Assembly (NCBI GenBank): GCA_902601475.1
Contig: CACKNK010000004.1
Location: forward strand, 1 to 64,000
Direction of reading: 5' to 3'
Length of the DNA stretch: 64,000 nt
Origin: an uncultured SAR86 cluster bacterium
Lineage (GTDB): Bacteria; Pseudomonadota; Gammaproteobacteria; Magnimaribacterales; D2472
The position numbers were made by a program, and so were the translations under genes. The notes beneath the pieces were generated by a model. The model was not told the DNA's origin, did no database searches, and saw nothing but the letters and a program-made list of their open reading frames with translations. Below, one piece after another: positions 1 through 64,000 of the stretch; the stretch's first letter is position 1; each line of letters begins with the position of its first letter.

Positions 1-671
1 ACGTCAAAAGGCTAAATGACGAAATGGAGGGTAAACCTTCCATTGGATATGGTTTATCAGAAACCAATGCTTTGGGGACTCTCAATGCTGGTGACGATTA
101 TTTAAAGCATCCTTCAAGTTGTGGTCGTGCGGTCCCGCCAGTGACGGATGTTGCTATTGTTGATCAAGATTGGAATTTTCTTAATGAAGGTGATCATGGA
201 GAGGTAGTAATCAAATCTCCTGCAAACATGATCGGTTATTGGGATAACCCGGATGCAACTGATGAGGTTTTTAATGACGAGGGTTGGTTTAAAACCGGTG
301 ACTTGGGTTACATGAAAGATGATTTTCTCTTCATTGTTGATCGCGTAAAAGATCTAGTCATCCGCGGCGGAGAAAATATATCTTGTATAGAAGTAGAATC
401 GGCAATTGCTGAGCATCAAGCAGTCAGAGAAGTCGCTGTCTTCGGTATTCCAGATGAACGCCTCGGAGAAGTTTTGTGTGCCGCGATCTACTCAGAAAAT
501 TCTAATCTCATTGATGATCAAGCAATTAAAGGTTTTCTAGCCGATAAACTAGCAGCATTTCAGATACCTGAGCACATCATAATTTTTGATGAAGCCTTAC
601 CTAAAATTGCATCAGGAAAATTTTCAAAACCTGAGATGCGTGACAACTTCGTTACAAGCTTGAAAAAGTAA
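1..671 (+). CDS. AMP-dependent acyl-CoA synthetase/ligase, C-terminal part (5' end outside window)
   Basis: The reading frame is open from the window edge, so this is the end of a longer gene. The visible part holds adenylate-forming enzyme motifs in order: YGLSE (A5-like), GWFKTGDLG (A7), DRVKDLVIRGGENI (A8, hinge) and PKIASGKFSK with the catalytic lysine (A10). Enzymes of this family activate a carboxylic acid with ATP and load it on CoA. The substrate-binding N-terminal half is not visible, so the acid cannot be named. It ends about 60 bases before phoB and is probably a separate unit. A fatty-acid or aromatic-acid ligase is equally possible. Confidence 0.9.
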   Translation, partial: VKRLNDEMEGKPSIGYGLSETNALGTLNAGDDYLKHPSSCGRAVPPVTDVAIVDQDWNFLNEGDHGEVVIKSPANMIGYWDNPDATDEVFNDEGWFKTGDLGYMKDDFLFIVDRVKDLVIRGGENISCIEVESAIAEHQAVREVAVFGIPDERLGEVLCAAIYSENSNLIDDQAIKGFLADKLAAFQIPEHIIIFDEALPKIASGKFSKPEMRDNFVTSLKK

Positions 672-732
672 ATAAATAAACTTACAAGTTTTATCGATTT
701 GATGTATAAAGTATCCAATATTTTTATAATTG

Positions 733-1428
733 ATGGCTACAAAAATTTTAATCGTTGAAGACGAGCCAGATATCAGAAAAACCTTGCAATATAATCTTGC
801 AAAAGAATCATATGATGTTGTCACTGCCGGCTCCATCAGTGAAGCCAAATCATTAACGAATCAAAATCAACCTAACTTAATTATCCTAGATTTGATGTTG
901 CCTGATGGATCAGGTCTTGACTTTTGTAGGGAAATTAAATCCACGGAAGATACCAAAAATATTCCTGTCATAATTTTGACAGCAAAGACAGATGAAGTAG
1001 ACAGGGTGGTTGGATTTGAGCTCGGTGCGGATGATTATGTCACCAAGCCCTTTAGCGTTAGAGAGTTAGTTTTAAGAGTAAAGGCTATCTTAAAAAGAGG
1101 CGCTGTCGAAAACCCATCTGATGATAGTTCATCGCATAATTTTGGTGGTTTAGAGTTAAACCTTGAGGCCCATCAAGTATTTATTGATTCAAAAGAAGTT
1201 ATTTTAACTGCTTTAGAATTCAGATTGCTCAAACATCTGCTTGATAGGAGAGGTAGAGTCCAAACCAGAGATCAGCTTCTTGGAGATGTTTGGGGTTATA
1301 GTTCTGAAGTTACTACCAGAACAGTAGATACGCATATCAAAAGGCTTCGAGAAAAATTAGGCCCTGTGGGAGACTATATTCAAACCATAAGAGGGGTTGG
1401 CTATCGTTTTTCTAGAAATCCAGATTAA
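733..1428 (+). CDS. phoB: Phosphate regulon response regulator PhoB
   Basis: This 231-residue OmpR/PhoB-family regulator has a receiver domain (about 1-120) with acidic pair E9-D10, phosphoacceptor D53 in LDLMLP and the TKPF lysine. A winged-helix DNA-binding domain follows (about 135-228, ending TIRGVGYRF). A TTG lies directly before the ATG at 733; I use the ATG because the PhoB-type start MATKILIVEDE follows it. The gene for the matching sensor kinase starts 5 bases after the stop. PhoB activates phosphate-starvation genes through Pho boxes; two box-like sites occur in this window. OmpR paralogues look alike, but the phoR partner and phosphate-related neighbours support PhoB. Confidence 0.9.
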   Translation: MATKILIVEDEPDIRKTLQYNLAKESYDVVTAGSISEAKSLTNQNQPNLIILDLMLPDGSGLDFCREIKSTEDTKNIPVIILTAKTDEVDRVVGFELGADDYVTKPFSVRELVLRVKAILKRGAVENPSDDSSSHNFGGLELNLEAHQVFIDSKEVILTALEFRLLKHLLDRRGRVQTRDQLLGDVWGYSSEVTTRTVDTHIKRLREKLGPVGDYIQTIRGVGYRFSRNPD

Positions 1429-1433
1429 TAACA

Positions 1434-3188
1434 ATGAGCATAAGAGGAAGGATATTTTTTATTGTAATGTCCTGTTTATCGCTGGGACTAATATTTGCTT
1501 TTATTGTTGCTGAGAGAGATTTAGGAGCCAGTTTACAAGATCAAATTCAGATTGAGCTGCAAAAACAAGGGCAAATCATTCAATCATCTCTGGGCCCTTT
1601 ATCCCAATACAACGATCTGAACTCTCTTAAAGATGAAACTGATGTTTTTGCAGAGGCATCACGCTCTAGAGTTACATTAATTGACTCATATGGTGTTGTT
1701 ATAAGTGATTCGAATATTGATGTTGATGATCTGGATTTGATTGACAATCATTCCAACAGGCCTGAGATTATCGATGCTCAGAATAATGGAATGGGCTGGA
1801 GTAGGAGGTTTAGCGATACTGTTCAACAGGAAATGCTTTACTTCGCAATCTTAGATGCATCTGCGGGTCAACAGGGTGTTATAAGGTTAGCCGTTCCATA
1901 TAACTATTTTGATCAAGCATTTAGATCCCTGAATACATCAGTTATTTTGATTTTAGTGGTAGCTTTAATTGCTTCTATAATGGCAGGCATCATTGCAGGA
2001 AATTATACGCGTGAAAATTTTTTAGAACTTGAGCGTGCCGTTACTAGATTGGAATCAGGAGACTTAAAAAAGAAGACCATAAAATCGCTGCCAACAAAAC
2101 GAGTTGATGAAATTGGCTCAGTTGCTCGAAGTCTTTCTTCAATATCTGTTGATTTAAAAAATCAACTGACCCTGCTTGCTAAACAAAGAAATCAATTTGG
2201 CTCTGTGCTGAATGATCTTGGAGAAGGTATTGTTGTTTTTGATGAACTTGGAATAGTTAACTTTAATAATGATGAAGCATTAAATATTCTTGAAGTCAGC
2301 GATCTTCTTAACAAAAATATTGATGATTTAAATCTTCAACCGCTTAAGTTGATGTTTGATCAGGCAAAAAAAAAGGGTAAATACGCAATGGAGTTTGAGA
2401 TTGAAAGCAAGCTTGGTAATAAATGGATACTTGCCCAGATGAATGCAGCAAAAGGCACGAAAGAGTTTATTTTAGTGCTGCATGATGAAACTCAATTGAG
2501 GGATATGGACTCGATGAGAAGAGATTTTGTTGCAAATTTATCTCATGAGCTTAGAACGCCAGTAAGCGTTATCAGAGCTAACTCTGAAACTTTGCTGGAT
2601 GGTGCTTTAGATCATCCAAAGGATGCAAACAGGTTTACACGAGCAATCTTACATAATTCTGAGAGACTAACGGAAATGGTCTCAAATTTGATCGACTTGT
2701 CTCGAATCGAATACGGAGATAAGCAGTTTAATTTAGAGGATATTGATCTAAAAAATAAAATCCATCGAGTGATGGAAGCCATGACTAGCTTGGCTGCAGA
2801 AAAAGATATTAAATTTATATTTGACTATGCAGGTGAAGCAATTGTTAAAGCCGACCATGGAGCTTTAGAACAAGTTCTAAATAACTTATTAGAAAATTCA
2901 ATCAAGTATAGCTCTAAAAATTCTAAAATAAATATCAAGCTCAGAAAGCAAGACGACTTCTATAGAGTATCCATTCTCGATTCCGGATCAGGTTTAACGC
3001 CTGAGGAATCAACCTTAGTCTTCAATAGATTTTATAGAACTGCAAAAGCTAGAGCAGAATCCAAACAAGGTAGCGGTCTTGGACTAGCCATTGTTAAACA
3101 TCTTGTAAATCAACTAGGCGGTGAGGTCGGTGTAATGCCTAGAAAAAATGGCGGATCAAGATTTTGGTTCACTCTTAAGAGCAAATAG
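1434..3188 (+). CDS. phoR: Phosphate regulon sensor histidine kinase PhoR
   Basis: This 584-residue membrane kinase has TM1 (about 6-26), an extracytoplasmic segment of about 140 residues, TM2 (about 169-191), HAMP (about 192-245), a PAS-like region (about 255-350), HisKA with H371 in SHELRTP, and HATPase_c with N-box NNLLENSIKYS, DSGSGL and GSGLGLAIVK. The large outer domain differs from E. coli PhoR, which has almost none; it is closer to the layout in Bacillus and many marine bacteria. The gene follows phoB by 5 bases, so co-transcription is very likely. PhoR phosphorylates PhoB under phosphate limitation. Naming rests on order and architecture. Confidence 0.87.
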   Translation: MSIRGRIFFIVMSCLSLGLIFAFIVAERDLGASLQDQIQIELQKQGQIIQSSLGPLSQYNDLNSLKDETDVFAEASRSRVTLIDSYGVVISDSNIDVDDLDLIDNHSNRPEIIDAQNNGMGWSRRFSDTVQQEMLYFAILDASAGQQGVIRLAVPYNYFDQAFRSLNTSVILILVVALIASIMAGIIAGNYTRENFLELERAVTRLESGDLKKKTIKSLPTKRVDEIGSVARSLSSISVDLKNQLTLLAKQRNQFGSVLNDLGEGIVVFDELGIVNFNNDEALNILEVSDLLNKNIDDLNLQPLKLMFDQAKKKGKYAMEFEIESKLGNKWILAQMNAAKGTKEFILVLHDETQLRDMDSMRRDFVANLSHELRTPVSVIRANSETLLDGALDHPKDANRFTRAILHNSERLTEMVSNLIDLSRIEYGDKQFNLEDIDLKNKIHRVMEAMTSLAAEKDIKFIFDYAGEAIVKADHGALEQVLNNLLENSIKYSSKNSKINIKLRKQDDFYRVSILDSGSGLTPEESTLVFNRFYRTAKARAESKQGSGLGLAIVKHLVNQLGGEVGVMPRKNGGSRFWFTLKSK

Positions 3189-3200
3189 TTTTTTACAGGG

Positions 3201-3228
3201 CTGTCACAAACTTTTTTCTTTTGTTCAC
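3201..3228 (+). promoter_or_regulatory. Pho-box-like site upstream of the lipoprotein/TonB receptor pair
   Basis: CTGTCAC at 3201-3207 matches six of seven bases of the E. coli Pho half-site CTGTCAT. A related TTCAC lies at 3224-3228, 21 bases (two helical turns) after the GTCAC of the first. The middle repeat expected at 3212 is degenerate. The site lies in the only spacer between phoR and the lipoprotein gene. The same GTCAC/TTCAC spacing occurs before the second TonB receptor at 51581-51606. No convincing -10 stands at the matching distance here, so the call is tentative. Confidence 0.4.
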
Positions 3229-3294
3229 ATAGCTGCATCAAAAAAGTTTACTTAATCAAATCTAATAATCTTATATATTCATGAGGAGTGCATA

Positions 3295-6162
3295 ATGTAT
3301 TTGCGTTTATTTTCTTTATTTAGTCTTTTTATTTTAGTTTCTTGTGGCGGAGGCGGAAGTACCTCAATAAGTTCACCAGGTGAATTAGGTCAAGTTGCAG
3401 CACCAACTGCTGCTGATCAACAAGTGGTTGTTGGAGGATCTGTTCTTACTGGAACTTGCCCTAATGTAAGCAACGTAGATGTTGATGACAGTATTGGTGG
3501 AAATACTGTTTGTGCCATTTCAGGAACAATCACAGGTGATCTAACACTTACAGATGATGTAATTTATAGACTTAGCGGAACCGTTAATGTTGGTTCAGAT
3601 ATGGGTGGAGATGGAACAAAAACAGGTGGAGCTGCTGGTGTCTTAAACATACCAGCTGGAGTAACAATTGTATCTAAGACTTCTGCTGACTATCTTGTAG
3701 TTCAAAGAGGATCAAAAATTGAAGCCAAGGGTACTGCATCTAAACCAATTGTCTTTACACATTCGTCTGTATTGGATGGCACTCTTTCAAATCCAGATAC
3801 TGCTAGTGGACTCTGGGGTGGACTAGTGATCTTAGGAAAAGCACCAATTAATAAATGTGCAAACGATGTCCGTGGAACTGCAAATTGTGAAAAATTAGTT
3901 GAAGGTGCAACAGATGCACTTATGGGTGGTGCTACACCAGATGATAATTCTGGAACACTTAGGTTTGTTCGAGTTGAGTATGCCGGTTACGAAATATTTC
4001 CCGGTAATGAGTTAAATGGAATTACGTTTGGAGGAGTTGGCTCAGGGACTACTGTTGATTACATTCAAGTTCATAACAATCAAGATGACTGTGTTGAATT
4101 TTTTGGAGGAACAGTCAATGTAACTCATTTAGTATGTACCGGTGCTGGTGATGACAACCTTGATATAGATTGGGGTTACACAGGTAAGATGCAGTACGTT
4201 GTAGTTAAACAAACTAGAGGTGCCGGTGACCACATTGTGGAGTCAGATAATACTAATGCTGATGCCGCAGTTGGATATTTAACAACTCCAAGATCTCAAC
4301 CAAAAATAGCAAACTTTACTTTCCTTTCAACCGGTAGAGATGAAGCACTTAAATATAAAGAAGGTGTATCTGGTATGTACATGAATGGTATTGTTGTCAG
4401 TTCTGGCGATAAGGGCTGTATTGAACATACTAAGGCAGAAACGCTTCAAGACGCACCTGGTTATGACAAAATTGCTCACCATTCAGTCTTCATGGATTGT
4501 GGAACCGGTGGTGTTTACAATGCCGGTGATGATTCTGCTACAGTTGCAGAATTACAAGCTTCTATAGAGTCTAGAGCAACTAATCTAGTCACCAACCAAA
4601 CCAATACACTGGTTGGTCAGATGTTTCTAGGAACTAATGAGTCAGGAATTGCTTCTGCATTTACAAATCAAACTGCTGTTTGTGCTGTTGGTTCTCATGC
4701 GAGTGGAACTTCAACGTTGTGTCCAAGTGATGCAACACAAATTGATGGTTTCTTCTCTAAAACTAACTATATTGGTGCTTTCGCTCCAGGGTCTGATGAA
4801 GATAATAACTGGGCAGCCGGATGGACTAAAGGCCTATTTACTGCACCAGAGTGTCCGGCTGGAACTTTTGAATCTGAACAACTAGAAGGTAAAAAAGTTT
4901 GTAGTGTTCAAGGCACTTTAACAACTGATGTAACCCTATCAAGAGGTAACTTCTACAAACTCGTAGGAAAAGTGCAAGTTGGAGAAGATATGGGTGGCGA
5001 TGGAACTAAAGCTGGTGGGGCAAGTGCTACCTTAACTATTGAACCTGGAGTTACCGTATTTGGTGAATCTGGATCGGACTATCTTATTGTTATGCGAGGT
5101 TCACAGCTAATTGCTAATGGAACCAAATCAGCTCCAATTATAATGACCGGAAGAGATGATGTGACTGGCCAAGCCACACAATTTTCAAGAGGTCTTTGGG
5201 GTGGATTAGTCTTACTTGGCCAAGCACCAATTAATAAATGTTCTAATGATGTTCGTGGAACAGCTGCTTGTGAAAAAGTAGTTGAGGGTTCATCTGATGC
5301 GCTAATGGGTGGAAATGTTGCTGATGACTCAAGTGGATCATTAAAATATTTAAGAGTTCAGTATGCTGGTTATGAAATTTTTCCAGGCAACGAACTTAAT
5401 GGTATAACATTTGGAGGAGTTGGCTCAGGAACGACAGTTGAGTATGTCCAGGTTCATAATAATCAAGATGATTGTGTTGAATTCTTTGGCGGCACGGTTA
5501 ATGTCAAATACTTAATCTGTACTGGAGCCGGTGATGATAATCTTGACATCGACTGGGGTTACCAAGGCAAGTTACAATTTGTAATTGTAAAGCAATCATC
5601 CGATGCTGGTGATCACATAGTTGAGTCAGATAATACCAACGCGGATGCTGCTGTTGGCTATTTAACAGAACCAAGATCTCAACCAATTATTTCAAACTTT
5701 ACCTTTATTAGTAACGGTAAGGATGACGTTATCAAGCTTAAAGAAGGTGTTTCAGGTATATATACAAATGGTATTGTCATAGATGCATCTAACAGCAAAG
5801 CTTGTATCGAGACCACAAAGGCTGAAACTTTTCAGGATGCTGCAACAACACCAAAGGTTACATTCAACTCCGTAGCTTTTGATTGTAAAGCTCTTGCAGC
5901 ACTTGGTGATGAAGCTGGAACACTTGCTCAGGCTGAAGCTTTGGTAACTGCAGGAAGCAATAACCTTTACTCTGCTGATTCCGGTGGAGGTGCATATGTC
6001 CCAACAGTTTCAGGGGTGATTAATGGTACTGCTGAGAATGCAATGACCGTTACTGATAAATCAGCTGACACATTCTTTACAACTACTGATTATGTAGGTG
6101 CTGTCAAAGACTCTACTGATACTTGGTATAAAGGATGGACTGTTGCTGGAAGCTTAAATTAA
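3295..6162 (+). CDS. Large internally duplicated outer-membrane lipoprotein, partner of the TonB receptor
   Basis: This 955-residue protein has a lipoprotein signal: hydrophobic leader, lipobox ending LVSC at C17, then a GGGGS tether. The rest is two similar halves (about 52-510 and 519-955) sharing DMGGDGTK, LWGGLV(I/L)LG(K/Q)API, YEIFPGNELNGITFGGVG and GAGDDNLDIDWGY. The Gly/Asp/Asn-rich, beta-rich texture suggests a right-handed beta-helix fold (inference), and conserved Cys pairs may form disulfides. AGGAG at 3284-3288 supports the start. It lies 26 bases before a TonB-dependent receptor gene with its own SD, so the two probably form a surface binding/import pair. No SusD-type motif is seen. 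The ligand is unknown; position after phoBR suggests a phosphate compound. Confidence 0.75.
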   Translation: MYLRLFSLFSLFILVSCGGGGSTSISSPGELGQVAAPTAADQQVVVGGSVLTGTCPNVSNVDVDDSIGGNTVCAISGTITGDLTLTDDVIYRLSGTVNVGSDMGGDGTKTGGAAGVLNIPAGVTIVSKTSADYLVVQRGSKIEAKGTASKPIVFTHSSVLDGTLSNPDTASGLWGGLVILGKAPINKCANDVRGTANCEKLVEGATDALMGGATPDDNSGTLRFVRVEYAGYEIFPGNELNGITFGGVGSGTTVDYIQVHNNQDDCVEFFGGTVNVTHLVCTGAGDDNLDIDWGYTGKMQYVVVKQTRGAGDHIVESDNTNADAAVGYLTTPRSQPKIANFTFLSTGRDEALKYKEGVSGMYMNGIVVSSGDKGCIEHTKAETLQDAPGYDKIAHHSVFMDCGTGGVYNAGDDSATVAELQASIESRATNLVTNQTNTLVGQMFLGTNESGIASAFTNQTAVCAVGSHASGTSTLCPSDATQIDGFFSKTNYIGAFAPGSDEDNNWAAGWTKGLFTAPECPAGTFESEQLEGKKVCSVQGTLTTDVTLSRGNFYKLVGKVQVGEDMGGDGTKAGGASATLTIEPGVTVFGESGSDYLIVMRGSQLIANGTKSAPIIMTGRDDVTGQATQFSRGLWGGLVLLGQAPINKCSNDVRGTAACEKVVEGSSDALMGGNVADDSSGSLKYLRVQYAGYEIFPGNELNGITFGGVGSGTTVEYVQVHNNQDDCVEFFGGTVNVKYLICTGAGDDNLDIDWGYQGKLQFVIVKQSSDAGDHIVESDNTNADAAVGYLTEPRSQPIISNFTFISNGKDDVIKLKEGVSGIYTNGIVIDASNSKACIETTKAETFQDAATTPKVTFNSVAFDCKALAALGDEAGTLAQAEALVTAGSNNLYSADSGGGAYVPTVSGVINGTAENAMTVTDKSADTFFTTTDYVGAVKDSTDTWYKGWTVAGSLN
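3451..6159 (+). repeat. Tandem intragenic duplication (two modules of about 460 codons)
   Basis: The DMGGDGT motif is encoded at about 3598 and again at 4987 (offset 1389 bases), and the GYLTxPRSQP motif at 4273 and 5656 (offset 1383). The copies therefore run collinear for most of their length with a net two-codon difference. Stretches such as tttggaggagttggctcagg are identical at DNA level while nearby third positions differ, so the duplication is old or partly homogenised. Module boundaries near 3451, 4840 and 6159 are approximate. Confidence 0.8.
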
Positions 6163-6188
6163 TTAAGGGTACAAAATAGGAGTTACCA

Positions 6189-8789
6189 ATGAATACATTT
6201 AGAAGTAAAAAGGTTGGCTATAAAACTCTCTTACCCTTGTTGCTACTTACTACCTCAATCTCAGCACAAGAGATTGAGGAAGTAGTGGTGAGCGGTTCTT
6301 TCATTCCAGATGAAAAGAGGGATACCACTGAGATTAATGTTGTTCTTGACAGTTCTGAAATTGAGAGAACTGGAGATGATAATATTGCCGTAGCACTTAC
6401 CAGGCTTACAGGTCTTAGCTTGGTAAGAGGCAAGTATGTTTATGTGAGAGGTTTAGGTGAGCGTTACTCTGCTGCCACATTAAATGGTGGCGTATTGCCT
6501 AGCCCCGAACCTCTTAAAAGAGTTGTTCCTCTCGATTTGTTTCCTACTGAAGCAATTGAGTCAGCAATTGTTCAAAAGACATATTCAGCTGATATGAATG
6601 GAGAATTCGGTGGTGGCATGATTGCAATAGAAACTAAAGCCGTACCTCTTGATAGAACCCTCTCGGTTTCTTTTTCGTCTGGTTATAACTCAGTTACTTC
6701 ATTAACAGGAGGTCTTCTCTATGACGGTGGTGGTGATGATGATTGGGGTTATGACGACGGTACGAGGGACTATCCTGACTCAGTAGGTCGGGCCATTGCA
6801 AGTGGCACTAAAATTGATAGGTCAAATTTCGAACCCTATCAGCTTGCTAATATTGCTAGAGAATTTGAAAATTCAAAATTATGGGTCATCCAAGACGGTG
6901 ATGTTCCTGTTGATAATTCTTTTAACGTGACCTTCGGTGATCAACTTGATTGGGATCTAGGAAATGGATTAACTTCTGGTTTCCTTCTTACCGCTGGAGT
7001 AAGATCATCGTGGCAAACTCAGGATGGTCTGAGGCAAACCGGTGACCTTCAAGCAAATAGTGATGGCACAGCTTCAGTTATTAAAGCTGAAGATAAAACA
7101 TTTATTTCTACTTCAAATGATGTCACAACTTACGGCATGGGTGTTTTTGGAGTTGAATCAGATACAGCCGAAGCAAAATGGACATCTCTGTATATTCATA
7201 AAGGAACTAAAGAAGCGAGATCAATTACTGGTTTTGATCCAAGTGATGCAGCAAATATTCGAGAGGATTATATTGAATTCTTTGATAGAACCTTAATTAA
7301 TAATCAACTTAGCTTTGATAAAATATTTGAAAACGATATGGTTTTGGATGGAAGAGTTTCTTTTGGATCAGCAAGTAGAGACGCACCATATGAAAGATCT
7401 GTTTTTTATGAAGATAGTGATAATGATGGCATTTACCTTTATGACGTTAATACCGGTAGGAATCAGACCCAATTCAGTAGCGTTGATGACGATGTTTTTA
7501 ACGTTGGATTGGATCTTACAATTCCCATTGAAACTGATTCTACCGACTTAATTTTTAAAGTTGGTATTGATCATAAAGTAAATGACAGAGAGGCTGAGGT
7601 AAGGAGCTTTAGATTTCTTGCCGCGGGAGGACCTTTACCAGATGAGCTTCTTAGCAAAAGAGTTGATTATATTTTTGCAGATCAAAACCTGGATCCAAAT
7701 AGATTGTATGTAATTGAAAATACAGGTTCTTCATCTCCAGCAGGATATGAGGGAGAGCTTGAAACAACAGCTTATTATGCTTCTTTAGAGGCCTTAGTAT
7801 CTAATGAATTCAAAGTTTCCGCAGGAATCAGAAGTGAAGATGGATCACAAGAAATTAATACGTATGATCTATTTACAGGTAAAGACAATACCATTGATAA
7901 GACTATCGATGAGGACTATGCGTTACCCAGCTTAACTCTGACATATCTTCCTGAAGACTATGAAAATCTTCAAGTTAGGCTTGGATTTTCTCAAACGATT
8001 GCAAGACCTACTTTCAGAGAATTATCCCCAACACTTTTTGTTGATGTTGATACTGATAGAGTTATCGCAGGATCTTTATACCTTCAAAATTCTGAGATAG
8101 ATAATATTGATCTACGAGCTGAATATTATTTTGGCCAGAACCAATTTATTACGCTTGGTGCTTTTTATAAAGAGATTCAAAATCCCATTGAAGAATCTGT
8201 TTCTGAAATTGGAGATCTTGTTATTACTTCATATCAAAACGTTCCTCTCGCTGAAATAAATGGCTTTGAATTTGAATATGAAAGAGTTTTTGATGGTTTT
8301 GAATCGGCTTGGCTATCCAGTAAAGAAGTTTTAGTTAAATTTAACTATACTTTTACAGATTCTGAAATTGTAGTAGGGGATGGCGATACATATGTAAACC
8401 TTGTCGGTGCAACCGTTTCTGCTTCATCCTTATTGGCGAACGGAAGAGATCCTAGGTTACAAGGTCAAGCAGACAATATCGTCAATTTTCAGCTAGGTTT
8501 TAATGATTATCTTGCTAACTCTCAGGCTACGTTCATTTTGAATTATGTGGATGATAGAGTTAGGGCTAGAGGTATTGATGTTCTTCCAGACATAATCGAG
8601 GAAGTTCCTACAACACTTGACTTCGTATATTCTAGGATATTTGATGTTGAAGATAATACTTTGAAACTTTCAGTCGAAATTAGAAATATTCTCGATGAGT
8701 CTTATGAGGCAACCATGGCAGATAACATTTTCTATGATCAGTATGATTTAGGGACATCTATATCTATCGGGTTAAAATATAATTTCTAA
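6189..8789 (+). CDS. TonB-dependent outer membrane receptor
   Basis: This 866-residue receptor has a Sec signal peptide (about 1-26, ending SISA), a TonB-box-like IEEVVVSGS, a plug domain (about 40-150, with VYVRGLGERYSAATLNG and GEFGGGMIAIETK) and a long beta-barrel ending in the outer-membrane signature GLKYNF. AGGAG at 6178-6182 gives a well-placed ribosome site for the ATG. It follows the lipoprotein gene and is closed by the terminator at 8810. The family imports iron chelates, B12, glycans and other large solutes. The substrate cannot be read from sequence; the phoBR context suggests an organophosphate or similar ligand (inference). Confidence 0.88.
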   Translation: MNTFRSKKVGYKTLLPLLLLTTSISAQEIEEVVVSGSFIPDEKRDTTEINVVLDSSEIERTGDDNIAVALTRLTGLSLVRGKYVYVRGLGERYSAATLNGGVLPSPEPLKRVVPLDLFPTEAIESAIVQKTYSADMNGEFGGGMIAIETKAVPLDRTLSVSFSSGYNSVTSLTGGLLYDGGGDDDWGYDDGTRDYPDSVGRAIASGTKIDRSNFEPYQLANIAREFENSKLWVIQDGDVPVDNSFNVTFGDQLDWDLGNGLTSGFLLTAGVRSSWQTQDGLRQTGDLQANSDGTASVIKAEDKTFISTSNDVTTYGMGVFGVESDTAEAKWTSLYIHKGTKEARSITGFDPSDAANIREDYIEFFDRTLINNQLSFDKIFENDMVLDGRVSFGSASRDAPYERSVFYEDSDNDGIYLYDVNTGRNQTQFSSVDDDVFNVGLDLTIPIETDSTDLIFKVGIDHKVNDREAEVRSFRFLAAGGPLPDELLSKRVDYIFADQNLDPNRLYVIENTGSSSPAGYEGELETTAYYASLEALVSNEFKVSAGIRSEDGSQEINTYDLFTGKDNTIDKTIDEDYALPSLTLTYLPEDYENLQVRLGFSQTIARPTFRELSPTLFVDVDTDRVIAGSLYLQNSEIDNIDLRAEYYFGQNQFITLGAFYKEIQNPIEESVSEIGDLVITSYQNVPLAEINGFEFEYERVFDGFESAWLSSKEVLVKFNYTFTDSEIVVGDGDTYVNLVGATVSASSLLANGRDPRLQGQADNIVNFQLGFNDYLANSQATFILNYVDDRVRARGIDVLPDIIEEVPTTLDFVYSRIFDVEDNTLKLSVEIRNILDESYEATMADNIFYDQYDLGTSISIGLKYNF

Positions 8790-8809
8790 AATAGTGCATT
8801 TATTCTAAT

Positions 8810-8835
8810 ATGGGCTCAGGAGAGCCCATTTTTTT
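8810..8835 (+). terminator. Rho-independent terminator of the TonB receptor unit
   Basis: Perfect 8-bp stem ATGGGCTC / GAGCCCAT (8810-8817 and 8822-8829) with loop AGGA, followed by an uninterrupted T run to 8835. It ends the lipoprotein/receptor unit. It lies only three bases before the gspC start codon, so transcripts begun upstream would carry the hairpin in their leader. Confidence 0.9.
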
Positions 8836-8838
8836 ATC

Positions 8839-9237
8839 ATGGAAATTTTAAATTTACTAAAGAAGATAGTTTTTTATCTTTTAATTTTACTGGTTACAGT
8901 TTTAGTTTTTTACCAATTATATTTAATTATAAATGCTCCAAAATTTAAGAAATCTACCCCTTTAAACATATCTGCTACGGTAATAAATGACCTATCTCAA
9001 AACAATTTTAATCAAAATGCCACACAATTATCGGATGATGAATTTTCTTATACAATTGTTGGATACAGGGCTGGAAAAAAAAATAGCTCAGTAGTCCTAA
9101 GAAAAAATAATGTTGATTATGTTGTGCAGCAAGGTGAGCTAATTGATAATACTTATAGGCTCATTTCAGTAAGCACAGATGAAATAGTCTTTGATAGGGC
9201 AGGACAAAAGAGGTATATAAAAATAGAAAGAAAATGA
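8839..9237 (+). CDS. gspC: Type II secretion protein GspC, short form without PDZ domain
   Basis: This 132-residue inner-membrane protein has one TM (about 8-28) and a periplasmic HR-like domain (about 45-130) with repeated beta motifs such as YTIVGYRAG, VVQQGELIDNTYRLISV and DEIVFDRAGQKRYI. GspC links the outer-membrane secretin to the inner-membrane platform. Usual members are about 270-300 residues with a C-terminal PDZ or coiled-coil domain, and here that part is absent. The stop overlaps the gspD start (ATGA), and position first in the gsp operon supports the call. The start codon lies directly after a terminator T run, leaving room for little or no leader. Confidence 0.8.
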   Translation: MEILNLLKKIVFYLLILLVTVLVFYQLYLIINAPKFKKSTPLNISATVINDLSQNNFNQNATQLSDDEFSYTIVGYRAGKKNSSVVLRKNNVDYVVQQGELIDNTYRLISVSTDEIVFDRAGQKRYIKIERK

Positions 9238-11075
9238 TTAAAAAATTTACTATTTTTACCTTACTTATTCCTTTTTTTATTGGCGCTCAAGAGACATACA
9301 TACTTAATTATGATGATGTCGATTTAAAGAAAGTTACGCAAGACGTCGCTAGCTTTTCAAATAAGACATTAATTCTCGATCCTAGGGTTAAGGGAAGAGT
9401 TTCTATCTTTTCAGATACAATTCTTACATCTCAACAAGTATGGGAAGTCTATCTAAGAACTATTCAGGTTAGTGGTTTTTCAGCAATTTCTGACGGTGAT
9501 ATTGTACGAATAGTGCCAGAAAATGATGCTACTCGTGATGATACTGATATATCAAATGATGGTGACTTTTCTACGAAAATCATTCCTTTAGTTAATCGTT
9601 CTGCTGGCGGCATTTTACCAATGCTTAAACCGATAACTGGCAGGCAGTCATATCTATCTAGCATTCCTTCAGTGAATTCCATTCTAATTGTAGATAAATT
9701 ATCAAATGTTGAGAGAATTGAAACTCTGATAGATCAATTAGATAAAGATAACTCTGCTGGTATTTCAATCATTAAACTTGAAAACTTATCTTCAATTGAG
9801 GCTGTCAGGATTTTAGAGCGCTTAAAACTTCAAGAAAACCCAACCATTAATAATTTTATAGCCGTTCCATTTCCGACTTCTAATTCAGTAATCCTTTCAG
9901 CAAATAACTTTGTAACTACTAACATAACGCAAACCTTGGAGGCATTGGATAAAGATGCACTGAACGACAGCTCAGTCGCAGTAATTTATTTAAAATATGC
10001 TAAGGCCGAAGAAGTTTCTACAATATTAAATACTGTTTCAGCACGTTTTTCTAACTCTGAATCATCTGAAAAACCTGTGGTTACTTTCCATGAGAAAACC
10101 AACTCTATTATTGTATCTACCGAGCAAGCAAATCTAGATGTCATACGCAATCTTATATCAAAGCTAGATATCAGGAGAGCACAAGTGCTTGTTGAAGCAA
10201 TCATTGTAGAGTTATCTGAAACAGCTGCACAATCACTAGGAGTTGAAACCGTATTTGCAGGTGGGGAAGACGGTGATGTGCCATTAGGGATCACTCGTTT
10301 TCAAAATTCAAATTCACCTGATTTGTTGGCACTGGCAGGCTCAGCTGCTGAGTCGGGTAACGATGTAACTCTTAGAAACATTGGTGCATCATCTTTGCTT
10401 AATACCCAGGGACTTATTGCTGGGGTAGGAAGCATCGATTCAAATGGTGATAGCTTTGCTACAATTATTAGCGCAATTGCAGATGACCAAGATTCAAACA
10501 TATTGTCAACGCCATCGGTCATTGCCATGGATAATGAACAGGCCAATCTTGTCATCGGTCAAGAAATACCAATTACCACTGGAGAAAGTCTGGGTGCTAA
10601 TAATGCTAATCCATTTAGAACAACTTCACGACAAGAGGTGGGCATTAAACTTTCTATTGTTCCCCAGATCAATGAGGGTAATAGTGTGATTTTAAATATC
10701 AACCAAGAGGTGTCTGGGGTTGTTGGTCCATTAACCGGGACTGCTGATCTTATTACCAACAAAAGAACCATAGAAACAACCGTACTTGTTGATAATAACC
10801 AAGTAATAGTACTTGGTGGATTGATTGATGATGATATACAAAGCTCTGAATCGAGGGTTCCATTTTTAGGGGCCATCCCGGTAGTCGGCAACCTCTTCAA
10901 GACATCATCTCAATCAAGAGTTAAGCGCAATCTGTTAGTGTTCATTAGACCAACCATTCTTTTTGATAGCGATGATGTAATGGAGCTTTCAAATGAGAAA
11001 TATAATTATATTGAAGCTGCAAGACTGTTGGATGGTGCGAAATCTGACATTATAGATTTAACTATAAAACCTTAA
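9234..11075 (+). CDS. gspD: Type II secretion secretin GspD
   Basis: This 613-residue secretin has a Sec signal peptide (about 1-18), an N0 domain (FSNKTLILDPRVKGRVSI), N1-N3 repeats (for example VNSILIVDKLSNVERI and EKTNSIIVSTEQANLDVI) and a C-terminal secretin domain with the VPFLGAIPVVGNLFKT signature and LLVFIRPTI. It forms the multimeric outer-membrane gate through which folded substrates leave. No pilotin (GspS) or GspN is seen nearby. It overlaps gspC by 4 bases and gspE by one, a coupled-translation arrangement. Length is slightly below the roughly 650 usual for the family. Confidence 0.95.
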   Translation: MIKKFTIFTLLIPFFIGAQETYILNYDDVDLKKVTQDVASFSNKTLILDPRVKGRVSIFSDTILTSQQVWEVYLRTIQVSGFSAISDGDIVRIVPENDATRDDTDISNDGDFSTKIIPLVNRSAGGILPMLKPITGRQSYLSSIPSVNSILIVDKLSNVERIETLIDQLDKDNSAGISIIKLENLSSIEAVRILERLKLQENPTINNFIAVPFPTSNSVILSANNFVTTNITQTLEALDKDALNDSSVAVIYLKYAKAEEVSTILNTVSARFSNSESSEKPVVTFHEKTNSIIVSTEQANLDVIRNLISKLDIRRAQVLVEAIIVELSETAAQSLGVETVFAGGEDGDVPLGITRFQNSNSPDLLALAGSAAESGNDVTLRNIGASSLLNTQGLIAGVGSIDSNGDSFATIISAIADDQDSNILSTPSVIAMDNEQANLVIGQEIPITTGESLGANNANPFRTTSRQEVGIKLSIVPQINEGNSVILNINQEVSGVVGPLTGTADLITNKRTIETTVLVDNNQVIVLGGLIDDDIQSSESRVPFLGAIPVVGNLFKTSSQSRVKRNLLVFIRPTILFDSDDVMELSNEKYNYIEAARLLDGAKSDIIDLTIKP

Positions 11076-12565
11076 TGGACCAGTTAATCACCAAGGAACA
11101 TAAGCCATTATTTCCATACGAATATTCAAAGTCCCAAAGAATCTTAGGAGTAGATATTAATGGTGAGGTTCATATTTTTTCTGAAAATGAACTAAGCTCA
11201 CTATCCATTCAGGAGTTTTATTCAGCATTTCCAGGGAAGAATTTTGTTACTACCTTATGTAGCCCTAATGAGTTTGAAAAGGGTCTAACTAAACTTTACT
11301 CACAAGATAAACTTCAGGAATCTATTGGAGAAGAGCTTTCTGAATCATTTGATCTTGAATCATATGCAAAAACGATCACACCGTCTGAAGATCTACTTCA
11401 GGGAAATAATGATGCACCTATAGTAAAACTAATTAATGGCATTCTAAGTCAAGCTATTAAAGCAAAGGCATCAGATATTCACTTTGAGCCCTATGAGGAC
11501 GCATTTATTGTAAGACTAAGAATAGATGGAGTAATGCGAGAACTCATTTCTCAGGATTCAAGATTGTCACCTCCAATTGTTTCTCGATTAAAAATAATGT
11601 CTAAGTTAGATATTGCTGAAAGGAGAAAACCTCAGGATGGAAGGGTATCTCTTTCGCTCGGTCCTCAATCTATTGATGTGAGGGTTTCGACATTACCATC
11701 ATCCTATGGTGAAAGAGTGGTGCTGAGATTGCTTGATAAAGATTCAGCTGAAATAGATTTAAATAATCTTGGATTCTCTGATTACGTGAATGCTAATTAT
11801 CGAAAAGCACTAAAATCTAACGAAGGGATTATTCTGGTAACAGGCCCCACAGGATCAGGTAAAACCACAACTTTATATGCTGGTTTGCGAGAAATTAACG
11901 ACAATTCACAAAATATTTTGACTGTTGAAGATCCAGTTGAATATACACTCGCAGGAGTTGGACAAACTCAAGTTAATACAAGATCCGGCTACACGTTTGC
12001 AAGCGGGCTAAGGTCAATACTTCGACAAGATCCCGACATTGTCATGGTTGGTGAGATACGGGACTCCGAAACTGCAAGTATTGCAATTCAAGCCAGTCTT
12101 ACGGGACATCTAGTTTTATCTACGATTCATACCAACAGCGCAATTGGAGCGATAGCAAGACTCAGAGATATGGGCGTGGAATCATATTTACTGGCTTCAA
12201 GTATAAGGGTAGTGCTAGCTCAAAGACTTGTACGCAGGCTTTGCAATCATTGCAAGAAACCTTCAGAAGAGAATATAAATCTATTAACTAGATTTAATTT
12301 AAGTTCTGAGAAATCATATTACGAACCAAGTGGGTGTCAGGAATGCTCGTTCACAGGATACTCCGGAAGGCTTGCAATTGCTGAGTTAGTTGAAGTAGAT
12401 GAAACTCTTAAACAAATGATTCATGACGGCGCATCAGAAAAAACGATGAATGACTATGCATTCCAAAACAATCAATCCATCCAGGAATCAATTAAATTAA
12501 ATCTTGAAAATGGAATCACAAGCATTGGTGAAATAGTAAGGCTACAGAATATATCCGATGCCTAA
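11075..12565 (+). CDS. gspE: Type II secretion assembly ATPase GspE
   Basis: This 496-residue cytoplasmic ATPase powers the pseudopilus. It has a short N-terminal GspL-binding part (about 1-90), a central domain with SDIHFEPY, Walker A GPTGSGKTT (about 257-265), the Asp box, Walker B in DIVMVGEIRDSETA, a His box (STIHTNSA) and a zinc-binding tetracysteine loop (LCNHC about 388-393 and CQEC about 420-425). The loop is typical of GspE and PilB. Start ATG shares a base with the gspD stop; the end overlaps gspF by 8 bases. PilB is the close alternative, but the operon decides for GspE. Confidence 0.95.
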   Translation: MDQLITKEHKPLFPYEYSKSQRILGVDINGEVHIFSENELSSLSIQEFYSAFPGKNFVTTLCSPNEFEKGLTKLYSQDKLQESIGEELSESFDLESYAKTITPSEDLLQGNNDAPIVKLINGILSQAIKAKASDIHFEPYEDAFIVRLRIDGVMRELISQDSRLSPPIVSRLKIMSKLDIAERRKPQDGRVSLSLGPQSIDVRVSTLPSSYGERVVLRLLDKDSAEIDLNNLGFSDYVNANYRKALKSNEGIILVTGPTGSGKTTTLYAGLREINDNSQNILTVEDPVEYTLAGVGQTQVNTRSGYTFASGLRSILRQDPDIVMVGEIRDSETASIAIQASLTGHLVLSTIHTNSAIGAIARLRDMGVESYLLASSIRVVLAQRLVRRLCNHCKKPSEENINLLTRFNLSSEKSYYEPSGCQECSFTGYSGRLAIAELVEVDETLKQMIHDGASEKTMNDYAFQNNQSIQESIKLNLENGITSIGEIVRLQNISDA

Positions 12566-13748
12566 TTATCAATATGTTGCTCAAAATGAGGACGGTAAGT
12601 CTTTAAAAGGTATTTTGCGCTCCGATAACGAAAGAGCTGCAAGGCAAGAAATAAAATCAAAAAACTTATTACTTTTAAATATCAGAGAAACATCTAAAGG
12701 AGCTAAAGGTAAAAAAATAGCTCGAAAGGATGTTGCTATTGCAACCAGACAAATCTCTTCGCTGATAGGCTCGGGTATACCCCTTGATAAAGCCTTGCAA
12801 TCAATTGGTAAAAATTCAAACTCAAAAATTGGCGATTTATTTAATGATATTGGTACTGAGTTACAGCAAGGTAGGCAGTTGCATCTAATTTTATCTGATT
12901 ACCCAGAAAGCTTTGATCAGACCTATATATCACTCGTTGCCGCGGGAGAAATCTCAGGTAACTTGGTTGAAGCCTTCAAGAATCTATCAGAATACCTAGA
13001 AGATGAAATTTCAATAAAACAGAAAATTTTTTCAGCTCTAGCTTACCCAATCCTTGTAATTGGTTTTTCTGTATTGGTTGTAATTGCTCTTCTTGTTTTT
13101 GTTTTACCGCAGGTGACACAGCAGTTTATAAAATCAAATATTGAGCTTCCTTTCTTAACTTCTTTAATGATCTTTATTTCAAATAATATTTTTATATTTG
13201 TTGGAGTAATTTTTCTTCTTATTATGAGTTCCTACTTTTACTATAGAAAAAATATCTCAGGAACCTCAAGAGAATTAAACATACATAAACTTTTGTTAAA
13301 AATCCCATTTGTAGGAAGGTTTTTACTAATTAGTGAATTAGAAAAGTTTAGTCGAGTCATGTTTTTAATGCTCAAATCTGGTATCAATCTTGATCAATCC
13401 TTAAACCATGCGAATAAGTTAATTAATAACGTTTACATCAGTACAATTATTAAGGATGCCACAGATGATATTATCGAGGGCAAAGATTTTTTATATAAAA
13501 TCAAGCAAGCAAAAATATTTCCTGAAATCTTTATTCAATTATTATCAAGTGGCTTCCAGTCTGGGTCATTATTGGAAATGTTTGAAAAATTGGCATTTTA
13601 TTTTAAAGATGAAATTGATAACTCCAGATCATCATTACTATCAATTATTGAGCCGCTAATATTAATAATTATGGGTGGTATAATTACACTAATTATATTG
13701 GCGATACTTTTGCCAATCATGCAAATGAATAATTCTTTTTTATCGTAA
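12558..13748 (+). CDS. gspF: Type II secretion inner-membrane platform protein GspF
   Basis: This 396-residue polytopic protein has two T2SSF repeats (about 65-185 and 265-390) and three hydrophobic membrane segments (about 160-185, 205-225 and 365-390). The N-terminal YQYVAQNEDGKSLKGIL, the RQISSLIGSGIPLDKAL core and the SLLSIIEPLILIIMGG ending are family-typical. It anchors pseudopilus assembly in the inner membrane and touches GspE and GspL. It overlaps gspE by 8 bases and gspG by one. Confidence 0.94.
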   Translation: MPNYQYVAQNEDGKSLKGILRSDNERAARQEIKSKNLLLLNIRETSKGAKGKKIARKDVAIATRQISSLIGSGIPLDKALQSIGKNSNSKIGDLFNDIGTELQQGRQLHLILSDYPESFDQTYISLVAAGEISGNLVEAFKNLSEYLEDEISIKQKIFSALAYPILVIGFSVLVVIALLVFVLPQVTQQFIKSNIELPFLTSLMIFISNNIFIFVGVIFLLIMSSYFYYRKNISGTSRELNIHKLLLKIPFVGRFLLISELEKFSRVMFLMLKSGINLDQSLNHANKLINNVYISTIIKDATDDIIEGKDFLYKIKQAKIFPEIFIQLLSSGFQSGSLLEMFEKLAFYFKDEIDNSRSSLLSIIEPLILIIMGGIITLIILAILLPIMQMNNSFLS

Positions 13749-14176
13749 TGAAAAAAGGCTTTACTTTAATCGAACTTATGGCAGTTATTGTGATTCTGGG
13801 CATTCTTGCGACCGTTGTTGCAATAAATGTATCCCCATTCCTTCAAAGAGCTAATTTTGAAAAAATTAGAGCTGATATTTCTCAGATAGAAAAAGCTCTT
13901 GAGCTTTATAAATTTAATGAACTTAAATATCCCACAACTGATCAAGGCCTTATATCCCTAAAAAAACCTCCAACAGATCTTAAAAGGCCTTTCTTATATC
14001 CTATAGATGGCTATATCAGTGATGTTCCTATGGACCCTTGGGGTAATGATTATTTGTATCTATCACCAGGTATCAATAATATTTCATACGATATTTACAC
14101 TCTAGGCGCTGACGGTGTAGAGGGAGGAGTTGGCGAGGATGCAGACTTTGGCAACTGGGATATCAACTCAAACTAA
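13748..14176 (+). CDS. gspG: Major pseudopilin GspG
   Basis: This 142-residue prepilin has a very short leader (MKKG) cleaved before F in GFTLIELMAVIVILGILA, with E5 of the mature protein present. The C-terminal part has the Pro-rich GspG signature (KYPTTDQGLISLKKPP, MDPWGNDYLYL) and acidic residues for calcium (GADGVEGGVGEDADFGNWD). It polymerises into the pseudopilus piston. A prepilin peptidase (GspO/PilD) is needed but is not encoded in this window, so it must lie elsewhere. Confidence 0.95.
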   Translation: MKKGFTLIELMAVIVILGILATVVAINVSPFLQRANFEKIRADISQIEKALELYKFNELKYPTTDQGLISLKKPPTDLKRPFLYPIDGYISDVPMDPWGNDYLYLSPGINNISYDIYTLGADGVEGGVGEDADFGNWDINSN

Positions 14177-14618
14177 AGGCTTTACATTAATAGAGCTGTT
14201 ATTGGTCCTGTTAATCATAGGAATAATTTCATTAATACCATTTATCAATTCATCTTTTATGAGCGGATACCAAGAAGGAGGTCCCACTCAAATAAATGAA
14301 CTCTTCAATGCCTTAAAGCAAGAAAGCCAACTTATTAGAAAGCCAATAGCAATTGAGAAAAATAATGATAAATATAGTTTAGTTTTCTATGATGATAGCT
14401 CTTGGAAAAATTATGAAATTCTAGAATTTGACTTGAATACTATTCTAAAGAATTATGCTTTTGATTCATTTAACAACACATTTCTTGAGAATAAAGATAG
14501 ATCATTTCTAATAATTTTTTTTCCTAGCGGAAGAAATTCTGGTCTTGAAATCCAATTTTTAGATCAAGATCAAAAAATTTATTACGACATATTTGGAGAA
14601 TTAAATGCAACTTCGTAA
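14139..14618 (+). CDS. gspH: Minor pseudopilin GspH-like
   Basis: This 159-residue prepilin has a 14-residue leader ending TKG before FTLIELLLVLLIIGIISLIP, with E5 present. I chose the ATG at 14139 rather than the TTG at 14130 because GGAGGAG at 14123-14129 is correctly spaced only for the ATG. The gene starts inside gspG and overlaps it by 38 bases. The globular part is poorly conserved and was named from its place between gspG and gspI. GspH sits near the tip of the pseudopilus and helps engage substrates. Confidence 0.8.
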   Translation: MQTLATGISTQTKGFTLIELLLVLLIIGIISLIPFINSSFMSGYQEGGPTQINELFNALKQESQLIRKPIAIEKNNDKYSLVFYDDSSWKNYEILEFDLNTILKNYAFDSFNNTFLENKDRSFLIIFFPSGRNSGLEIQFLDQDQKIYYDIFGELNATS

Positions 14619-14958
14619 AGGTTTCAGTCTGTTGGAAGTAGGTGTTTCAATTTTAATATTAAGTATTGCACTGCTTGCAATATTTCAATCTCTTTCCTTC
14701 AATAACTCCAATCTTGAGCTAATGAAAAAAAAGTCATTTGCAAGACAAATAATTATTAATCGAATCTCTTCATATGATTTCATTGATCCCATTCGCATCG
14801 ATTCCTCAAGATCTTTCAACTATGAATTTGGTTCCTACACTTTTCTAGTGTTTGAAGAGATGAGTGTCGCTGGACCTAATGAAAAACAAATTACCATTCG
14901 AATCAACCTGAATGATGAAGTAATTTCAGAATATAAATCAATTGTTGCAAATGGATAA
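14605..14958 (+). CDS. gspI: Minor pseudopilin GspI
   Basis: This 117-residue protein has prepilin leader MQLRKG and mature start FSLLEVGVSILILSIALLAIFQS with E5. GspI nucleates the tip complex with GspJ and GspK. The family is usually about 120 residues, so length fits. It overlaps gspH by 14 bases and gspJ by 8. Its C-terminal half (EKQITIRINLNDE) is weakly conserved; naming rests on leader, size and order. Confidence 0.87.
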   Translation: MQLRKGFSLLEVGVSILILSIALLAIFQSLSFNNSNLELMKKKSFARQIIINRISSYDFIDPIRIDSSRSFNYEFGSYTFLVFEEMSVAGPNEKQITIRINLNDEVISEYKSIVANG

Positions 14959-15550
14959 ACTTCAAAAAGGATTTACCTTAATTGAACTGCTTATTTCGAT
15001 AGTTCTGTTATCACTAATAACTATTATTACAACTTCAATCCTGCAAAATTCAATTATTCAAAGAAATCTATATATGGAAAATTCAAATTATCTAGAAAAA
15101 TATAATAGTTTTTTTGGGGTTTTGCGGGATGACTTTAGATTCATTCAAAACATAGACATGCTTAATGCTGATGGGATGAGTTCATTTAAAACCCTTTTTT
15201 TAAATGATGATGAAAAGCAGCTTAGCTTCATTACTAAGAGTTTTTTAAATGATGATTTAGAGTTAAAAAATATTAGAGTTTTGTATTTTATTGAAAATGA
15301 GCAGCTCTATCGAAGAGAATATAAAAGCATAAATCCTGCAGATTTTAATGATTATCTTGATGTGCTTGTTTTAAATGAGGTTACTGATATTCGAATTAGT
15401 GCGCATAATAAACAGCGCTGGCTAAATGTATGGCCATACGATGAGGTTTCTAAAAGAAAACTACCTTACGCTGTTTCTATAAGTATCACTCAACGCCAAG
15501 AGGAGGTATTTGAAATAATTTTACCGACCCATAATGACAATGTTATTTAA
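14951..15550 (+). CDS. gspJ: Minor pseudopilin GspJ
   Basis: This 199-residue prepilin has leader MDKLQKG and hydrophobic helix FTLIELLISIVLLSLITII, with E5 present. The ATG at 14951 is preferred over the TTG at 14942 because it gives a standard leader and an 8-base overlap with gspI. The mid part RDDFRFIQNIDM and QLYRREYKS match GspJ layout. It forms the tip complex with GspI and GspK. Size is typical for the family. Confidence 0.88.
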   Translation: MDKLQKGFTLIELLISIVLLSLITIITTSILQNSIIQRNLYMENSNYLEKYNSFFGVLRDDFRFIQNIDMLNADGMSSFKTLFLNDDEKQLSFITKSFLNDDLELKNIRVLYFIENEQLYRREYKSINPADFNDYLDVLVLNEVTDIRISAHNKQRWLNVWPYDEVSKRKLPYAVSISITQRQEEVFEIILPTHNDNVI

Positions 15551-16493
15551 AAAAAGAAAAGGCTTTGTACTTATATCTACAATGCTTATAGTTTTAATGC
15601 TGTCTGTAATCGCATCTGAAATGAGTAAGGCTTTCTTTTTAGATATTCGTAAAGAGGGTTATCTTTCATTTGATGCGATTGCCCATACCAAAAGAATAGA
15701 GTCCGAAAAGTTTTTATTAAATTTTATTAAACGAGAATTAAATAAAAATACAAACGTTAATAAACAAAATCCTATATTCAATGAGGATCTCATATTTCAA
15801 TTTGATGATTTCATACTACAAGGCTCTTTAAGCGATTATTCAAACTGTTTTAATGTAAATCATTTAATAACATTTAAAGCAGGTAAATCGAAAGACAACC
15901 TAAAAGCGATTAAATACTTTGAGGATTTACTCACAAATTATGAGATAAATTACTTGGATGTTGAGCAAATCATTGATCAAATTCTTGATTGGATGGATGA
16001 TGATGATGTTCCTAGAAATAATGGAGCTGAGAATTACTTTTATGCAAGTCCTTTACATAAACCTAGAGAATACACCTCTAAAAGATTATTTATTAATAAA
16101 TCAGAATTGCTTGCCATACCAAGTATCAACAGAATTAAAAATCGAGATATATGGCAAAAATTATGCATTATTCCAATGAGTTCTAATTTTTATTTAAATA
16201 TCAATAGTCTTCAGGAGAGTGATAAATATCTACTTTCTAGTGCTATTAATCAATCAAATTTAAATGAGGCGACCATGATGATCAAAGAAACACCCATTGA
16301 GGGATTTGCTTCGGTAAAAGATTTTTTAGAAACATTTAATTTGCAACAAACCGAGCTACCGATTGCATTAGATATCACTTCAAATATATTTCTCTTTAAT
16401 GGCACAATAAACCATCAAGGATTTTCATATAATTTTAAAACTCTCATAAAAAAGGAAAACAACTTTAATTATAGGATTATTGATCGGTTATAA
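15534..16493 (+). CDS. gspK: Minor pseudopilin GspK (tip)
   Basis: This 319-residue protein has prepilin-like leader MTMLFKKRKG and helix FVLISTMLIVLMLSVIASE. As is usual for GspK, the conserved E5 is missing, consistent with a capping role at the tip. The large extracellular domain holds DLTNYEINYLDVEQI-like helices and LDWMDDDDVPRNNGAE, an acidic turn matching the region that binds calcium in characterised GspK proteins. It overlaps gspJ by 17 bases. An in-frame ATG at 15540 is an equally possible start. Confidence 0.88.
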   Translation: MTMLFKKRKGFVLISTMLIVLMLSVIASEMSKAFFLDIRKEGYLSFDAIAHTKRIESEKFLLNFIKRELNKNTNVNKQNPIFNEDLIFQFDDFILQGSLSDYSNCFNVNHLITFKAGKSKDNLKAIKYFEDLLTNYEINYLDVEQIIDQILDWMDDDDVPRNNGAENYFYASPLHKPREYTSKRLFINKSELLAIPSINRIKNRDIWQKLCIIPMSSNFYLNINSLQESDKYLLSSAINQSNLNEATMMIKETPIEGFASVKDFLETFNLQQTELPIALDITSNIFLFNGTINHQGFSYNFKTLIKKENNFNYRIIDRL

Positions 16494-16496
16494 ATT

Positions 16497-17651
16497 ATGA
16501 AAACACGATACATATTTACTGATTCTAATCTCGAAACTATTTATAACTCTTTTGTTATAGAAAATGACACCATACTGAAAACTACTATTAGTGACCTTGA
16601 TGAAATAAATAATGATAAGTCTATTGGTAAGAATATTATTTTCTTTAATGCTGAAGCCCTCAACTCATGCTCGCTTGATGAGTATGATAAATCAGACAAA
16701 GCTGAGTTGTTAAAAGCAAAGTTTTTTTCTAGCCATGATGATCAATTACTTCTAAATCCATCTGATCTTACTTTTTTTTCATCATTTGAAGATAACATTG
16801 GAATCTGGGGGGACTCTAATTATTTTAATGAACTTAAGCAGAAGACTTTAGATTTAAGAAAGAGCATCTTTTTACCGGATTATCTATTATTTTTTGAACG
16901 AAAAAATATTGTTGTAAATTTAGGATCGCATTACAGCTTTCGGCTTAAAGATGGTAGAGGATACAGTGGCCATTATCAAAAAATTAATGCTCTCTTAAAA
17001 TCAAATACTAAAATTTTAGATGGTTTAGAGACCAGAGATATTGCCACCGAAGAGTTGGTATTTTTACAAAATCTAAATCATACCTCAGATGAACTCGATT
17101 TGATCTCACTGGTCAAAAATTATCATTTGCATCATTTATCTTCATTTAATCTTCTTAAATCGCCGTTTAGTATAGGCAGACTTTTATCCTTAAATTTAAT
17201 TAGTCTTCCTGACTTTAAAAAATTTGCTTCACTAATTTTTGCTACTTTTTTAGCATCACTATTGATTAATGTAACCCTCAAATCTCAGTACGAATCAGTA
17301 ACCAAAGAGACCAAACAACTTTTTTTAAATCTAGGAAATAGTTCATCACGGCTTGTTAATCCCAAAGCTCAAATAGATCAATTCGTAAAAGGGTTAAAAA
17401 TTTCTGATAATCAAAATTATTTAGATAGTAGAATTTTAAATTTTTTAGATAATTATCAAATAAATGAATTAAAGGCTATTGAAATTAATATCGATGAGAA
17501 GTTTAGTGTTTTATATCTTGAGAGCCTTAGCAAACAGAAATTGAATATCATTAAGGGTTTCTTGGGTTCTTCTAACTTAATTATCGAAGAAAATTTCACC
17601 GAAGTTGATAATCAATTTAATGGTTCGATAAAGGTTTCATTTAATGAGTAA
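16497..17651 (+). CDS. gspL: Type II secretion platform protein GspL
   Basis: This 384-residue protein is divergent. It has an actin-like cytoplasmic region (about 1-235), one TM (about 243-262, FASLIFATFLASLLINVTL) and a periplasmic ferredoxin-like domain (about 290-384). GspL recruits the ATPase GspE to the membrane and pairs with GspM. Motifs are weak, so the call rests on topology and position between gspK and gspM. It starts 3 bases after gspK and overlaps gspM by 8 bases. Confidence 0.75.
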   Translation: MKTRYIFTDSNLETIYNSFVIENDTILKTTISDLDEINNDKSIGKNIIFFNAEALNSCSLDEYDKSDKAELLKAKFFSSHDDQLLLNPSDLTFFSSFEDNIGIWGDSNYFNELKQKTLDLRKSIFLPDYLLFFERKNIVVNLGSHYSFRLKDGRGYSGHYQKINALLKSNTKILDGLETRDIATEELVFLQNLNHTSDELDLISLVKNYHLHHLSSFNLLKSPFSIGRLLSLNLISLPDFKKFASLIFATFLASLLINVTLKSQYESVTKETKQLFLNLGNSSSRLVNPKAQIDQFVKGLKISDNQNYLDSRILNFLDNYQINELKAIEINIDEKFSVLYLESLSKQKLNIIKGFLGSSNLIIEENFTEVDNQFNGSIKVSFNE

Positions 17652-18102
17652 TTTAATTAATAAAGCGCTTGAATTGATTGAATCTCAGAAAAAATATCAT
17701 CAGATTATTTTAATTTTCATACTATTAACTTTAGTAGTTATATCATTATCGCAGTTATCAGATATCCGGAAAAATAGAGCCTTGTTAAAAAACGCTAAAA
17801 GCGATTATTTATATGTTGATAACAAATATAATCTTATTGAAGGTAGAGTCAGCCTTAATCAATTAATTAATGAATCTGAGAGCGTAAATTCGTTATTAAT
17901 TAATATCTCAAAAAAATATAATTTAGCTAATTTTCAAATTTCCCAAAAGAGCGCTCAAAATCTTATTAGGTTTGAGGTTAATGAACTTGGGTTGCTCGCA
18001 AAACTCACAAATATTTTTGCCCAAGAAAACTTTATTAAAATAACTAAAATCTCGATCTTACCAAGTAAAAATACATATAAGGTTGAAATCTACTATTCTT
18101 AA
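17644..18102 (+). CDS. gspM: Type II secretion platform protein GspM
   Basis: This 152-residue protein has a short cytoplasmic N-terminus, one TM (about 20-38, IILIFILLTLVVISLSQL), a coiled-coil-like stretch and a small periplasmic ferredoxin-like domain ending KNTYKVEIYYS. It fits GspM in size and topology and lies last in the operon, as is normal when GspN is absent. GspM stabilises GspL. Sequence identity to any one member cannot be judged by eye. Confidence 0.72.
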   Translation: MSNLINKALELIESQKKYHQIILIFILLTLVVISLSQLSDIRKNRALLKNAKSDYLYVDNKYNLIEGRVSLNQLINESESVNSLLINISKKYNLANFQISQKSAQNLIRFEVNELGLLAKLTNIFAQENFIKITKISILPSKNTYKVEIYYS

Positions 18103-18163
18103 TTTGAATAAATAGATCTTGCTTTAAGGTGAAAGGTTTCTTGTGGACTTAACCGGAGATTAA

Positions 18164-19021
18164 TTAGTTTTTGATTTGAAATTTATTGCTATAAAGCTCG
18201 TGATAGAGTTTTACAGCAATTGAGTCCGATACGCCCCATTTTGTAGATCTTATATTTTTTACATTTATTCTGTTAAGAACGAATTCATAAATACTCATTG
18301 CGTAATCAATTACATCGGCTCTATCTTCAGAAAGATCATGCTTTGAGATCTTCTCGCTAAAGGTAAGTTTATTTAACTTATCCTTCAGTTTAATAAATTC
18401 TTTTTTTGTAATTTTATCTTGGTTATGTATTTTTAAAAATGATCTTATGTTACCTCCAATCCCAACTACTGTATTAAAGGATGGTAACTTATTTAACCAG
18501 ACATTCAGCTTTTTCCACTCATCCGGTCTATCTTTTCTAAGCATATTTCTTACGGCACCAAGTTGAAAAGATTTAATTTTCTTTTTGCCATCAAGATAAT
18601 AAAAAAACTCAAGACTACCGCCACCTAAGTCAGCATAAAGTTTAGGATCATTTTTTTTAATTTTAGGATTTAGTGCCATTAAGGAAGCTTCCTCAAGCCC
18701 AGAAATTACCCTAATCGGGTGTTCAATTTCATTTTCTACTAATCTTCTTGCGTCTTCTGAATTTTTAGTATCCCTAAATGCTGAAGTTGCTACAATTTCA
18801 TAAAACTCTATTTCATTCCTATTAAAATAGTCTTGATACTTTTTTAGTGAGCTAACTAGTTTTTCAATACTTGCTTTTGAAAGCAGACCATCCACAAAAA
18901 CATCCGTACCCAATCTTGCTGGCGTTCTAATAGATTCATTAAATGAGATTAAATTTGATGAGGTATCAAATATTTTTGATTTAACAGCATTAGTTCCAAT
19001 GTCTATAGCAGCTATTTTCAT
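18164..19021 (-). CDS. ppx: Exopolyphosphatase / pppGpp phosphohydrolase family (Ppx/GppA), short form
   Basis: This 285-residue protein has the ASKHA-fold motifs of Ppx/GppA: AAIDIGTNAVKSKIFD at the N-terminus, FYEIVATSAFRDTKN, VISGLEEASLMAL and YADLGGGSLEFFYY. It would release phosphate from polyphosphate chain ends or from pppGpp. It stops after the phosphatase core and lacks the C-terminal HD-like domain of the roughly 500-residue enterobacterial enzymes; such short forms are common. It lies 3 bases downstream of ppk2 on the same strand, so polyphosphate is the more likely substrate. Residual ambiguity between Ppx and GppA remains. Confidence 0.85.
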   Translation of the reverse strand: MKIAAIDIGTNAVKSKIFDTSSNLISFNESIRTPARLGTDVFVDGLLSKASIEKLVSSLKKYQDYFNRNEIEFYEIVATSAFRDTKNSEDARRLVENEIEHPIRVISGLEEASLMALNPKIKKNDPKLYADLGGGSLEFFYYLDGKKKIKSFQLGAVRNMLRKDRPDEWKKLNVWLNKLPSFNTVVGIGGNIRSFLKIHNQDKITKKEFIKLKDKLNKLTFSEKISKHDLSEDRADVIDYAMSIYEFVLNRINVKNIRSTKWGVSDSIAVKLYHELYSNKFQIKN

Positions 19022-19024
19022 TCT

Positions 19025-19861
19025 TTAAATATCATCAGTATATTTAGTTAGAATCATATATTGATCATAATTAAGATTATCGAATTCAACTCCCTCTAAT
19101 GAAACTTTGTAATTATTAATATTTTTACTCCACGCAAGAGGCTTTAATAGTTTTTTATTCTCATAATTTGCTTGGTTTAGTAAAAATCTTAATGCACTAA
19201 GTCTTGCGATCATTTTATTATTTGCATTTATTACTACCCATGGGGAAAAATTAACTGCAGTCTTATCAAACATTTGCTCTTTGTATAGCGTGAAAGCGTC
19301 CCACTTTGTAACAATCCTTTCATCATTAGGGGAGAGCTTCCAATATTTAAGTTCAGATTCTTTTCTAGCTTTCATTCTTCTTTTTTGTTGGTCTTGTGAA
19401 AGAGAAAAATAAAACTTAATAATTTCAACACCTGAGTAAATAAGTTCTTCCTCCCAGTTCGTTACTTTTTCCATAAAGTCTCTGTATTGCTCTTCGGTAC
19501 AATACCCCATTACAGGTTCAGTTATAGCTCGGGTGTACCAGCTTCGATCAAGGAAATTAATCTCACCTTCTCTTGGAATCGTTTTCTCCCATCTCTTGAA
19601 CCAATTATTTGATTCCCATTTGGTAGGAATTCCTAGTTGGACATAATTAAAATTCTTTGGAATAAGATGCTGTGCAAAAAACTTAATTGTCGAACTCTTG
19701 CCCGCTGTATCTCTTCCCTCAAAAACAATACATATTCTTCTTTTATTTCTAATAACATCTTCTTGGAGTTTAAGAAGCTCAATTTGCAAACGTCTTTTTT
19801 CTAGCGCATAGGCTTTATCATTTAGTTTTGCGTATTCTCTTTGGTCAAGATTTAAAAGCAT
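19025..19861 (-). CDS. ppk2: Polyphosphate kinase 2 (PPK2 family, single domain)
   Basis: This 278-residue kinase has P-loop FEGRDTAGKSSTIKFF (about 48-63), the PPK2 signature PREGEINFLDRSWYTRA with the Walker B Asp, and a lid region rich in Arg/Lys (QDQQKRRMKARKES). Size and motifs fit a single-domain class I PPK2. The family moves phosphate between polyphosphate and nucleotides, usually favouring nucleotide synthesis from polyphosphate. It forms a two-gene unit with ppx and diverges from the phosphate permease gene 88 bases away. No PPK1 is seen in the window. Confidence 0.93.
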   Translation of the reverse strand: MLLNLDQREYAKLNDKAYALEKRRLQIELLKLQEDVIRNKRRICIVFEGRDTAGKSSTIKFFAQHLIPKNFNYVQLGIPTKWESNNWFKRWEKTIPREGEINFLDRSWYTRAITEPVMGYCTEEQYRDFMEKVTNWEEELIYSGVEIIKFYFSLSQDQQKRRMKARKESELKYWKLSPNDERIVTKWDAFTLYKEQMFDKTAVNFSPWVVINANNKMIARLSALRFLLNQANYENKKLLKPLAWSKNINNYKVSLEGVEFDNLNYDQYMILTKYTDDI

Positions 19862-19949
19862 TTTTGTATTATATAACCTAATTTTTAGCTAAACTTTAAC
19901 CATAAATAATTTCACTTAATTGTAATATTAGCCAGTTAAAATAACTGAT

Positions 19950-21203
19950 ATGGAAGCTCTATTCTTTTCTCCATTCATCATCTTAATAATAGCTTGTGTA
20001 TTAGGTTTTTTTGCAGCATGGGGAATTGGAGCCAATGATGTTGCAAATGCAATGGGTACCTCAGTAGGTAGTAAGGCTCTGACTCTAAAGCAAGCTGTAA
20101 TTATCGCCGCAATATTTGAATTTCTTGGTGCTTTTCTTGCTGGTGGTGAGGTTACATCAACAATAAGAAAGGGCATCGTAGATCCATTACTGTATCAAGA
20201 TGATGTCAATATATTCATTGTCGGAATGATGGCTACTCTCTTAGCTACTGGCAGCTGGCTGATGCTTGCAAGTAGAAATGGTTGGCCTGTATCTACAACC
20301 CATTCAATAGTTGGGGCCATCGTTGGTTTTGTCTTAATTACAAAAGGCTCTGGTGCAGTTTCTTGGGACAAGATATTTGAAATTGCTTCAAGCTGGATTA
20401 CTTCACCATTAATTTCTGCTTTATTGGCATTCTTAATTTTTAAATCAGTAAAAATACTAATCATTGAAAGCAATAACAGATCAAAAGCTGCAGTTAATTT
20501 AATACCTATATATGTGATATTGGTTGTTTTCGTAATTTTGCAGGTAACGTTTAGAAAGGGCTTAGTTCATATTGGGCTTGTTTGGGAAAATAGTGAAATT
20601 ATCCAATATTCGCTCATTTTAAGTTTGGTTATTGGGATTGTTAGTTTCTTATACTTAAGATCTAAGTCATTCGATTTTGGAAGTAAAGCAGGCATTGAAA
20701 CAGCTTTTTCTTTGCTGATGGTAGTAGCGGCATGTGCTATGGCTTTTGCTCATGGATCAAATGATGTTGCCAATGCGATCGGTCCATTGGCTGCAATAGC
20801 CTCCATTGCTTCATCGGGCGGTGTTATCGAATCAAATGCTACTGTTTCACCTTTAATTTTGCTTCTAGGTGGGGTAGGAATTGTTACCGGATTAGCTATG
20901 TATGGCCATAAAGTCATAAAAACAGTTGGAGAGAAAATAACAAAACTCACCCCTTCATTTGGATTTAGTGCAAATATAGCCACAGCCTCGACAGTAGTCT
21001 TTGCATCCTATTTAGGATTTCCTATATCAACAACTCATACTCTGATAGGAGGTGTAATTGGAGTTGGTCTCGCAAATAGCATTAAGGAAATAGACTGGAG
21101 ATCCGTTATTAATATTTTTATGTCCTGGCTTATTACAATCCCTGTTGGAGCAATTTTTACGATTCTATTTTACGTCATTTTGAGAGTGCTCTTCGGTGTC
21201 TGA
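19950..21203 (+). CDS. pit: Inorganic phosphate transporter, PiT family
   Basis: This 417-residue polytopic permease carries the two PiT signatures, one per inverted half: GIGANDVANAMGTSVGSKAL near residue 25 and AHGSNDVANAIGPLAAI near 268. STTHSIVGAIVG and STTHTLIGGVIG add a matching pair. About ten membrane segments are seen. PiT proteins carry phosphate (and arsenate) with protons or sodium. It diverges from ppk2-ppx. It is shorter than E. coli PitA (about 500), mainly in the central loop. No high-affinity PstSCAB is in the window. Confidence 0.93.
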   Translation: MEALFFSPFIILIIACVLGFFAAWGIGANDVANAMGTSVGSKALTLKQAVIIAAIFEFLGAFLAGGEVTSTIRKGIVDPLLYQDDVNIFIVGMMATLLATGSWLMLASRNGWPVSTTHSIVGAIVGFVLITKGSGAVSWDKIFEIASSWITSPLISALLAFLIFKSVKILIIESNNRSKAAVNLIPIYVILVVFVILQVTFRKGLVHIGLVWENSEIIQYSLILSLVIGIVSFLYLRSKSFDFGSKAGIETAFSLLMVVAACAMAFAHGSNDVANAIGPLAAIASIASSGGVIESNATVSPLILLLGGVGIVTGLAMYGHKVIKTVGEKITKLTPSFGFSANIATASTVVFASYLGFPISTTHTLIGGVIGVGLANSIKEIDWRSVINIFMSWLITIPVGAIFTILFYVILRVLFGV

Positions 21204-21675
21204 TTTAGAAAAAAGAATTGCAAGCCTTGAAGCAATCAATAGCATTGAAAACTTAAAGCATACATATTTGAATGCATGCGACGCAAAGGATGTGCAAGCC
21301 ATGATGTTAACGTTTAAAGAGGGCTCATGTCATATCGATTATGGCGAAGTTGGTTTATTCAATAACAGAGAGGATTTAGCAAAATTATTTGAAAATATAG
21401 CTTGTCATGATCATATGGTTGAATCACATCATGCTCATAATCCAATAATTGATTTAATTGATAATCGAAATGCAAAAGGGGTCTGGCAAATTACATATAA
21501 TTTAATAAACACAAACGACCATATCATGAATACTCTGCATGGAACTTATGAGGATGAATACATTAATGAAAATAATCATTGGGTTATTTCAAAAACAATA
21601 TTCAAGGCTAAATCAACTCTTCAAACTGAAATTAAAGATCAGCTAATTAAAGTCATTTTTTCAGGCAAGCCATAA
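21196..21675 (+). CDS. SnoaL-like / NTF2-fold protein
   Basis: This 159-residue protein starts at a GTG inside the end of pit (8-base overlap). It has a short coiled-coil N-terminus (LEKRIASLEAINSIENLK) followed by an NTF2/SnoaL-type cone fold: YLNACDAKDVQAMMLTFKE, a His-rich middle (HDHMVESHHAHNP) and HWVISKTIFKAKS. Family members include dehydratases, isomerases and non-catalytic binders. The function is unknown. A relative with the same kind of N-terminus lies at 33485. The overlap suggests it is co-translated with the phosphate permease. Confidence 0.7.
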   Translation: MSDLEKRIASLEAINSIENLKHTYLNACDAKDVQAMMLTFKEGSCHIDYGEVGLFNNREDLAKLFENIACHDHMVESHHAHNPIIDLIDNRNAKGVWQITYNLINTNDHIMNTLHGTYEDEYINENNHWVISKTIFKAKSTLQTEIKDQLIKVIFSGKP

Positions 21676-21688
21676 AAGATTAGCTAAA

Positions 21689-22327
21689 TCAGTTAACACC
21701 CTTAAAAAGCTTCAAGATTAAAAACGCTATTAGGCCACCAAATAGCTGCGCTATTACAAATGGAAGTACATAGTCAGGACTTATTCCAGCAAAAGAATCT
21801 GAAAAGGCCCTTGATATGGATGCAGCTGGATTTGCAAAGGACGTTGAGGAGGTAAACCAGTAAGCTCCACCAATGAATGCAGCAACTGACATAGCAACAT
21901 TCTCTTTTTTAGAGAGATAAATAATCATTACTAAACCTATGGTGGCAAACACTTCGCTAACATAAATATTTATACCACCTCTTTGATTGGTAGCGAAATC
22001 AATTAACTCTAATCCAAACATATAGTTTGCAAAAATAACACCAAGAATTGCCCCTGCACACTGCAAAATTCCATAGGAAATCAATTCAGAAATTGTTATT
22101 TCTTTTTTTAAATACGCAACCATTGAAACAGCTGGATTAAAATGTGCATTACCATATTCTTGAAAAGTGGATATCAAGAAATAAAGTGCAAATGATGTAG
22201 CTATAGTATTTGCCAACAAGACCACACCCTCATTATCTGGTGACAAATTAAAACCCATAATGCCTGAGCCCACCACTGCACAAAACAGAACACCTGTTCC
22301 AAGAAACTCAACTAAATACTTTTGCAT
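21689..22327 (-). CDS. MIP-family channel (aquaglyceroporin, AqpS-like arsenite channel)
   Basis: This 212-residue membrane channel has six predicted TM segments and the two half-helix signatures NAHFNPAVS (about 60) and SSTSFANPAAS (about 162), both with intact NPA. The gene starts 4 bases after arsC and they clearly form an operon. In Sinorhizobium meliloti an aquaglyceroporin (AqpS) paired with ArsC lets arsenite leave down its gradient. By analogy this protein would be the arsenite exit, since no ArsB or Acr3 pump is present. Water or glycerol transport is the alternative. Confidence 0.85.
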   Translation of the reverse strand: MQKYLVEFLGTGVLFCAVVGSGIMGFNLSPDNEGVVLLANTIATSFALYFLISTFQEYGNAHFNPAVSMVAYLKKEITISELISYGILQCAGAILGVIFANYMFGLELIDFATNQRGGINIYVSEVFATIGLVMIIYLSKKENVAMSVAAFIGGAYWFTSSTSFANPAASISRAFSDSFAGISPDYVLPFVIAQLFGGLIAFLILKLFKGVN

Positions 22328-22331
22328 CTAA

Positions 22332-22706
22332 CTAATCCAGTCCCTTTATTTGTTCATGAATTAAATCTCTTACCTCATTAAATTCTTGCATCTTAAGATC
22401 TTTTGGATCAGGAATATTCCACTCTAAATTTTTAGCACCATCAACTATAGGGCATGCATCTCCACACCCCATTCCAATAATGTAATCAAATCTATATCCA
22501 AAAAAATTTGAAATTGCTTGTGGATGTCCACTATGAATTATTCCCAATTCTTCAAGCGATTTTATAGCCTTTGGATTAACTTGGTTGGATGGTGCAGACC
22601 CAGCAGACCATGCCTGAAATTTTTTTGAATAAAGTGTGTTTGTAATTGCCTCTGCAATTTGACTTCTGCATGAATTTTCGACGCAAACAAATAGGATCTT
22701 TTTCAT
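22332..22706 (-). CDS. arsC: Arsenate reductase, thioredoxin-coupled (low-molecular-weight phosphatase fold)
   Basis: This 124-residue protein has the P-loop CX5R motif as C8-VENS-C13-R14-S (FVCVENSCRSQIAEA), the conserved DP near the end (NIPDPKD), and two further cysteines at C81 and C85 in GMGCGDACP. These allow the relay seen in thioredoxin-linked ArsC, which reduces arsenate to arsenite. The second Cys pair is closer together than in the S. aureus pI258 enzyme. No arsR repressor is adjacent; a TetR gene lies 81 bases upstream. A plain LMW tyrosine phosphatase is less likely given the extra cysteines and the channel partner. Confidence 0.88.
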   Translation of the reverse strand: MKKILFVCVENSCRSQIAEAITNTLYSKKFQAWSAGSAPSNQVNPKAIKSLEELGIIHSGHPQAISNFFGYRFDYIIGMGCGDACPIVDGAKNLEWNIPDPKDLKMQEFNEVRDLIHEQIKGLD

Positions 22707-22787
22707 TATTCAGATTTTAAAGATAATTCCAAAAAAAGCTTACTAATTTTAAATCTTTAGTTTTTTAAAGGATATAAGCATGAGAGA

Positions 22788-23372
22788 TTACTTTGTTGTA
22801 CAACTAAGCAGGTACGCATAAGAGGCTCTTAATGCCTCATTTGTTCCAATTTCATTGAGTTCGTTGTTTTCCTTTAGGTTGAGGGACAACACAGAAATAA
22901 TAATCTGGGTAATTACTAAAAAAACTCCCTCTTTGTTAAACATGTTTGGAAGTTTATTAGCAGCTTCTATTTTATTGACTATTAGATTGGAAAGGGCTTG
23001 CATTTTAGTACTGTCGATAGGAGGGTTAACCGTGTTTGCCAGTATAATTTTTTGGGCCGATGTATTTTCTTTAAAATATAAATATATCTCGTTAATGAGC
23101 TCTTTAAGAGTTTGGTAATGCTCTGAAGAGCTTATATTATAATTTTCTAATTTTTCTCTGAGCTCATCTATATATCTTTCGATTAGAGCAATTTTTATAT
23201 CATCTGGATGAGGAAAAAATTTATATGTGGATGTTCTCTTGAGATCAGCCACTTTGGTTAAATTAGCGATTGAAAGATCATTAATTTCTCCATCCATCAA
23301 CACATTATGAGCAGTTTCTAGAATTTTATTGACCCTGTTTAAGCTTCTTTGCTGTTTATAAATAATTGACAC
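22788..23372 (-). CDS. TetR/AcrR-family transcriptional regulator
   Basis: This 194-residue protein has an N-terminal helix-turn-helix (about 15-60) with the family pattern ILETAHNVLMDGEINDLSIANLT and RTSTYKFFPHPDDIKIALIE, then an all-helical ligand domain. The start is GTG; no in-frame ATG precedes the HTH. It lies upstream of arsC on the same strand and 58 bases from the divergent phytase gene, so it could control either. The ligand is unknown. Confidence 0.85.
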   Translation of the reverse strand: MSIIYKQQRSLNRVNKILETAHNVLMDGEINDLSIANLTKVADLKRTSTYKFFPHPDDIKIALIERYIDELREKLENYNISSSEHYQTLKELINEIYLYFKENTSAQKIILANTVNPPIDSTKMQALSNLIVNKIEAANKLPNMFNKEGVFLVITQIIISVLSLNLKENNELNEIGTNEALRASYAYLLSCTTK

Positions 23373-23430
23373 AATTTAATTATCGACAAATGTTTAAAAA
23401 ATATCAAATCTATTATTTTTTTATCAAAAT

Positions 23431-24549
23431 ATGATTAATAATGAACCTCTGATGAAATTAGATTCACCTATGACAACTTACAAAAACTCAAAAAAAATAG
23501 CTATTTCTTTATTAGCTATTTTTTTAAGTTTTTCAGTCCACAGTGATGTACCGTTTATTATTTTTCCAATTATAGAGACTGAACCAGTGATTTCACCAGA
23601 AGATGCAGCTGACGATCCAGCTATATGGATCAATAATGCGGACCCAAAAAAATCTCTTATCTTTGGAACCGATAAGAAATCAGGTATCTATGTATACGAT
23701 TTGAAGGGCAATCAACTCAGTTACTCTAATCTTGGAAAGATTAATAATATTGATTTGCGCTCCGTTGAGGGTAAGTTACATATCGTTACATCTAACAGGA
23801 CCATGAGCACTTTAGATTATTGGATTTTTGATGAACAAGACCTTTATAAGTACTTTAAATCAACACCATCTAATTCATTTTCTGAATCAATGTCACATCA
23901 TCACTTAGTAACGGGTATGAGTGTTTACGGTGTTTGCATGGGCCTTATCGACAATGGTTTAAAAGCAGTTATAACGGAAGAAGAGGGCAAACAAGTCCAG
24001 CAGTGGGATCTTAATGAGCAAATTAAAACCCATGTGATTGACATCACTCAGTTTGAAAAAGGTAAACCAGTTGAGGGAAATGAAGCTGAAGGCTGTGTTT
24101 ATGATGATGAAAATGAAACTATTTTCATTTCTAGAGAAGGAGACAAAGGCATTTTAAAAGCTTTCTCAGTGGATGGTTTTAAATATCTTCAGGATGTTGA
24201 TTCTCGAGCAGGTGAGATAGAAGGTGATCCTGAAGGGGTCTCGATCTACAAAACATCTAATAAAGAAGGCTACCTTGTTGTATCTTCCCAAGGTAATTCA
24301 ACTTTTAATCTCTACAACAGAAAAACCCCTTATCAATATGTTGGTACATTTATGATTTTAGGCGCACAAGGCATTGATGAAGTCAGAGATACCGATGGTA
24401 TTGATGTGACCTCAACTCCATTACCAGGATATCCTAAAGGAATGATGGTTGCTCAGGACGGATTCAATACCAATCAAAGAGGAAAGCTCTTCAATCAAAA
24501 CTTTAAATATATTTCGTTTAAAGATGTTCTAGATCAGATTGAGCCTTAA
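23431..24549 (+). CDS. Secreted 3-phytase, beta-propeller type
   Basis: This 372-residue enzyme (up to 13 fewer if an internal ATG is used) has a signal peptide: KNSKK then IAISLLAIFLSFSVHS. The mature part shows beta-propeller phytase motifs: AADDPAIWINN, GTDKKSGIYVYDLKG, NEAEGCVYDDENETIFISRE, DPEGVSIY and DTDGIDVTSTPLPG. The repeated acidic motifs match calcium- and phosphate-binding residues of this fold. It hydrolyses phytate to lower inositol phosphates and phosphate. ATGs at 23452 and 23470 are possible starts; 23470 gives the most standard leader. It lies at the edge of the phosphate island and could be exported by the T2SS. Confidence 0.9.
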   Translation: MINNEPLMKLDSPMTTYKNSKKIAISLLAIFLSFSVHSDVPFIIFPIIETEPVISPEDAADDPAIWINNADPKKSLIFGTDKKSGIYVYDLKGNQLSYSNLGKINNIDLRSVEGKLHIVTSNRTMSTLDYWIFDEQDLYKYFKSTPSNSFSESMSHHHLVTGMSVYGVCMGLIDNGLKAVITEEEGKQVQQWDLNEQIKTHVIDITQFEKGKPVEGNEAEGCVYDDENETIFISREGDKGILKAFSVDGFKYLQDVDSRAGEIEGDPEGVSIYKTSNKEGYLVVSSQGNSTFNLYNRKTPYQYVGTFMILGAQGIDEVRDTDGIDVTSTPLPGYPKGMMVAQDGFNTNQRGKLFNQNFKYISFKDVLDQIEP

Positions 24550-25368
24550 TTAAGAGTTCATTGAATCTAAGATTTCCTGAGAATACTCCTTGTAAGTATC
24601 AGCAAATTCTTGATGTGTAAAAATCCAAAATTCTTCTTTATCAATTGCTTCGAAAACACGCTCTGCAACCACGCTAGGCTCAAGACCGCTCCTAACGCCT
24701 TCAGATAGCATGGTTTTCATGAGTTTGGCATTTTCATCTTCGTCCAAATCATCCTGATTTATTTCAAGTAACGGCCTTTCATTTTCAATTATTTGACTTT
24801 GGACAACTCCAGGACATAAAACAGAAACACCTATGTTTGAATTTGCTTCTTTGAGTTCTTCATAGAGACTCCGAGAAAGACCGACTACGGCATGTTTTGT
24901 TGCGGTATATGGAGCTAAAAAACCACCAACAATTACTCCAGCCATTGATGCGGTATTAACAATGTGACCTTTGGTGTCAGTTTTAAGCATTTGATCTAGA
25001 AACACATTGAGTGCATTCGTTATGCCTAGTAGATTAGTAGATATAATTTTATTCCACATTTCAGGACTGGTTTTCCAGGATCTTCCTTCAATAAAAATAC
25101 CAGCATTATTAAATAGAAAATTAACGTTAATATTTTTCTTATCTAGAGCTTCTTTAACTTCAACCATTTGCTCGGAATTACCAACATCAATACAAAATGT
25201 TTCTGCTTTGGAACATAATTTTTTGGTTTCATCTAATCCATTTGCATCAAGATCGATCAGAACTACATCGTGACCAAGATTGGATGCATGAATCGCAAGA
25301 TGCCTACCAATCCCACTCGCAGCACCAGTAATTAGTGAGACGGAATTAGGAACTGAGATATCCACCAT
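24550..25368 (-). CDS. Short-chain dehydrogenase/reductase
   Basis: This 272-residue classical SDR has cofactor motif TGAASGIGRHLA, NNAG (FLFNNAGIF), catalytic Ser region VNTASMAGV and YTATKHAVVGLSR with Tyr and Lys. D in VVLIDLDANG suggests NAD preference. It ends immediately against the phytase stop (no spacer) and overlaps the upstream SDR by 23 bases, so the two are co-transcribed. The substrate is unknown; such pairs in marine lipid degraders often act on hydroxyacyl-CoAs or sterol-like alcohols (inference). Confidence 0.88.
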   Translation of the reverse strand: MVDISVPNSVSLITGAASGIGRHLAIHASNLGHDVVLIDLDANGLDETKKLCSKAETFCIDVGNSEQMVEVKEALDKKNINVNFLFNNAGIFIEGRSWKTSPEMWNKIISTNLLGITNALNVFLDQMLKTDTKGHIVNTASMAGVIVGGFLAPYTATKHAVVGLSRSLYEELKEANSNIGVSVLCPGVVQSQIIENERPLLEINQDDLDEDENAKLMKTMLSEGVRSGLEPSVVAERVFEAIDKEEFWIFTHQEFADTYKEYSQEILDSMNS

Positions 25369-26101
25369 CGATAGGGATATAGGTTCCTGTTATGTATGAG
25401 GACTCATCTGTCGCTAAAAAATATACCAAGCTTGCAACCTCTGAGGCCTGAGCAACACGTTTTAAAGGTATGCGCGTAAGCAAATGATTCTTTACATTTT
25501 CATCAACCAGTACATCGTTTGTCATAGGCGTCTCTATAACGCCTGGACCAATAGCATTAGCCCTTAGGTTTAAATGAGCATAGTCTTGTGCTACTGATTT
25601 AGCTAATCCAACCACACCATGTTTGGTGGCACTGTAAACGGCTTGAGCAGCACTAGCTCTTGATCCCATAATCGATGAAATATTTATTATTGAGCCCTTG
25701 GAAAGTTTATTTTCAATGTACGAATTAATGAATTCTCTTGTCACCATAAAAGTACCATTAAGATTAATGCTTACACACTTATTCCAATCATCAATTTCAT
25801 ACTTATGCAGTGGATTGAGAGGGGGGCTTATTCCGGCTGAATTTAGTAAAACTGAAGGAGTAAGATTGTCTTTTGCTAACCCTTTAAATCCATCAAGTAT
25901 TGAATCATGATTAGTGACATCTACCTCATATATAAAAACATCATTAACTTTTGATTTAAGGCTATTTTTTATGACTTCTTTAGCTGATTTATTTGCATCA
26001 AATACAGCAACTTTGTAACCCTCAGATATAAATCTTTCAACTGTTGCTAGACCAATACCGGATGCTCCACCCGTGACCAATGCAACTAAATGATCTTTCA
26101 T
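25346..26101 (-). CDS. Short-chain dehydrogenase/reductase (3-oxoacyl reductase-like)
   Basis: This 251-residue SDR has TGGASGIGLATVE, LLNSAGIS (a variant of NNAG with Ser), INISSIMGSR, YSATKHGVVGLAKS and the FabG-like ending SSYITGTYIPIDGGY. It probably oxidises or reduces a hydroxyacyl substrate with NAD(P). It diverges from the acyl-CoA synthetase gene with a 40-base spacer, so both units probably share a control region. Confidence 0.88.
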   Translation of the reverse strand: MKDHLVALVTGGASGIGLATVERFISEGYKVAVFDANKSAKEVIKNSLKSKVNDVFIYEVDVTNHDSILDGFKGLAKDNLTPSVLLNSAGISPPLNPLHKYEIDDWNKCVSINLNGTFMVTREFINSYIENKLSKGSIINISSIMGSRASAAQAVYSATKHGVVGLAKSVAQDYAHLNLRANAIGPGVIETPMTNDVLVDENVKNHLLTRIPLKRVAQASEVASLVYFLATDESSYITGTYIPIDGGYLSS

Positions 26102-26141
26102 AATGACTCCCCTTGAACATTGACTATAATAACATTTCCAT

Positions 26142-27797
26142 ATGCATACAGATCAAGAAATCAATAACCTAATTAATGAGAATGACTTCTTTAAAATCGG
26201 TAATGAAGATGTATTGGGTGAATCACTTCCAGTTTTTATTAATCGACCAAAAAATTTAGCTGCATTCATTACACAATCACAACACCATGCTGAGTCTATT
26301 TACTTAGAGTATCAAGGTAAAAAGATTTCCTTTGCTGAGCATTATGAACTCGTTGGAAAGGCCATTCACTTATTGAGATCAAAATATAACGTCGGTCCTG
26401 GTGACAGAGTTGCCATCTATGCTGCTAATTCTCCTGAATGGATTATCTTTTTTTGGGCAACTGTCTCAATTGGCGGGATAGCCTGTGGTTTGAACGGCTG
26501 GTGGAATGGTAAAGAAGCTATCAAGGCGCTAGAAGCTGCATCCCCTAAATTATTGGTTGGTGATGAAAAAAGAATCTCAAGACTTCCATCTCATGATCAT
26601 CCACAAATTATATTTGAGGAGCTGGTTCTAACTGATTACCCAAATATTGATCATAACTTTCATGATGCTAATGAAGATGATTGTGCTTGTCTTTTGTATA
26701 CCAGCGGCACCACAGGCACACCTAAAGGCGTCATGACATCTCATCGTTCAATGATTTCAAATACCATGCTGCAACTTTTGCAGGGAGCCTCTGTTGCAGC
26801 AAGAAGCTCAAAACTTGGAACAGATTGGTCAGCTAATAAACCTAAAAGTTTAATTACCTCACCTTTATTTCATGTTTCTGGATTATCAGCTGGAGCCGTA
26901 ACAGCCCTGTTTGCTGGAACATCATCTTATCTATATGACGGAAAATTTGATGCTGACAGAATTGTAGAAATCATTAAAAATTCAAACATTACCTCTTGGG
27001 GCGGAGCAGTGCCGACCGCTTTGAGACGTGTATTAAATGTTGCTGAAAAAGAAAAAACTAAACTTGAGAGTTTATTAGTGGTAGGGGGTGGTGGAGCGCC
27101 CATTCCTGAAGAATTAATTAATAAATCAAAAATAGTCTTTCCAAATGTAAAGCATAATTTTGGATACGGATATGGGCTCACCGAATCAGGCGCAATAACT
27201 ATAATTAACTGGGGTGATACATTAGATTCAAATCCAACCTCACCAGGTCAACCAATGCCAACCATTCATGTTGAGCTCAGAGATGATAATGGAGAATTAA
27301 TTCTTGATGATGATGTTGAGGGTGAAATTTATGTGAAAAGTCCATCTGTTATGCTTGGATATTACGAAAATCCAACAGCCACAGCTGAGTCGTTAACTGA
27401 AGACAGAACACTGAAAACTGGTGACTTTGCCTATAGAAATAAAGGTCTGTTCTTTATTTCTTCAAGGAGAACTGATCTTATCTTAAGGGGGGCAGAAAAT
27501 GTTTACCCACAAGAAATCGAACTCTTGCTGGATGCACACCTAAAGGTTATTGAATCAGCAGTTATTGGAATCCCTGATGAGGATTTAGGTCAGCAAGTTA
27601 AAGCGTTTATCAGAATCAATGCAGATATTGATACCTCAGAGCTTGAGAGGTATCTTGAAGATAATCTTGCAAAATTTAAAGTACCATCAACATGGGAAAT
27701 TATTGATTCACCATTGCCAAGAAATGCTTCAGGTAAAGTTATGAAACATGTTTTAATAGATAAGAATGCTAATAACATGATTATTGAGAATGACTAA
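26142..27797 (+). CDS. Acyl-CoA synthetase (class I adenylate-forming)
   Basis: This 551-residue enzyme has P-loop CLLYTSGTTGTPKG (about 182-196), YGYGLTESGA (A5), LKTGDFAYR (A7), SRRTDLILRGAENVYP (A8) and LPRNASGKVMKHVL with the catalytic lysine (A10). It loads a carboxylic acid on CoA. It heads a chain of closely spaced or overlapping genes running to 34102 that includes DUF35, thiolase-like and enoyl-CoA hydratase genes, so the acid is likely degraded by side-chain or beta-oxidation-like steps. A complete relative of the partial ligase at position 1. Confidence 0.93.
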   Translation: MHTDQEINNLINENDFFKIGNEDVLGESLPVFINRPKNLAAFITQSQHHAESIYLEYQGKKISFAEHYELVGKAIHLLRSKYNVGPGDRVAIYAANSPEWIIFFWATVSIGGIACGLNGWWNGKEAIKALEAASPKLLVGDEKRISRLPSHDHPQIIFEELVLTDYPNIDHNFHDANEDDCACLLYTSGTTGTPKGVMTSHRSMISNTMLQLLQGASVAARSSKLGTDWSANKPKSLITSPLFHVSGLSAGAVTALFAGTSSYLYDGKFDADRIVEIIKNSNITSWGGAVPTALRRVLNVAEKEKTKLESLLVVGGGGAPIPEELINKSKIVFPNVKHNFGYGYGLTESGAITIINWGDTLDSNPTSPGQPMPTIHVELRDDNGELILDDDVEGEIYVKSPSVMLGYYENPTATAESLTEDRTLKTGDFAYRNKGLFFISSRRTDLILRGAENVYPQEIELLLDAHLKVIESAVIGIPDEDLGQQVKAFIRINADIDTSELERYLEDNLAKFKVPSTWEIIDSPLPRNASGKVMKHVLIDKNANNMIIEND

Positions 27798-28245
27798 ATC
27801 TGTAGATAAAGAATTATTGCGAGCTTCATTTAAGCTTGAATATCCTTATGAACGCTCTCCAGGACCGGTAATTGGAAAATTTTTTGAAGAATTATCTAAT
27901 GAGGTTTTGGTTGGCACTAAAAACTCTAAGGGTGAAATTTTTGTGCCAGCAGCTGAATTTGATCCAAAAGATTCTGATCATTTAAGCGAATTTGTTGAAG
28001 TCAAAAAAGAGGGAGTAGTTCAGTCATATACATGGATTGAAAAACCTAGAGCTCATCATCTTATAAAAGAATCTTTTGCCTTTGCTTTGATCTCCATGGA
28101 TGGTACTAATTCAGCCATGCTTCATATGATAGCTAATTGCAAAGAAGATGAACTTGAAATTGGCAAGAGAGTAAAAGTGGTTTGGAATGAGGAAAAAACC
28201 AAAACCATCAGAGACATTAAATACTTTGAGATTATCGATGAGTGA
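27790..28245 (+). CDS. DUF35 OB-fold protein with degenerate zinc ribbon
   Basis: This 151-residue protein has the OB-fold half of DUF35 (EVKKEGVVQSYTWIE, FAFALISMDGTNSAMLHMIA, IGKRVKVVWNEEKTKTIRDIKYFEI). Where relatives have a four-Cys rubredoxin-like ribbon, it shows VGTKNSKGEIFVPAAEF with no cysteines. The ATG at 27790 is preferred to a TTG at 27784 and gives an 8-base overlap with the synthetase. DUF35 proteins bind thiolase-fold partners and CoA substrates. It probably pairs with one of the two thiolase-like proteins downstream. Confidence 0.8.
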   Translation: MTKSVDKELLRASFKLEYPYERSPGPVIGKFFEELSNEVLVGTKNSKGEIFVPAAEFDPKDSDHLSEFVEVKKEGVVQSYTWIEKPRAHHLIKESFAFALISMDGTNSAMLHMIANCKEDELEIGKRVKVVWNEEKTKTIRDIKYFEIIDE

Positions 28246-28729
28246 AGAAAAAAAAGATTTTTTTGTTTCTGATATATCACTTAGTTATCAGTATACGGCT
28301 GGCAACGCTACAACTAGATTTTTAAATAAAGTTGCAGAAGGAAAACTGGTTGCTCAAAAATGTCCAAAATGTAGTGCTGTATACGTTCCGCCTCGAGGAA
28401 GCTGTCCAAGATGTGGTGTTGCTACAGAAGAGGAACTGGAATTACCAGATACTGGAGCAGTAGAATCTTTTACCATTGTTCATATTCCTATTCCTGGTAA
28501 TCCAATAGTTCCGCCTTATGTTTCTGCAATGATTCGTTTAGATGGTGCTGATATTTCTTTTTTACATTTAATCCAAGAAATTGATTTAGCAGATATAAGG
28601 ATTGGGATGCGAGTACAAGCTGTTTGGAAGGATAAATCTGATTGGGGCACAACCCTAGAAAATATCAAATGGTTTAAGCCAACCGGTGAAGATGATGTTG
28701 ATCCTTCAGTATTTAAATTTAAAGAATGA
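28238..28729 (+). CDS. DUF35 zinc-ribbon OB-fold protein
   Basis: This 163-residue protein has an intact zinc ribbon, QKCPKCSAVYVPPRGSCPRCG, followed by an OB-fold (GAVESFTIVHIPIPGNP, PYVSAMIRLDGADISFLH, IRIGMRVQAVW). The ATG at 28238 overlaps the previous gene by 8 bases; longer upstream in-frame starts would run deep into that gene. DUF35 proteins act as CoA-binding partners of thiolase-fold enzymes, as in steroid side-chain aldolases (Ltp2-type) and archaeal acetoacetyl-CoA thiolase/HMG-CoA synthase complexes. It overlaps the next thiolase-like gene by 4 bases. Confidence 0.88.
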   Translation: MSEEKKDFFVSDISLSYQYTAGNATTRFLNKVAEGKLVAQKCPKCSAVYVPPRGSCPRCGVATEEELELPDTGAVESFTIVHIPIPGNPIVPPYVSAMIRLDGADISFLHLIQEIDLADIRIGMRVQAVWKDKSDWGTTLENIKWFKPTGEDDVDPSVFKFKE

Positions 28730-29784
28730 AAGATATATACATACTAGCTTATGCCCAAAATCCCATTGTTGCTGATGCAAAAGCAGCCAATGAAGTTGAG
28801 CTTATTATGCCTGTTGTTCATCAGGTTTTTAAGCAAACAGGATTTACACAAAATGATATAGGTTTTACTTGTTCTGGAAGTTGCGACTATTTACAAGGAG
28901 CTGCCTTTGCATTTGTTGAGGGTTTGTCAGCTATTCAAACTAATCCACCGATAAAAGAATCACATGTTGAAATGGATGCAGCATGGGCTTTATATGAATC
29001 CATTTTAAAGATTCAAATGGGAGATGCCGAAACAGCATTAATTTATGGTTTTGGAAAATCATCACCCGGTGATCTACCTTTTGTAAGTACTCTACAAACT
29101 GATCCATATTACATGTCTCCTTTGTGGCCTGATAAAACCTCATTAGCTGCACTGCAAGCACAATTACTTATGAATAACGGTTTGCTTACAAAGAAAGATA
29201 TGTATGAGGCATTAACTCAATCTATTTCAAATGCAAAAAATAACCCTAATGCATTAGTTACAGCCATGCCTAGTGAAGATGACTATCTATCAGCTGATTA
29301 TCTTTCCTCTCCTTTATCAACTTATGATTGTGCTCCAATTTCTGATGGAGCATCTGCAATGATTATTGGTACTGAGGAAGCAGCTGCAAAACTTGGACTA
29401 CAAAAAATAAAGATTTCTAGTGTTCATCATTCTATCGAAACATCGAATTTTGGAGCTAGAGATCTCTCGACGTCAGAAAGTATTATCGGGCTTGGAAAAA
29501 AAATAAACCTCAAAAGCTTTAATCTTGACTTCGCTGAATTGCACACCCAATTTTCTTACGAAATTCCGTTCATAAGAGGTCTACTTGATCTTGGTAATAT
29601 AGATATCAACCTTTCTGGTGGCCCATTGGCAGGCAATGTCATGATGGCGGCTGGTTTAGACTCCATTGGTAAATCATTTGAATTATTAAAAAATAGTGAT
29701 TTTCATAATGGCCTTGCTCATGCGTCCTCCGGCCCATGTCTTCAACAGAACATGTTAGTTCATTTAGAGAAAATTAATGATTGA
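28726..29784 (+). CDS. Thiolase-fold protein lacking nucleophilic Cys (lipid-transfer/retro-aldolase-like)
   Basis: This 352-residue protein has thiolase-superfamily layout: YILAYAQNPIV at the start, GFTCSGSCDYLQGAAFAFVE, the pairing strand region ETALIYGFGKSSPGDL, CAPISDGASAMIIG and NLSGGPLAGNVMMAAG. At the place where thiolases carry the acyl-accepting Cys it reads SHVEMDAAWALYES, with none. The second catalytic Cys motif near the C-terminus is also not typical. This argues against a normal thiolase and for a carbon-carbon lyase or a structural partner of the next protein. Overlaps with both neighbours (4 and 8 bases) suggest one complex. Confidence 0.78.
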   Translation: MKDIYILAYAQNPIVADAKAANEVELIMPVVHQVFKQTGFTQNDIGFTCSGSCDYLQGAAFAFVEGLSAIQTNPPIKESHVEMDAAWALYESILKIQMGDAETALIYGFGKSSPGDLPFVSTLQTDPYYMSPLWPDKTSLAALQAQLLMNNGLLTKKDMYEALTQSISNAKNNPNALVTAMPSEDDYLSADYLSSPLSTYDCAPISDGASAMIIGTEEAAAKLGLQKIKISSVHHSIETSNFGARDLSTSESIIGLGKKINLKSFNLDFAELHTQFSYEIPFIRGLLDLGNIDINLSGGPLAGNVMMAAGLDSIGKSFELLKNSDFHNGLAHASSGPCLQQNMLVHLEKIND

Positions 29785-30922
29785 AGCTGCAGTAATAGGA
29801 GTTGGTCAAACAAAGTATGAAGCAAAAAGGCGTGATGTTTCTATGGGTGGTCTTGTTAGAAAAGCAATAGATAAAGCCATGTTTGCTGCTGATGTGGATT
29901 GGGATGCAATTGATGCAGTTATTTTAGGGAAGGCACCTGATATGTTTGAGGGTGTGATGATGCCAGAGCTTTCACTTGTTGACGCAATTGGAGCAAATGG
30001 AAAGCCCTTGTTAAGAGTTCATACAGCAGGCAGTGTTGGAGGAAGCACCGCGGTTATTGCAGCCTCTCATGTTTGTTCAGGTAACTTCGATACAGTGCTA
30101 ACAGTAACTTATGAAAAACAGTCAGAATCAAATGCTACATGGGCTTTATCACCTAAGTATCCATATTCACCGCATATTAATGCCGGAGCAGGAGGATATT
30201 TCGCTCCGTATATGAGAGAGTACATTAGAAGATATGATGCTCCTGAAAATATTGGCTGGAAAGTTGCTGTTAAGGATCGATTAAATGCTTTAAAAAATCC
30301 ATTAGCTCATTTACAAATTCCTGGTATAGACGAAAAAATGGTTGCAGAAACCCCTATGCTTTGGGAACCCCTTAGATATCTAGAGAGTTGTCCATCCTCA
30401 GACGGTGCATGTGCAATGGTAATCTCAAATAAAAAATTGGCTGAAAGCAGGAATGCTGCTTGGATAAAAGGCATGGCTGTTCGTTCAGAGGGAACTCTAT
30501 CAGCTGGAAGAGATGAGGTTAATCCACAGGGTGGTCAAGATTGTGCAAAAGATATTTATGATCAAGCAGGGATTACTAATCCATTTAAGGAAATAGATTG
30601 CGCTGAAATATATGTACCATTCTCATGGTATGAGCCTATGTGGCTTGAAAATTTACATTTTTGTGATTTAGGTGAGGGCTGGAAATTAACTGAAAGAGGC
30701 GCTACTGAAATTGAAGGAGACATTCCATTTAATATGTCTGGAGGAGTGCTTTCATCTAATCCCATAGGGGCCTCTGGTATGATTCGATTTGGTGAAGCTT
30801 GTCTTCAGGTCACAAATCAAGCTGGTGATCATCAAGTGGATGGTGCCAATGTTGCTATGGGCCATGCTTATGGAGGCGCAGCCCAATTTTTTGCTATGTG
30901 GATAGTAAGTAATAAGAAATAA
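29777..30922 (+). CDS. Thiolase-fold protein, Ltp2-like aldolase candidate
   Basis: This 381-residue protein belongs to the SCP-x/lipid-transfer thiolase group: AAVIGVGQTKYEA, AIDAVILGKAPDMFEG, YLESCPSSDGACAMVIS, FNMSGGVLSSNPIGASGMIR and GHAYGGAAQFFAMW. The nucleophile position reads HTAGSVGGSTAV, with Ser/Gly where thiolases have Cys. Ltp2-type aldolases of steroid side-chain degradation likewise lack this Cys and need a DUF35 partner, and two DUF35 genes lie just upstream. It probably cleaves a beta-hydroxyacyl-CoA by a retro-aldol step (inference). Confidence 0.8.
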   Translation: MIEAAVIGVGQTKYEAKRRDVSMGGLVRKAIDKAMFAADVDWDAIDAVILGKAPDMFEGVMMPELSLVDAIGANGKPLLRVHTAGSVGGSTAVIAASHVCSGNFDTVLTVTYEKQSESNATWALSPKYPYSPHINAGAGGYFAPYMREYIRRYDAPENIGWKVAVKDRLNALKNPLAHLQIPGIDEKMVAETPMLWEPLRYLESCPSSDGACAMVISNKKLAESRNAAWIKGMAVRSEGTLSAGRDEVNPQGGQDCAKDIYDQAGITNPFKEIDCAEIYVPFSWYEPMWLENLHFCDLGEGWKLTERGATEIEGDIPFNMSGGVLSSNPIGASGMIRFGEACLQVTNQAGDHQVDGANVAMGHAYGGAAQFFAMWIVSNKK

Positions 30923-30924
30923 AT

Positions 30925-31722
30925 ATGGATAAAAATCATGCAATAGTCGAACAGGATGGACATGTTCTAATAATTACTCTAAATCGTCCTGAAAAAAGAA
31001 ATGCCTTAAGTCCTGGGATGTTAGTAACAGTTTATGAAGCTTGGAGACAGCTTGATGAAGATGACAATTTGCGTTGTGCAATCCTAACAGGTGCTGGCGG
31101 AACTTTTTGTTCTGGAGCTGACTTGTCAGCAATGAAGGAGGGAAATGAAGATTCTGCAATGATGGAAAAACTTAAAGAGATTCCAGACCTGCATTGGCAA
31201 GCTCTGCTGAGACATAATCGTCCCAACAAACCTATCATCGCTGCAGTTGAAGGTTTTGCTCTTGCAGGCGGCACTGAGATTCTTCAAGGAACAGATATCA
31301 GAGTAGCAGGACAATCATCTACTTTTGGCCTAACTGAGCCACTCAGAGGACTTTTCCCATTGGGTGGATCAACAATCAGGCTAAGAAGACAAATCCCCTA
31401 TACTCTTGCTGCAGAAATGCTCTTAACAGGAAGAAGAGTAAGTGCTGATGAAGCGCTCAGATTTGGTTTGATTGGTCATATAGTTGAGGATGGCAAAGCA
31501 TTAGAGAAAGCAAAAGAAATTGCTATGACAGTTTCAGAAAATGCACCTTTATCCATTAAAGCCATCACTCAATCCCTCAGGGAGTTTGATGGAAGTCTGC
31601 ATGAATCTGAGGCTTTAGCGAAGGAACTTGAAATTGGTGAGCCTGTATTTATGAGTGAAGATACAGTTGAAGGATTGACTGCATTCGCTGAAAAAAGAAA
31701 GCCAAAATTTAAAGGCAAATGA
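30925..31722 (+). CDS. Enoyl-CoA hydratase/isomerase family protein (crotonase)
   Basis: This 265-residue crotonase-fold protein has IITLNRPEKRNALS, oxyanion-hole segments GTFCSGADLSAM and GFALAGGTEILQGTD, and the trimerisation helices near the end. One usual hydratase Glu position is occupied by T in LAGGTEI with E just after, and LTEPLRGLFPLGGS carries E and a Pro-rich loop. It hydrates or isomerises an enoyl-CoA. Start follows the thiolase-like gene by 2 bases and the stop overlaps the next crotonase gene by 4 bases. Confidence 0.9.
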   Translation: MDKNHAIVEQDGHVLIITLNRPEKRNALSPGMLVTVYEAWRQLDEDDNLRCAILTGAGGTFCSGADLSAMKEGNEDSAMMEKLKEIPDLHWQALLRHNRPNKPIIAAVEGFALAGGTEILQGTDIRVAGQSSTFGLTEPLRGLFPLGGSTIRLRRQIPYTLAAEMLLTGRRVSADEALRFGLIGHIVEDGKALEKAKEIAMTVSENAPLSIKAITQSLREFDGSLHESEALAKELEIGEPVFMSEDTVEGLTAFAEKRKPKFKGK

Positions 31723-32453
31723 GTAAATTACTAATAGAGTCTGCAAACGGAGTTCGCATTCTCAAGTTTAATCGTCCGGAAAAAATTAATGCTTTTGATG
31801 CAGAGTTATGGCAACTTTTTGCTGATGGCTTGAATGATGCTGATCAAGACGCATCAATAAAATCTGTAATAGTTACAGGGGAAGGTGGGAACTTTTCATC
31901 TGGAGTAGATCTTGAGAGCATGGTTGGAGAGGGGGGTTCTGACTATGAGCGCCCATTCAATAATTGCATCGATGCTTTAATAAAATTTTCAAAGCCACTT
32001 ATTGCTGCTGCATCAGGCAGGGCAGTCGGTGGAGGAGCAACAATATTGCTTCATTTTGATTATGTTTTCATCGATGAAGATTTTAAATTGAAGTATCCAT
32101 TTGCTGAATTAGGATTAGTACCTGAACTTGGAAGCTCTTACTTGTTGTTTGACCAACTGGGCTATCAGAAGAGCTTTGATGTGCTAACTACTTCATCATG
32201 GATAAATGCAAAACAATACAGTGATCTTGGTCTAGTAACCGATATCTGCAACGATCCTCTAAATAAGGCCATAAAAAAAGCAAATGAGCTATCAATGAAA
32301 CCAACATCATCCTTGATAGAAACAAAGAAAATTCTTAAAAAGTTTATGCAACCTTCAATTCAATTAAGTAGAGATCTTGAAGACGCAGCCATGAAAAAAC
32401 TCTATGGATCCGATGAAAACTTAAAAGCTGTTCAAGCTTTTTTTAGTAAATAA
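31719..32453 (+). CDS. Enoyl-CoA hydratase/isomerase family protein (crotonase)
   Basis: This 244-residue crotonase has ILKFNRPEKINAFDAE, GNFSSGVDLESM, SGRAVGGGATILLHFD and FAELGLVPELGSSYLL. The layout with Glu/Gly-Ser after LVPELG resembles delta3,delta2-enoyl-CoA isomerases more than hydratases, because the first hydratase Glu is replaced in GGGAT (inference). It would shift double bonds of unsaturated acyl-CoAs so that they enter beta-oxidation. It overlaps the preceding crotonase gene by 4 bases. Confidence 0.88.
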   Translation: MSKLLIESANGVRILKFNRPEKINAFDAELWQLFADGLNDADQDASIKSVIVTGEGGNFSSGVDLESMVGEGGSDYERPFNNCIDALIKFSKPLIAAASGRAVGGGATILLHFDYVFIDEDFKLKYPFAELGLVPELGSSYLLFDQLGYQKSFDVLTTSSWINAKQYSDLGLVTDICNDPLNKAIKKANELSMKPTSSLIETKKILKKFMQPSIQLSRDLEDAAMKKLYGSDENLKAVQAFFSK

Positions 32454-32455
32454 TA

Positions 32456-32962
32456 ATGTCACTTGAAAAAATTCAGGAATACCTGAGCTTAAATCCTGAA
32501 TATGCATGGCTTTTGGTTTTTGCATTTGCATTTGGTGAATCAATGATTATTACTGGGGCTTTTTTACCCAGTGCCATCTTGTTTTCTATATGTATTTACT
32601 TGTACAACACAGATATTTTGTCTATTTATATGATTGCATCAGTTGCAGTAATTGGAGCCCACCTAGGTGACCTAGCTGGATTTTTTCTAGGTAAAACTAT
32701 CGGTCCTAATATAATTAACTTGAAGTTTTTTCAGAAACGACAAAAAGCCATTAACAGAGTGGAAAAGTTTTTGGATAGATTTGGTCCATATACGGTTATC
32801 TTAGGAAGATTTATCCCAGCAATTAGACCTTTAACACCTTTTTTGTTGGGTATCACAGATCTTAATTCAATTAAATTTTATAGAGCTGATGTAGTAGCTT
32901 GCTTAGCATGGGGTATCGCTCTAATATTATTGGTAATATCAGTGGGAAGTATATTTGAATGA
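32456..32962 (+). CDS. DedA-family inner-membrane protein
   Basis: This 168-residue polytopic protein has the DedA/VTT hallmarks: FGESMIITGAFLPSAILF, GAHLGDLAGFFLGKTIG and DRFGPYTVILGRFIPAIRPLTPFLLG with the conserved Arg residues, plus four to five TM segments. The family is linked to membrane homeostasis and lipid-carrier scrambling (undecaprenyl phosphate or phosphatidylethanolamine). It is shorter than E. coli YqjA/YghB (about 220). The stop overlaps the next small gene (ATGA). Confidence 0.88.
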   Translation: MSLEKIQEYLSLNPEYAWLLVFAFAFGESMIITGAFLPSAILFSICIYLYNTDILSIYMIASVAVIGAHLGDLAGFFLGKTIGPNIINLKFFQKRQKAINRVEKFLDRFGPYTVILGRFIPAIRPLTPFLLGITDLNSIKFYRADVVACLAWGIALILLVISVGSIFE

Positions 32963-33147
32963 TCACATTAATTATTGCAACACTTACTTTGGTAGCTATT
33001 TTATTTCTAGTAACTCAGCTACTTAAGGCAAACAAAAATAATACTTTTTTAAATCTTATTAAAGATTTTCTTGTGGTGACTCTTTCTCTTGGTTTGACCG
33101 TCTTGGTTATTTTCGTTGCTTGGCGTCTTTTTAGAATTCTCTTTTAG
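32959..33147 (+). CDS. Small two-TM membrane protein
   Basis: This 62-residue protein has two hydrophobic segments (about 2-22 and 38-58) joined by a short basic loop KANKNNTFLNLIKD. I do not recognise a family. The ATGA overlap with dedA and the 2-base gap to the HIT gene make it a likely real, co-translated gene. It may work with the DedA protein in the membrane (inference from position). Confidence 0.6.
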   Translation: MITLIIATLTLVAILFLVTQLLKANKNNTFLNLIKDFLVVTLSLGLTVLVIFVAWRLFRILF

Positions 33148-33149
33148 AA

Positions 33150-33488
33150 ATGGATGATCTTTTTCTAAAAATAATTGATAGAGAGGTCCCTGCAAATATT
33201 ATCTATGAGGATGAGATTGCATTGGCTTTTGAAGATATTAACCCGCAAGCTCCCACCCACATTTTGGTAATTCCAAAAACTCATATTCCCAAGCTTTCTG
33301 ATGCAGATTCTTCTCAGAAAGATATTTTGGGGCATTTAATGTGGGCCACAGGGGAAATTGCACGTCAATTAGATATTGAGGATGCATATCGCGTAGTGGT
33401 TAATAATGGTGCCAAAGCAGGTCAAAGTGTATTTCATCTCCACTTACATATCTTGAGCGGAAGAGTTTTTAGTTGGCCTCCAGGATGA
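33150..33488 (+). CDS. hinT: HIT-family nucleotide hydrolase (HinT-like)
   Basis: This 112-residue protein has the histidine triad HLHLHIL with H96, H98 and H100, and the N-terminal FLKIIDREVPANIIYEDE and PQAPTHILVIPKTHI typical of HINT proteins. These split purine nucleoside phosphoramidates and aminoacyl-AMP adducts. Length is typical. The stop overlaps the next ATG (ATGA). Confidence 0.93.
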   Translation: MDDLFLKIIDREVPANIIYEDEIALAFEDINPQAPTHILVIPKTHIPKLSDADSSQKDILGHLMWATGEIARQLDIEDAYRVVVNNGAKAGQSVFHLHLHILSGRVFSWPPG

Positions 33489-34102
33489 GTAATCTAGAAG
33501 AAAGAATTGATCGATTGGAGTCATTGGACCAGATTAGACAACTAGCCTCAAAATATGCGGTCTCTTTAGATATGCGTGCACTGGATATGCATGTAAATCT
33601 TTTTGTTCCTGACGTTAAGGTGGGCAAATCAGAGCAAGGCAGGCAAGCATTAAAAGCTTGGGCTGATAAAACCTTTAGAGATCAATTTAAAGGTACATCC
33701 CATCACATAGGTAATCATATTATTGAGTTTTTAGATTCTGATAATGCAATTGGATTGGTCTATTCAAAAAATGAGCACGAAACTAATGATGAATGGGTGA
33801 TTATGCAAATGCTTTACTGGGATGTGTATTCTAGAGTTGCCGGAGAATGGCTATTTCAAAAACGATTGCCTATGTATTGGTATGCAACCGATTTAAATAA
33901 ACCTCCAATTGGTAAGAATAAAATGCGATGGCCTAATCAGGAGCCTTATGAGGGCTATTTTCATGATCTATTTCCGACATGGAAAGAATTTTGGGAAGAA
34001 AATTACGATCGGTACAGTGATGTGCAGGCACCCGCTAAGGTTAACGAATTTTTAAAAACTCTAAGGGGTGACGCAAAAGCACCAAATATTAAAGTTAGGT
34101 AA
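33485..34102 (+). CDS. SnoaL-like domain protein
   Basis: This 205-residue protein has a coiled-coil start LEERIDRLESLDQIRQLASK, then an NTF2/SnoaL-like core (MHVNLFVPDVKVG, GTSHHIGNHIIEFLDSDNAIGLVYSKNEH, AGEWLFQKRLPMYW). Relatives are widespread in lipid- and aromatic-degrading marine bacteria and are called nuclear transport factor 2 family proteins. The ATG at 33485 is chosen over an upstream TTG because of the ATGA overlap with hinT. Catalytic function unknown. It ends the long lipid-catabolism unit. Confidence 0.75.
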   Translation: MSNLEERIDRLESLDQIRQLASKYAVSLDMRALDMHVNLFVPDVKVGKSEQGRQALKAWADKTFRDQFKGTSHHIGNHIIEFLDSDNAIGLVYSKNEHETNDEWVIMQMLYWDVYSRVAGEWLFQKRLPMYWYATDLNKPPIGKNKMRWPNQEPYEGYFHDLFPTWKEFWEENYDRYSDVQAPAKVNEFLKTLRGDAKAPNIKVR

Positions 34103-34196
34103 TTAAACCTGCTAAAATACCCAGCAGTAACACTAAAGCACCAATACCAATCATGAACCCACTAAGATTAATAATAGTTTTTCTATCCTCTCCCAT
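34095..34196 (-). CDS. Possible 33-aa single-TM microprotein
   Basis: A minus-strand frame starts MGEDRKTIINLSGFM and continues into a strongly hydrophobic Gly/Leu/Ile segment ending ILAGLIT. It fills most of the otherwise empty 113-base spacer before the metallo-hydrolase gene and overlaps the SnoaL gene end by 8 bases. The charged N-terminus followed by one TM is typical of bacterial membrane microproteins. In AT-rich DNA a chance hydrophobic frame is possible, and no clear ribosome site is seen. Confidence 0.4.
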   Translation of the reverse strand: MGEDRKTIINLSGFMIGIGALVLLLGILAGLIT

Positions 34197-34215
34197 AAGT
34201 TAATCATAGAAAACA

Positions 34216-35241
34216 ATGAATCTAGATACAAGATTAGAGTTTCCTATTGATACCGTTCCAAAGAATGGAACTATGTATTCAATTAATAATGAACTCCATT
34301 GGGTAAGAATGCCTCTTCCCATGTCACTAAATCATATCAATTTGTGGTTAATAGGATCAACGGATCAGGCAACGCTTGTGGATACTGGAATGTTTTTAGA
34401 TGACGTAAAGACTGCTTGGACGGATTTAATAAATACAGAAAAAATAGATATAAAAAAACTTATCGTGACACATATGCATCCTGATCATATTGGTCTTGCA
34501 GGATGGTTTGTTAAAAAATTTAATGTACCTTTGTGTATGAGTAGAACCGATTATCTTCAGTGCAGACTTCTTGCTGCAGATACCGGTGAATATGTGCCAC
34601 ATGAAGCAATTGATTTTTATACTCAAGCTGGCTTATCTGAAAAACAAATAAAAAATTATATTGAAAGGTTTGGCTTCTTTGGTTCTATTATCCACAAACT
34701 CCCTGATTCTTATAATCGAATAAAACACGGCGATGTGATTTCTATTGCTGGAGATGAATGGGAATGTATCGAGGGAAGAGGCCATACAATGGAGCATATT
34801 TGTCTGTTCTCTAAAGCTAAAAATTTACTTATATCTGGCGATCAGTTATTGCCAAAAATTACCTCTCATGTGGGCGTCTTTCCAACTGAACCTAATGCCA
34901 ATCCATTGGATGACTGGTTGAAGTCATGTAAAAGATTGATTGATTTAGTGCCTGAAGATGTCTTAGTGCTTCCTGCGCACGGCAGACCTTTTCTTGGGGC
35001 TCATAAAAGGTTAAAGACCATTATTAATCATCACGAAGAGTCTTTGAATAAACTTGAAGAATTTCTTACCACTCCAAAACGATCTGTTGATGTATTTCCT
35101 GTTTTATTCAAACGAGAAATTGATGATGGTAACTTCCTGATGGCCACTGGTGAATCAATAGCCCATCTTAATTGTTTAATTGAGAGAGGTTTGGTTTCAA
35201 GAAATATCAGTGAAGGGATTGCGTTTTATGAAAGGATCTAA
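34216..35241 (+). CDS. Metallo-beta-lactamase-fold hydrolase
   Basis: This 341-residue protein has the zinc motif THMHPDHIG, upstream LVDTG, downstream GRGHTMEHICLF and ISGDQLLP, and LPAHGRPF, the ordered metal ligands of the MBL fold. The C-terminal part (about 255-341) is an extra helical domain as in lactonase- or thioesterase-like members near acyl-CoA genes. The substrate is unknown; glyoxalase II-like or lactone hydrolysis are options. It overlaps the MFS transporter gene by 14 bases. Confidence 0.87.
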   Translation: MNLDTRLEFPIDTVPKNGTMYSINNELHWVRMPLPMSLNHINLWLIGSTDQATLVDTGMFLDDVKTAWTDLINTEKIDIKKLIVTHMHPDHIGLAGWFVKKFNVPLCMSRTDYLQCRLLAADTGEYVPHEAIDFYTQAGLSEKQIKNYIERFGFFGSIIHKLPDSYNRIKHGDVISIAGDEWECIEGRGHTMEHICLFSKAKNLLISGDQLLPKITSHVGVFPTEPNANPLDDWLKSCKRLIDLVPEDVLVLPAHGRPFLGAHKRLKTIINHHEESLNKLEEFLTTPKRSVDVFPVLFKREIDDGNFLMATGESIAHLNCLIERGLVSRNISEGIAFYERI

Positions 35242-36463
35242 GCTTTCAATTCCTGCAAAGTCATGGATTGTATATGATGCTGGAAATTCTGCATTTGCTA
35301 CTACTGTTCTCGCTGCTTTTTTCCCAATTTTTTTTAAAGAATATTGGACGCAAGGTATTGATAACTTAACAGCTACAGCATACTTAGGTTATGGCCTCAC
35401 AATTTCAAATCTTGTTTTACTTTTTACTGCACCCATAATCGGAGCAATAACTGATTTCTCGAATGCAACCAAAACATTTTTTATTACTCTAACAATCCTT
35501 GGCATTGTAAGTGTTTTATTGCTTTATACATTTCAGGCAGGTGACTGGTTGTATCCGTTAATGTTTTTTGGTCTCGCAAACTATTGTTTTGCTGCTGGGA
35601 ATGTAATTTACGACAAGTTGTTATTACTGGTAGCTGAACCAGCTGATATTGGTAGAGTCTCAGGATATGGTTATGCAATAGGTTATCTGGGCGGAGGCTT
35701 TCTTTTTTTAATTAATGCAATAATGACACTTCAACCGGAAATATTTGGTTTAGCTGATTCTACTGATGCAGTGAAATGGTCATTTATATCTGTGGGAGTT
35801 TGGTGGGCACTTTTTTTAATACCAATTATTAAAAATGTGTCAGTTCCAGTTGTAGAACCGCAAAACAACGTTTTACTTAAATCAATTAAAAAAAATATTG
35901 TTACTTTGAGTAAAATTAAAACTGAGAAAAACGTCTTTATTTTTTTAATAGCATTCTTTTTATATATTGATGGTGTTCATACTGTCATGGCTATGGCTTC
36001 AGATTTTGCTCTAAACCTTAATCTTGAAAGCTCATCAATAATCATAGGGCTTATCTTAGTTCAGTTTGTTGCTTTCCCATCAACTATTGCATGGTCATAC
36101 ATTGCTGAAAAAAAGGGAGAAAAGAATGTTTTGTATGTAAATATTCTTGGATATCTTGCCTTGGTTAGTTATTCGGTATCTCTCTCTAATGCTACAGAAT
36201 TTTATGTGATGGCATGCATGGTAGGTTCAATACAAGGAGGTATTCAAGCTGTCTCAAGAAGCCTATTTGCAAAAATTATCCCTATAAAATCAGCAGGCGA
36301 GTTTTTTGGTTTTTATAATATGTTTGGAAGGGCAGGAGCATTTCTTGGTCCATTACTAGTGGCAATTTTTGTATCAACTTTTGACAGTGCTTCTTATGGG
36401 TTAATTCCAATCGCAGTCTTATTTGTTTTGGGTGGTCTTTTACTAATTAAGGTTAAAACATGA
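35228..36463 (+). CDS. MFS transporter, UMF1/Atg22-like
   Basis: This 411-residue protein has about 12 TM segments and the UMF1/Atg22 hallmark near the N-terminus, KSWIVYDAGNSAFATTV. GGIQAVSRSLFAKIIP and AGEFFGFYNMFGRAGAFLGP are also typical. Yeast Atg22 exports amino acids from the vacuole; substrates of the bacterial branch are mostly unknown. The ATG at 35228 gives the standard start MKGSKLSIPAKSW; longer frames would extend into the preceding gene. Confidence 0.88.
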   Translation: MKGSKLSIPAKSWIVYDAGNSAFATTVLAAFFPIFFKEYWTQGIDNLTATAYLGYGLTISNLVLLFTAPIIGAITDFSNATKTFFITLTILGIVSVLLLYTFQAGDWLYPLMFFGLANYCFAAGNVIYDKLLLLVAEPADIGRVSGYGYAIGYLGGGFLFLINAIMTLQPEIFGLADSTDAVKWSFISVGVWWALFLIPIIKNVSVPVVEPQNNVLLKSIKKNIVTLSKIKTEKNVFIFLIAFFLYIDGVHTVMAMASDFALNLNLESSSIIIGLILVQFVAFPSTIAWSYIAEKKGEKNVLYVNILGYLALVSYSVSLSNATEFYVMACMVGSIQGGIQAVSRSLFAKIIPIKSAGEFFGFYNMFGRAGAFLGPLLVAIFVSTFDSASYGLIPIAVLFVLGGLLLIKVKT

Positions 36464-36645
36464 AGTTACTATCAAAAACCTCAATTATTTTTTACAGCAT
36501 TTTAGGAATATTTAGTTTATTTATAGCTCGCGGAATAAGAGAACTATTAGATTATTCTCTTTTAGTCGAGATTATTATTACATCAGTCACCATCATTCCG
36601 ATATATATGGTTTGCAGAAAAATCCTTATGAAGTTTATTTCTTAG
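36460..36645 (+). CDS. Small two-TM membrane protein
   Basis: This 61-residue protein has two hydrophobic stretches (about 7-27 and 34-53) and a basic C-terminus CRKILMKFIS. I recognise no family. It starts with an ATGA overlap on the transporter gene, which supports translation, and its end overlaps the convergent phosphodiesterase gene by 11 bases. Confidence 0.55.
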   Translation: MKLLSKTSIIFYSILGIFSLFIARGIRELLDYSLLVEIIITSVTIIPIYMVCRKILMKFIS

Positions 36646-37372
36646 CAGCTATTCTTTCTTTAAGTAGATTGGGTTTATCTGTAATGATGCCATCGACCCC
36701 CAAATCAATCAGCCTATCCATTGTTGCAGCATCATTAATTGTCCAAACATGAACCTTCAAATTTAGTCTGTGCGCAGTCTCAATCAGTCTTTTTGTAGCA
36801 AGCTTAATACCGTATTTATATATTGGTATCTGAACGCAGTCTGCTTCAGGTGAGAATTTCTTTAATCCTAAAGAGTGTAATTTTAAAGATAGAATTTCAC
36901 TTGGTCCCATCGATCTACAAAATTTAGGGTAATTCTTTTTAACAAAATCAAGTCTTTGATCAGAGAAGCTAGCAATACATACCCTAGAATGTGCATTGAC
37001 AGAGTGTAAATATTTCATTGCAGGCTTCATCACCTCATTTGTTTTTAGATCGATATTAAATTTCGTATTTGGGAAAGCTTCCATGCATTCTTTTAATGTG
37101 GGTATTGAAAATCGATCAAATAACTTAATTTCATTTAATTCATTTGAATTCAAATCATTAAATCTTAATTTCTTCCCAATAAATCTATGCAAATCATCAT
37201 CATGAAAAATATATGGAACTCCATCCGAACTAAGTTGAACGTCTGTTTCAATATATTCACAACCCAAATCAACCGCATAATTAAAACTTTCTATTGTATT
37301 TTCATAAGATTCTATCGATCCGCCTCGATGGGCAAAAATCGAACATGCAGGATTATCTAGATAGGAATGCAT
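36635..37372 (-). CDS. Glycerophosphodiester phosphodiesterase
   Basis: This 245-residue GDPD has the catalytic signature FAHRGGSIESYENTIESF with HR and E, EYIETDVQLSSDG, PYIFHDDDLHRF, IDLKT and VHVWTINDAATMDRLIDLGVDGIITDKP. It splits glycerophosphodiesters from phospholipid head groups to glycerol-3-phosphate and an alcohol. The frame stays open to 37555, but residues upstream of M at 37372 run over the oadG gene on the other strand and do not look like GDPD, so I start at 37372. No signal peptide: cytoplasmic. Confidence 0.93.
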   Translation of the reverse strand: MHSYLDNPACSIFAHRGGSIESYENTIESFNYAVDLGCEYIETDVQLSSDGVPYIFHDDDLHRFIGKKLRFNDLNSNELNEIKLFDRFSIPTLKECMEAFPNTKFNIDLKTNEVMKPAMKYLHSVNAHSRVCIASFSDQRLDFVKKNYPKFCRSMGPSEILSLKLHSLGLKKFSPEADCVQIPIYKYGIKLATKRLIETAHRLNLKVHVWTINDAATMDRLIDLGVDGIITDKPNLLKERIAAKK

Positions 37373-37419
37373 ATTAACGTTTATTCTAACGCTTATTGAT
37401 GATGTAAAATACATTCCTG

Positions 37420-37647
37420 ATGATAGAAAGTATTTTGCCAGGTTTAGATTTAATGATGATAGGGATGAGTATTGTCTTCTCATTTTTGTTATTACTAATA
37501 ATTGCAACAAAACTAATGAGTTTGATTGTGGGATCTGTTTTCGATGACGCTTCATTAATAAAGAAAGTTGATACCAATGGCCCTGAGATAATTTCTAATC
37601 AGGAAAAGCAAATTATTACTGAGGTATTGGGGTTACATAAATCATGA
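37420..37647 (+). CDS. oadG: Oxaloacetate decarboxylase gamma subunit
   Basis: This 75-residue protein has one N-terminal TM (about 12-35, MMIGMSIVFSFLLLLIIATKL) and a short hydrophilic tail. Size, topology and position directly before oadA fit OadG, which assembles the alpha and beta subunits and in other species carries zinc in its tail. Sequence conservation is low, as is normal for this subunit. The ATGA overlap with oadA confirms the operon. It diverges from the GDPD gene across 47 bases. Confidence 0.8.
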   Translation: MIESILPGLDLMMIGMSIVFSFLLLLIIATKLMSLIVGSVFDDASLIKKVDTNGPEIISNQEKQIITEVLGLHKS

Positions 37648-39404
37648 CAGACAAGAATTTAGGAATTACTGAAGTTGTATTAAGAGACGGTCATCAATCA
37701 CTACTTGCAACCAGGTTTAGATATGAAGATATGGAAGAAATTCTTTCATCAATGGATGAGGTTGGTTATTGGTCTGTAGAGTCATGGGGCGGTGCAATAT
37801 TTGATTCATGTATTAGATATCTTGGAGAAGATCCTTGGGAAAGAATTAGAAAAATAAAATCTATGATGCCCAAGACACAACAACAAATGCTTCTAAGAAG
37901 CCAAAATCTTCTAGGCTACAAGCATTATTCTGATGATGTCGTCAACAAATTTGTTGAGCGCTCTAAGACTAATGGCGTAGATGTTTTTAGAATTTTTGAT
38001 GCCATGAATGATGTTAGAAACATGCAGCAAGCCATTAAAGCAGTCAATGATTTTGAAGGTCATGCTCAAGGCACTATATCCTATACAACTAGCCCTGTTC
38101 ACGATATCAAGGGATGGGTTGATTTATCTTTGAAACTTCAAGATTTAGGCGCACAGTCATTGGCTATTAAAGATATGGCTGGACTTTTAAAGCCGTATGT
38201 TGGATTTGAACTAGTTTCTTCGTTAAAGGAAGCTCTAGAAATACCTATTCACATGCAATGTCATGCAACCACTGGTATGTCTACAGCCACCGGGATAAAA
38301 GCTATTGAAGCTGGATTGGATAATATTGATGTATCAATATCTAGTATGAGTATGACCTATGGTCATTCACCAACTGAATCAATGGTTGCTATCTTAGAGG
38401 GCACAACCAGACCAACAAATCTAGATTTATCAAAATTAGAACCAGTTGCCCAACATTTTAAAGAGGTTAGAAAGAGATATCATAAGTTTGAAGGATCATT
38501 GCGTGGGGTTGATTCAAGAATTTTAATAAGTCAGGTACCAGGAGGTATGCTTACAAATCTCGAAAATCAACTTAAAGAGCAAAATGCATCAGAAAAATTT
38601 GATGAAGTCCTCAGCGAAATTCCAAAAGTAAGAGAGGACCTTGGGTACATTCCATTGGTCACACCTACATCTCAAATTGTAGGAACTCAATCAGTCATTA
38701 ATGTTTTGAATGGTGAAAGATATAAATCCATTACCAAAGAAACTAGAGGAGTACTCGCCGGTGAATATGGGGCAACACCAGCTCCGGTTAATAAAGAATT
38801 ACAAGAGAAAGCGCTTGACGGAGCTGCCGCAATTACATGCAGGCCTGCAGATTTGATAAATGATTCTTTTGATGATCTTGTTGAGGAATTTAAGAAAGTG
38901 ATAAAAGATAATTCACTTGATGTCGAAGCAAATGAAGATAACACATTAATCTATGCATTATTTCCTGAAATCGGACTGAATTATTTTAAACACCTTGATG
39001 ACCCAGAATTTTTTGAGCAACGACCTCTTGATATTCATCAGCAATCAAGCAGTTCCTATCTTGTAAAAATTGATGAAAAAGAATTTTCAGTAACTATTGA
39101 TGAGAATAATAATTTTGATATTGCATCAGGTAATGCATCAAACACATCACCTAGCCAACCCCAGCAAGTTAAACCACAAGCTTCTTCAGTTTCTAGTCAG
39201 CTTAACGCTCCATTGGGTGGGAACATATTTAAAATCTTGATTGCGGAAGGTCAAACAGTATCGAAAGATCAAACCCTAATTATTCTTGAGGCTATGAAAA
39301 TGGAAACTGAAATCAAATCACCGGCCGATGGAGTTATTTCAAACATACATATTCAAGTTGGGGATGCTGTAGCTCCAGGTGATTTATTAATCGATATTGC
39401 GTAA
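37644..39404 (+). CDS. oadA: Oxaloacetate decarboxylase alpha subunit (biotin carboxyltransferase)
   Basis: This 586-residue protein has an N-terminal carboxyltransferase TIM barrel (about 5-270; VVLRDGHQSLLATR, FRIFDAMNDVRN, IKDMAGLLKPY, HMQCHATTGM), a conserved PYC_OADA domain (about 285-460), a Ser/Gln/Pro-rich hinge and a biotinyl domain with EAMKMETE (biotinyl-lysine about 552). It moves CO2 from oxaloacetate to biotin. The beta subunit gene follows with no gap. Confidence 0.96.
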   Translation: MTDKNLGITEVVLRDGHQSLLATRFRYEDMEEILSSMDEVGYWSVESWGGAIFDSCIRYLGEDPWERIRKIKSMMPKTQQQMLLRSQNLLGYKHYSDDVVNKFVERSKTNGVDVFRIFDAMNDVRNMQQAIKAVNDFEGHAQGTISYTTSPVHDIKGWVDLSLKLQDLGAQSLAIKDMAGLLKPYVGFELVSSLKEALEIPIHMQCHATTGMSTATGIKAIEAGLDNIDVSISSMSMTYGHSPTESMVAILEGTTRPTNLDLSKLEPVAQHFKEVRKRYHKFEGSLRGVDSRILISQVPGGMLTNLENQLKEQNASEKFDEVLSEIPKVREDLGYIPLVTPTSQIVGTQSVINVLNGERYKSITKETRGVLAGEYGATPAPVNKELQEKALDGAAAITCRPADLINDSFDDLVEEFKKVIKDNSLDVEANEDNTLIYALFPEIGLNYFKHLDDPEFFEQRPLDIHQQSSSSYLVKIDEKEFSVTIDENNNFDIASGNASNTSPSQPQQVKPQASSVSSQLNAPLGGNIFKILIAEGQTVSKDQTLIILEAMKMETEIKSPADGVISNIHIQVGDAVAPGDLLIDIA

Positions 39405-40697
39405 ATGAATAATTTTGACATTAACTCACTATTGAGCTCATTTGGGTTTTTTTATATTACCCAAGGCCAAGTGATTATGCTTTTTGTAGGCTTGATTCTT
39501 CTTTATCTTGCCATCAATAAGAAATTTGAGCCATTACTCTTGGTTCCAATTGGCTTTGGAACGATTTTATCTAATATTCCTGAAATTGGACTTGCCTACA
39601 GTGGCTTAGAAAAAATTATCTTTGAAAATGATCCTGAAACATTATCAAACCTAGCAATGCTTTTAGGTTTAGATTTTATAAATGCAGATGTTGTTAAAAA
39701 TCTTGATTTGGTAAGCCTTAGCAATGCTGAGAAGTACGCTGCTGAACTTGGATACACTTCAGGTATTTTGTATAAATTTTATTCTGTTTCCATTGGTTCA
39801 GGCATAGCACCTTTATTGATATTTATGGGTGTTGGTGCAATGACTGATTTTGGTCCAATGCTCGCAAACCCTAAAACTCTAATTCTTGGTGCAGCAGCTC
39901 AGTTTGGAATCTTTGCAACCGTTATAGGAGCCCTTTATCTAAATAATTTTGAAGCATTTGATTTCACTTTGCAGCAAGCAGCTGCGACTGGAATTATCGG
40001 GGGAGCTGATGGTCCAACTGCTATTTACGTTGCATCAATACTGGCACCGGAACTATTAGGAGCCATTGCGGTAGCAGCATATTCATATATGGCATTGGTA
40101 CCTTTAATCCAACCGCCTATCATGCGAATGCTTACCTCAAAAGAGGAAAGGGTGATTGAGATGGTTCAAATGCGTTCAGTTTCTCAAAGAGAAAAAATAT
40201 TCTTTCCTTTAATACTATTGCTATTGGTCGGTCTATTGCTTCCATCTGCAGCACCACTATTGGGAATGTTTTGTTTTGGTAATCTTTTAAAGGAATCCTT
40301 GGTTGTGGAAAGATTAAGCGAAGTTGTCCAAAACTCTCTCATAAATATAGTCACGATAGTTCTTGGTTTAAGCGTTGGTTCAAAATTAGTTGCAGAAAAA
40401 TTCTTGACAGCTGAGACTTTAGGAATTTTAGCTTTAGGCATAATTGCATTCGGTATTGGAACTGCAGCAGGTGTAATCATGGCTAAAATTATGAATCTAT
40501 TTGTTAAAGATAAAATTAATCCACTGATCGGAGCTGCTGGTGTATCAGCCGTTCCTATGGCAGCAAGAGTTGCTAATAAAGTAGGTCTTCAATACAACTC
40601 ACAAAACTTTTTATTGATGCATGCAATGGGTCCAAATGTTGCTGGGGTTATTGGCTCAGCTGTTGCCGCAGGGATCATGATTAAACTCTTAGCTTAA
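39405..40697 (+). CDS. oadB: Oxaloacetate decarboxylase beta subunit (sodium pump)
   Basis: This 430-residue polytopic protein has the OadB/MmdB signatures [34 protein letters not shown] with the functionally important Asp, and [16 protein letters not shown]. It decarboxylates carboxybiotin and exports sodium, saving energy from oxaloacetate breakdown. It starts immediately after the oadA stop. MmdB is a close paralogue; the adjacent OadA-type alpha subunit decides. Confidence 0.94.
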
Positions 40698-40709
40698 TTT
40701 GAAAATAAT

Positions 40710-41831
40710 ATGGATAAATTTGCTGCTATCCGCTCATATAAGGACCATGAAGTTTCAGATGTTATAAATACACTTCTTGGTGATGATCGAGTCACTAGCT
40801 CTTTCCTGCAATTAATTTTTCCTAGAGCTTATGCTTTTATCCCATTTAAAAATTTTCTTATTAGAAGATTTTTATCTTATAAACTTCGATCAATTGATAA
40901 TATTGAAAGTTATCAAAAAATTTTTGAAAATTTAGTTGAAAAAGTCATAAATCAATCTATTTCTTCCTTTACATGCAACGGTCTTGAGCAACTGGACAAA
41001 AATCATCGTTATTTATTTATATCTAATCATAGGGATATAACTTTAGACTCGGCATTGCTAAATTATGCTTTATACAAAGCAGGCCATAAAACATTTAATA
41101 TTGCAGTGGGCGACAATCTTATGAACACTAAGTGGGTTGCTGACCTGATGCGATTAAATAAGAGTTTTATCATTCAAAGATCAGGTGCAACTAAAAAAGA
41201 TATTTATAAAGGTCTGTCATTAGCTTCGGAATATATTCATGAATTAATTAATAAAAACGAATCAGTGTGGATTGCTCAAAAACAAGGAAGGGCAAAAGAC
41301 GGAATCGATTCAACTGATCCAGCTTTACTTAAAATGATTCATCTTCACAAGAGAAAAGAGTTCTCTATTTCTGAATATTTTAATGAATTGAAGGTTGTTC
41401 CAGTTGCAGTGTCATATGAATATGATCCAAATGATATAAACAAAGCAATTGAATGTGCTAAAACTAATCAGGGAAAAGACTACATTAAATCTTCAAATGA
41501 AGATATTAGCAGCATTGCAAAGGGAATTACTGATAAGAAAGGAGATGTATCTATTAATGTTGGCTCTCCACTGAAATTTGTTTCTGACGATAGTGATCAA
41601 ATTTCTAATCAAATAACTGAATCAATAAGGAATTTATATGAACCTCACTCAACAAATTATGCAGCATACATAAAATCAAAGAATGAAATTTTAGACCACA
41701 GTTTTTCTGAGTCTAAAATCAACGAAAGTATTAATTATTTAGAAAGCAGAGCAATGCAATTAACAAAACATGAGAAAGAAGAGCTTTATAGTCAGTATTA
41801 TCAGTGTTTAGTAAAAAAAATGGGCGGATAA
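40710..41831 (+). CDS. PlsC-type 1-acylglycerol-phosphate acyltransferase family protein
   Basis: This 373-residue protein has an acyltransferase motif SNHRDITLDSALL in the position of the NHX4D motif, FIIQRSGATKKD, WIAQKQGRAKDG in place of the EGTRS block, and VVPVAVSYEYDP. This larger gammaproteobacterial PlsC relative would acylate a glycerophosphate or similar acceptor. The His-to-Asp spacing (H-R-D-I-T-L-D) is longer than the classical motif, but I believe the whole subfamily shares it. The stop codon lies within the hairpin of the convergent terminator. Confidence 0.82.
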   Translation: MDKFAAIRSYKDHEVSDVINTLLGDDRVTSSFLQLIFPRAYAFIPFKNFLIRRFLSYKLRSIDNIESYQKIFENLVEKVINQSISSFTCNGLEQLDKNHRYLFISNHRDITLDSALLNYALYKAGHKTFNIAVGDNLMNTKWVADLMRLNKSFIIQRSGATKKDIYKGLSLASEYIHELINKNESVWIAQKQGRAKDGIDSTDPALLKMIHLHKRKEFSISEYFNELKVVPVAVSYEYDPNDINKAIECAKTNQGKDYIKSSNEDISSIAKGITDKKGDVSINVGSPLKFVSDDSDQISNQITESIRNLYEPHSTNYAAYIKSKNEILDHSFSESKINESINYLESRAMQLTKHEKEELYSQYYQCLVKKMGG

Positions 41832-41840
41832 ACCGCCCAT
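41813..41840 (-). terminator. Rho-independent terminator of the torF-glnK-amtB operon
   Basis: Read on the minus strand: 8-bp stem ATGGGCGG / CCGCCCAT (41840-41833 and 41827-41820), loop TTTAT, then a run of Ts complementary to the A tract at 41813-41819. It lies about 20 bases after the amtB stop. It is embedded in the last codons and stop of the convergent acyltransferase gene. A weaker AT stem (AAATATT/AATATTT, 41841-41861) beside it could serve the plus strand. Confidence 0.85.
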
Positions 41841-41860
41841 AAATATTCTCTAGAAATATT

Positions 41861-43123
41861 TTAATCGAACTCTGGATATGCCTCCACGCCAATTTCAGTG
41901 GCATCAAGTCCGGCCATTTGTTCTTCATCAGTTGCTCTAATAGGCATGAACATATTGATTAAATACACAACACCTAAGCTAGCAACATAAGTGAAACCAG
42001 CAATCATTAGAACTCCAATTAATTGACCTCCAAAGTCAGCACCTCCGGTGGCACTTACTACAAGTACACCATAGATACCCACAATTCCGTGAGCAGATAT
42101 TGCTCCAACAGGATCATCAATACCGCTTTTCTCTAAAAATAAAATAGAGAAGTAGACTATTGCACCACCTATAGCTCCAACGATAACAGCTGTTCCACCA
42201 GATGGGCTTAAAGGATCAGCAGTTATGGATACTAGTCCCGCTATAGCACCATTGATAGCCATAGTTACATCCATTTTTCCACTTAGAAATAAGCTTATTA
42301 AAAGAGCAGCAACAACACCTCCAGCTGCAGCCATATTAGTATTTAAAAATACTTGACTCACTGCAGTAGCACTACTAACTTCTGAGACTTTAAGTTCTGA
42401 ACCACCATTAAAGCCAAACCAGCCCAGCCAAAGAATCCATGCTCCCAATGCAGCCATAGGGATATTTGACCCAGGCATTGGATTTACCGACCCGTCAGCG
42501 TTATATTTACCTTTTCTTGAACCAAGTACCGTAACTACAGCTAGAGCCGCAGCAGCACCGCATAAATGCACTGTTCCTGAACCCGCGTAATCAGAGTATG
42601 AAATACCCATTCCTTCAAATCCGCCACCCCAATTCCAAAAACCTTGAGTAGGGTATATAAAGCCAGTTAAAACAACGGCAAATAAAAAGAATGGTAGTAA
42701 TTTCATTCTTCCTGCAACAGCTCCTGATACTATTGACATTGCGGTAGCAACAAAAACAACTTGAAAAAAGAAGTCTGCTTGATGTGAGTAATAACCCACA
42801 AAACTACCATCAGCAATAGAGCCATCAGCTCCATACATTATTGGATCAGCTTCAGTACCTGTTGAAAGCGACCATGAACTACCAATTGCTGGGAATAACC
42901 CACCAAAGTAACTATCGCCAGCATACATAAGTGCAAAACCACATACTAAGTACATGATGCAAGCAATTGAATAAAGGCCTAGGTTTTTTGTGACAATTTC
43001 TGATACATCTTTTTTCTGAACAAGCCCTGCCTCCAGCATGGTAAAGCCAGCGGCCATCCACATAACTAGCGCACCAGCCATAACAGCATAAAAAGTATCT
43101 AATGCAAATTTAATTTCTTCCAT
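41861..43123 (-). CDS. amtB: Ammonium transporter AmtB
   Basis: This 420-residue channel has 11 likely TM segments, the Amt start VMAGALVMWMAAGFTMLEAG, the pore twin histidines H186 (GTVHLCGA) and H345 (AISAHGIVG), and the signature GFNGGSEL. It conducts ammonium and is blocked by GlnK when nitrogen is plentiful. No signal peptide extends the N-terminus. It lies 11 bases after glnK with its own AGGAGA site. It is closed by the terminator at 41813-41840. Confidence 0.96.
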   Translation of the reverse strand: MEEIKFALDTFYAVMAGALVMWMAAGFTMLEAGLVQKKDVSEIVTKNLGLYSIACIMYLVCGFALMYAGDSYFGGLFPAIGSSWSLSTGTEADPIMYGADGSIADGSFVGYYSHQADFFFQVVFVATAMSIVSGAVAGRMKLLPFFLFAVVLTGFIYPTQGFWNWGGGFEGMGISYSDYAGSGTVHLCGAAAALAVVTVLGSRKGKYNADGSVNPMPGSNIPMAALGAWILWLGWFGFNGGSELKVSEVSSATAVSQVFLNTNMAAAGGVVAALLISLFLSGKMDVTMAINGAIAGLVSITADPLSPSGGTAVIVGAIGGAIVYFSILFLEKSGIDDPVGAISAHGIVGIYGVLVVSATGGADFGGQLIGVLMIAGFTYVASLGVVYLINMFMPIRATDEEQMAGLDATEIGVEAYPEFD

Positions 43124-43134
43124 AATAATTTCTC

Positions 43135-44072
<938 letters not shown>

Positions 44073-44100
44073 AATTTCTCCTTATTATATTTATAACTAT

Positions 44101-44115
44101 GCAACATTAATGCCA
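44101..44115 (-). promoter_or_regulatory. Sigma-54 (RpoN) promoter of torF-glnK-amtB
   Basis: On the minus strand the sequence reads TGGCAT-TAATG-TTGC, matching the -24/-12 consensus TGGCAC-N5-TTGC with the invariant GG and GC and exact spacing. The -12 element ends 29 bases before the TorF start codon, leaving a short leader. glnK-amtB operons are classic NtrC/sigma-54 targets, so biology and sequence agree. No clear palindromic NtrC site was found in the 80 bases upstream. Confidence 0.82.
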
Positions 44116-44193
44116 AAATAAAATTAACTAATAATTTAATCATCGAATTCGTATATCAATATATAATTTGCAAAAATCACAAAAGGATAAGTT

Positions 44194-44964
44194 ATGGATA
44201 TAAGCGGAAAAGTTGCAGCCATTACGGGTGGGGCATCAGGTTTAGGTGAAGCAACCGTAAGACATTTTTTACAAAGCGGAGCTAAGGTAGTTATCTTGGA
44301 CCTTAATGATGAAAATGCTAAAAAGCTAATTGATGAGCTAGGCGATGAAAATTTAAAGTACATCAATACCAATATCATGGAAGAAGAACCAGTTAAAAAA
44401 GCAATGGATTTCATTCAAAATGAATTTGGGGCTCTTCATGTTGCTGTTAATTGTGCTGGCACAGGATATGGAGGAAGAATTATTGGTAAGGACGCTCCTC
44501 ATCCATTAGATCACTTTAAATTTATTATTGACTTGAATCTAGTTGGTACTTTTAATGTAATGCGTCTTGCAGCTGAACTTATGGACAAGAATGAACCAGA
44601 TGCTCAGGGTGAAAAAGGAGTAATTATTAATACAGCCTCAGTTGCAGGATATGAAGGTCAAATTGGTCAATCTGCATATAGCGCCTCTAAAGCTGGTGTA
44701 ATTGGTTTAACACTTACTGCGGCTAGAGATTTAGCTAGGCATGCTATCCGAGTAAATACTATTGCTCCAGGTATTTTTGATACACCTCTAATGAAACTAG
44801 CTCCAGATAAAGTTAGAGATCCTCTACTGGAATCAACACAATTTCCTCATAGGTTTGGTGATCCATCAGAATTCGGTAACTTAGCATCACACATCGTTGA
44901 TAATTCATACCTTAATGGTGAAACAATTAGAATTGATTCAGGCATGCGAATGAAGCCAAGATAA
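44194..44964 (+). CDS. 3-hydroxyacyl-CoA dehydrogenase type 2-like SDR
   Basis: This 256-residue SDR has AAITGGASGLGEATV, VVILDLND (NAD-type Asp), NCAGTGYGGRIIGKDAPHP, INTASVAGYEGQIGQSAYSASKAGVIGLT and NTIAPGIFDTP. The long insert around APHPLDHFK resembles the human HSD17B10 group, which oxidises 3-hydroxyacyl-CoAs and steroids. It is followed without gap by the AcuI-like reductase gene. Confidence 0.9.
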   Translation: MDISGKVAAITGGASGLGEATVRHFLQSGAKVVILDLNDENAKKLIDELGDENLKYINTNIMEEEPVKKAMDFIQNEFGALHVAVNCAGTGYGGRIIGKDAPHPLDHFKFIIDLNLVGTFNVMRLAAELMDKNEPDAQGEKGVIINTASVAGYEGQIGQSAYSASKAGVIGLTLTAARDLARHAIRVNTIAPGIFDTPLMKLAPDKVRDPLLESTQFPHRFGDPSEFGNLASHIVDNSYLNGETIRIDSGMRMKPR

Positions 44965-45957
44965 ATGTCTGATACTTACAATGCATTCGTTGTTGATGAA
45001 ATAGAAGATCAATTCAAGTCTTCCATTAAGTCATTACCTCTTCCTGAACTTCAAGATGGCTTTGTTCTCATTGATGTTCTTTATTCTTCGCTTAATTACA
45101 AAGATGCGCTTTCTGCTTCAGGCAATAAAGGAGTCACAAAATCTTATCCCTTTACTCCAGGAATTGATGCTGTTGGCAAAATCCGACAGTCAAAGGATAA
45201 CAATTTAAAGGAAGGAGATGAGGTAATTGTTACCGGGTATGACCTTGGTATGAATACCAATGGTGGTTTTGGTGAAATTATTCATGTTCCATCAGGTTGG
45301 GTTGTTCCGCTGCCTAATAATTTATCAATGGAAGAAGCTATCTCATTTGGAACAGCTGGGATTACAGCAGCTGCGAGCGTTGATGCAGTTTTATCAAAAA
45401 TTGATGCCCCAGAATTGCCAGTTGCAGTATCAGGAGCGACTGGAGGAGTTGGGTCAATAGCAGTTGGCCTTTTATCTAAATTAGGTATCGATGTAACTGC
45501 AATAACTGGCAAAGAAAATTCAAGCCAATTTCTAAAAAATCTTGGAGCAAAAAATATAATTTTAAGGGATGATTTTAGTTCCGAAAAAATAAGACCACTA
45601 GATAAAACTAAGTTCTCAGCAGGAGTAGATACAGTTGGTGGTGAAATATTAAGCAGAATTATTTCTCAAGTTGACAGACATGGAGTCATAACTTGTTGTG
45701 GAAATGTGAATTCAATCAAGCTTGAGACAACTGTTTTTCCATTCATATTAAGAGGTATTGCCTTACAAGGCATTGATTCAGCTGAATCTCCAATTTCCTA
45801 CAAAAAATATTTATGGGATAAAATTGCCTCCGAATGGCAGATAGGTTATTCAAAGTCTTCAATAAAAATAATTAAACTTAATGAATTAGCCCCTGAGATT
45901 GATAAGATACTAAATGGCAATCAACAGGGTAGAGTGGTTGTAAAACACGGAGAGTAA
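44965..45957 (+). CDS. acuI: Acryloyl-CoA reductase / YhdH-family quinone oxidoreductase
   Basis: This 330-residue zinc-free MDR enzyme has SSLNYKDALSASGNKGV, TPGIDAVGKI, GMNTNGGFGEII, the Rossmann motif SGATGGVGSIAVGLL and VDTVGGEILSRI. This pattern marks the YhdH/AcuI branch, whose members reduce acryloyl-CoA with NADPH during DMSP or 3-hydroxypropionate metabolism. It starts directly at the previous stop. A role in DMSP-derived acrylate removal is plausible for a marine bacterium, but no dmd/ddd gene is in view. Confidence 0.83.
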   Translation: MSDTYNAFVVDEIEDQFKSSIKSLPLPELQDGFVLIDVLYSSLNYKDALSASGNKGVTKSYPFTPGIDAVGKIRQSKDNNLKEGDEVIVTGYDLGMNTNGGFGEIIHVPSGWVVPLPNNLSMEEAISFGTAGITAAASVDAVLSKIDAPELPVAVSGATGGVGSIAVGLLSKLGIDVTAITGKENSSQFLKNLGAKNIILRDDFSSEKIRPLDKTKFSAGVDTVGGEILSRIISQVDRHGVITCCGNVNSIKLETTVFPFILRGIALQGIDSAESPISYKKYLWDKIASEWQIGYSKSSIKIIKLNELAPEIDKILNGNQQGRVVVKHGE

Positions 45958-45962
45958 ACGTA

Positions 45963-46103
45963 ATGTCTAACGATAAAGATAAGCTTGCTAAATATTATGA
46001 ATCTGCTGAAGCTAATCAAGACTCAAGATCTGATGCATGGGTAGCATTTATTATTATTATGGTTTTTGTGGTAACTGCAGTTTTTTGGGTTTCTGGTCAG
46101 TAG
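45963..46103 (+). CDS. 46-aa single-TM membrane protein
   Basis: The frame starts MSNDKDKLAKYYESAEA, continues NQDSRSDAWVAF and a 20-residue hydrophobic segment rich in Ile/Val/Phe, and ends WVSGQ. A charged cytoplasmic head followed by one TM suggests a small membrane subunit or regulator. It lies 5 bases after the acuI-like gene and fills the space before the convergent trxB stop at 46108, which supports it being real. I do not recognise the family. Confidence 0.6.
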   Translation: MSNDKDKLAKYYESAEANQDSRSDAWVAFIIIMVFVVTAVFWVSGQ

Positions 46104-46107
46104 TTAT

Positions 46108-47070
<963 letters not shown>

Positions 47071-47103
47071 TTAATCCATAATATAATTACTAACTATTAG
47101 CCC

Positions 47104-49470
47104 ATGGCAAAAAAACAAAACCAATCAGCGCCACTTCCAATTACCACTATTTTTTCATTTGTCTTATTGGCATTTAGTCTTTATTTCTTTGTTTCATTAG
47201 TAACTTTTAATCCAAATGATGTTTCATTAAGTACAAGTTCTTCTCAAGTAAATTCAATTGAGAACTATGGTGGTCTTTTTGGTGCTTATTTATCTGATTT
47301 TTTATTTTCCATTATTGGTGCCTCAGCTTATTTGCTCATAGCATTGATGGTTCATGAAGTTCTAAATATCCTTTTTTTTCATGAAAGATTTGCACATCAT
47401 AAGACCCTTCGCATTATCTCATCATTTATTTTAATTTTTTGTTCTTGCCTACTCTTTGAATATTTCTTATCTGGAGAAGCTTACCCTCAACTATCTGCTG
47501 GTGGGGTTCTCGGCTTTCTCGGATTAGATTTTCTTTCATCTTATCTTGGTGTTTTTGGCGCCTTAATATTTGTTGTGATCTTTGCGCTTGCAAGCCTCTC
47601 TTTTGCGCTTGCATTTTCATGGATTAATGTCTTTGATTTTATTGGCAAAAACCTAATTGCATTCTCGAAGATACTTTTACAAGCATTAAAAATGCTATCT
47701 ACATTAATCCTCACTTCTTTTAAAAATGCCTTAAGTAATTTTGTAAAAACTACCCAAAACTTGATATCAAATTTCAAATCCAGCAGATTAAAAGCTCAGG
47801 AGGAAAAGGCATCACCTAGAAAATCCTCAAAATCAATTGAACAGCAGGATGAAATTGAAAGAGTGGTTGTAGAAAAATCTCAAATCACACCTGAAAAGGA
47901 TCCAAAAAAAGAAAGTATTCCAGAAGATGTTAAGAATGAAGCTGAGCCGTTGAATACAAAAACTTCAACCACTGTCTATAAAAAAGAAAATGTAGATACT
48001 TCAATGCCTGATACATCTTTATTGGATAGAGCTCTGGATGATGGCGATTCCCTTACTAAAGATGAACTAAATCAGTTAGCTGATTTATTGGAATCAAAAC
48101 TAGATGAATTTGGTGTTGAGGCAAAGGTTGTATCAGTTTTACCAGGACCTGTTGTAACCAGATTTGAAATCCAGCCTGCTCCAGGGACAAAGGCAAGTAA
48201 GATAACTAATATTTCTCAAGATATAGCTCGTTCTCTTGCAGTAAGTAGCGTTAGAGTTGTTGAGGTAATTGAAGGTAAGTCTGTTGTGGGAATAGAGATT
48301 CCGAATACAAATAGAAAAATGGTTCGATTAAGTGAAATTCTTTCATCCAATGCCTTCAAAAATTCAACATCACCTCTTTCTCTTGCATTGGGGCATGACA
48401 TAGCAGGTAAATCAGTGGTAGTTGATTTGGCAAAAATGCCTCATCTATTGGTCGCAGGAACAACAGGTTCTGGTAAGTCTGTTGGAATCAATGCAATGCT
48501 TCTAAGTCTTTTGTTTAAATCTGATCCATCTGATGTAAGGCTAATATTAATTGATCCAAAAATGCTCGAACTTTCAGTTTATGATGGCATTCCTCACTTA
48601 TTAACGCCTGTAATCACTGACATGACTGATGCATCTAACGGTCTTCGTTGGTGTGTTGCTGAAATGGATAGAAGATATAAGTTAATGTCAGAAATGGGCG
48701 TACGTAACTTAAGTGGATTTAATAAAAAAGTTGCTGAAGCAAAAATTGATGGCAAACCATTATTTGATCCACTTATAGAGGATGAGGAAACCGAATTAGA
48801 GGAACTCCCATCTATTGTTGTAGTTGTGGACGAGTTTGCTGACATGATGATGTTGGTTGGCAAAAAGGTTGAACATCTTATTGCAAGAATTGCGCAAAAA
48901 GCTAGAGCTGCTGGTATTCATCTTATCCTAGCAACACAACGTCCGTCTGTTGATGTAATTACAGGTCTAATTAAAGCAAACATTCCTACTAGAATTGGAT
49001 TCCAAGTTTCTTCGAAGATTGATTCAAGAACAATTTTAGATCAGGGCGGGGCAGATCAATTACTAGGTTATGGAGATATGCTTTATTTGCCTGCAGGCCA
49101 GGGAGTCCCGGTAAGAGTTCACGGAGCGTTTGTTGGAGACGATGAAGTTCATCGCGTAGTTAATGACTGGAAGGAAAGAGCAGAACCTGATTATCTAGAA
49201 GAAATTACATCTGAGCTGCAGGAAACGGGACCCATACCTGGATGGTCAAATGAATCATCTGGTTCAGATTCAGATGAAAGCGATGAACTTTATGATGAAG
49301 CTGTTAATTTTGTACTTGAATCAAGGAGGGCCTCCATTTCATCGGTGCAAAGGAAGCTAAGAATAGGTTACAACAGAGCCGCACGTTTAATCGAGGCTAT
49401 GGAAGCTGCAGGACTTGTCTCTGAAATGAATACCAATGGGACGAGAGAAGTATTAGTTCCAAAGAGATAG
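47104..49470 (+). CDS. ftsK: DNA translocase FtsK
   Basis: This 788-residue protein has four to five N-terminal TM segments (about 15-175), a charged linker (about 205-310), the alpha/beta motor with Walker [11 protein letters not shown] (about 452-460), Walker [35 protein letters not shown] and a C-terminal gamma winged-helix (about 725-788, [24 protein letters not shown]) that reads KOPS. It pumps chromosome ends at the division septum and activates XerCD. The linker is much shorter than in E. coli (1329 residues), as in streamlined marine genomes. Confidence 0.96.
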
Positions 49471-49472
49471 AA

Positions 49473-49964
49473 ATGAGAACCTATCTAATTCTGTTTTTAT
49501 TATTCTCTTTAAATATTAACGCGGACGAATTAGATGTTTTCTTTGAGGCTCTAAATAAAGATTACCTTTTTAACGAAATAGTTTATGAAAATGAATTAGC
49601 TATTCAAAAATCGAATGGAGAAATAATTAAGAAAAAGAATAAATTTGAGGTACATATCAAACAGCCTTTTGAAGAATCCTATTATGTATCAGAAACAGAA
49701 ATTGATCATATTGATCATGATCTCAATCAAAAACAAACCATTCCTATGGAGGCAATTAATAGCCCTTTAATAAAAGCATTCTTAAGTCCAACAAAGGCAT
49801 ATCTTAATAAGTTAGATATCGAAATTATTGATAATTTATATCTGCTTTCCGCTGAAACTCAAGCAATTGAATTTTTAACTAAAGGCAATCAAATAAAAAA
49901 AATAATTTTCTTAGACAACTTAGGCTACCGACACGAAATAACTTTGGCACTTAAACATGGCTAA
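49473..49964 (+). CDS. lolA: Outer-membrane lipoprotein carrier LolA-like
   Basis: This 163-residue periplasmic protein has a signal peptide (about 1-17, ending NINA) and a beta-rich half-barrel-like fold (NKFEVHIKQPFEESYYVSE, DNLYLLSAETQAIEFL). Motif conservation is weak and the protein is shorter than E. coli LolA (about 200). The call depends on position between ftsK and crcB-serS, the conserved place of lolA. It would carry lipoproteins from LolCDE to LolB. Confidence 0.72.
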   Translation: MRTYLILFLLFSLNINADELDVFFEALNKDYLFNEIVYENELAIQKSNGEIIKKKNKFEVHIKQPFEESYYVSETEIDHIDHDLNQKQTIPMEAINSPLIKAFLSPTKAYLNKLDIEIIDNLYLLSAETQAIEFLTKGNQIKKIIFLDNLGYRHEITLALKHG

Positions 49965-50319
49965 TTATTTATTAATTGCGTTGGGAGGTGCTTTAGGGTC
50001 TTTATTAAGATACTTAGTGGGTATTCGGATACAACCCTCTGAATCATTCTTTCCCGTTAATATCTTATTAATAAATATATTAGGATGTTTTTTAATTGGC
50101 ATGGTTTTGGCATTGGTTGATGCTAAATCACAACTCTTCCTTTTTCTTACAATTGGGATATTGGGTTCTTTTACGACTATGTCAGCTTTTTCAGCTCAAG
50201 CATTGGATTTATTGTTAGATGAAAAGTACTTACTTGCGACTTCATATGTATTTTTAACTTTACTTTCATGTATCATTTCGACTGTTATTGCATATTATTT
50301 ATTTAAAGCGTTAGCATGA
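49957..50319 (+). CDS. crcB: Fluoride ion channel CrcB/Fluc
   Basis: This 120-residue four-TM protein has GGALGSLLRYLVG, FPVNILLINILGCFLIGM and GILGSFTTMSAFSAQ, the Fluc signatures including the conserved Asn and the central GxxTTxS motif. Fluc dimers export fluoride. It overlaps lolA by 8 bases and serS by 4 bases. No fluoride riboswitch could fit in the overlaps, so expression is tied to the operon. Confidence 0.92.
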   Translation: MANYLLIALGGALGSLLRYLVGIRIQPSESFFPVNILLINILGCFLIGMVLALVDAKSQLFLFLTIGILGSFTTMSAFSAQALDLLLDEKYLLATSYVFLTLLSCIISTVIAYYLFKALA

Positions 50320-51563
50320 TTGATCCTAAGATTCTCAAAGAAAATATACAAAGTTGCAAAGATAATTTAGCCAAAAGAGGTTATAGCCTCGATGATGAAA
50401 AATTTTTATCACTAGAGAACCAGCGCAAAGATCTTCAAACAAGAGTTGAAGATCTACAATCCCAAAAAAATAAACTCTCAAAAAATTTTGGAGAATTAAA
50501 AAAATCTGGCCAATCAACAGACGTACTTGCTTTAGAACTTGAAGAAATTAAGTCGCAAACGACTGATCTAGAAAAAACTCTCTCAGCACTGCAAATTGAG
50601 ATCTCATTTTTTTTAATGGATATACCTAATCTGATTTCAGAGGATACCCCAACTGGAACAAGTGAAGACGACAATAAATTAATTGAAGAATATTTAAAAC
50701 CGCAAGTACTTAAATCGGATTCTCATTTAGACATTACAGATCAAATAAGCCTAGAGCTTGGAAATAAATTAAGCGGATCTCGATTTTCAGTTCTAAAAGG
50801 CAATGTGGCTAAACTTCATCGATCTCTTTGCACCTATATGATTAATCAAGCAATTAATAATGGTTATGAGGAAACTTACGTACCTTATATTGTTAATTAT
50901 GATGCCTTAGAGGGTACAGGACAGCTTCCTAAGTTTGAAGAGGATCTTTTTAAGTTATCCAATGATCAATACTTAATACCAACAGCAGAGGTCCCACTTA
51001 CGAACTTATTTCGAGATCAGATAGTTGATCAAGATCTACTTCCAATAAAGCTAACTGCGCACACGCCATGCTTTAGATCCGAAGCGGGAAGTTATGGTAA
51101 AGATACAAATGGACTTATAAGACTTCATCAATTTGATAAGGTTGAAATTGTACAAATTGTTAAACCTCAAGATTCTGACAAAGCACTTGGAGAGATAACA
51201 TCCCATGCGAAATCTGTTTTAGAGAAACTTGAGCTGCCATATAGAGTCGTCCAGCTTTGCTCTGGAGATGTAGGATTTTCAGCTAGCAAAACTTTTGATA
51301 TAGAGGTCTGGATGCCTAGTCAAGAAAAATATAGAGAGATCTCATCATGCTCTAATTTTTCAGACTTTCAAGCCAGAAGATCAAAGATTAGATTTAAAGA
51401 AAACGGAAAGAATCACTTTGTGCATACCTTAAATGGTTCAGCCTTGGCAGTTGGTAGGACTTTGATAGCTGTAATTGAAAATAATTTTAATAAAAAATTA
51501 AAGTTAATTAATATTCCAAAAGAGCTTCAAAACCTTATGGATGCTGACATTATAGAGTTGTAA
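50316..51563 (+). CDS. serS: Serine-tRNA ligase
   Basis: This 415-residue class II synthetase has an N-terminal coiled-coil arm (about 25-110), motif 1 region, motif 2 CFRSEAGSYGKDTNGLIRLHQFDKVE and motif 3 NGSALAVGRTLIAVIEN. It charges tRNA-Ser (and tRNA-Sec if present). Length is typical. The ATGA overlap with crcB sets the start. Confidence 0.97.
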   Translation: MIDPKILKENIQSCKDNLAKRGYSLDDEKFLSLENQRKDLQTRVEDLQSQKNKLSKNFGELKKSGQSTDVLALELEEIKSQTTDLEKTLSALQIEISFFLMDIPNLISEDTPTGTSEDDNKLIEEYLKPQVLKSDSHLDITDQISLELGNKLSGSRFSVLKGNVAKLHRSLCTYMINQAINNGYEETYVPYIVNYDALEGTGQLPKFEEDLFKLSNDQYLIPTAEVPLTNLFRDQIVDQDLLPIKLTAHTPCFRSEAGSYGKDTNGLIRLHQFDKVEIVQIVKPQDSDKALGEITSHAKSVLEKLELPYRVVQLCSGDVGFSASKTFDIEVWMPSQEKYREISSCSNFSDFQARRSKIRFKENGKNHFVHTLNGSALAVGRTLIAVIENNFNKKLKLINIPKELQNLMDADIIEL

Positions 51564-51578
51564 AAATTAACCTAATTT

Positions 51579-51625
51579 TTGTCACTAAAAAGTCACTTTA
51601 ATTCACTAAAAAAAAGTTCTACAAT
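51579..51625 (+). promoter_or_regulatory. Pho-box-like direct repeats with -10 element before the Oar-type receptor
   Basis: TTGTCAC (51579-51585) and AAGTCAC (51590-51596) stand exactly 11 bases apart, the period of Pho-box half-sites (7-mer plus 4-base spacer). A third, weaker TTCAC follows at 51602-51606. A -10-like TACAAT lies at 51620-51625, about 13 bases downstream, where a PhoB-activated promoter would place it, and there is no good -35. The spacing GTCAC...TTCAC (21 bases) repeats that at 3203-3228. PhoB control is inferred. Confidence 0.45.
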
Positions 51626-51658
51626 TGATATCGACACAAATTTCAAGAGGGGTCATTC

Positions 51659-54600
51659 ATGAATTATATAAAGGGATTATTTTTATCAATTCTCTTAATT
51701 TCTGTTCCAGCTTTTGCAGAGGTTGAAACTACTTCTTCCATTCGGGGTACAGTTAATGTTGCAGGTGCAGCAGTTGAGATTACTAATCAATCAACAGGTC
51801 AAACAAAGTCTGTTACTGCTGGTACCACTGGAAACTTTTCAGCTTCCTTCTTAAAAGTTGGTGGTCCTTACTCTGTAAGTGCATCAGCTCCAGGCTATGC
51901 AAGAGAATCAGTAGATGGGTTGTTCTTAGTACTTAATGAGACAACCAATATAAGTATTACTCTTGTATCAACAGCTGATGTTGAAGAGGTTGTTACTACA
52001 GCTACTAGAGCTGGTTCAATCAAGGTGGGAACAGGTACGTTACTAGATAGAACTGCTATGGATGGCGTTCCAACAATCAACAGATCGGTTGCTGACTTTG
52101 CAAAATTAGACCCAAGGGTATCTATTAATACAGGCTCATCAAGAAATGCAGAAATATCTGTAATGGGTGCAAACAATAGGTACAACGACTTCTCAATTGA
52201 CGGTGTTAGTTTTAATGACCCATTTGGTCTTAACGCTAATGGTTTCGGTTCAATGAGAAACCCAATCAGTTTAGACTTTGTTGATCAAATATCAGTAGAC
52301 GTTACTCCATTTGATGTATCTCGTGGTAACAATACTGGTGGATCAATTGCTGTGGTAACAAAATCCGGTACCAATGAGTTCAAAGGGACTTACTACACTA
52401 CTGAACGTGATGAAAGCAACATCGGTGATTACAACGGTCTTGATTTTGCAACATTCAGTGAAGAGATTACATCCGTAACACTATCGGGTCCAATCATCCA
52501 AGATAAGCTATTTTTCTTTGTTGGGTATGAGGAGCTCGAAGCTTCATCTCCTGTACTTTACGGAACAAAAGGCAGTGGAGCTCCCAATGAAGCTGAAACA
52601 GTCACAGCTGCAATTGGACAACAAATCAAAGATATTGCCATGAATACTTATGGTTATGATCCTGGTGCACTTGATAATGTATCTTTTCCTGAAACTCATG
52701 AAGAATACACTGTAAAAATTGACTATTACATCAATGATTTTCATCGTGCAGTGTTAAACGTTTCACATTCAGAGGATTACTTCCCTAGAAAATACAATCG
52801 AGGTAATACTGTGTTTAGTAACAACTACTATGCTAAACCTCCTGAAATTGATCGTGAATCAATAACAATTTTCAGTGACTGGAGTGATCGCTTAAGAACA
52901 AAAATTAAATTCACTTCATATGAAATGTATGAAGATGATTCCTCCATTGGTGATCCTTTCTTCCCTGAAGCAAGAATTCGTGTAGGTGGGGACCAAGTTT
53001 ATCTTGGTGGTGACAGATACAGAGGTGCGAACCTTATCAACACTACATCTGACTACTTCACCTTTAAACTTGACTATGACTTAGGCGACCACATTATTAC
53101 TGCTGGTGTTGAGACTGAAGAAGCTGATATTTATAACTTGTTCATTGCAAGATATAACGGTGAGATTCATTTTGATTCTATTGACGATTTTGCAAACGGT
53201 ACATGGTCTTACTTAAGATTCCACACTCCTATTAGCGGTAATGCAAATGTTTCTGATGCTGCTGCTGCTTTTGAAGTAGAAAAGACTACTATGTATCTGC
53301 AAGATAAGTGGTATGTCAACGATGACTTAACTATTATTTATGGTGTCAGGTACGATCAACGTGAAACACCAACTGAAGCCAGACTTAATCCAAACTTCTT
53401 GGCTCGAAACGGTGTTCCTAATAATGCTAAATTTGACTTTGATCTTGTTCAACCTAGATTCTCATTCAATATGAACGTAACTGATGAAGTTTCAGGGATG
53501 TTTGATGGAATGTTCGATTATGTTGTAGATGCAACACTTCGTGGCGGACACGGATTATTCATGGGAAGAATTCCTAATGTTTGGTACGGTAACCAGTATT
53601 CAAGATCTGGTGGCGCAACTGATTACAATAGATTCAGAAGTTTTTCTGATACCATTGGAACTATGCCTGCCGCTTCCGTGGCAGATCCAAGATTCTTCTG
53701 GCTTGGACCAACAAGTAATTACCAGGTAAGAGGAGCTTACTTTGGTGATGCTCAAGGTACAGACCCAGATTTTGAGGCTCCTTCTTCTTGGAGATCAAAT
53801 CTTGCCCTTGATTTAGTAACAGCCAATGGCTATGAAATTACCTTTGAATATAACCTTGATGATGTTAATGAGGGTGTCTTCTATAAAGATTTAGGTCTAG
53901 AGAGAACCGGTCAATTGGCTGATGGAAGAGGCGTCTATGACACTTCAGGTGACTACTGGCTAACTAATGCTAGTGGTGGTGGTGCTGAAGCCTTTACGTG
54001 GTCTGTAACTAAAGACTTTAATGGTTTAAAAGCATTACTTGCCTATAGTACTGTTGATGCTGAAGATATTTATCCATTAACATCAACTCAGGCTGAATCT
54101 ACATATGGTTATACTCAAAGATTTGATGGAGAGAATCTCTCACCAAGGCCTTCAAGCTTTATGATCGATGAGAAGTGGATCTTCTCACTTGATTATACTG
54201 CTAAGCTGATCGGTGAAAATGATACAAGATTCTCACTTGTATACATTTCAAAATCTGGTGAAAACTTTAGTGTTACTTATGATACAGGATACAATTCTGT
54301 TGGTGGTGCAAGTTATGGTGGATATGATCTTGCTTACATTCCAACCGGTGCAGCTGACCCAAAAGTTAACTTTGCATCTGCTGGAGTTGCTGCGTCTGTA
54401 ATGGAACACATCAACAACACTGGACTAAGAAACTACAAAGGTACTTATGCACCAAGAAATGCTTTCCAAGGTCCTGATTATAGAAGGGTAGACTTAAGGA
54501 TCACTCAAGATATCAATGTATGGAATGATCATAAATTAATTGTCTATCTTGATGTTCTTAACCTATTGAATCTATTAGATGATGATAAAGGAATAGTAGA

Positions 54601-54763
54601 AGAGTACTCTTACAATAACAGCAGACAAATACTAGTAAATGGTGTTGATGCTGAAGGAAGAGTTAATATTACAGGAGTTGATCCTGATGATAGCTTAAGC
54701 GTTGTTAACTTTAATGGCCAATCTGTATGGCAAGTTAACTTAGGCTTTAAATACTCTTTCTAA
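51659..54763 (+). CDS. Oar-type TonB-dependent receptor with carboxypeptidase-regulatory-like domain
   Basis: This 1034-residue outer-membrane protein has a signal peptide (1-20, ending PAFA), an N-terminal CarboxypepD_reg-like beta-sandwich (about 25-105, SIRGTVNVAGAAVEIT), a plug (about 115-235, with VMGANNRYNDFSIDGV and VVTKSGTNEFKG) and a long barrel ending QVNLGFKYSF. This layout matches Oar/OmpA-related receptors. The ligand is unknown; oligopeptide or polymer import is common in this group. GAGGGG lies before the ATG. It stands alone between a Pho-box-like promoter and a strong terminator. Confidence 0.88.
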   Translation: MNYIKGLFLSILLISVPAFAEVETTSSIRGTVNVAGAAVEITNQSTGQTKSVTAGTTGNFSASFLKVGGPYSVSASAPGYARESVDGLFLVLNETTNISITLVSTADVEEVVTTATRAGSIKVGTGTLLDRTAMDGVPTINRSVADFAKLDPRVSINTGSSRNAEISVMGANNRYNDFSIDGVSFNDPFGLNANGFGSMRNPISLDFVDQISVDVTPFDVSRGNNTGGSIAVVTKSGTNEFKGTYYTTERDESNIGDYNGLDFATFSEEITSVTLSGPIIQDKLFFFVGYEELEASSPVLYGTKGSGAPNEAETVTAAIGQQIKDIAMNTYGYDPGALDNVSFPETHEEYTVKIDYYINDFHRAVLNVSHSEDYFPRKYNRGNTVFSNNYYAKPPEIDRESITIFSDWSDRLRTKIKFTSYEMYEDDSSIGDPFFPEARIRVGGDQVYLGGDRYRGANLINTTSDYFTFKLDYDLGDHIITAGVETEEADIYNLFIARYNGEIHFDSIDDFANGTWSYLRFHTPISGNANVSDAAAAFEVEKTTMYLQDKWYVNDDLTIIYGVRYDQRETPTEARLNPNFLARNGVPNNAKFDFDLVQPRFSFNMNVTDEVSGMFDGMFDYVVDATLRGGHGLFMGRIPNVWYGNQYSRSGGATDYNRFRSFSDTIGTMPAASVADPRFFWLGPTSNYQVRGAYFGDAQGTDPDFEAPSSWRSNLALDLVTANGYEITFEYNLDDVNEGVFYKDLGLERTGQLADGRGVYDTSGDYWLTNASGGGAEAFTWSVTKDFNGLKALLAYSTVDAEDIYPLTSTQAESTYGYTQRFDGENLSPRPSSFMIDEKWIFSLDYTAKLIGENDTRFSLVYISKSGENFSVTYDTGYNSVGGASYGGYDLAYIPTGAADPKVNFASAGVAASVMEHINNTGLRNYKGTYAPRNAFQGPDYRRVDLRITQDINVWNDHKLIVYLDVLNLLNLLDDDKGIVEEYSYNNSRQILVNGVDAEGRVNITGVDPDDSLSVVNFNGQSVWQVNLGFKYSF

Positions 54764-54780
54764 TATTTTATAGAGTTATT

Positions 54781-54807
54781 AAGGGCGGTTTATCCGCCCT
54801 TTTTTTT
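54781..54807 (+). terminator. Rho-independent terminator after the Oar-type receptor
   Basis: 8-bp stem AAGGGCGG / CCGCCCTT (54781-54788 and 54794-54801) with loop TTTAT, followed by a T run to 54807. It lies 17 bases after the receptor stop and just before the oxygenase start at 54821. The core gggcggtttatccgccc is identical to that of the minus-strand terminator at 41813-41840. Confidence 0.93.
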
Positions 54808-54820
54808 GTTAAAATGAACT

Positions 54821-55726
54821 ATGTCTAGGGATCTAATACCTGAATTATCATATGAAAAGATTGCAGCATTTGATCCTGCAACCCTTTCAATATTATCTGA
54901 TGCACTTGAAAATCATGGTTTTTTTACCGTAACAAATCATGGCATCAATGATAATTTGCTTGATGCTAGTTATGATTTAGCAAAGAAGTTTTTTGATCTA
55001 GATGAATCTATAAAAGCCAATTATTCTAGACCTGAGCATGGTGGTGCTAGGGGTTATACACCTTTTGGTAAAGAAACAGCATTAGGTGAAAAAGTACCGG
55101 ATCTCAAGGAGTTCTGGCATCATGGGCCTAAAGTGGACAACACATATGATGATCGAATAAAAGGCAATATATCCGTTGAGGAGATAGATGAATTTAGCTC
55201 TCATTTTGATACCTTATTTACATCTCTTAACAATGTTGGTATCGGTGTTTTATCAGCTATAGCTAAAGTACTGGATTTAAATGAAGATTTTTTTAATGAC
55301 TGGGTAGTAAAAGGAAATTCTGTATTAAGATTAATTCATTACCCTCCCGTAAATGACTCATCAAATCTACAAAGGGCAAGAGCTCATGAAGATATTAATC
55401 TAATCACTCTTCTGGTTGGAGCAGAAGAATCTGGACTAGAGGTCCTGTCTAAGAGTAGTGAATGGATTCCTATTGAGAGTAGAAGTAAATCAATAGTTTG
55501 TAATATCGGTGATATGATGCAATTAGTAACACGTGGAAGACTAAAAAGCACAACTCACAGAGTTGTTGAATACGGTAAAGGTGAGCCAAAATCAAGATAC
55601 AGCATGCCATTTTTTCTTCATCCTTCTCCAGAGATTATATTGAAATCCATTGTGGATGATAGTGAGGGGTCAGTCTCGGCACATGATTTTTTAGAGGAAA
55701 GAATAAGAGCAATTAAATTATATTAA
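54821..55726 (+). CDS. 2-oxoglutarate/Fe(II) oxygenase, isopenicillin N synthase-like
   Basis: This 301-residue enzyme has the DIOX_N part (HGFFTVTNHGI, ARGYTPFGKE, FWHHGP) and the jelly-roll core with iron ligands H189-x-D191 in AHEDINLITLL and H246 in STTHRVV, plus R in SRYSMPFFLHPSP for 2-oxoglutarate. The bacterial relatives oxidise diverse small molecules, so the substrate is unknown. The following nucleoside transporter begins 3 bases later, so a nucleoside- or base-related substrate is possible (inference). Confidence 0.9.
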   Translation: MSRDLIPELSYEKIAAFDPATLSILSDALENHGFFTVTNHGINDNLLDASYDLAKKFFDLDESIKANYSRPEHGGARGYTPFGKETALGEKVPDLKEFWHHGPKVDNTYDDRIKGNISVEEIDEFSSHFDTLFTSLNNVGIGVLSAIAKVLDLNEDFFNDWVVKGNSVLRLIHYPPVNDSSNLQRARAHEDINLITLLVGAEESGLEVLSKSSEWIPIESRSKSIVCNIGDMMQLVTRGRLKSTTHRVVEYGKGEPKSRYSMPFFLHPSPEIILKSIVDDSEGSVSAHDFLEERIRAIKLY

Positions 55727-55728
55727 TC

Positions 55729-56964
55729 ATGACATTATTAGAAATAATTCAAATTATCATTGGTTTTATCGGACTGACTGCTATTGCAATACCTCTATCT
55801 AACTCTAAATCAAACATAAACTATAAAAGCATCTTTATAGCTATTCTCTTCCAGATAGCATTAGCTTTTGCTCTAATTAAGGTTCCTTTCATCGTAAATA
55901 TTTTTTCCTACTTCTCAACTGGAGTTGAAAAGCTGCAGGAAGCTACAAATGCAGGAACTCAATTTGTGTTTGGATATCTATCCATGGGGGAGGGTGAAGA
56001 ATTAATCTTTGCATTTAAAATTTTACCTTTGATTATTGTTATTTCTTGTCTCACAGCCTTATTTTGGTTTTGGAAGATCTTACCGATTGTAATTAGAGGT
56101 ATATCAAAGGTCTTTGAGAAGTTATTTAATATTGGTGGTCCTATTGGTTTGGGAGCTACTGCAAATATAATTATGGGCCAAGTTGAAGCACCACTTCTTG
56201 TACGACCTTATCTTTCGAAGATGACCTCTAAAGAGCTTTTGATTTTGATGACAGCTGGCATGTCAACAGTATCAGGTTCAATTATGATTGCATTGGTCAC
56301 CATGCTTCAGATCCAGTTTGGAGACATCAACCTTATCCAGCATTTAATAACTGCATCAGTTTTATCAATACCGGCAGCCATTATGTATGCCAATATAATG
56401 ATTCCTTCAAATGAAATTACTGATTTTTCTGAGGGAGAAGTTCCACGAATCTATGAATCTTCAATGGATGCAATTACCAGAGGTACTCGTGATGGAGTTG
56501 ACATTGCTGTAAATGTTGGAGCCATCTTGGTGGTGTTTATCGCACTTGTTTATTTAGTTGACTCTGTTTTAGGATTGCTGCCTTCCATTGCAGGTAGAGA
56601 AGTATCACTTCAGATGATTTTGGGTTTCATTTTCTATCCAATTGTTTGGTTAATGGGAGTTCCGCTTGATGAAGTTATGACATCAGCTGAGTTGCTGGGA
56701 ATTAAAACAGCTTTAAATGAATTTGTTGCCTACGCACAACTATCAGGTTTAGAGGAGGGCGCCTTATCTGATAGATCTAAATTAATCACGTTATACGCTC
56801 TGTGTGGATTTGCTAATTTTTCTTCTGTTGGAATTCTTGTTTCAGGTATTGGAGCTATGGCACCTGAAAGAAAAGCAGATTTAATCAAAGTATCTTTAAA
56901 GGCTTTAATTGGAGCTACTCTGGCTTCGTGTATGACCGGCCTAGTGATTGGTATTTTTAGTTAA
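55729..56964 (+). CDS. Concentrative nucleoside transporter (CNT/NupC family)
   Basis: This 411-residue polytopic permease has the CNT signatures GLGATANIIMGQVEAPLLVRPYL, MTAGMSTVSGSIM and the C-terminal TLYALCGFANFSSVGILVSGIGAMAPERK. These form nucleoside and cation sites. It imports nucleosides with sodium or protons. It is 3 bases after the oxygenase gene; its end overlaps the convergent tspO stop by 8 bases. Confidence 0.93.
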   Translation: MTLLEIIQIIIGFIGLTAIAIPLSNSKSNINYKSIFIAILFQIALAFALIKVPFIVNIFSYFSTGVEKLQEATNAGTQFVFGYLSMGEGEELIFAFKILPLIIVISCLTALFWFWKILPIVIRGISKVFEKLFNIGGPIGLGATANIIMGQVEAPLLVRPYLSKMTSKELLILMTAGMSTVSGSIMIALVTMLQIQFGDINLIQHLITASVLSIPAAIMYANIMIPSNEITDFSEGEVPRIYESSMDAITRGTRDGVDIAVNVGAILVVFIALVYLVDSVLGLLPSIAGREVSLQMILGFIFYPIVWLMGVPLDEVMTSAELLGIKTALNEFVAYAQLSGLEEGALSDRSKLITLYALCGFANFSSVGILVSGIGAMAPERKADLIKVSLKALIGATLASCMTGLVIGIFS

Positions 56965-57406
56965 GAATAACAATATTTAAATTTAAGAAAGCTGCAAAAA
57001 AAAGCCAGCATGGATATGGTAAGTAGAGAAATCCATATAACCAGCTAGATTTAAACAATCTCATTTGGATGACAAGATTAATGAATAACAATAAAAGAAT
57101 ATCTATAAAGGCAATTATCGGCATTTGAAAATAAAAAAATATCCATGACCAAACTGCATTCATAATTAGCTGGACTAAGAATAGTTTAGATATTTGTTTA
57201 AAGTTAAAATAACTCACCAAGGCCATAAGCGCATATAAGATCGGCCAAACAACACCGAAAACATAACCTGGAGGATTTAATGTGCTCTTATTTAATGATT
57301 GGTACCAATTATCCTGGTTGATATAGACATTGGCTAAAGAGCCTATGAAGAAAGTTATTAACGTGGCCAGGGGTAAAACCAGAGGGGATTTAACAATACT
57401 TATCAA
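56957..57406 (-). CDS. tspO: TspO/MBR family tryptophan-rich sensory protein
   Basis: This 149-residue protein has five TM segments and TspO motifs: DNWYQSLNKSTLNPPGYVFGVVWPILYALMAL (shown in part: NKSTLNPPGYVFGVVWPILY) and FLVQLIMNAVWSWIFF. TspO binds porphyrins and affects tetrapyrrole, carotenoid or stress responses. The start is a TTG at 57406, one base after the stop of the small upstream gene, which suggests coupled translation. Slightly shorter than the usual 155-160 residues. Confidence 0.9.
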   Translation of the reverse strand: MISIVKSPLVLPLATLITFFIGSLANVYINQDNWYQSLNKSTLNPPGYVFGVVWPILYALMALVSYFNFKQISKLFLVQLIMNAVWSWIFFYFQMPIIAFIDILLLLFINLVIQMRLFKSSWLYGFLYLPYPCWLFFAAFLNLNIVILN

Positions 57407-57407
57407 G

Positions 57408-57545
57408 CTATTTAAACAGTCTTGAAAAAGGACTAAGAATCTTGGAGATTAAGCTCGAGCCTTTAGGTCGGGCTTCATTGAAAATATATACACCAACAAA
57501 CAAAGTTGCTACAAGAAAAACAATTATTGCGTCGTATTCAGCCAT
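57408..57545 (-). CDS. 45-aa single-TM membrane protein
   Basis: The minus-strand frame begins MAEYDAIIVFLVATLFVG, continues YIFNEARPKGSS and ends KILSPFSRLFK. It has one TM (about 5-23) and a basic tail. It sits just upstream of tspO with a one-base gap, so the two may be co-translated. I recognise no family. Position, start codon and clean topology make it more likely real than chance. Confidence 0.5.
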   Translation of the reverse strand: MAEYDAIIVFLVATLFVGVYIFNEARPKGSSLISKILSPFSRLFK

Positions 57546-57574
57546 AACAATATTATAGGTTATTCAAGAGTAAA

Positions 57575-58693
57575 TTATTCTCTTTCTATTATTATCGAAC
57601 AAATTGAGTATCCGCCACCAAATGAACATATTAATCCCTTTTGCCCAGGCTCAAGGTGATTAAATTTATGGAAAGCAATTAATGAGCCAGCTGAACCGGT
57701 ATTCCCAAATTCATCAAGAACATTAGGAGCTCTTTTCTCATCAACATCACCATCAAGTAATTTATTTAGTATCCATTTATTAAGATTAATGTTTGCTTGG
57801 TGCATCCAGAACTGAGAAATATCATCAGTCGAAAGGCTTAATGAATCCAGTTGATTCTCAATTAATTGAACAACCATGGGACACACTTCCTTGAATACAC
57901 TTCTGCCATTTTGTTTAAAGAGTAACTCATCTTCAGTATATTTTTTATCTTCAATATGATTCATAAACCCAAATTCATTTCTAATATTATTTGAAAAAAC
58001 CGTTTTAAGTTTTGTATCTAAGATCTTAAATTTGTTATTCGATAAGCTATTCTTTTGAACCACTGAAGCAGTACAAACATCACCAAATATAAAATGTGAT
58101 TCACGACTTTTCATATTATTATGAGCGGTAGTAATTTCTGGATTAATCACAAGTATTGTCTCTGCTTTACCGGCGGCTATATCGGCCATGGCATTACTGA
58201 TTCCAAAAGTAGTAGAGCTACAAGCAACCATCATGTCATAGCCATACCCATCGATGCCTAATTCGTTTTGTATTTCAATAGCAATTGCTGGGTAAGCTCG
58301 TTGTAAGTTAGCTGTTGATACAATTACTGCATCTATATCATCTGGAGTTACATCTGCATTTTCCATTGCGTCCTTGCCTGCCATGACACCTATTTCAGCC
58401 AATATTGATAATTCATCAATATCCCTTGCAGGTATTAGCGGTTTCATATAATTAGGATCTAGAGCATGATCTTTTTCTATCACATAGCGATGTTTTATTC
58501 CTGATGCTTTTTCAACAAACTCCGATGAAGAAGGTGAAAGTTCTTCAATTGAACCTGCAGCTATTTCTTTAGCATTTTCAGTATTAAACTTTTCAACATA
58601 TGAATTATAAGAAGCCATGAGCTCATCATTCGTAATGCCATGTGGCGGGATCCATAGACCTGTACCTGATATGTAAATATTATCCATGCTCAT
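57575..58693 (-). CDS. 3-oxoacyl-ACP synthase III-like condensing enzyme (FabH-like)
   Basis: This 372-residue thiolase-fold enzyme has the FabH triad C158 (MMVACSSTTFG), H298 (FWMHQANIN) and N331 (EFGNTGSAGS), with ASGIKHRYV and GGGYSICS. It is about 50 residues longer than E. coli FabH, due to an insert around 30-60 and 230-260. It condenses an acyl-CoA with malonyl-ACP or another acyl group. It stands apart from other fab genes, so it may start a special fatty acid or act like an OleA-type enzyme. ATG at 58687 is an alternative start. Confidence 0.87.
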   Translation of the reverse strand: MSMDNIYISGTGLWIPPHGITNDELMASYNSYVEKFNTENAKEIAAGSIEELSPSSSEFVEKASGIKHRYVIEKDHALDPNYMKPLIPARDIDELSILAEIGVMAGKDAMENADVTPDDIDAVIVSTANLQRAYPAIAIEIQNELGIDGYGYDMMVACSSTTFGISNAMADIAAGKAETILVINPEITTAHNNMKSRESHFIFGDVCTASVVQKNSLSNNKFKILDTKLKTVFSNNIRNEFGFMNHIEDKKYTEDELLFKQNGRSVFKEVCPMVVQLIENQLDSLSLSTDDISQFWMHQANINLNKWILNKLLDGDVDEKRAPNVLDEFGNTGSAGSLIAFHKFNHLEPGQKGLICSFGGGYSICSIIIERE

Positions 58694-58724
58694 TAAGAAT
58701 AATTAATTTAATATAGTATTTTAT

Positions 58725-59636
58725 ATGTTTAATGAATATTTAGAAGTCATTACTGGTGATGGTCAGAAGATTACGCTATCAAGTCATTTTTCTGAAAACT
58801 CAAAGAAATCTATTCTTATTAACCATGGGATGGCTGAGCATCAGCGAAGATATAAAGAATTTATAAATTTCTTAAATCTAAATGGTATTAACGTATTTAT
58901 ATACGATCATCGAGGTCATGGTAATAGAATTACTGCATCTGAGCCCATTGGTGTATTTGCAAAGCAAAATGGTTGGAATTTAGTTGTAAACGATCTCAAT
59001 GATGTATCTAATTTTTTAGTAAATAAGTTTTCTGATCATACTTTTTCAGTTTTTGGTCATAGTATGGGCTCATACATTACTCTTGACTCAATACAATCAG
59101 GTAATCCAATTAAGAATATTATTCTTTCAGGCTCATCAGTTCCTGGTGGATCAATTTTAATGTTTCAAAATTTATTTCTTAAATTAAGTAATCTGCTGAA
59201 AGGAAAAGAAAATTATAGTCAAACCATGCATGAGCTAGTATTCGGAGGATTTAATAAATCTATTAAGAATTCAAGAACACCATCAGACTGGTTGTCATAT
59301 TCTATAAGTAGTGTTGATGACTATATTGCTGATCCATTATGCGGTTTTGTAGTATCAAACTCACTATGGAGTGACCTTTTGGTTGGTTTTAATAGAATAT
59401 TTGATAAGAATAGATTCCATCTATATCAATCTAATTTAGATGTATTAATCCTATCTGGTAAAGAGGATTCAGCAGGAGGATTTGGCTCAGGACCTAAGAA
59501 ATTACATAAAATTCTTTCATCCAAAACATCCAATTGTACTTTAAAACTTTATGATGACATGCGACATGAAATATTGAATGAACCCTCAAGAAACATCGTT
59601 TATGATGATGTTTTAAATTACTTGATTAATAAGTGA
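58725..59636 (+). CDS. Alpha/beta hydrolase, monoacylglycerol lipase-like
   Basis: This 303-residue hydrolase has INHGMAEHQRRYKEF, FIYDHRGHG, the nucleophile elbow GHSMGS with S113, an acid residue region ILSGKEDSAGG and a C-terminal His in MRHEILNEP. The HGMAEH start and GHG are typical of lysophospholipase L2/monoglyceride lipase (Hydrolase_4). No signal peptide, so cytoplasmic. It diverges from the synthase gene across 31 bases and its stop overlaps the next GTG start. Confidence 0.88.
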   Translation: MFNEYLEVITGDGQKITLSSHFSENSKKSILINHGMAEHQRRYKEFINFLNLNGINVFIYDHRGHGNRITASEPIGVFAKQNGWNLVVNDLNDVSNFLVNKFSDHTFSVFGHSMGSYITLDSIQSGNPIKNIILSGSSVPGGSILMFQNLFLKLSNLLKGKENYSQTMHELVFGGFNKSIKNSRTPSDWLSYSISSVDDYIADPLCGFVVSNSLWSDLLVGFNRIFDKNRFHLYQSNLDVLILSGKEDSAGGFGSGPKKLHKILSSKTSNCTLKLYDDMRHEILNEPSRNIVYDDVLNYLINK

Positions 59637-60394
59637 GCCTTAAAGATAAAAATTTTTTAGTTACTGGTGCCGCTCAAGGCATTGGTCTTGGTATCACTAG
59701 GTCAATTATTGAGGCTGGCGGTAAAGTCGCAATGATCGATATTAATGAAAAAACCCTAAATAATGCGTCATTTGACCTAGAAAAAAAATATCCATCCACA
59801 ACTCTTCCTTTGGTTGCTGATCTCACCGAAATGAATTCATTCTCTGAAGCCATTAAAAAAACTCATACTTTAATTGGGCCAATTAACGGATTTTGTAATA
59901 GCGCGGCAGCTTCTAAGGGATTAGGTCCATTCCATGACTATGACTTGAGTGATGTTGAAACAACTTTAGAGCTAAGTTTTACAATCCTCTGGAAAGCATT
60001 AACCTGTCAAGTTTCTTACATTGATGAACATAAAGCGACTTCAAGCATTGTAAATATTTCATCTAACTCAGCTATTAGGGGATATGCTTTTAATTCCATA
60101 TATGCTGCTGCAAAAGCCGCGGTTAATAATTTAACTCAATCAGTTGCCAAGGAATTAAGTGGAAGAAAAGTACGGGTCAATGCAATATCTCCAGGTACGA
60201 TAAACACTCCCGGTGTCCAGGATTATTTTAAAGCTGAACCCAATGCAAAAAAGTATCTTGAATCCTCTGTTTTATTAGAGCGCATTGGTGAGCCAGAAGA
60301 TATTGGTGATGCAGTTGTTTTTTTGCTGTCTGAAAAATCTAATTACATTACCGGTCAGATAATATCTGTTGATGGTGGATCATCTATTAATTAG
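59633..60394 (+). CDS. Short-chain dehydrogenase/reductase
   Basis: This 253-residue SDR has FLVTGAAQGIGLGITR, D in VAMIDINEKT, INISS-like VNISSNSAI, YAAAKAAVNNLTQS and the ending NYITGQIISVDGG. The usual NNAG motif is changed to CNSAAAS, a noticeable deviation. The start is GTG with a GTGA overlap on the lipase gene. It probably acts on a lipid alcohol or ketone; the substrate is unknown. Confidence 0.87.
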   Translation: MSLKDKNFLVTGAAQGIGLGITRSIIEAGGKVAMIDINEKTLNNASFDLEKKYPSTTLPLVADLTEMNSFSEAIKKTHTLIGPINGFCNSAAASKGLGPFHDYDLSDVETTLELSFTILWKALTCQVSYIDEHKATSSIVNISSNSAIRGYAFNSIYAAAKAAVNNLTQSVAKELSGRKVRVNAISPGTINTPGVQDYFKAEPNAKKYLESSVLLERIGEPEDIGDAVVFLLSEKSNYITGQIISVDGGSSIN

Positions 60395-60396
60395 TT

Positions 60397-61065
60397 ATGC
60401 AGTTTAAATATTCTTACCCTAATTTAGAAAGGGTCGAAGAAAATGAAATGCGCTTTTATAGAGATTCAAATAATGACCTTGTTCCATCCGTAACAACAGT
60501 TTTAGATGCTACCGGTGATAAATCTGGCATTACACAATGGCGAAGAAAAGTAGGCTCAGCACAAGCTGATGCTATTGTTCAAGAAAGCACATTAATTGGA
60601 AGTGCCGTTCATGAGGCCATTGAAAATTACTTGCTTGGAAAGTCCTGGAATAATTTTACAGAAGACAGAAATGGCTTCCTCGCAAAATCAATTTCATCTA
60701 AATTTATTTCCTCATGTCTCAACGGTATTGATGAAGTATGGGGATTAGAAAGTGGGCTAATTTTAGATGGTCTGTATGCGGGGACGGCCGACTGCATAGG
60801 GGTTTATAAGGGATTGCCAGCAATTATCGACTTTAAAACTGCAAAAAAACTCAAAAGAAAGGATTGGATAGAAGATTATTTTCTTCAATGCTCAGCTTAT
60901 GCCAATGCACATAATGTAATGTTTGAAACCTCAATAAATGATTTAGTTATCTTAATGGTTGATAGAGACTTGCTCTTTAAGGAGTTCCACATTAAAAAAG
61001 ATGAATTTTCTCTATATACTGATAAATGGAAAAAACGTTTAATTAAATTTCATAATAGGAGATAA
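60397..61065 (+). CDS. PD-(D/E)XK nuclease, MGME1/phage exonuclease-like
   Basis: This 222-residue protein has the order of motifs seen in RecB-like PD-(D/E)XK exonucleases: LVPSVTTVLDATGDKSG at the start, GSAVHEAIENYL, GTADCIGVYKGLPAIIDFKTAKK (shown in part: the D of TADCIG, then DFKTAKK with catalytic D and K) and QCSAYANAH. These resemble mitochondrial MGME1 and phage exonucleases that trim single-stranded ends. It lies between two SDR genes with gaps of 2-3 bases, an unexpected context for a DNA enzyme. No other phage gene is visible. Confidence 0.8.
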   Translation: MQFKYSYPNLERVEENEMRFYRDSNNDLVPSVTTVLDATGDKSGITQWRRKVGSAQADAIVQESTLIGSAVHEAIENYLLGKSWNNFTEDRNGFLAKSISSKFISSCLNGIDEVWGLESGLILDGLYAGTADCIGVYKGLPAIIDFKTAKKLKRKDWIEDYFLQCSAYANAHNVMFETSINDLVILMVDRDLLFKEFHIKKDEFSLYTDKWKKRLIKFHNRR

Positions 61066-61068
61066 ATT

Positions 61069-61803
61069 ATGAGTGAGCTCAAGGATATGAGAGTTGTAAT
61101 TACGGGTGCAAGCTCAGGTTTTGGGAGTGTTGCCGCAAAGCTTCTTGTTGATCATGGTTGTAAGGTTATTTTGGGTGCAAGAAGAGAAGATCGACTTAAA
61201 GAATTAGTAAATGAGCTTGGGGATTCATCAGCCTATGAAGTAACAGATGTTAAGAAAAAAGAAGATCTTGATAGGCTGGTACAAAAGTCAATTGATACCT
61301 TTGGAGGTGTTGATGCAATCATTAATAATGCTGGAATTATGCCTTTGTCACTGATCTCAGCTGGAAGAACTGAAGAATGGGACGAAATGATCGATGTAAA
61401 TGTTAAGGGTGTTTTGTATGGAACGAATGCTGTCTATAAACATTTTGTTGATCAAGGTCACGGAAAAATTATCAACATATCTTCAGTTGCTGGTAAACGA
61501 GTTATGCCAGGCAGTGCAGTTTACTCTGGAACTAAATATGCAGTTCGGGCCATTTCTGAAGGCACTAGAATTGAATCCTCTGGAGTAATTCAGGTTACGT
61601 GCATATACCCAGGGGCATTTAAAACTGAACTTGCTGGAAGTATCAAAGATGAATCAATGCTTGAAGCACTAATGAAGCGTGGTGTAGGAGCGGTTGCACA
61701 ACCTGCAGAAAGAGTAGCTGATGCTATTAAGTATGCTCTGGAACAAGATCATGGTGTTGCAGTGAATGAGATAGTTATTAGGCCAACTGCTCAAGATGCT
61801 TAA
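61069..61803 (+). CDS. Short-chain dehydrogenase (YdfG/serine-dehydrogenase-like)
   Basis: This 244-residue SDR has VVITGASSGFGSVAAKLL, ARREDRL suggesting NADP preference, INNAGIMPLSLISAGRTEEW, INISSVAGKRVMPGSAVYSGTKYAVRAIS and YPGAFKTEL. It fits the YdfG-type branch that oxidises serine, 3-hydroxypropionate or similar 3-hydroxy acids. It is on the same strand as the nuclease and ends with a 4-base overlap against the convergent GMC gene. Confidence 0.88.
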   Translation: MSELKDMRVVITGASSGFGSVAAKLLVDHGCKVILGARREDRLKELVNELGDSSAYEVTDVKKKEDLDRLVQKSIDTFGGVDAIINNAGIMPLSLISAGRTEEWDEMIDVNVKGVLYGTNAVYKHFVDQGHGKIINISSVAGKRVMPGSAVYSGTKYAVRAISEGTRIESSGVIQVTCIYPGAFKTELAGSIKDESMLEALMKRGVGAVAQPAERVADAIKYALEQDHGVAVNEIVIRPTAQDA

Positions 61804-63389
61804 TTTCGCTCAACCATATCAGCGCATTTAACTCCAATTACATTGCAGATTGCATTAGTATTTCCTGATATTAATTGAGGCAGTATTGATGCATCAGCAA
61901 CTCTTAATCCCTCTACACCGTGTACCCTTAGTTCAGGATCTACTACTGAAGTTGAATCTAACCCCATTTTGCATGTTCCAACTGGATGATATACAGATAA
62001 AGCAGTAGCTTTAAGAAATTTTTCAAGCTCAGCATCATTTGTTACATCAATGCCTGGTGCCACTTCCTTTGCATTTAAATTATTCATGACCGTTGTTTTA
62101 AAGAACTGACGTACAATTTTTATTCCTTTAAGTAGAATTTTTGTATCTCTTGAATCATTCAGATATCCATAATCAATTATTGGATCATCTTCATAATTAG
62201 CTGTTTGAAGTTTTACTGAGCCCCTACTGAAAGGTCTTAATTGGCAGACTGATGCTGTTATCCCTGAGATAGGGCGCATTTTCCCATCTTTATGATATTG
62301 ACCAGCACCGGGTGCAAAGTGTATTTGAAAGTCTGGGTTTTGAGAGCTCTCATCAAGCTTAAAAAATACCCCAACATCTGCAGCTGCGTAGGAAAATAAG
62401 CTGGGTTTATTTCTGTAATAATTAATTAAATGCTTAATAACATTTAAGCCCCTAAGCTCTTCATAAAAAGTACTGTGACCTTCAACTGTAGCAGAGATGT
62501 TCACTGTTAAATGATCTTGTAAATTTTTACCAATATTTTTATTAGCAATGTTTGTTTTTATTCCCAGTTTATTTAATTCATCAGGGTCTCCAATCCCTGA
62601 AAGGTTCAATATTTTTGGAGTATTTATTGAGCCGGCAGAAAGAATGATTTCAGCATCGCACATAGCAGTATGACGTTTTCCATTAATTGAATAGATAACT
62701 CCAATTGCTTTATTCCCACTAATTACTATTTTTAAGACATGAGCATGATTGAGTATTTCAAGATTTTGTCGCTCTGTAATAGGTTTTAAAAATGCATCTG
62801 CTGAACTAAACCTTTTTCCTGATTTGATATTAACTTGATAAAAACCAACTCCTTCTTGATCTGCTCCATTAAAGTCATTTGTTTCTAAAATGCCAGTTTC
62901 TTTTACTGCTTCAATAAAATGCTTTGAAATTGGTAACGTATAGTTAGGTTTATCAACCCAAACGTCTCCAAAATTTCCATGGAATTGATTAGTAATTTCT
63001 TGATTATTTTCTATTGATCTAAAAAGCGGTAATAATTCCGAATAACTCCATCCATAACAACCCTTGCTTGCAATTTGATCATAATCATCAGCCTGGCCTC
63101 GAATATAAATCATCCCATTCGTTGAGCTAGAACCACCCAAAGTTTTTCCTCTAGGAGAATTGATTGATCTATTATGCAGATGTTGTTGCTTAGAAGATTC
63201 GTACCCCCAACCAAATTTTTTATCTTTAAATAAGCTACTAGCCCCCAAGGGCATGCTAATTTTTGAACTTTTATCTGGAGGTCCTGCTTCAAGTAGCAGA
63301 ACATTAGATTTAGGATTTTTTGACAAGCGGTTTGCTAAAGCACAGCCTGCACTTCCTGCACCTATGATGATATATTTATACCTATTCAT
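61800..63389 (-). CDS. GMC-family flavoprotein oxidoreductase (choline/alcohol dehydrogenase-like)
   Basis: This 529-residue FAD enzyme has YIIIGAGSAGCALANRLS, LLLEAGP, GMC signature 1 SPRGKTLGGSSSTNGMIYIRG, signature 2 AEIILSAGSINTPKILNLSG and the C-terminal VYHPVGTCKMG with the catalytic His and LISGNTNAICNVIG. It oxidises an alcohol to an aldehyde. Betaine genes are absent, so choline is not assured; long-chain or polyethylene-glycol-like alcohols are alternatives. It diverges from the peptidase gene. Confidence 0.92.
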   Translation of the reverse strand: MNRYKYIIIGAGSAGCALANRLSKNPKSNVLLLEAGPPDKSSKISMPLGASSLFKDKKFGWGYESSKQQHLHNRSINSPRGKTLGGSSSTNGMIYIRGQADDYDQIASKGCYGWSYSELLPLFRSIENNQEITNQFHGNFGDVWVDKPNYTLPISKHFIEAVKETGILETNDFNGADQEGVGFYQVNIKSGKRFSSADAFLKPITERQNLEILNHAHVLKIVISGNKAIGVIYSINGKRHTAMCDAEIILSAGSINTPKILNLSGIGDPDELNKLGIKTNIANKNIGKNLQDHLTVNISATVEGHSTFYEELRGLNVIKHLINYYRNKPSLFSYAAADVGVFFKLDESSQNPDFQIHFAPGAGQYHKDGKMRPISGITASVCQLRPFSRGSVKLQTANYEDDPIIDYGYLNDSRDTKILLKGIKIVRQFFKTTVMNNLNAKEVAPGIDVTNDAELEKFLKATALSVYHPVGTCKMGLDSTSVVDPELRVHGVEGLRVADASILPQLISGNTNAICNVIGVKCADMVERN

Positions 63390-63402
63390 TTGGAGATACT
63401 CG

Positions 63403-64000
63403 ATGCGTCAAATCATAGCAATCGGAGGCGGTGGTTTTGGAAGAACTACACACGAAAATCATATTGAACAGTATATTTTAGATCAGTCTTCAAAATCCAA
63501 CCCAAACATTCTATTTATTCCTACTGCTAGTGCAGAGCCACCTGATTACATTGAAAATTTTTATAAAGTTTTCAACGAACTAGAATGTCATCCTAGTCAT
63601 CTCTCATTATTTAAAAGAACACCGAATTTAGAGAAGTTATTTGCTGAACAAGATGTTTTTTTTGTTGGTGGAGGAAATACTAAGAGTATGTTGGCTGTAT
63701 GGAGAGAGTGGGGGATAGATGAATTACTCCATAATGCTTACCATGAAGGAAAGATCATGTCGGGTGTCAGTGCTGGTGCTATTTGCTGGTTTGAAAAAGG
63801 TGTTACTGATTCATGGGACGATGGATTAAGAGTTTTAGATTGCCTTGGAATTATCAAGGGAAATTGTTGTCCTCATTATGATGAAGAGCCAGATAGAATA
63901 CCCTATACGAATAAATTTCTTACGGAAGGATTGATCAACTCAATTCATTGCATAGAAGGTGGATCAGCACTTCATTTTGTTGATGAGACGGTTAAGCACA
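63403..64000 (+). CDS. Peptidase S51 family (peptidase E-like), 3' end outside window
   Basis: The frame is open from the ATG at 63403 to the window end (199 codons, no stop). GGAGA at 63392-63396 is well placed. Motifs: QIIAIGGGGFGRTT, NILFIPTASAEPPDYI, VFFVGGGNTKSML and the nucleophile region MSGVSAGAICWFEKG with the catalytic Ser in GVSAGA. The family hydrolyses Asp-X dipeptides (PepE) or cyanophycin. The ending GNCCPHYDEEPDR resembles the PepE-like branch. Close divergence from the GMC gene leaves 13 bases. Confidence 0.88.
   Translation, partial: MRQIIAIGGGGFGRTTHENHIEQYILDQSSKSNPNILFIPTASAEPPDYIENFYKVFNELECHPSHLSLFKRTPNLEKLFAEQDVFFVGGGNTKSMLAVWREWGIDELLHNAYHEGKIMSGVSAGAICWFEKGVTDSWDDGLRVLDCLGIIKGNCCPHYDEEPDRIPYTNKFLTEGLINSIHCIEGGSALHFVDETVKH

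Follow-up and report, generated by a model that had tools for sequence, protein, structure and literature searches.

The serS-receptor gap and its repeat array

The window, meaning the whole 64,000-nucleotide stretch analysed here, is contig 4 of a 1.35-Mb genome that is 81% complete, and it carries a gene for an Oar-type TonB-dependent receptor that is separated by a 95-bp gap from serS (Table 1). The receptor has the organization expected of the Oar type, namely an N-terminal CarboxypepD_reg domain, a plug and a large outer-membrane barrel; PF13620 and PF25183 score above their cut-offs, and Plug reaches 21.4 bits, slightly below its cut-off of 23.9. Among 30 orthologous loci, several of which are incomplete, a 2OG oxygenase match lies near the receptor in 28 and a NupC-type transporter match in 23. 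No sequence relative of the receptor was found among solved structures at E 0.001, so that its substrate is not inferable by that route. By its gene company, and by analogy with Caulobacter, one may guess at the uptake of nucleosides or other phosphorus-containing molecules.

Table 1. Coordinates of the genes, arrays and promoter elements discussed in the text (window positions unless a contig or locus is given).
Feature	Position	Strand	Remarks
PhoB response regulator	730..1428	+	sole Trans_reg_C protein found in the genome
PhoR-like histidine kinase	1434..3188	+	584 aa
Array behind phoR	3192..3228	+	TTTAC 3192-3196; GTCAC 3203-3207 (11 bp); TTCAC 3224-3228 (21 bp on)
Phosphate island	18164-24549		includes the PHO4 permease
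Ppx/GppA	18164-19021	-	phosphate island
PPK2	19025-19861	-	phosphate island
Pho-box-like pair	19908..19930	+	TTCAC 19911-19915, GTAAT 19922-19926; 19 bp upstream of the PHO4 permease
PHO4-family permease	19950..21203	+	probable phosphate transporter
Phytase	23431-24549	+	phosphate island
serS (seryl-tRNA synthetase)	50316..51563	+	matched beside the receptor in 28/30 orthologous loci
Site B, Pho-box-like array	51579..51607	+	GTCAC 51581-51585; GTCAC 51592-51596 (+11 bp); TTCAC 51602-51606 (+10 bp); motif kept among orthologues
Probable -10, TACAAT	51620..51625	+	23 nt past the second half-site
Probable ribosome-binding site	51645..51652	+	purine-rich AAGAGGGG, by eye
Oar-type TonB-dependent receptor	51659..54763	+	1034 aa; CarboxypepD_reg, weak Plug, OMP_b-brl_4
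Box of the PhoD-like phosphatase	L155, own genome, contig 2: 53819-53841
Boxes before a short, probably secreted protein	L165:1538-1969 (own genome, contig 11); L191, L176, L181, L187, L184, L170, L194

The gap between the two genes holds the array referred to here as site B. Under the repeat-spacing definition given in PMC4971064, a Pho box consists of two direct repeats of about 7 bp at a distance of 11 bp with an A/T-rich spacer, and the repeats at 51581 and 51592 have this form, the spacer bases between them being A/T only. The first-pass annotation had described three repeats with an 11-bp period; the two GTCAC half-sites are indeed exactly 11 bp apart, whereas the third repeat, TTCAC, follows at 10 bp. 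Its placement of TACAAT 13 bases past the third repeat was confirmed, as was the lack of a -35 element, the best hexamer agreeing at no more than 3 of 6 positions at spacings of 15-19. Position 51659, where it had proposed mapping the 5' end, is the ATG of the receptor gene; transcription would instead be expected to begin near 51632.

GTCAC-N6-GTCAC occurs a single time in the 64-kb window, and 3 of 150 dinucleotide shuffles of the window contain such a pair, as against none of 20000 shuffles of the 95-bp gap. Genome-wide, no excess of TGTCACN6GTCAC with up to two mismatches was found (91 matches vs 104 for the reversed control); the one exact match is site B. Because of this lack of excess the GTCAC pair by itself is weak evidence, and it is the place of the pair and its conservation that bear the weight of the argument.

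Spacing and geometry in orthologous promoters

The receptor was found in 49 of the 61 genomes of the order. From these, 44 orthologous promoters were taken (27 from the first loci, the 28th of that set being dropped as too short, and 17 added later), which group into 26 clusters when 75% identity is applied. Of these clusters, 8 contain T[CT]AC pairs spaced 11 bp, compared with 0.21 expected from shuffles, and when spacings from 4 to 25 are compared, 22 (twice 11) gives 2 and all others except 11 give 0 or 1; the half-site was picked after the sequences had been viewed, but the comparison between spacings is still fair. The looser half-site [GT]T[CTA]A[CT] forms 11-bp pairs in 17 of 26 clusters, vs 28 of 158 other promoters from the fetched regions, a control set that itself includes the phoBR-side promoters and site B. 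An unseeded motif search on the orthologous promoters recovered the same 11-bp direct repeat, and a motif learned without the window's genus scored 212.9, vs 121-143 in 12 shuffled sets. Over 127,942 window positions, this leave-genus-out motif ranks site B third (51575, 12.7 bits) and the promoter behind phoR fourth (3186, 12.2 bits); the two positions above them, 8502 (-) and 25193 (+), both lie within genes. Loss of the spacing among orthologues, which the first-pass annotation had named as counting against its proposal, was looked for, and the spacing is instead kept, with 11 bp dominating in the 26 clusters. This conservation has bounds: the strict pair is confined to the 8 clusters, even the loose pair is absent in 9, and no site of at least 11 bits was found in 5 (L037, L038, L051, L105 and L108). 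GTAAC and TTTAC variants of the half-site occur in many orthologues. The TACAAT of the window's promoter recurs in three promoters of the same genus, which belong to receptors with 95-97% identity.

In the 20 promoters with a site of at least 14 bits, the best -10-like hexamer lies 21-24 nt (6 promoters), 31-33 nt (9) or 41 nt (2) past the second half-site, with exceptions at 10, 15 and 26 nt, and this phasing of the -10 to one helical face was matched by 0 of 500 shuffles. The window's 23 nt belongs to the 21-24 nt group. In E. coli phoA, phoB and pstS, the distance from the last repeat to the -10, as read from the sequences, is 10 nt. The arrangement had been called the classical architecture of a PhoB-activated promoter. 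In E. coli phoA, phoB and pstS, the box replaces the -35 and the last repeat stands 10 nt from the -10. That description fails on two counts: the -10 is 13 nt from TTCAC, a repeat that is itself off by one, and 23 nt from the second GTCAC, or about 13 nt further than in E. coli. As Pho boxes elsewhere (PUMA3) also lie further upstream, this lowers the case for 'classical' and not that for 'Pho box'. Given that the window's distance falls in the first of these groups, compared with 10 nt in E. coli, site B is predicted to be a Pho box of a promoter class whose box lies one to three turns further upstream, the gap to the -10 possibly being bridged by weaker half-sites such as TTCAC. When the SAR86 motif was tried on E. 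coli as a control, the known phoB and phoA boxes came second and third in 22 kb; the control is imperfect, since a position without a known Pho role comes first and the pstS box is just fourth in its 10 kb.

Related arrays at phosphate genes and the candidate regulator

The 'phosphate island' and 'site A' of the first-pass annotation were taken to be among phoBR (730-3188) and 18164-24549. The array behind phoR precedes a run of lipoprotein, TonB receptor and type II secretion genes. Between phoBR and the type II secretion genes, 3295-8789 codes for a lipoprotein-like protein of 955 aa and for a TonB receptor; some SAR86 genomes have this pair, while in others it is lacking or has been replaced. 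Across 35 phoB-region loci of relatives, none of which contributed training sequences, 12 motif matches of at least 17 bits were found, vs 0 in reversed loci and 0, 0, 0 and 2 in four shuffles. Among the best, arrays of the TGTCACATAAATGTCACA type separate phoR from the gsp (type II secretion) operon in 6 genomes (G025, G008, G013, G011, G035 and, weaker at 13.8 bits, G020). Another of the best, TTGTCACTAAGATGTCAC in G041, stands near phoBR before a gene that by eye is porin-like, and divergent from one that by eye resembles ppk2. In family f2 the region upstream of phoB itself has, again by eye, the pair, which in one member (G049) lies exactly 10 nt from TATGAT, the E. coli distance. The phoB promoter in the window's genus, checked for autoregulation, shows no clear box. 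A separate pattern is seen in L093 and L094 (G041/G059), where at about 190-235 TGTGACA/TGTCACA repeats some 11 bp apart lie upstream of a run of aquaporin-like, phosphatase-like and pstS genes, in the opposite orientation to that run.

A profile built from 22 boxes, site B among them, returned 12 matches up to E 10 in the window's genome, the first being site B (itself in the profile), the second before a PhoD-like phosphatase and the third before the PHO4 permease; several of the 12 fall in coding sequence or beside genes for which no phosphate role is known. At E 0.1 the profile has a match in 40 of the 61 genomes. The PhoD-side site lies, by eye, directly upstream of an apparent GTG start and a twin-arginine-like leader. 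For the PHO4 permease, a sulfate-permease model outscores PitA, both far under their cut-offs, and phosphate is assigned as its substrate from the PPK2/Ppx neighbours and the box. A box also precedes the PHO4 permease in G003, and the PHO4 upstream regions of 30 relatives have a median of 7.5 bits, vs 3.6 in the 158 controls (p 3e-5); in families f2 and f4 this box is mostly absent, and the window's own site reaches just 8.1 bits with the leave-genus-out motif. Community pit transcription, mostly from SAR86 and Pseudomonadales, is reported to be lower with added phosphate (PMC12981677), which fits a box at the PHO4 permease. The motif is thus found at PhoD, at the PHO4 permease and in the phoR-gsp arrays, and the suggestion that the receptor shares a regulon with the phosphate island gains support, at the level of sequence, from the box before the permease.

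Some of the strongest arrays of the order precede a short, probably secreted protein of 137-151 aa, for which no match was found in Pfam (1 member searched) or NCBIfam (3 members); its AlphaFold model has a mean pLDDT of 80 and no more than weak matches to small metallopeptidases (best E 0.23). In family f4 the box precedes a different protein of about 98 aa.

PhoB is the one OmpR-type regulator found in the genome, although at 81% completeness another could be missing. It is identical to E. coli PhoB in 99 of 234 aligned columns, including D53, K105, T194, R201 and R219, with V197 replaced by T; in the E. coli PhoB-DNA crystal, Thr194, Arg201 and Arg219 contact bases (PMC3973317). An adjacent phoR, the phospho-acceptor Asp and the DNA-contact residues are therefore all in place, V197 excepted. 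Against the TIGR02154 equivalog the protein scores 259.9 bits, under the curated cut-off of 296.2 that is passed by none of the 61 genomes; this is still its best NCBIfam model, and the name PhoB rests on function and neighbourhood rather than on that cut-off. A PhoB-model match is present in 59 of 61 genomes, a few being the receiver domain of another regulator only. In G017 and G029 the box is accompanied by such a receiver-domain match and no full PhoB was found, perhaps owing to assembly gaps. The PhoR-like kinase is longer than that of E. coli (584 vs 431 aa); as read from its sequence, two hydrophobic segments enclose a stretch near its N-terminus. A PhoU search that was positive in 13 of 14 controls gave 0 of 61 for the genomes of the order. 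PstS-type proteins were detected in 7 of 61, 4 of the 7 above the cut-off. In a recent SAR86 comparison (PMC11582366), pit is reported to belong to the core, and the Pst system to be confined to a subset.

A model of receptor control and its relation to known systems

The computed evidence, namely the site, its conservation and kept 11-bp phase, its likeness to the phoBR-side and phosphate-gene promoters, and a lone OmpR-type regulator with mostly kept DNA-contact residues, strongly supports the earlier proposal of a PhoB site. Site B is very probably a docking site of the phosphate-starvation regulator, which would most likely place the receptor in the same programme as the phosphate-scavenging genes, and we infer with high confidence that 51579-51607 acts as a Pho box through which PhoB activates the Oar-type receptor under phosphate shortage. 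In such a model, low phosphate would lead PhoR to phosphorylate PhoB, whose protomers would occupy the two GTCAC half-sites, 11 bp apart, in a head-to-tail arrangement, with a further protomer perhaps on TTCAC. Bound PhoB may then recruit RNA polymerase to the TACAAT -10, which has no usable -35, so that the receptor would be made and would probably import a phosphorus-containing compound. A single regulon would cover the receptor together with the PHO4 permease and the PhoD-like phosphatase, and in relatives would extend to type II secretion.

Other readings of the array have to be weighed against this model. PhoB might occupy site B in another mode, as a repressor or as an activator of a promoter other than TACAAT, the repeats being about two turns upstream of that -10; the 23 nt to TACAAT, vs 10 in E. 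coli promoters, points this way. However, distances of 21-24, 31-33 and 41 nt keep to one helical face, as expected of an activator, and TACAAT is kept in close relatives, such that this reading appears improbable. Slightly less probable again is control by some other regulator of the OmpR/PhoB type, answering to osmotic, envelope or metal stress rather than phosphate and acting on 10-11-bp GTCAC/GTAAC repeats. The GTAAC and TTTAC variants in many orthologues resemble sites of other members of this family, and the genome is incomplete; yet PhoB is the lone Trans_reg_C protein found in it, its contact residues are mostly those of E. coli, and the same motif recurs behind phoR, at PhoD and at the PHO4 permease. 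That the pair is a functionless chance repeat is very unlikely: an A/T-rich promoter and a pattern without genome-wide excess would suit such an origin, but the pair arose in none of the gap shuffles, and the 11-bp phase maintained across the order already disfavours chance.

Beyond activation of the receptor by PhoB at site B, a broader scheme may be put forward tentatively, though it is rather doubtful as a whole. SAR86 would possess a complete PhoBR regulon that lacks PhoU and, for the most part, PstSCAB. PhoR itself would sense shortage via an extracytoplasmic segment some 140 residues long, and outer-membrane receptors, secretion and the PHO4 permease would form the core of the response. 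The Oar receptor, whose neighbours are a 2OG oxygenase and a NupC-type transporter, would admit nucleosides or nucleotides to supply phosphorus. The PhoB/Pho-box type of switch is well known, its use in the abundant SAR86 group less so, and a limited literature search returned no prior description of a Pho box in SAR86. With a PhoB motif that is readable across the order, its phosphorus-stress regulon, including receptors and secreted proteins of unknown role, becomes listable from existing genomes. The motif also raises the sharp question of what governs PhoR in an order where searches detected PhoU in none of 61 genomes and PstS-type proteins in 7.

The Pho boxes of E. coli phoA, phoB and pstS share with SAR86 the direct GTCA[C/T] repeats 11 bp apart with A/T-rich spacers; Thr194, Arg201 and Arg219 are kept in SAR86 PhoB, and the SAR86-derived motif recovers the E. 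coli phoB and phoA boxes. In contrast to E. coli, the SAR86 half-sites are more degenerate (TTCAC, TTTAC, GTAAC), the third repeat of site B is at 10 bp, and the -10 lies about 23, 33 or 41 nt from the second repeat instead of 10. In Caulobacter crescentus, type II secretion belongs to the PhoB regulon along with various TonB-dependent receptors (PMC11208175), and a hypothetical gene and a TonB receptor are directly upstream of gspC-N (PMC2996285), much as a lipoprotein and a TonB receptor precede the type II secretion genes at 3295-8789 of the window. Caulobacter differs in having PstSCAB and PhoU, whereas in the SAR86 order PhoU was found in 0/61 and PstS-type proteins in 7/61. The vreA, pdtA and phdA promoters of the Pseudomonas aeruginosa PUMA3 regulon need an ECF sigma factor and carry a Pho box of two 7-bp repeats (PMC4971064); as in the SAR86 promoters, the box is upstream of the -35 region rather than in its place.
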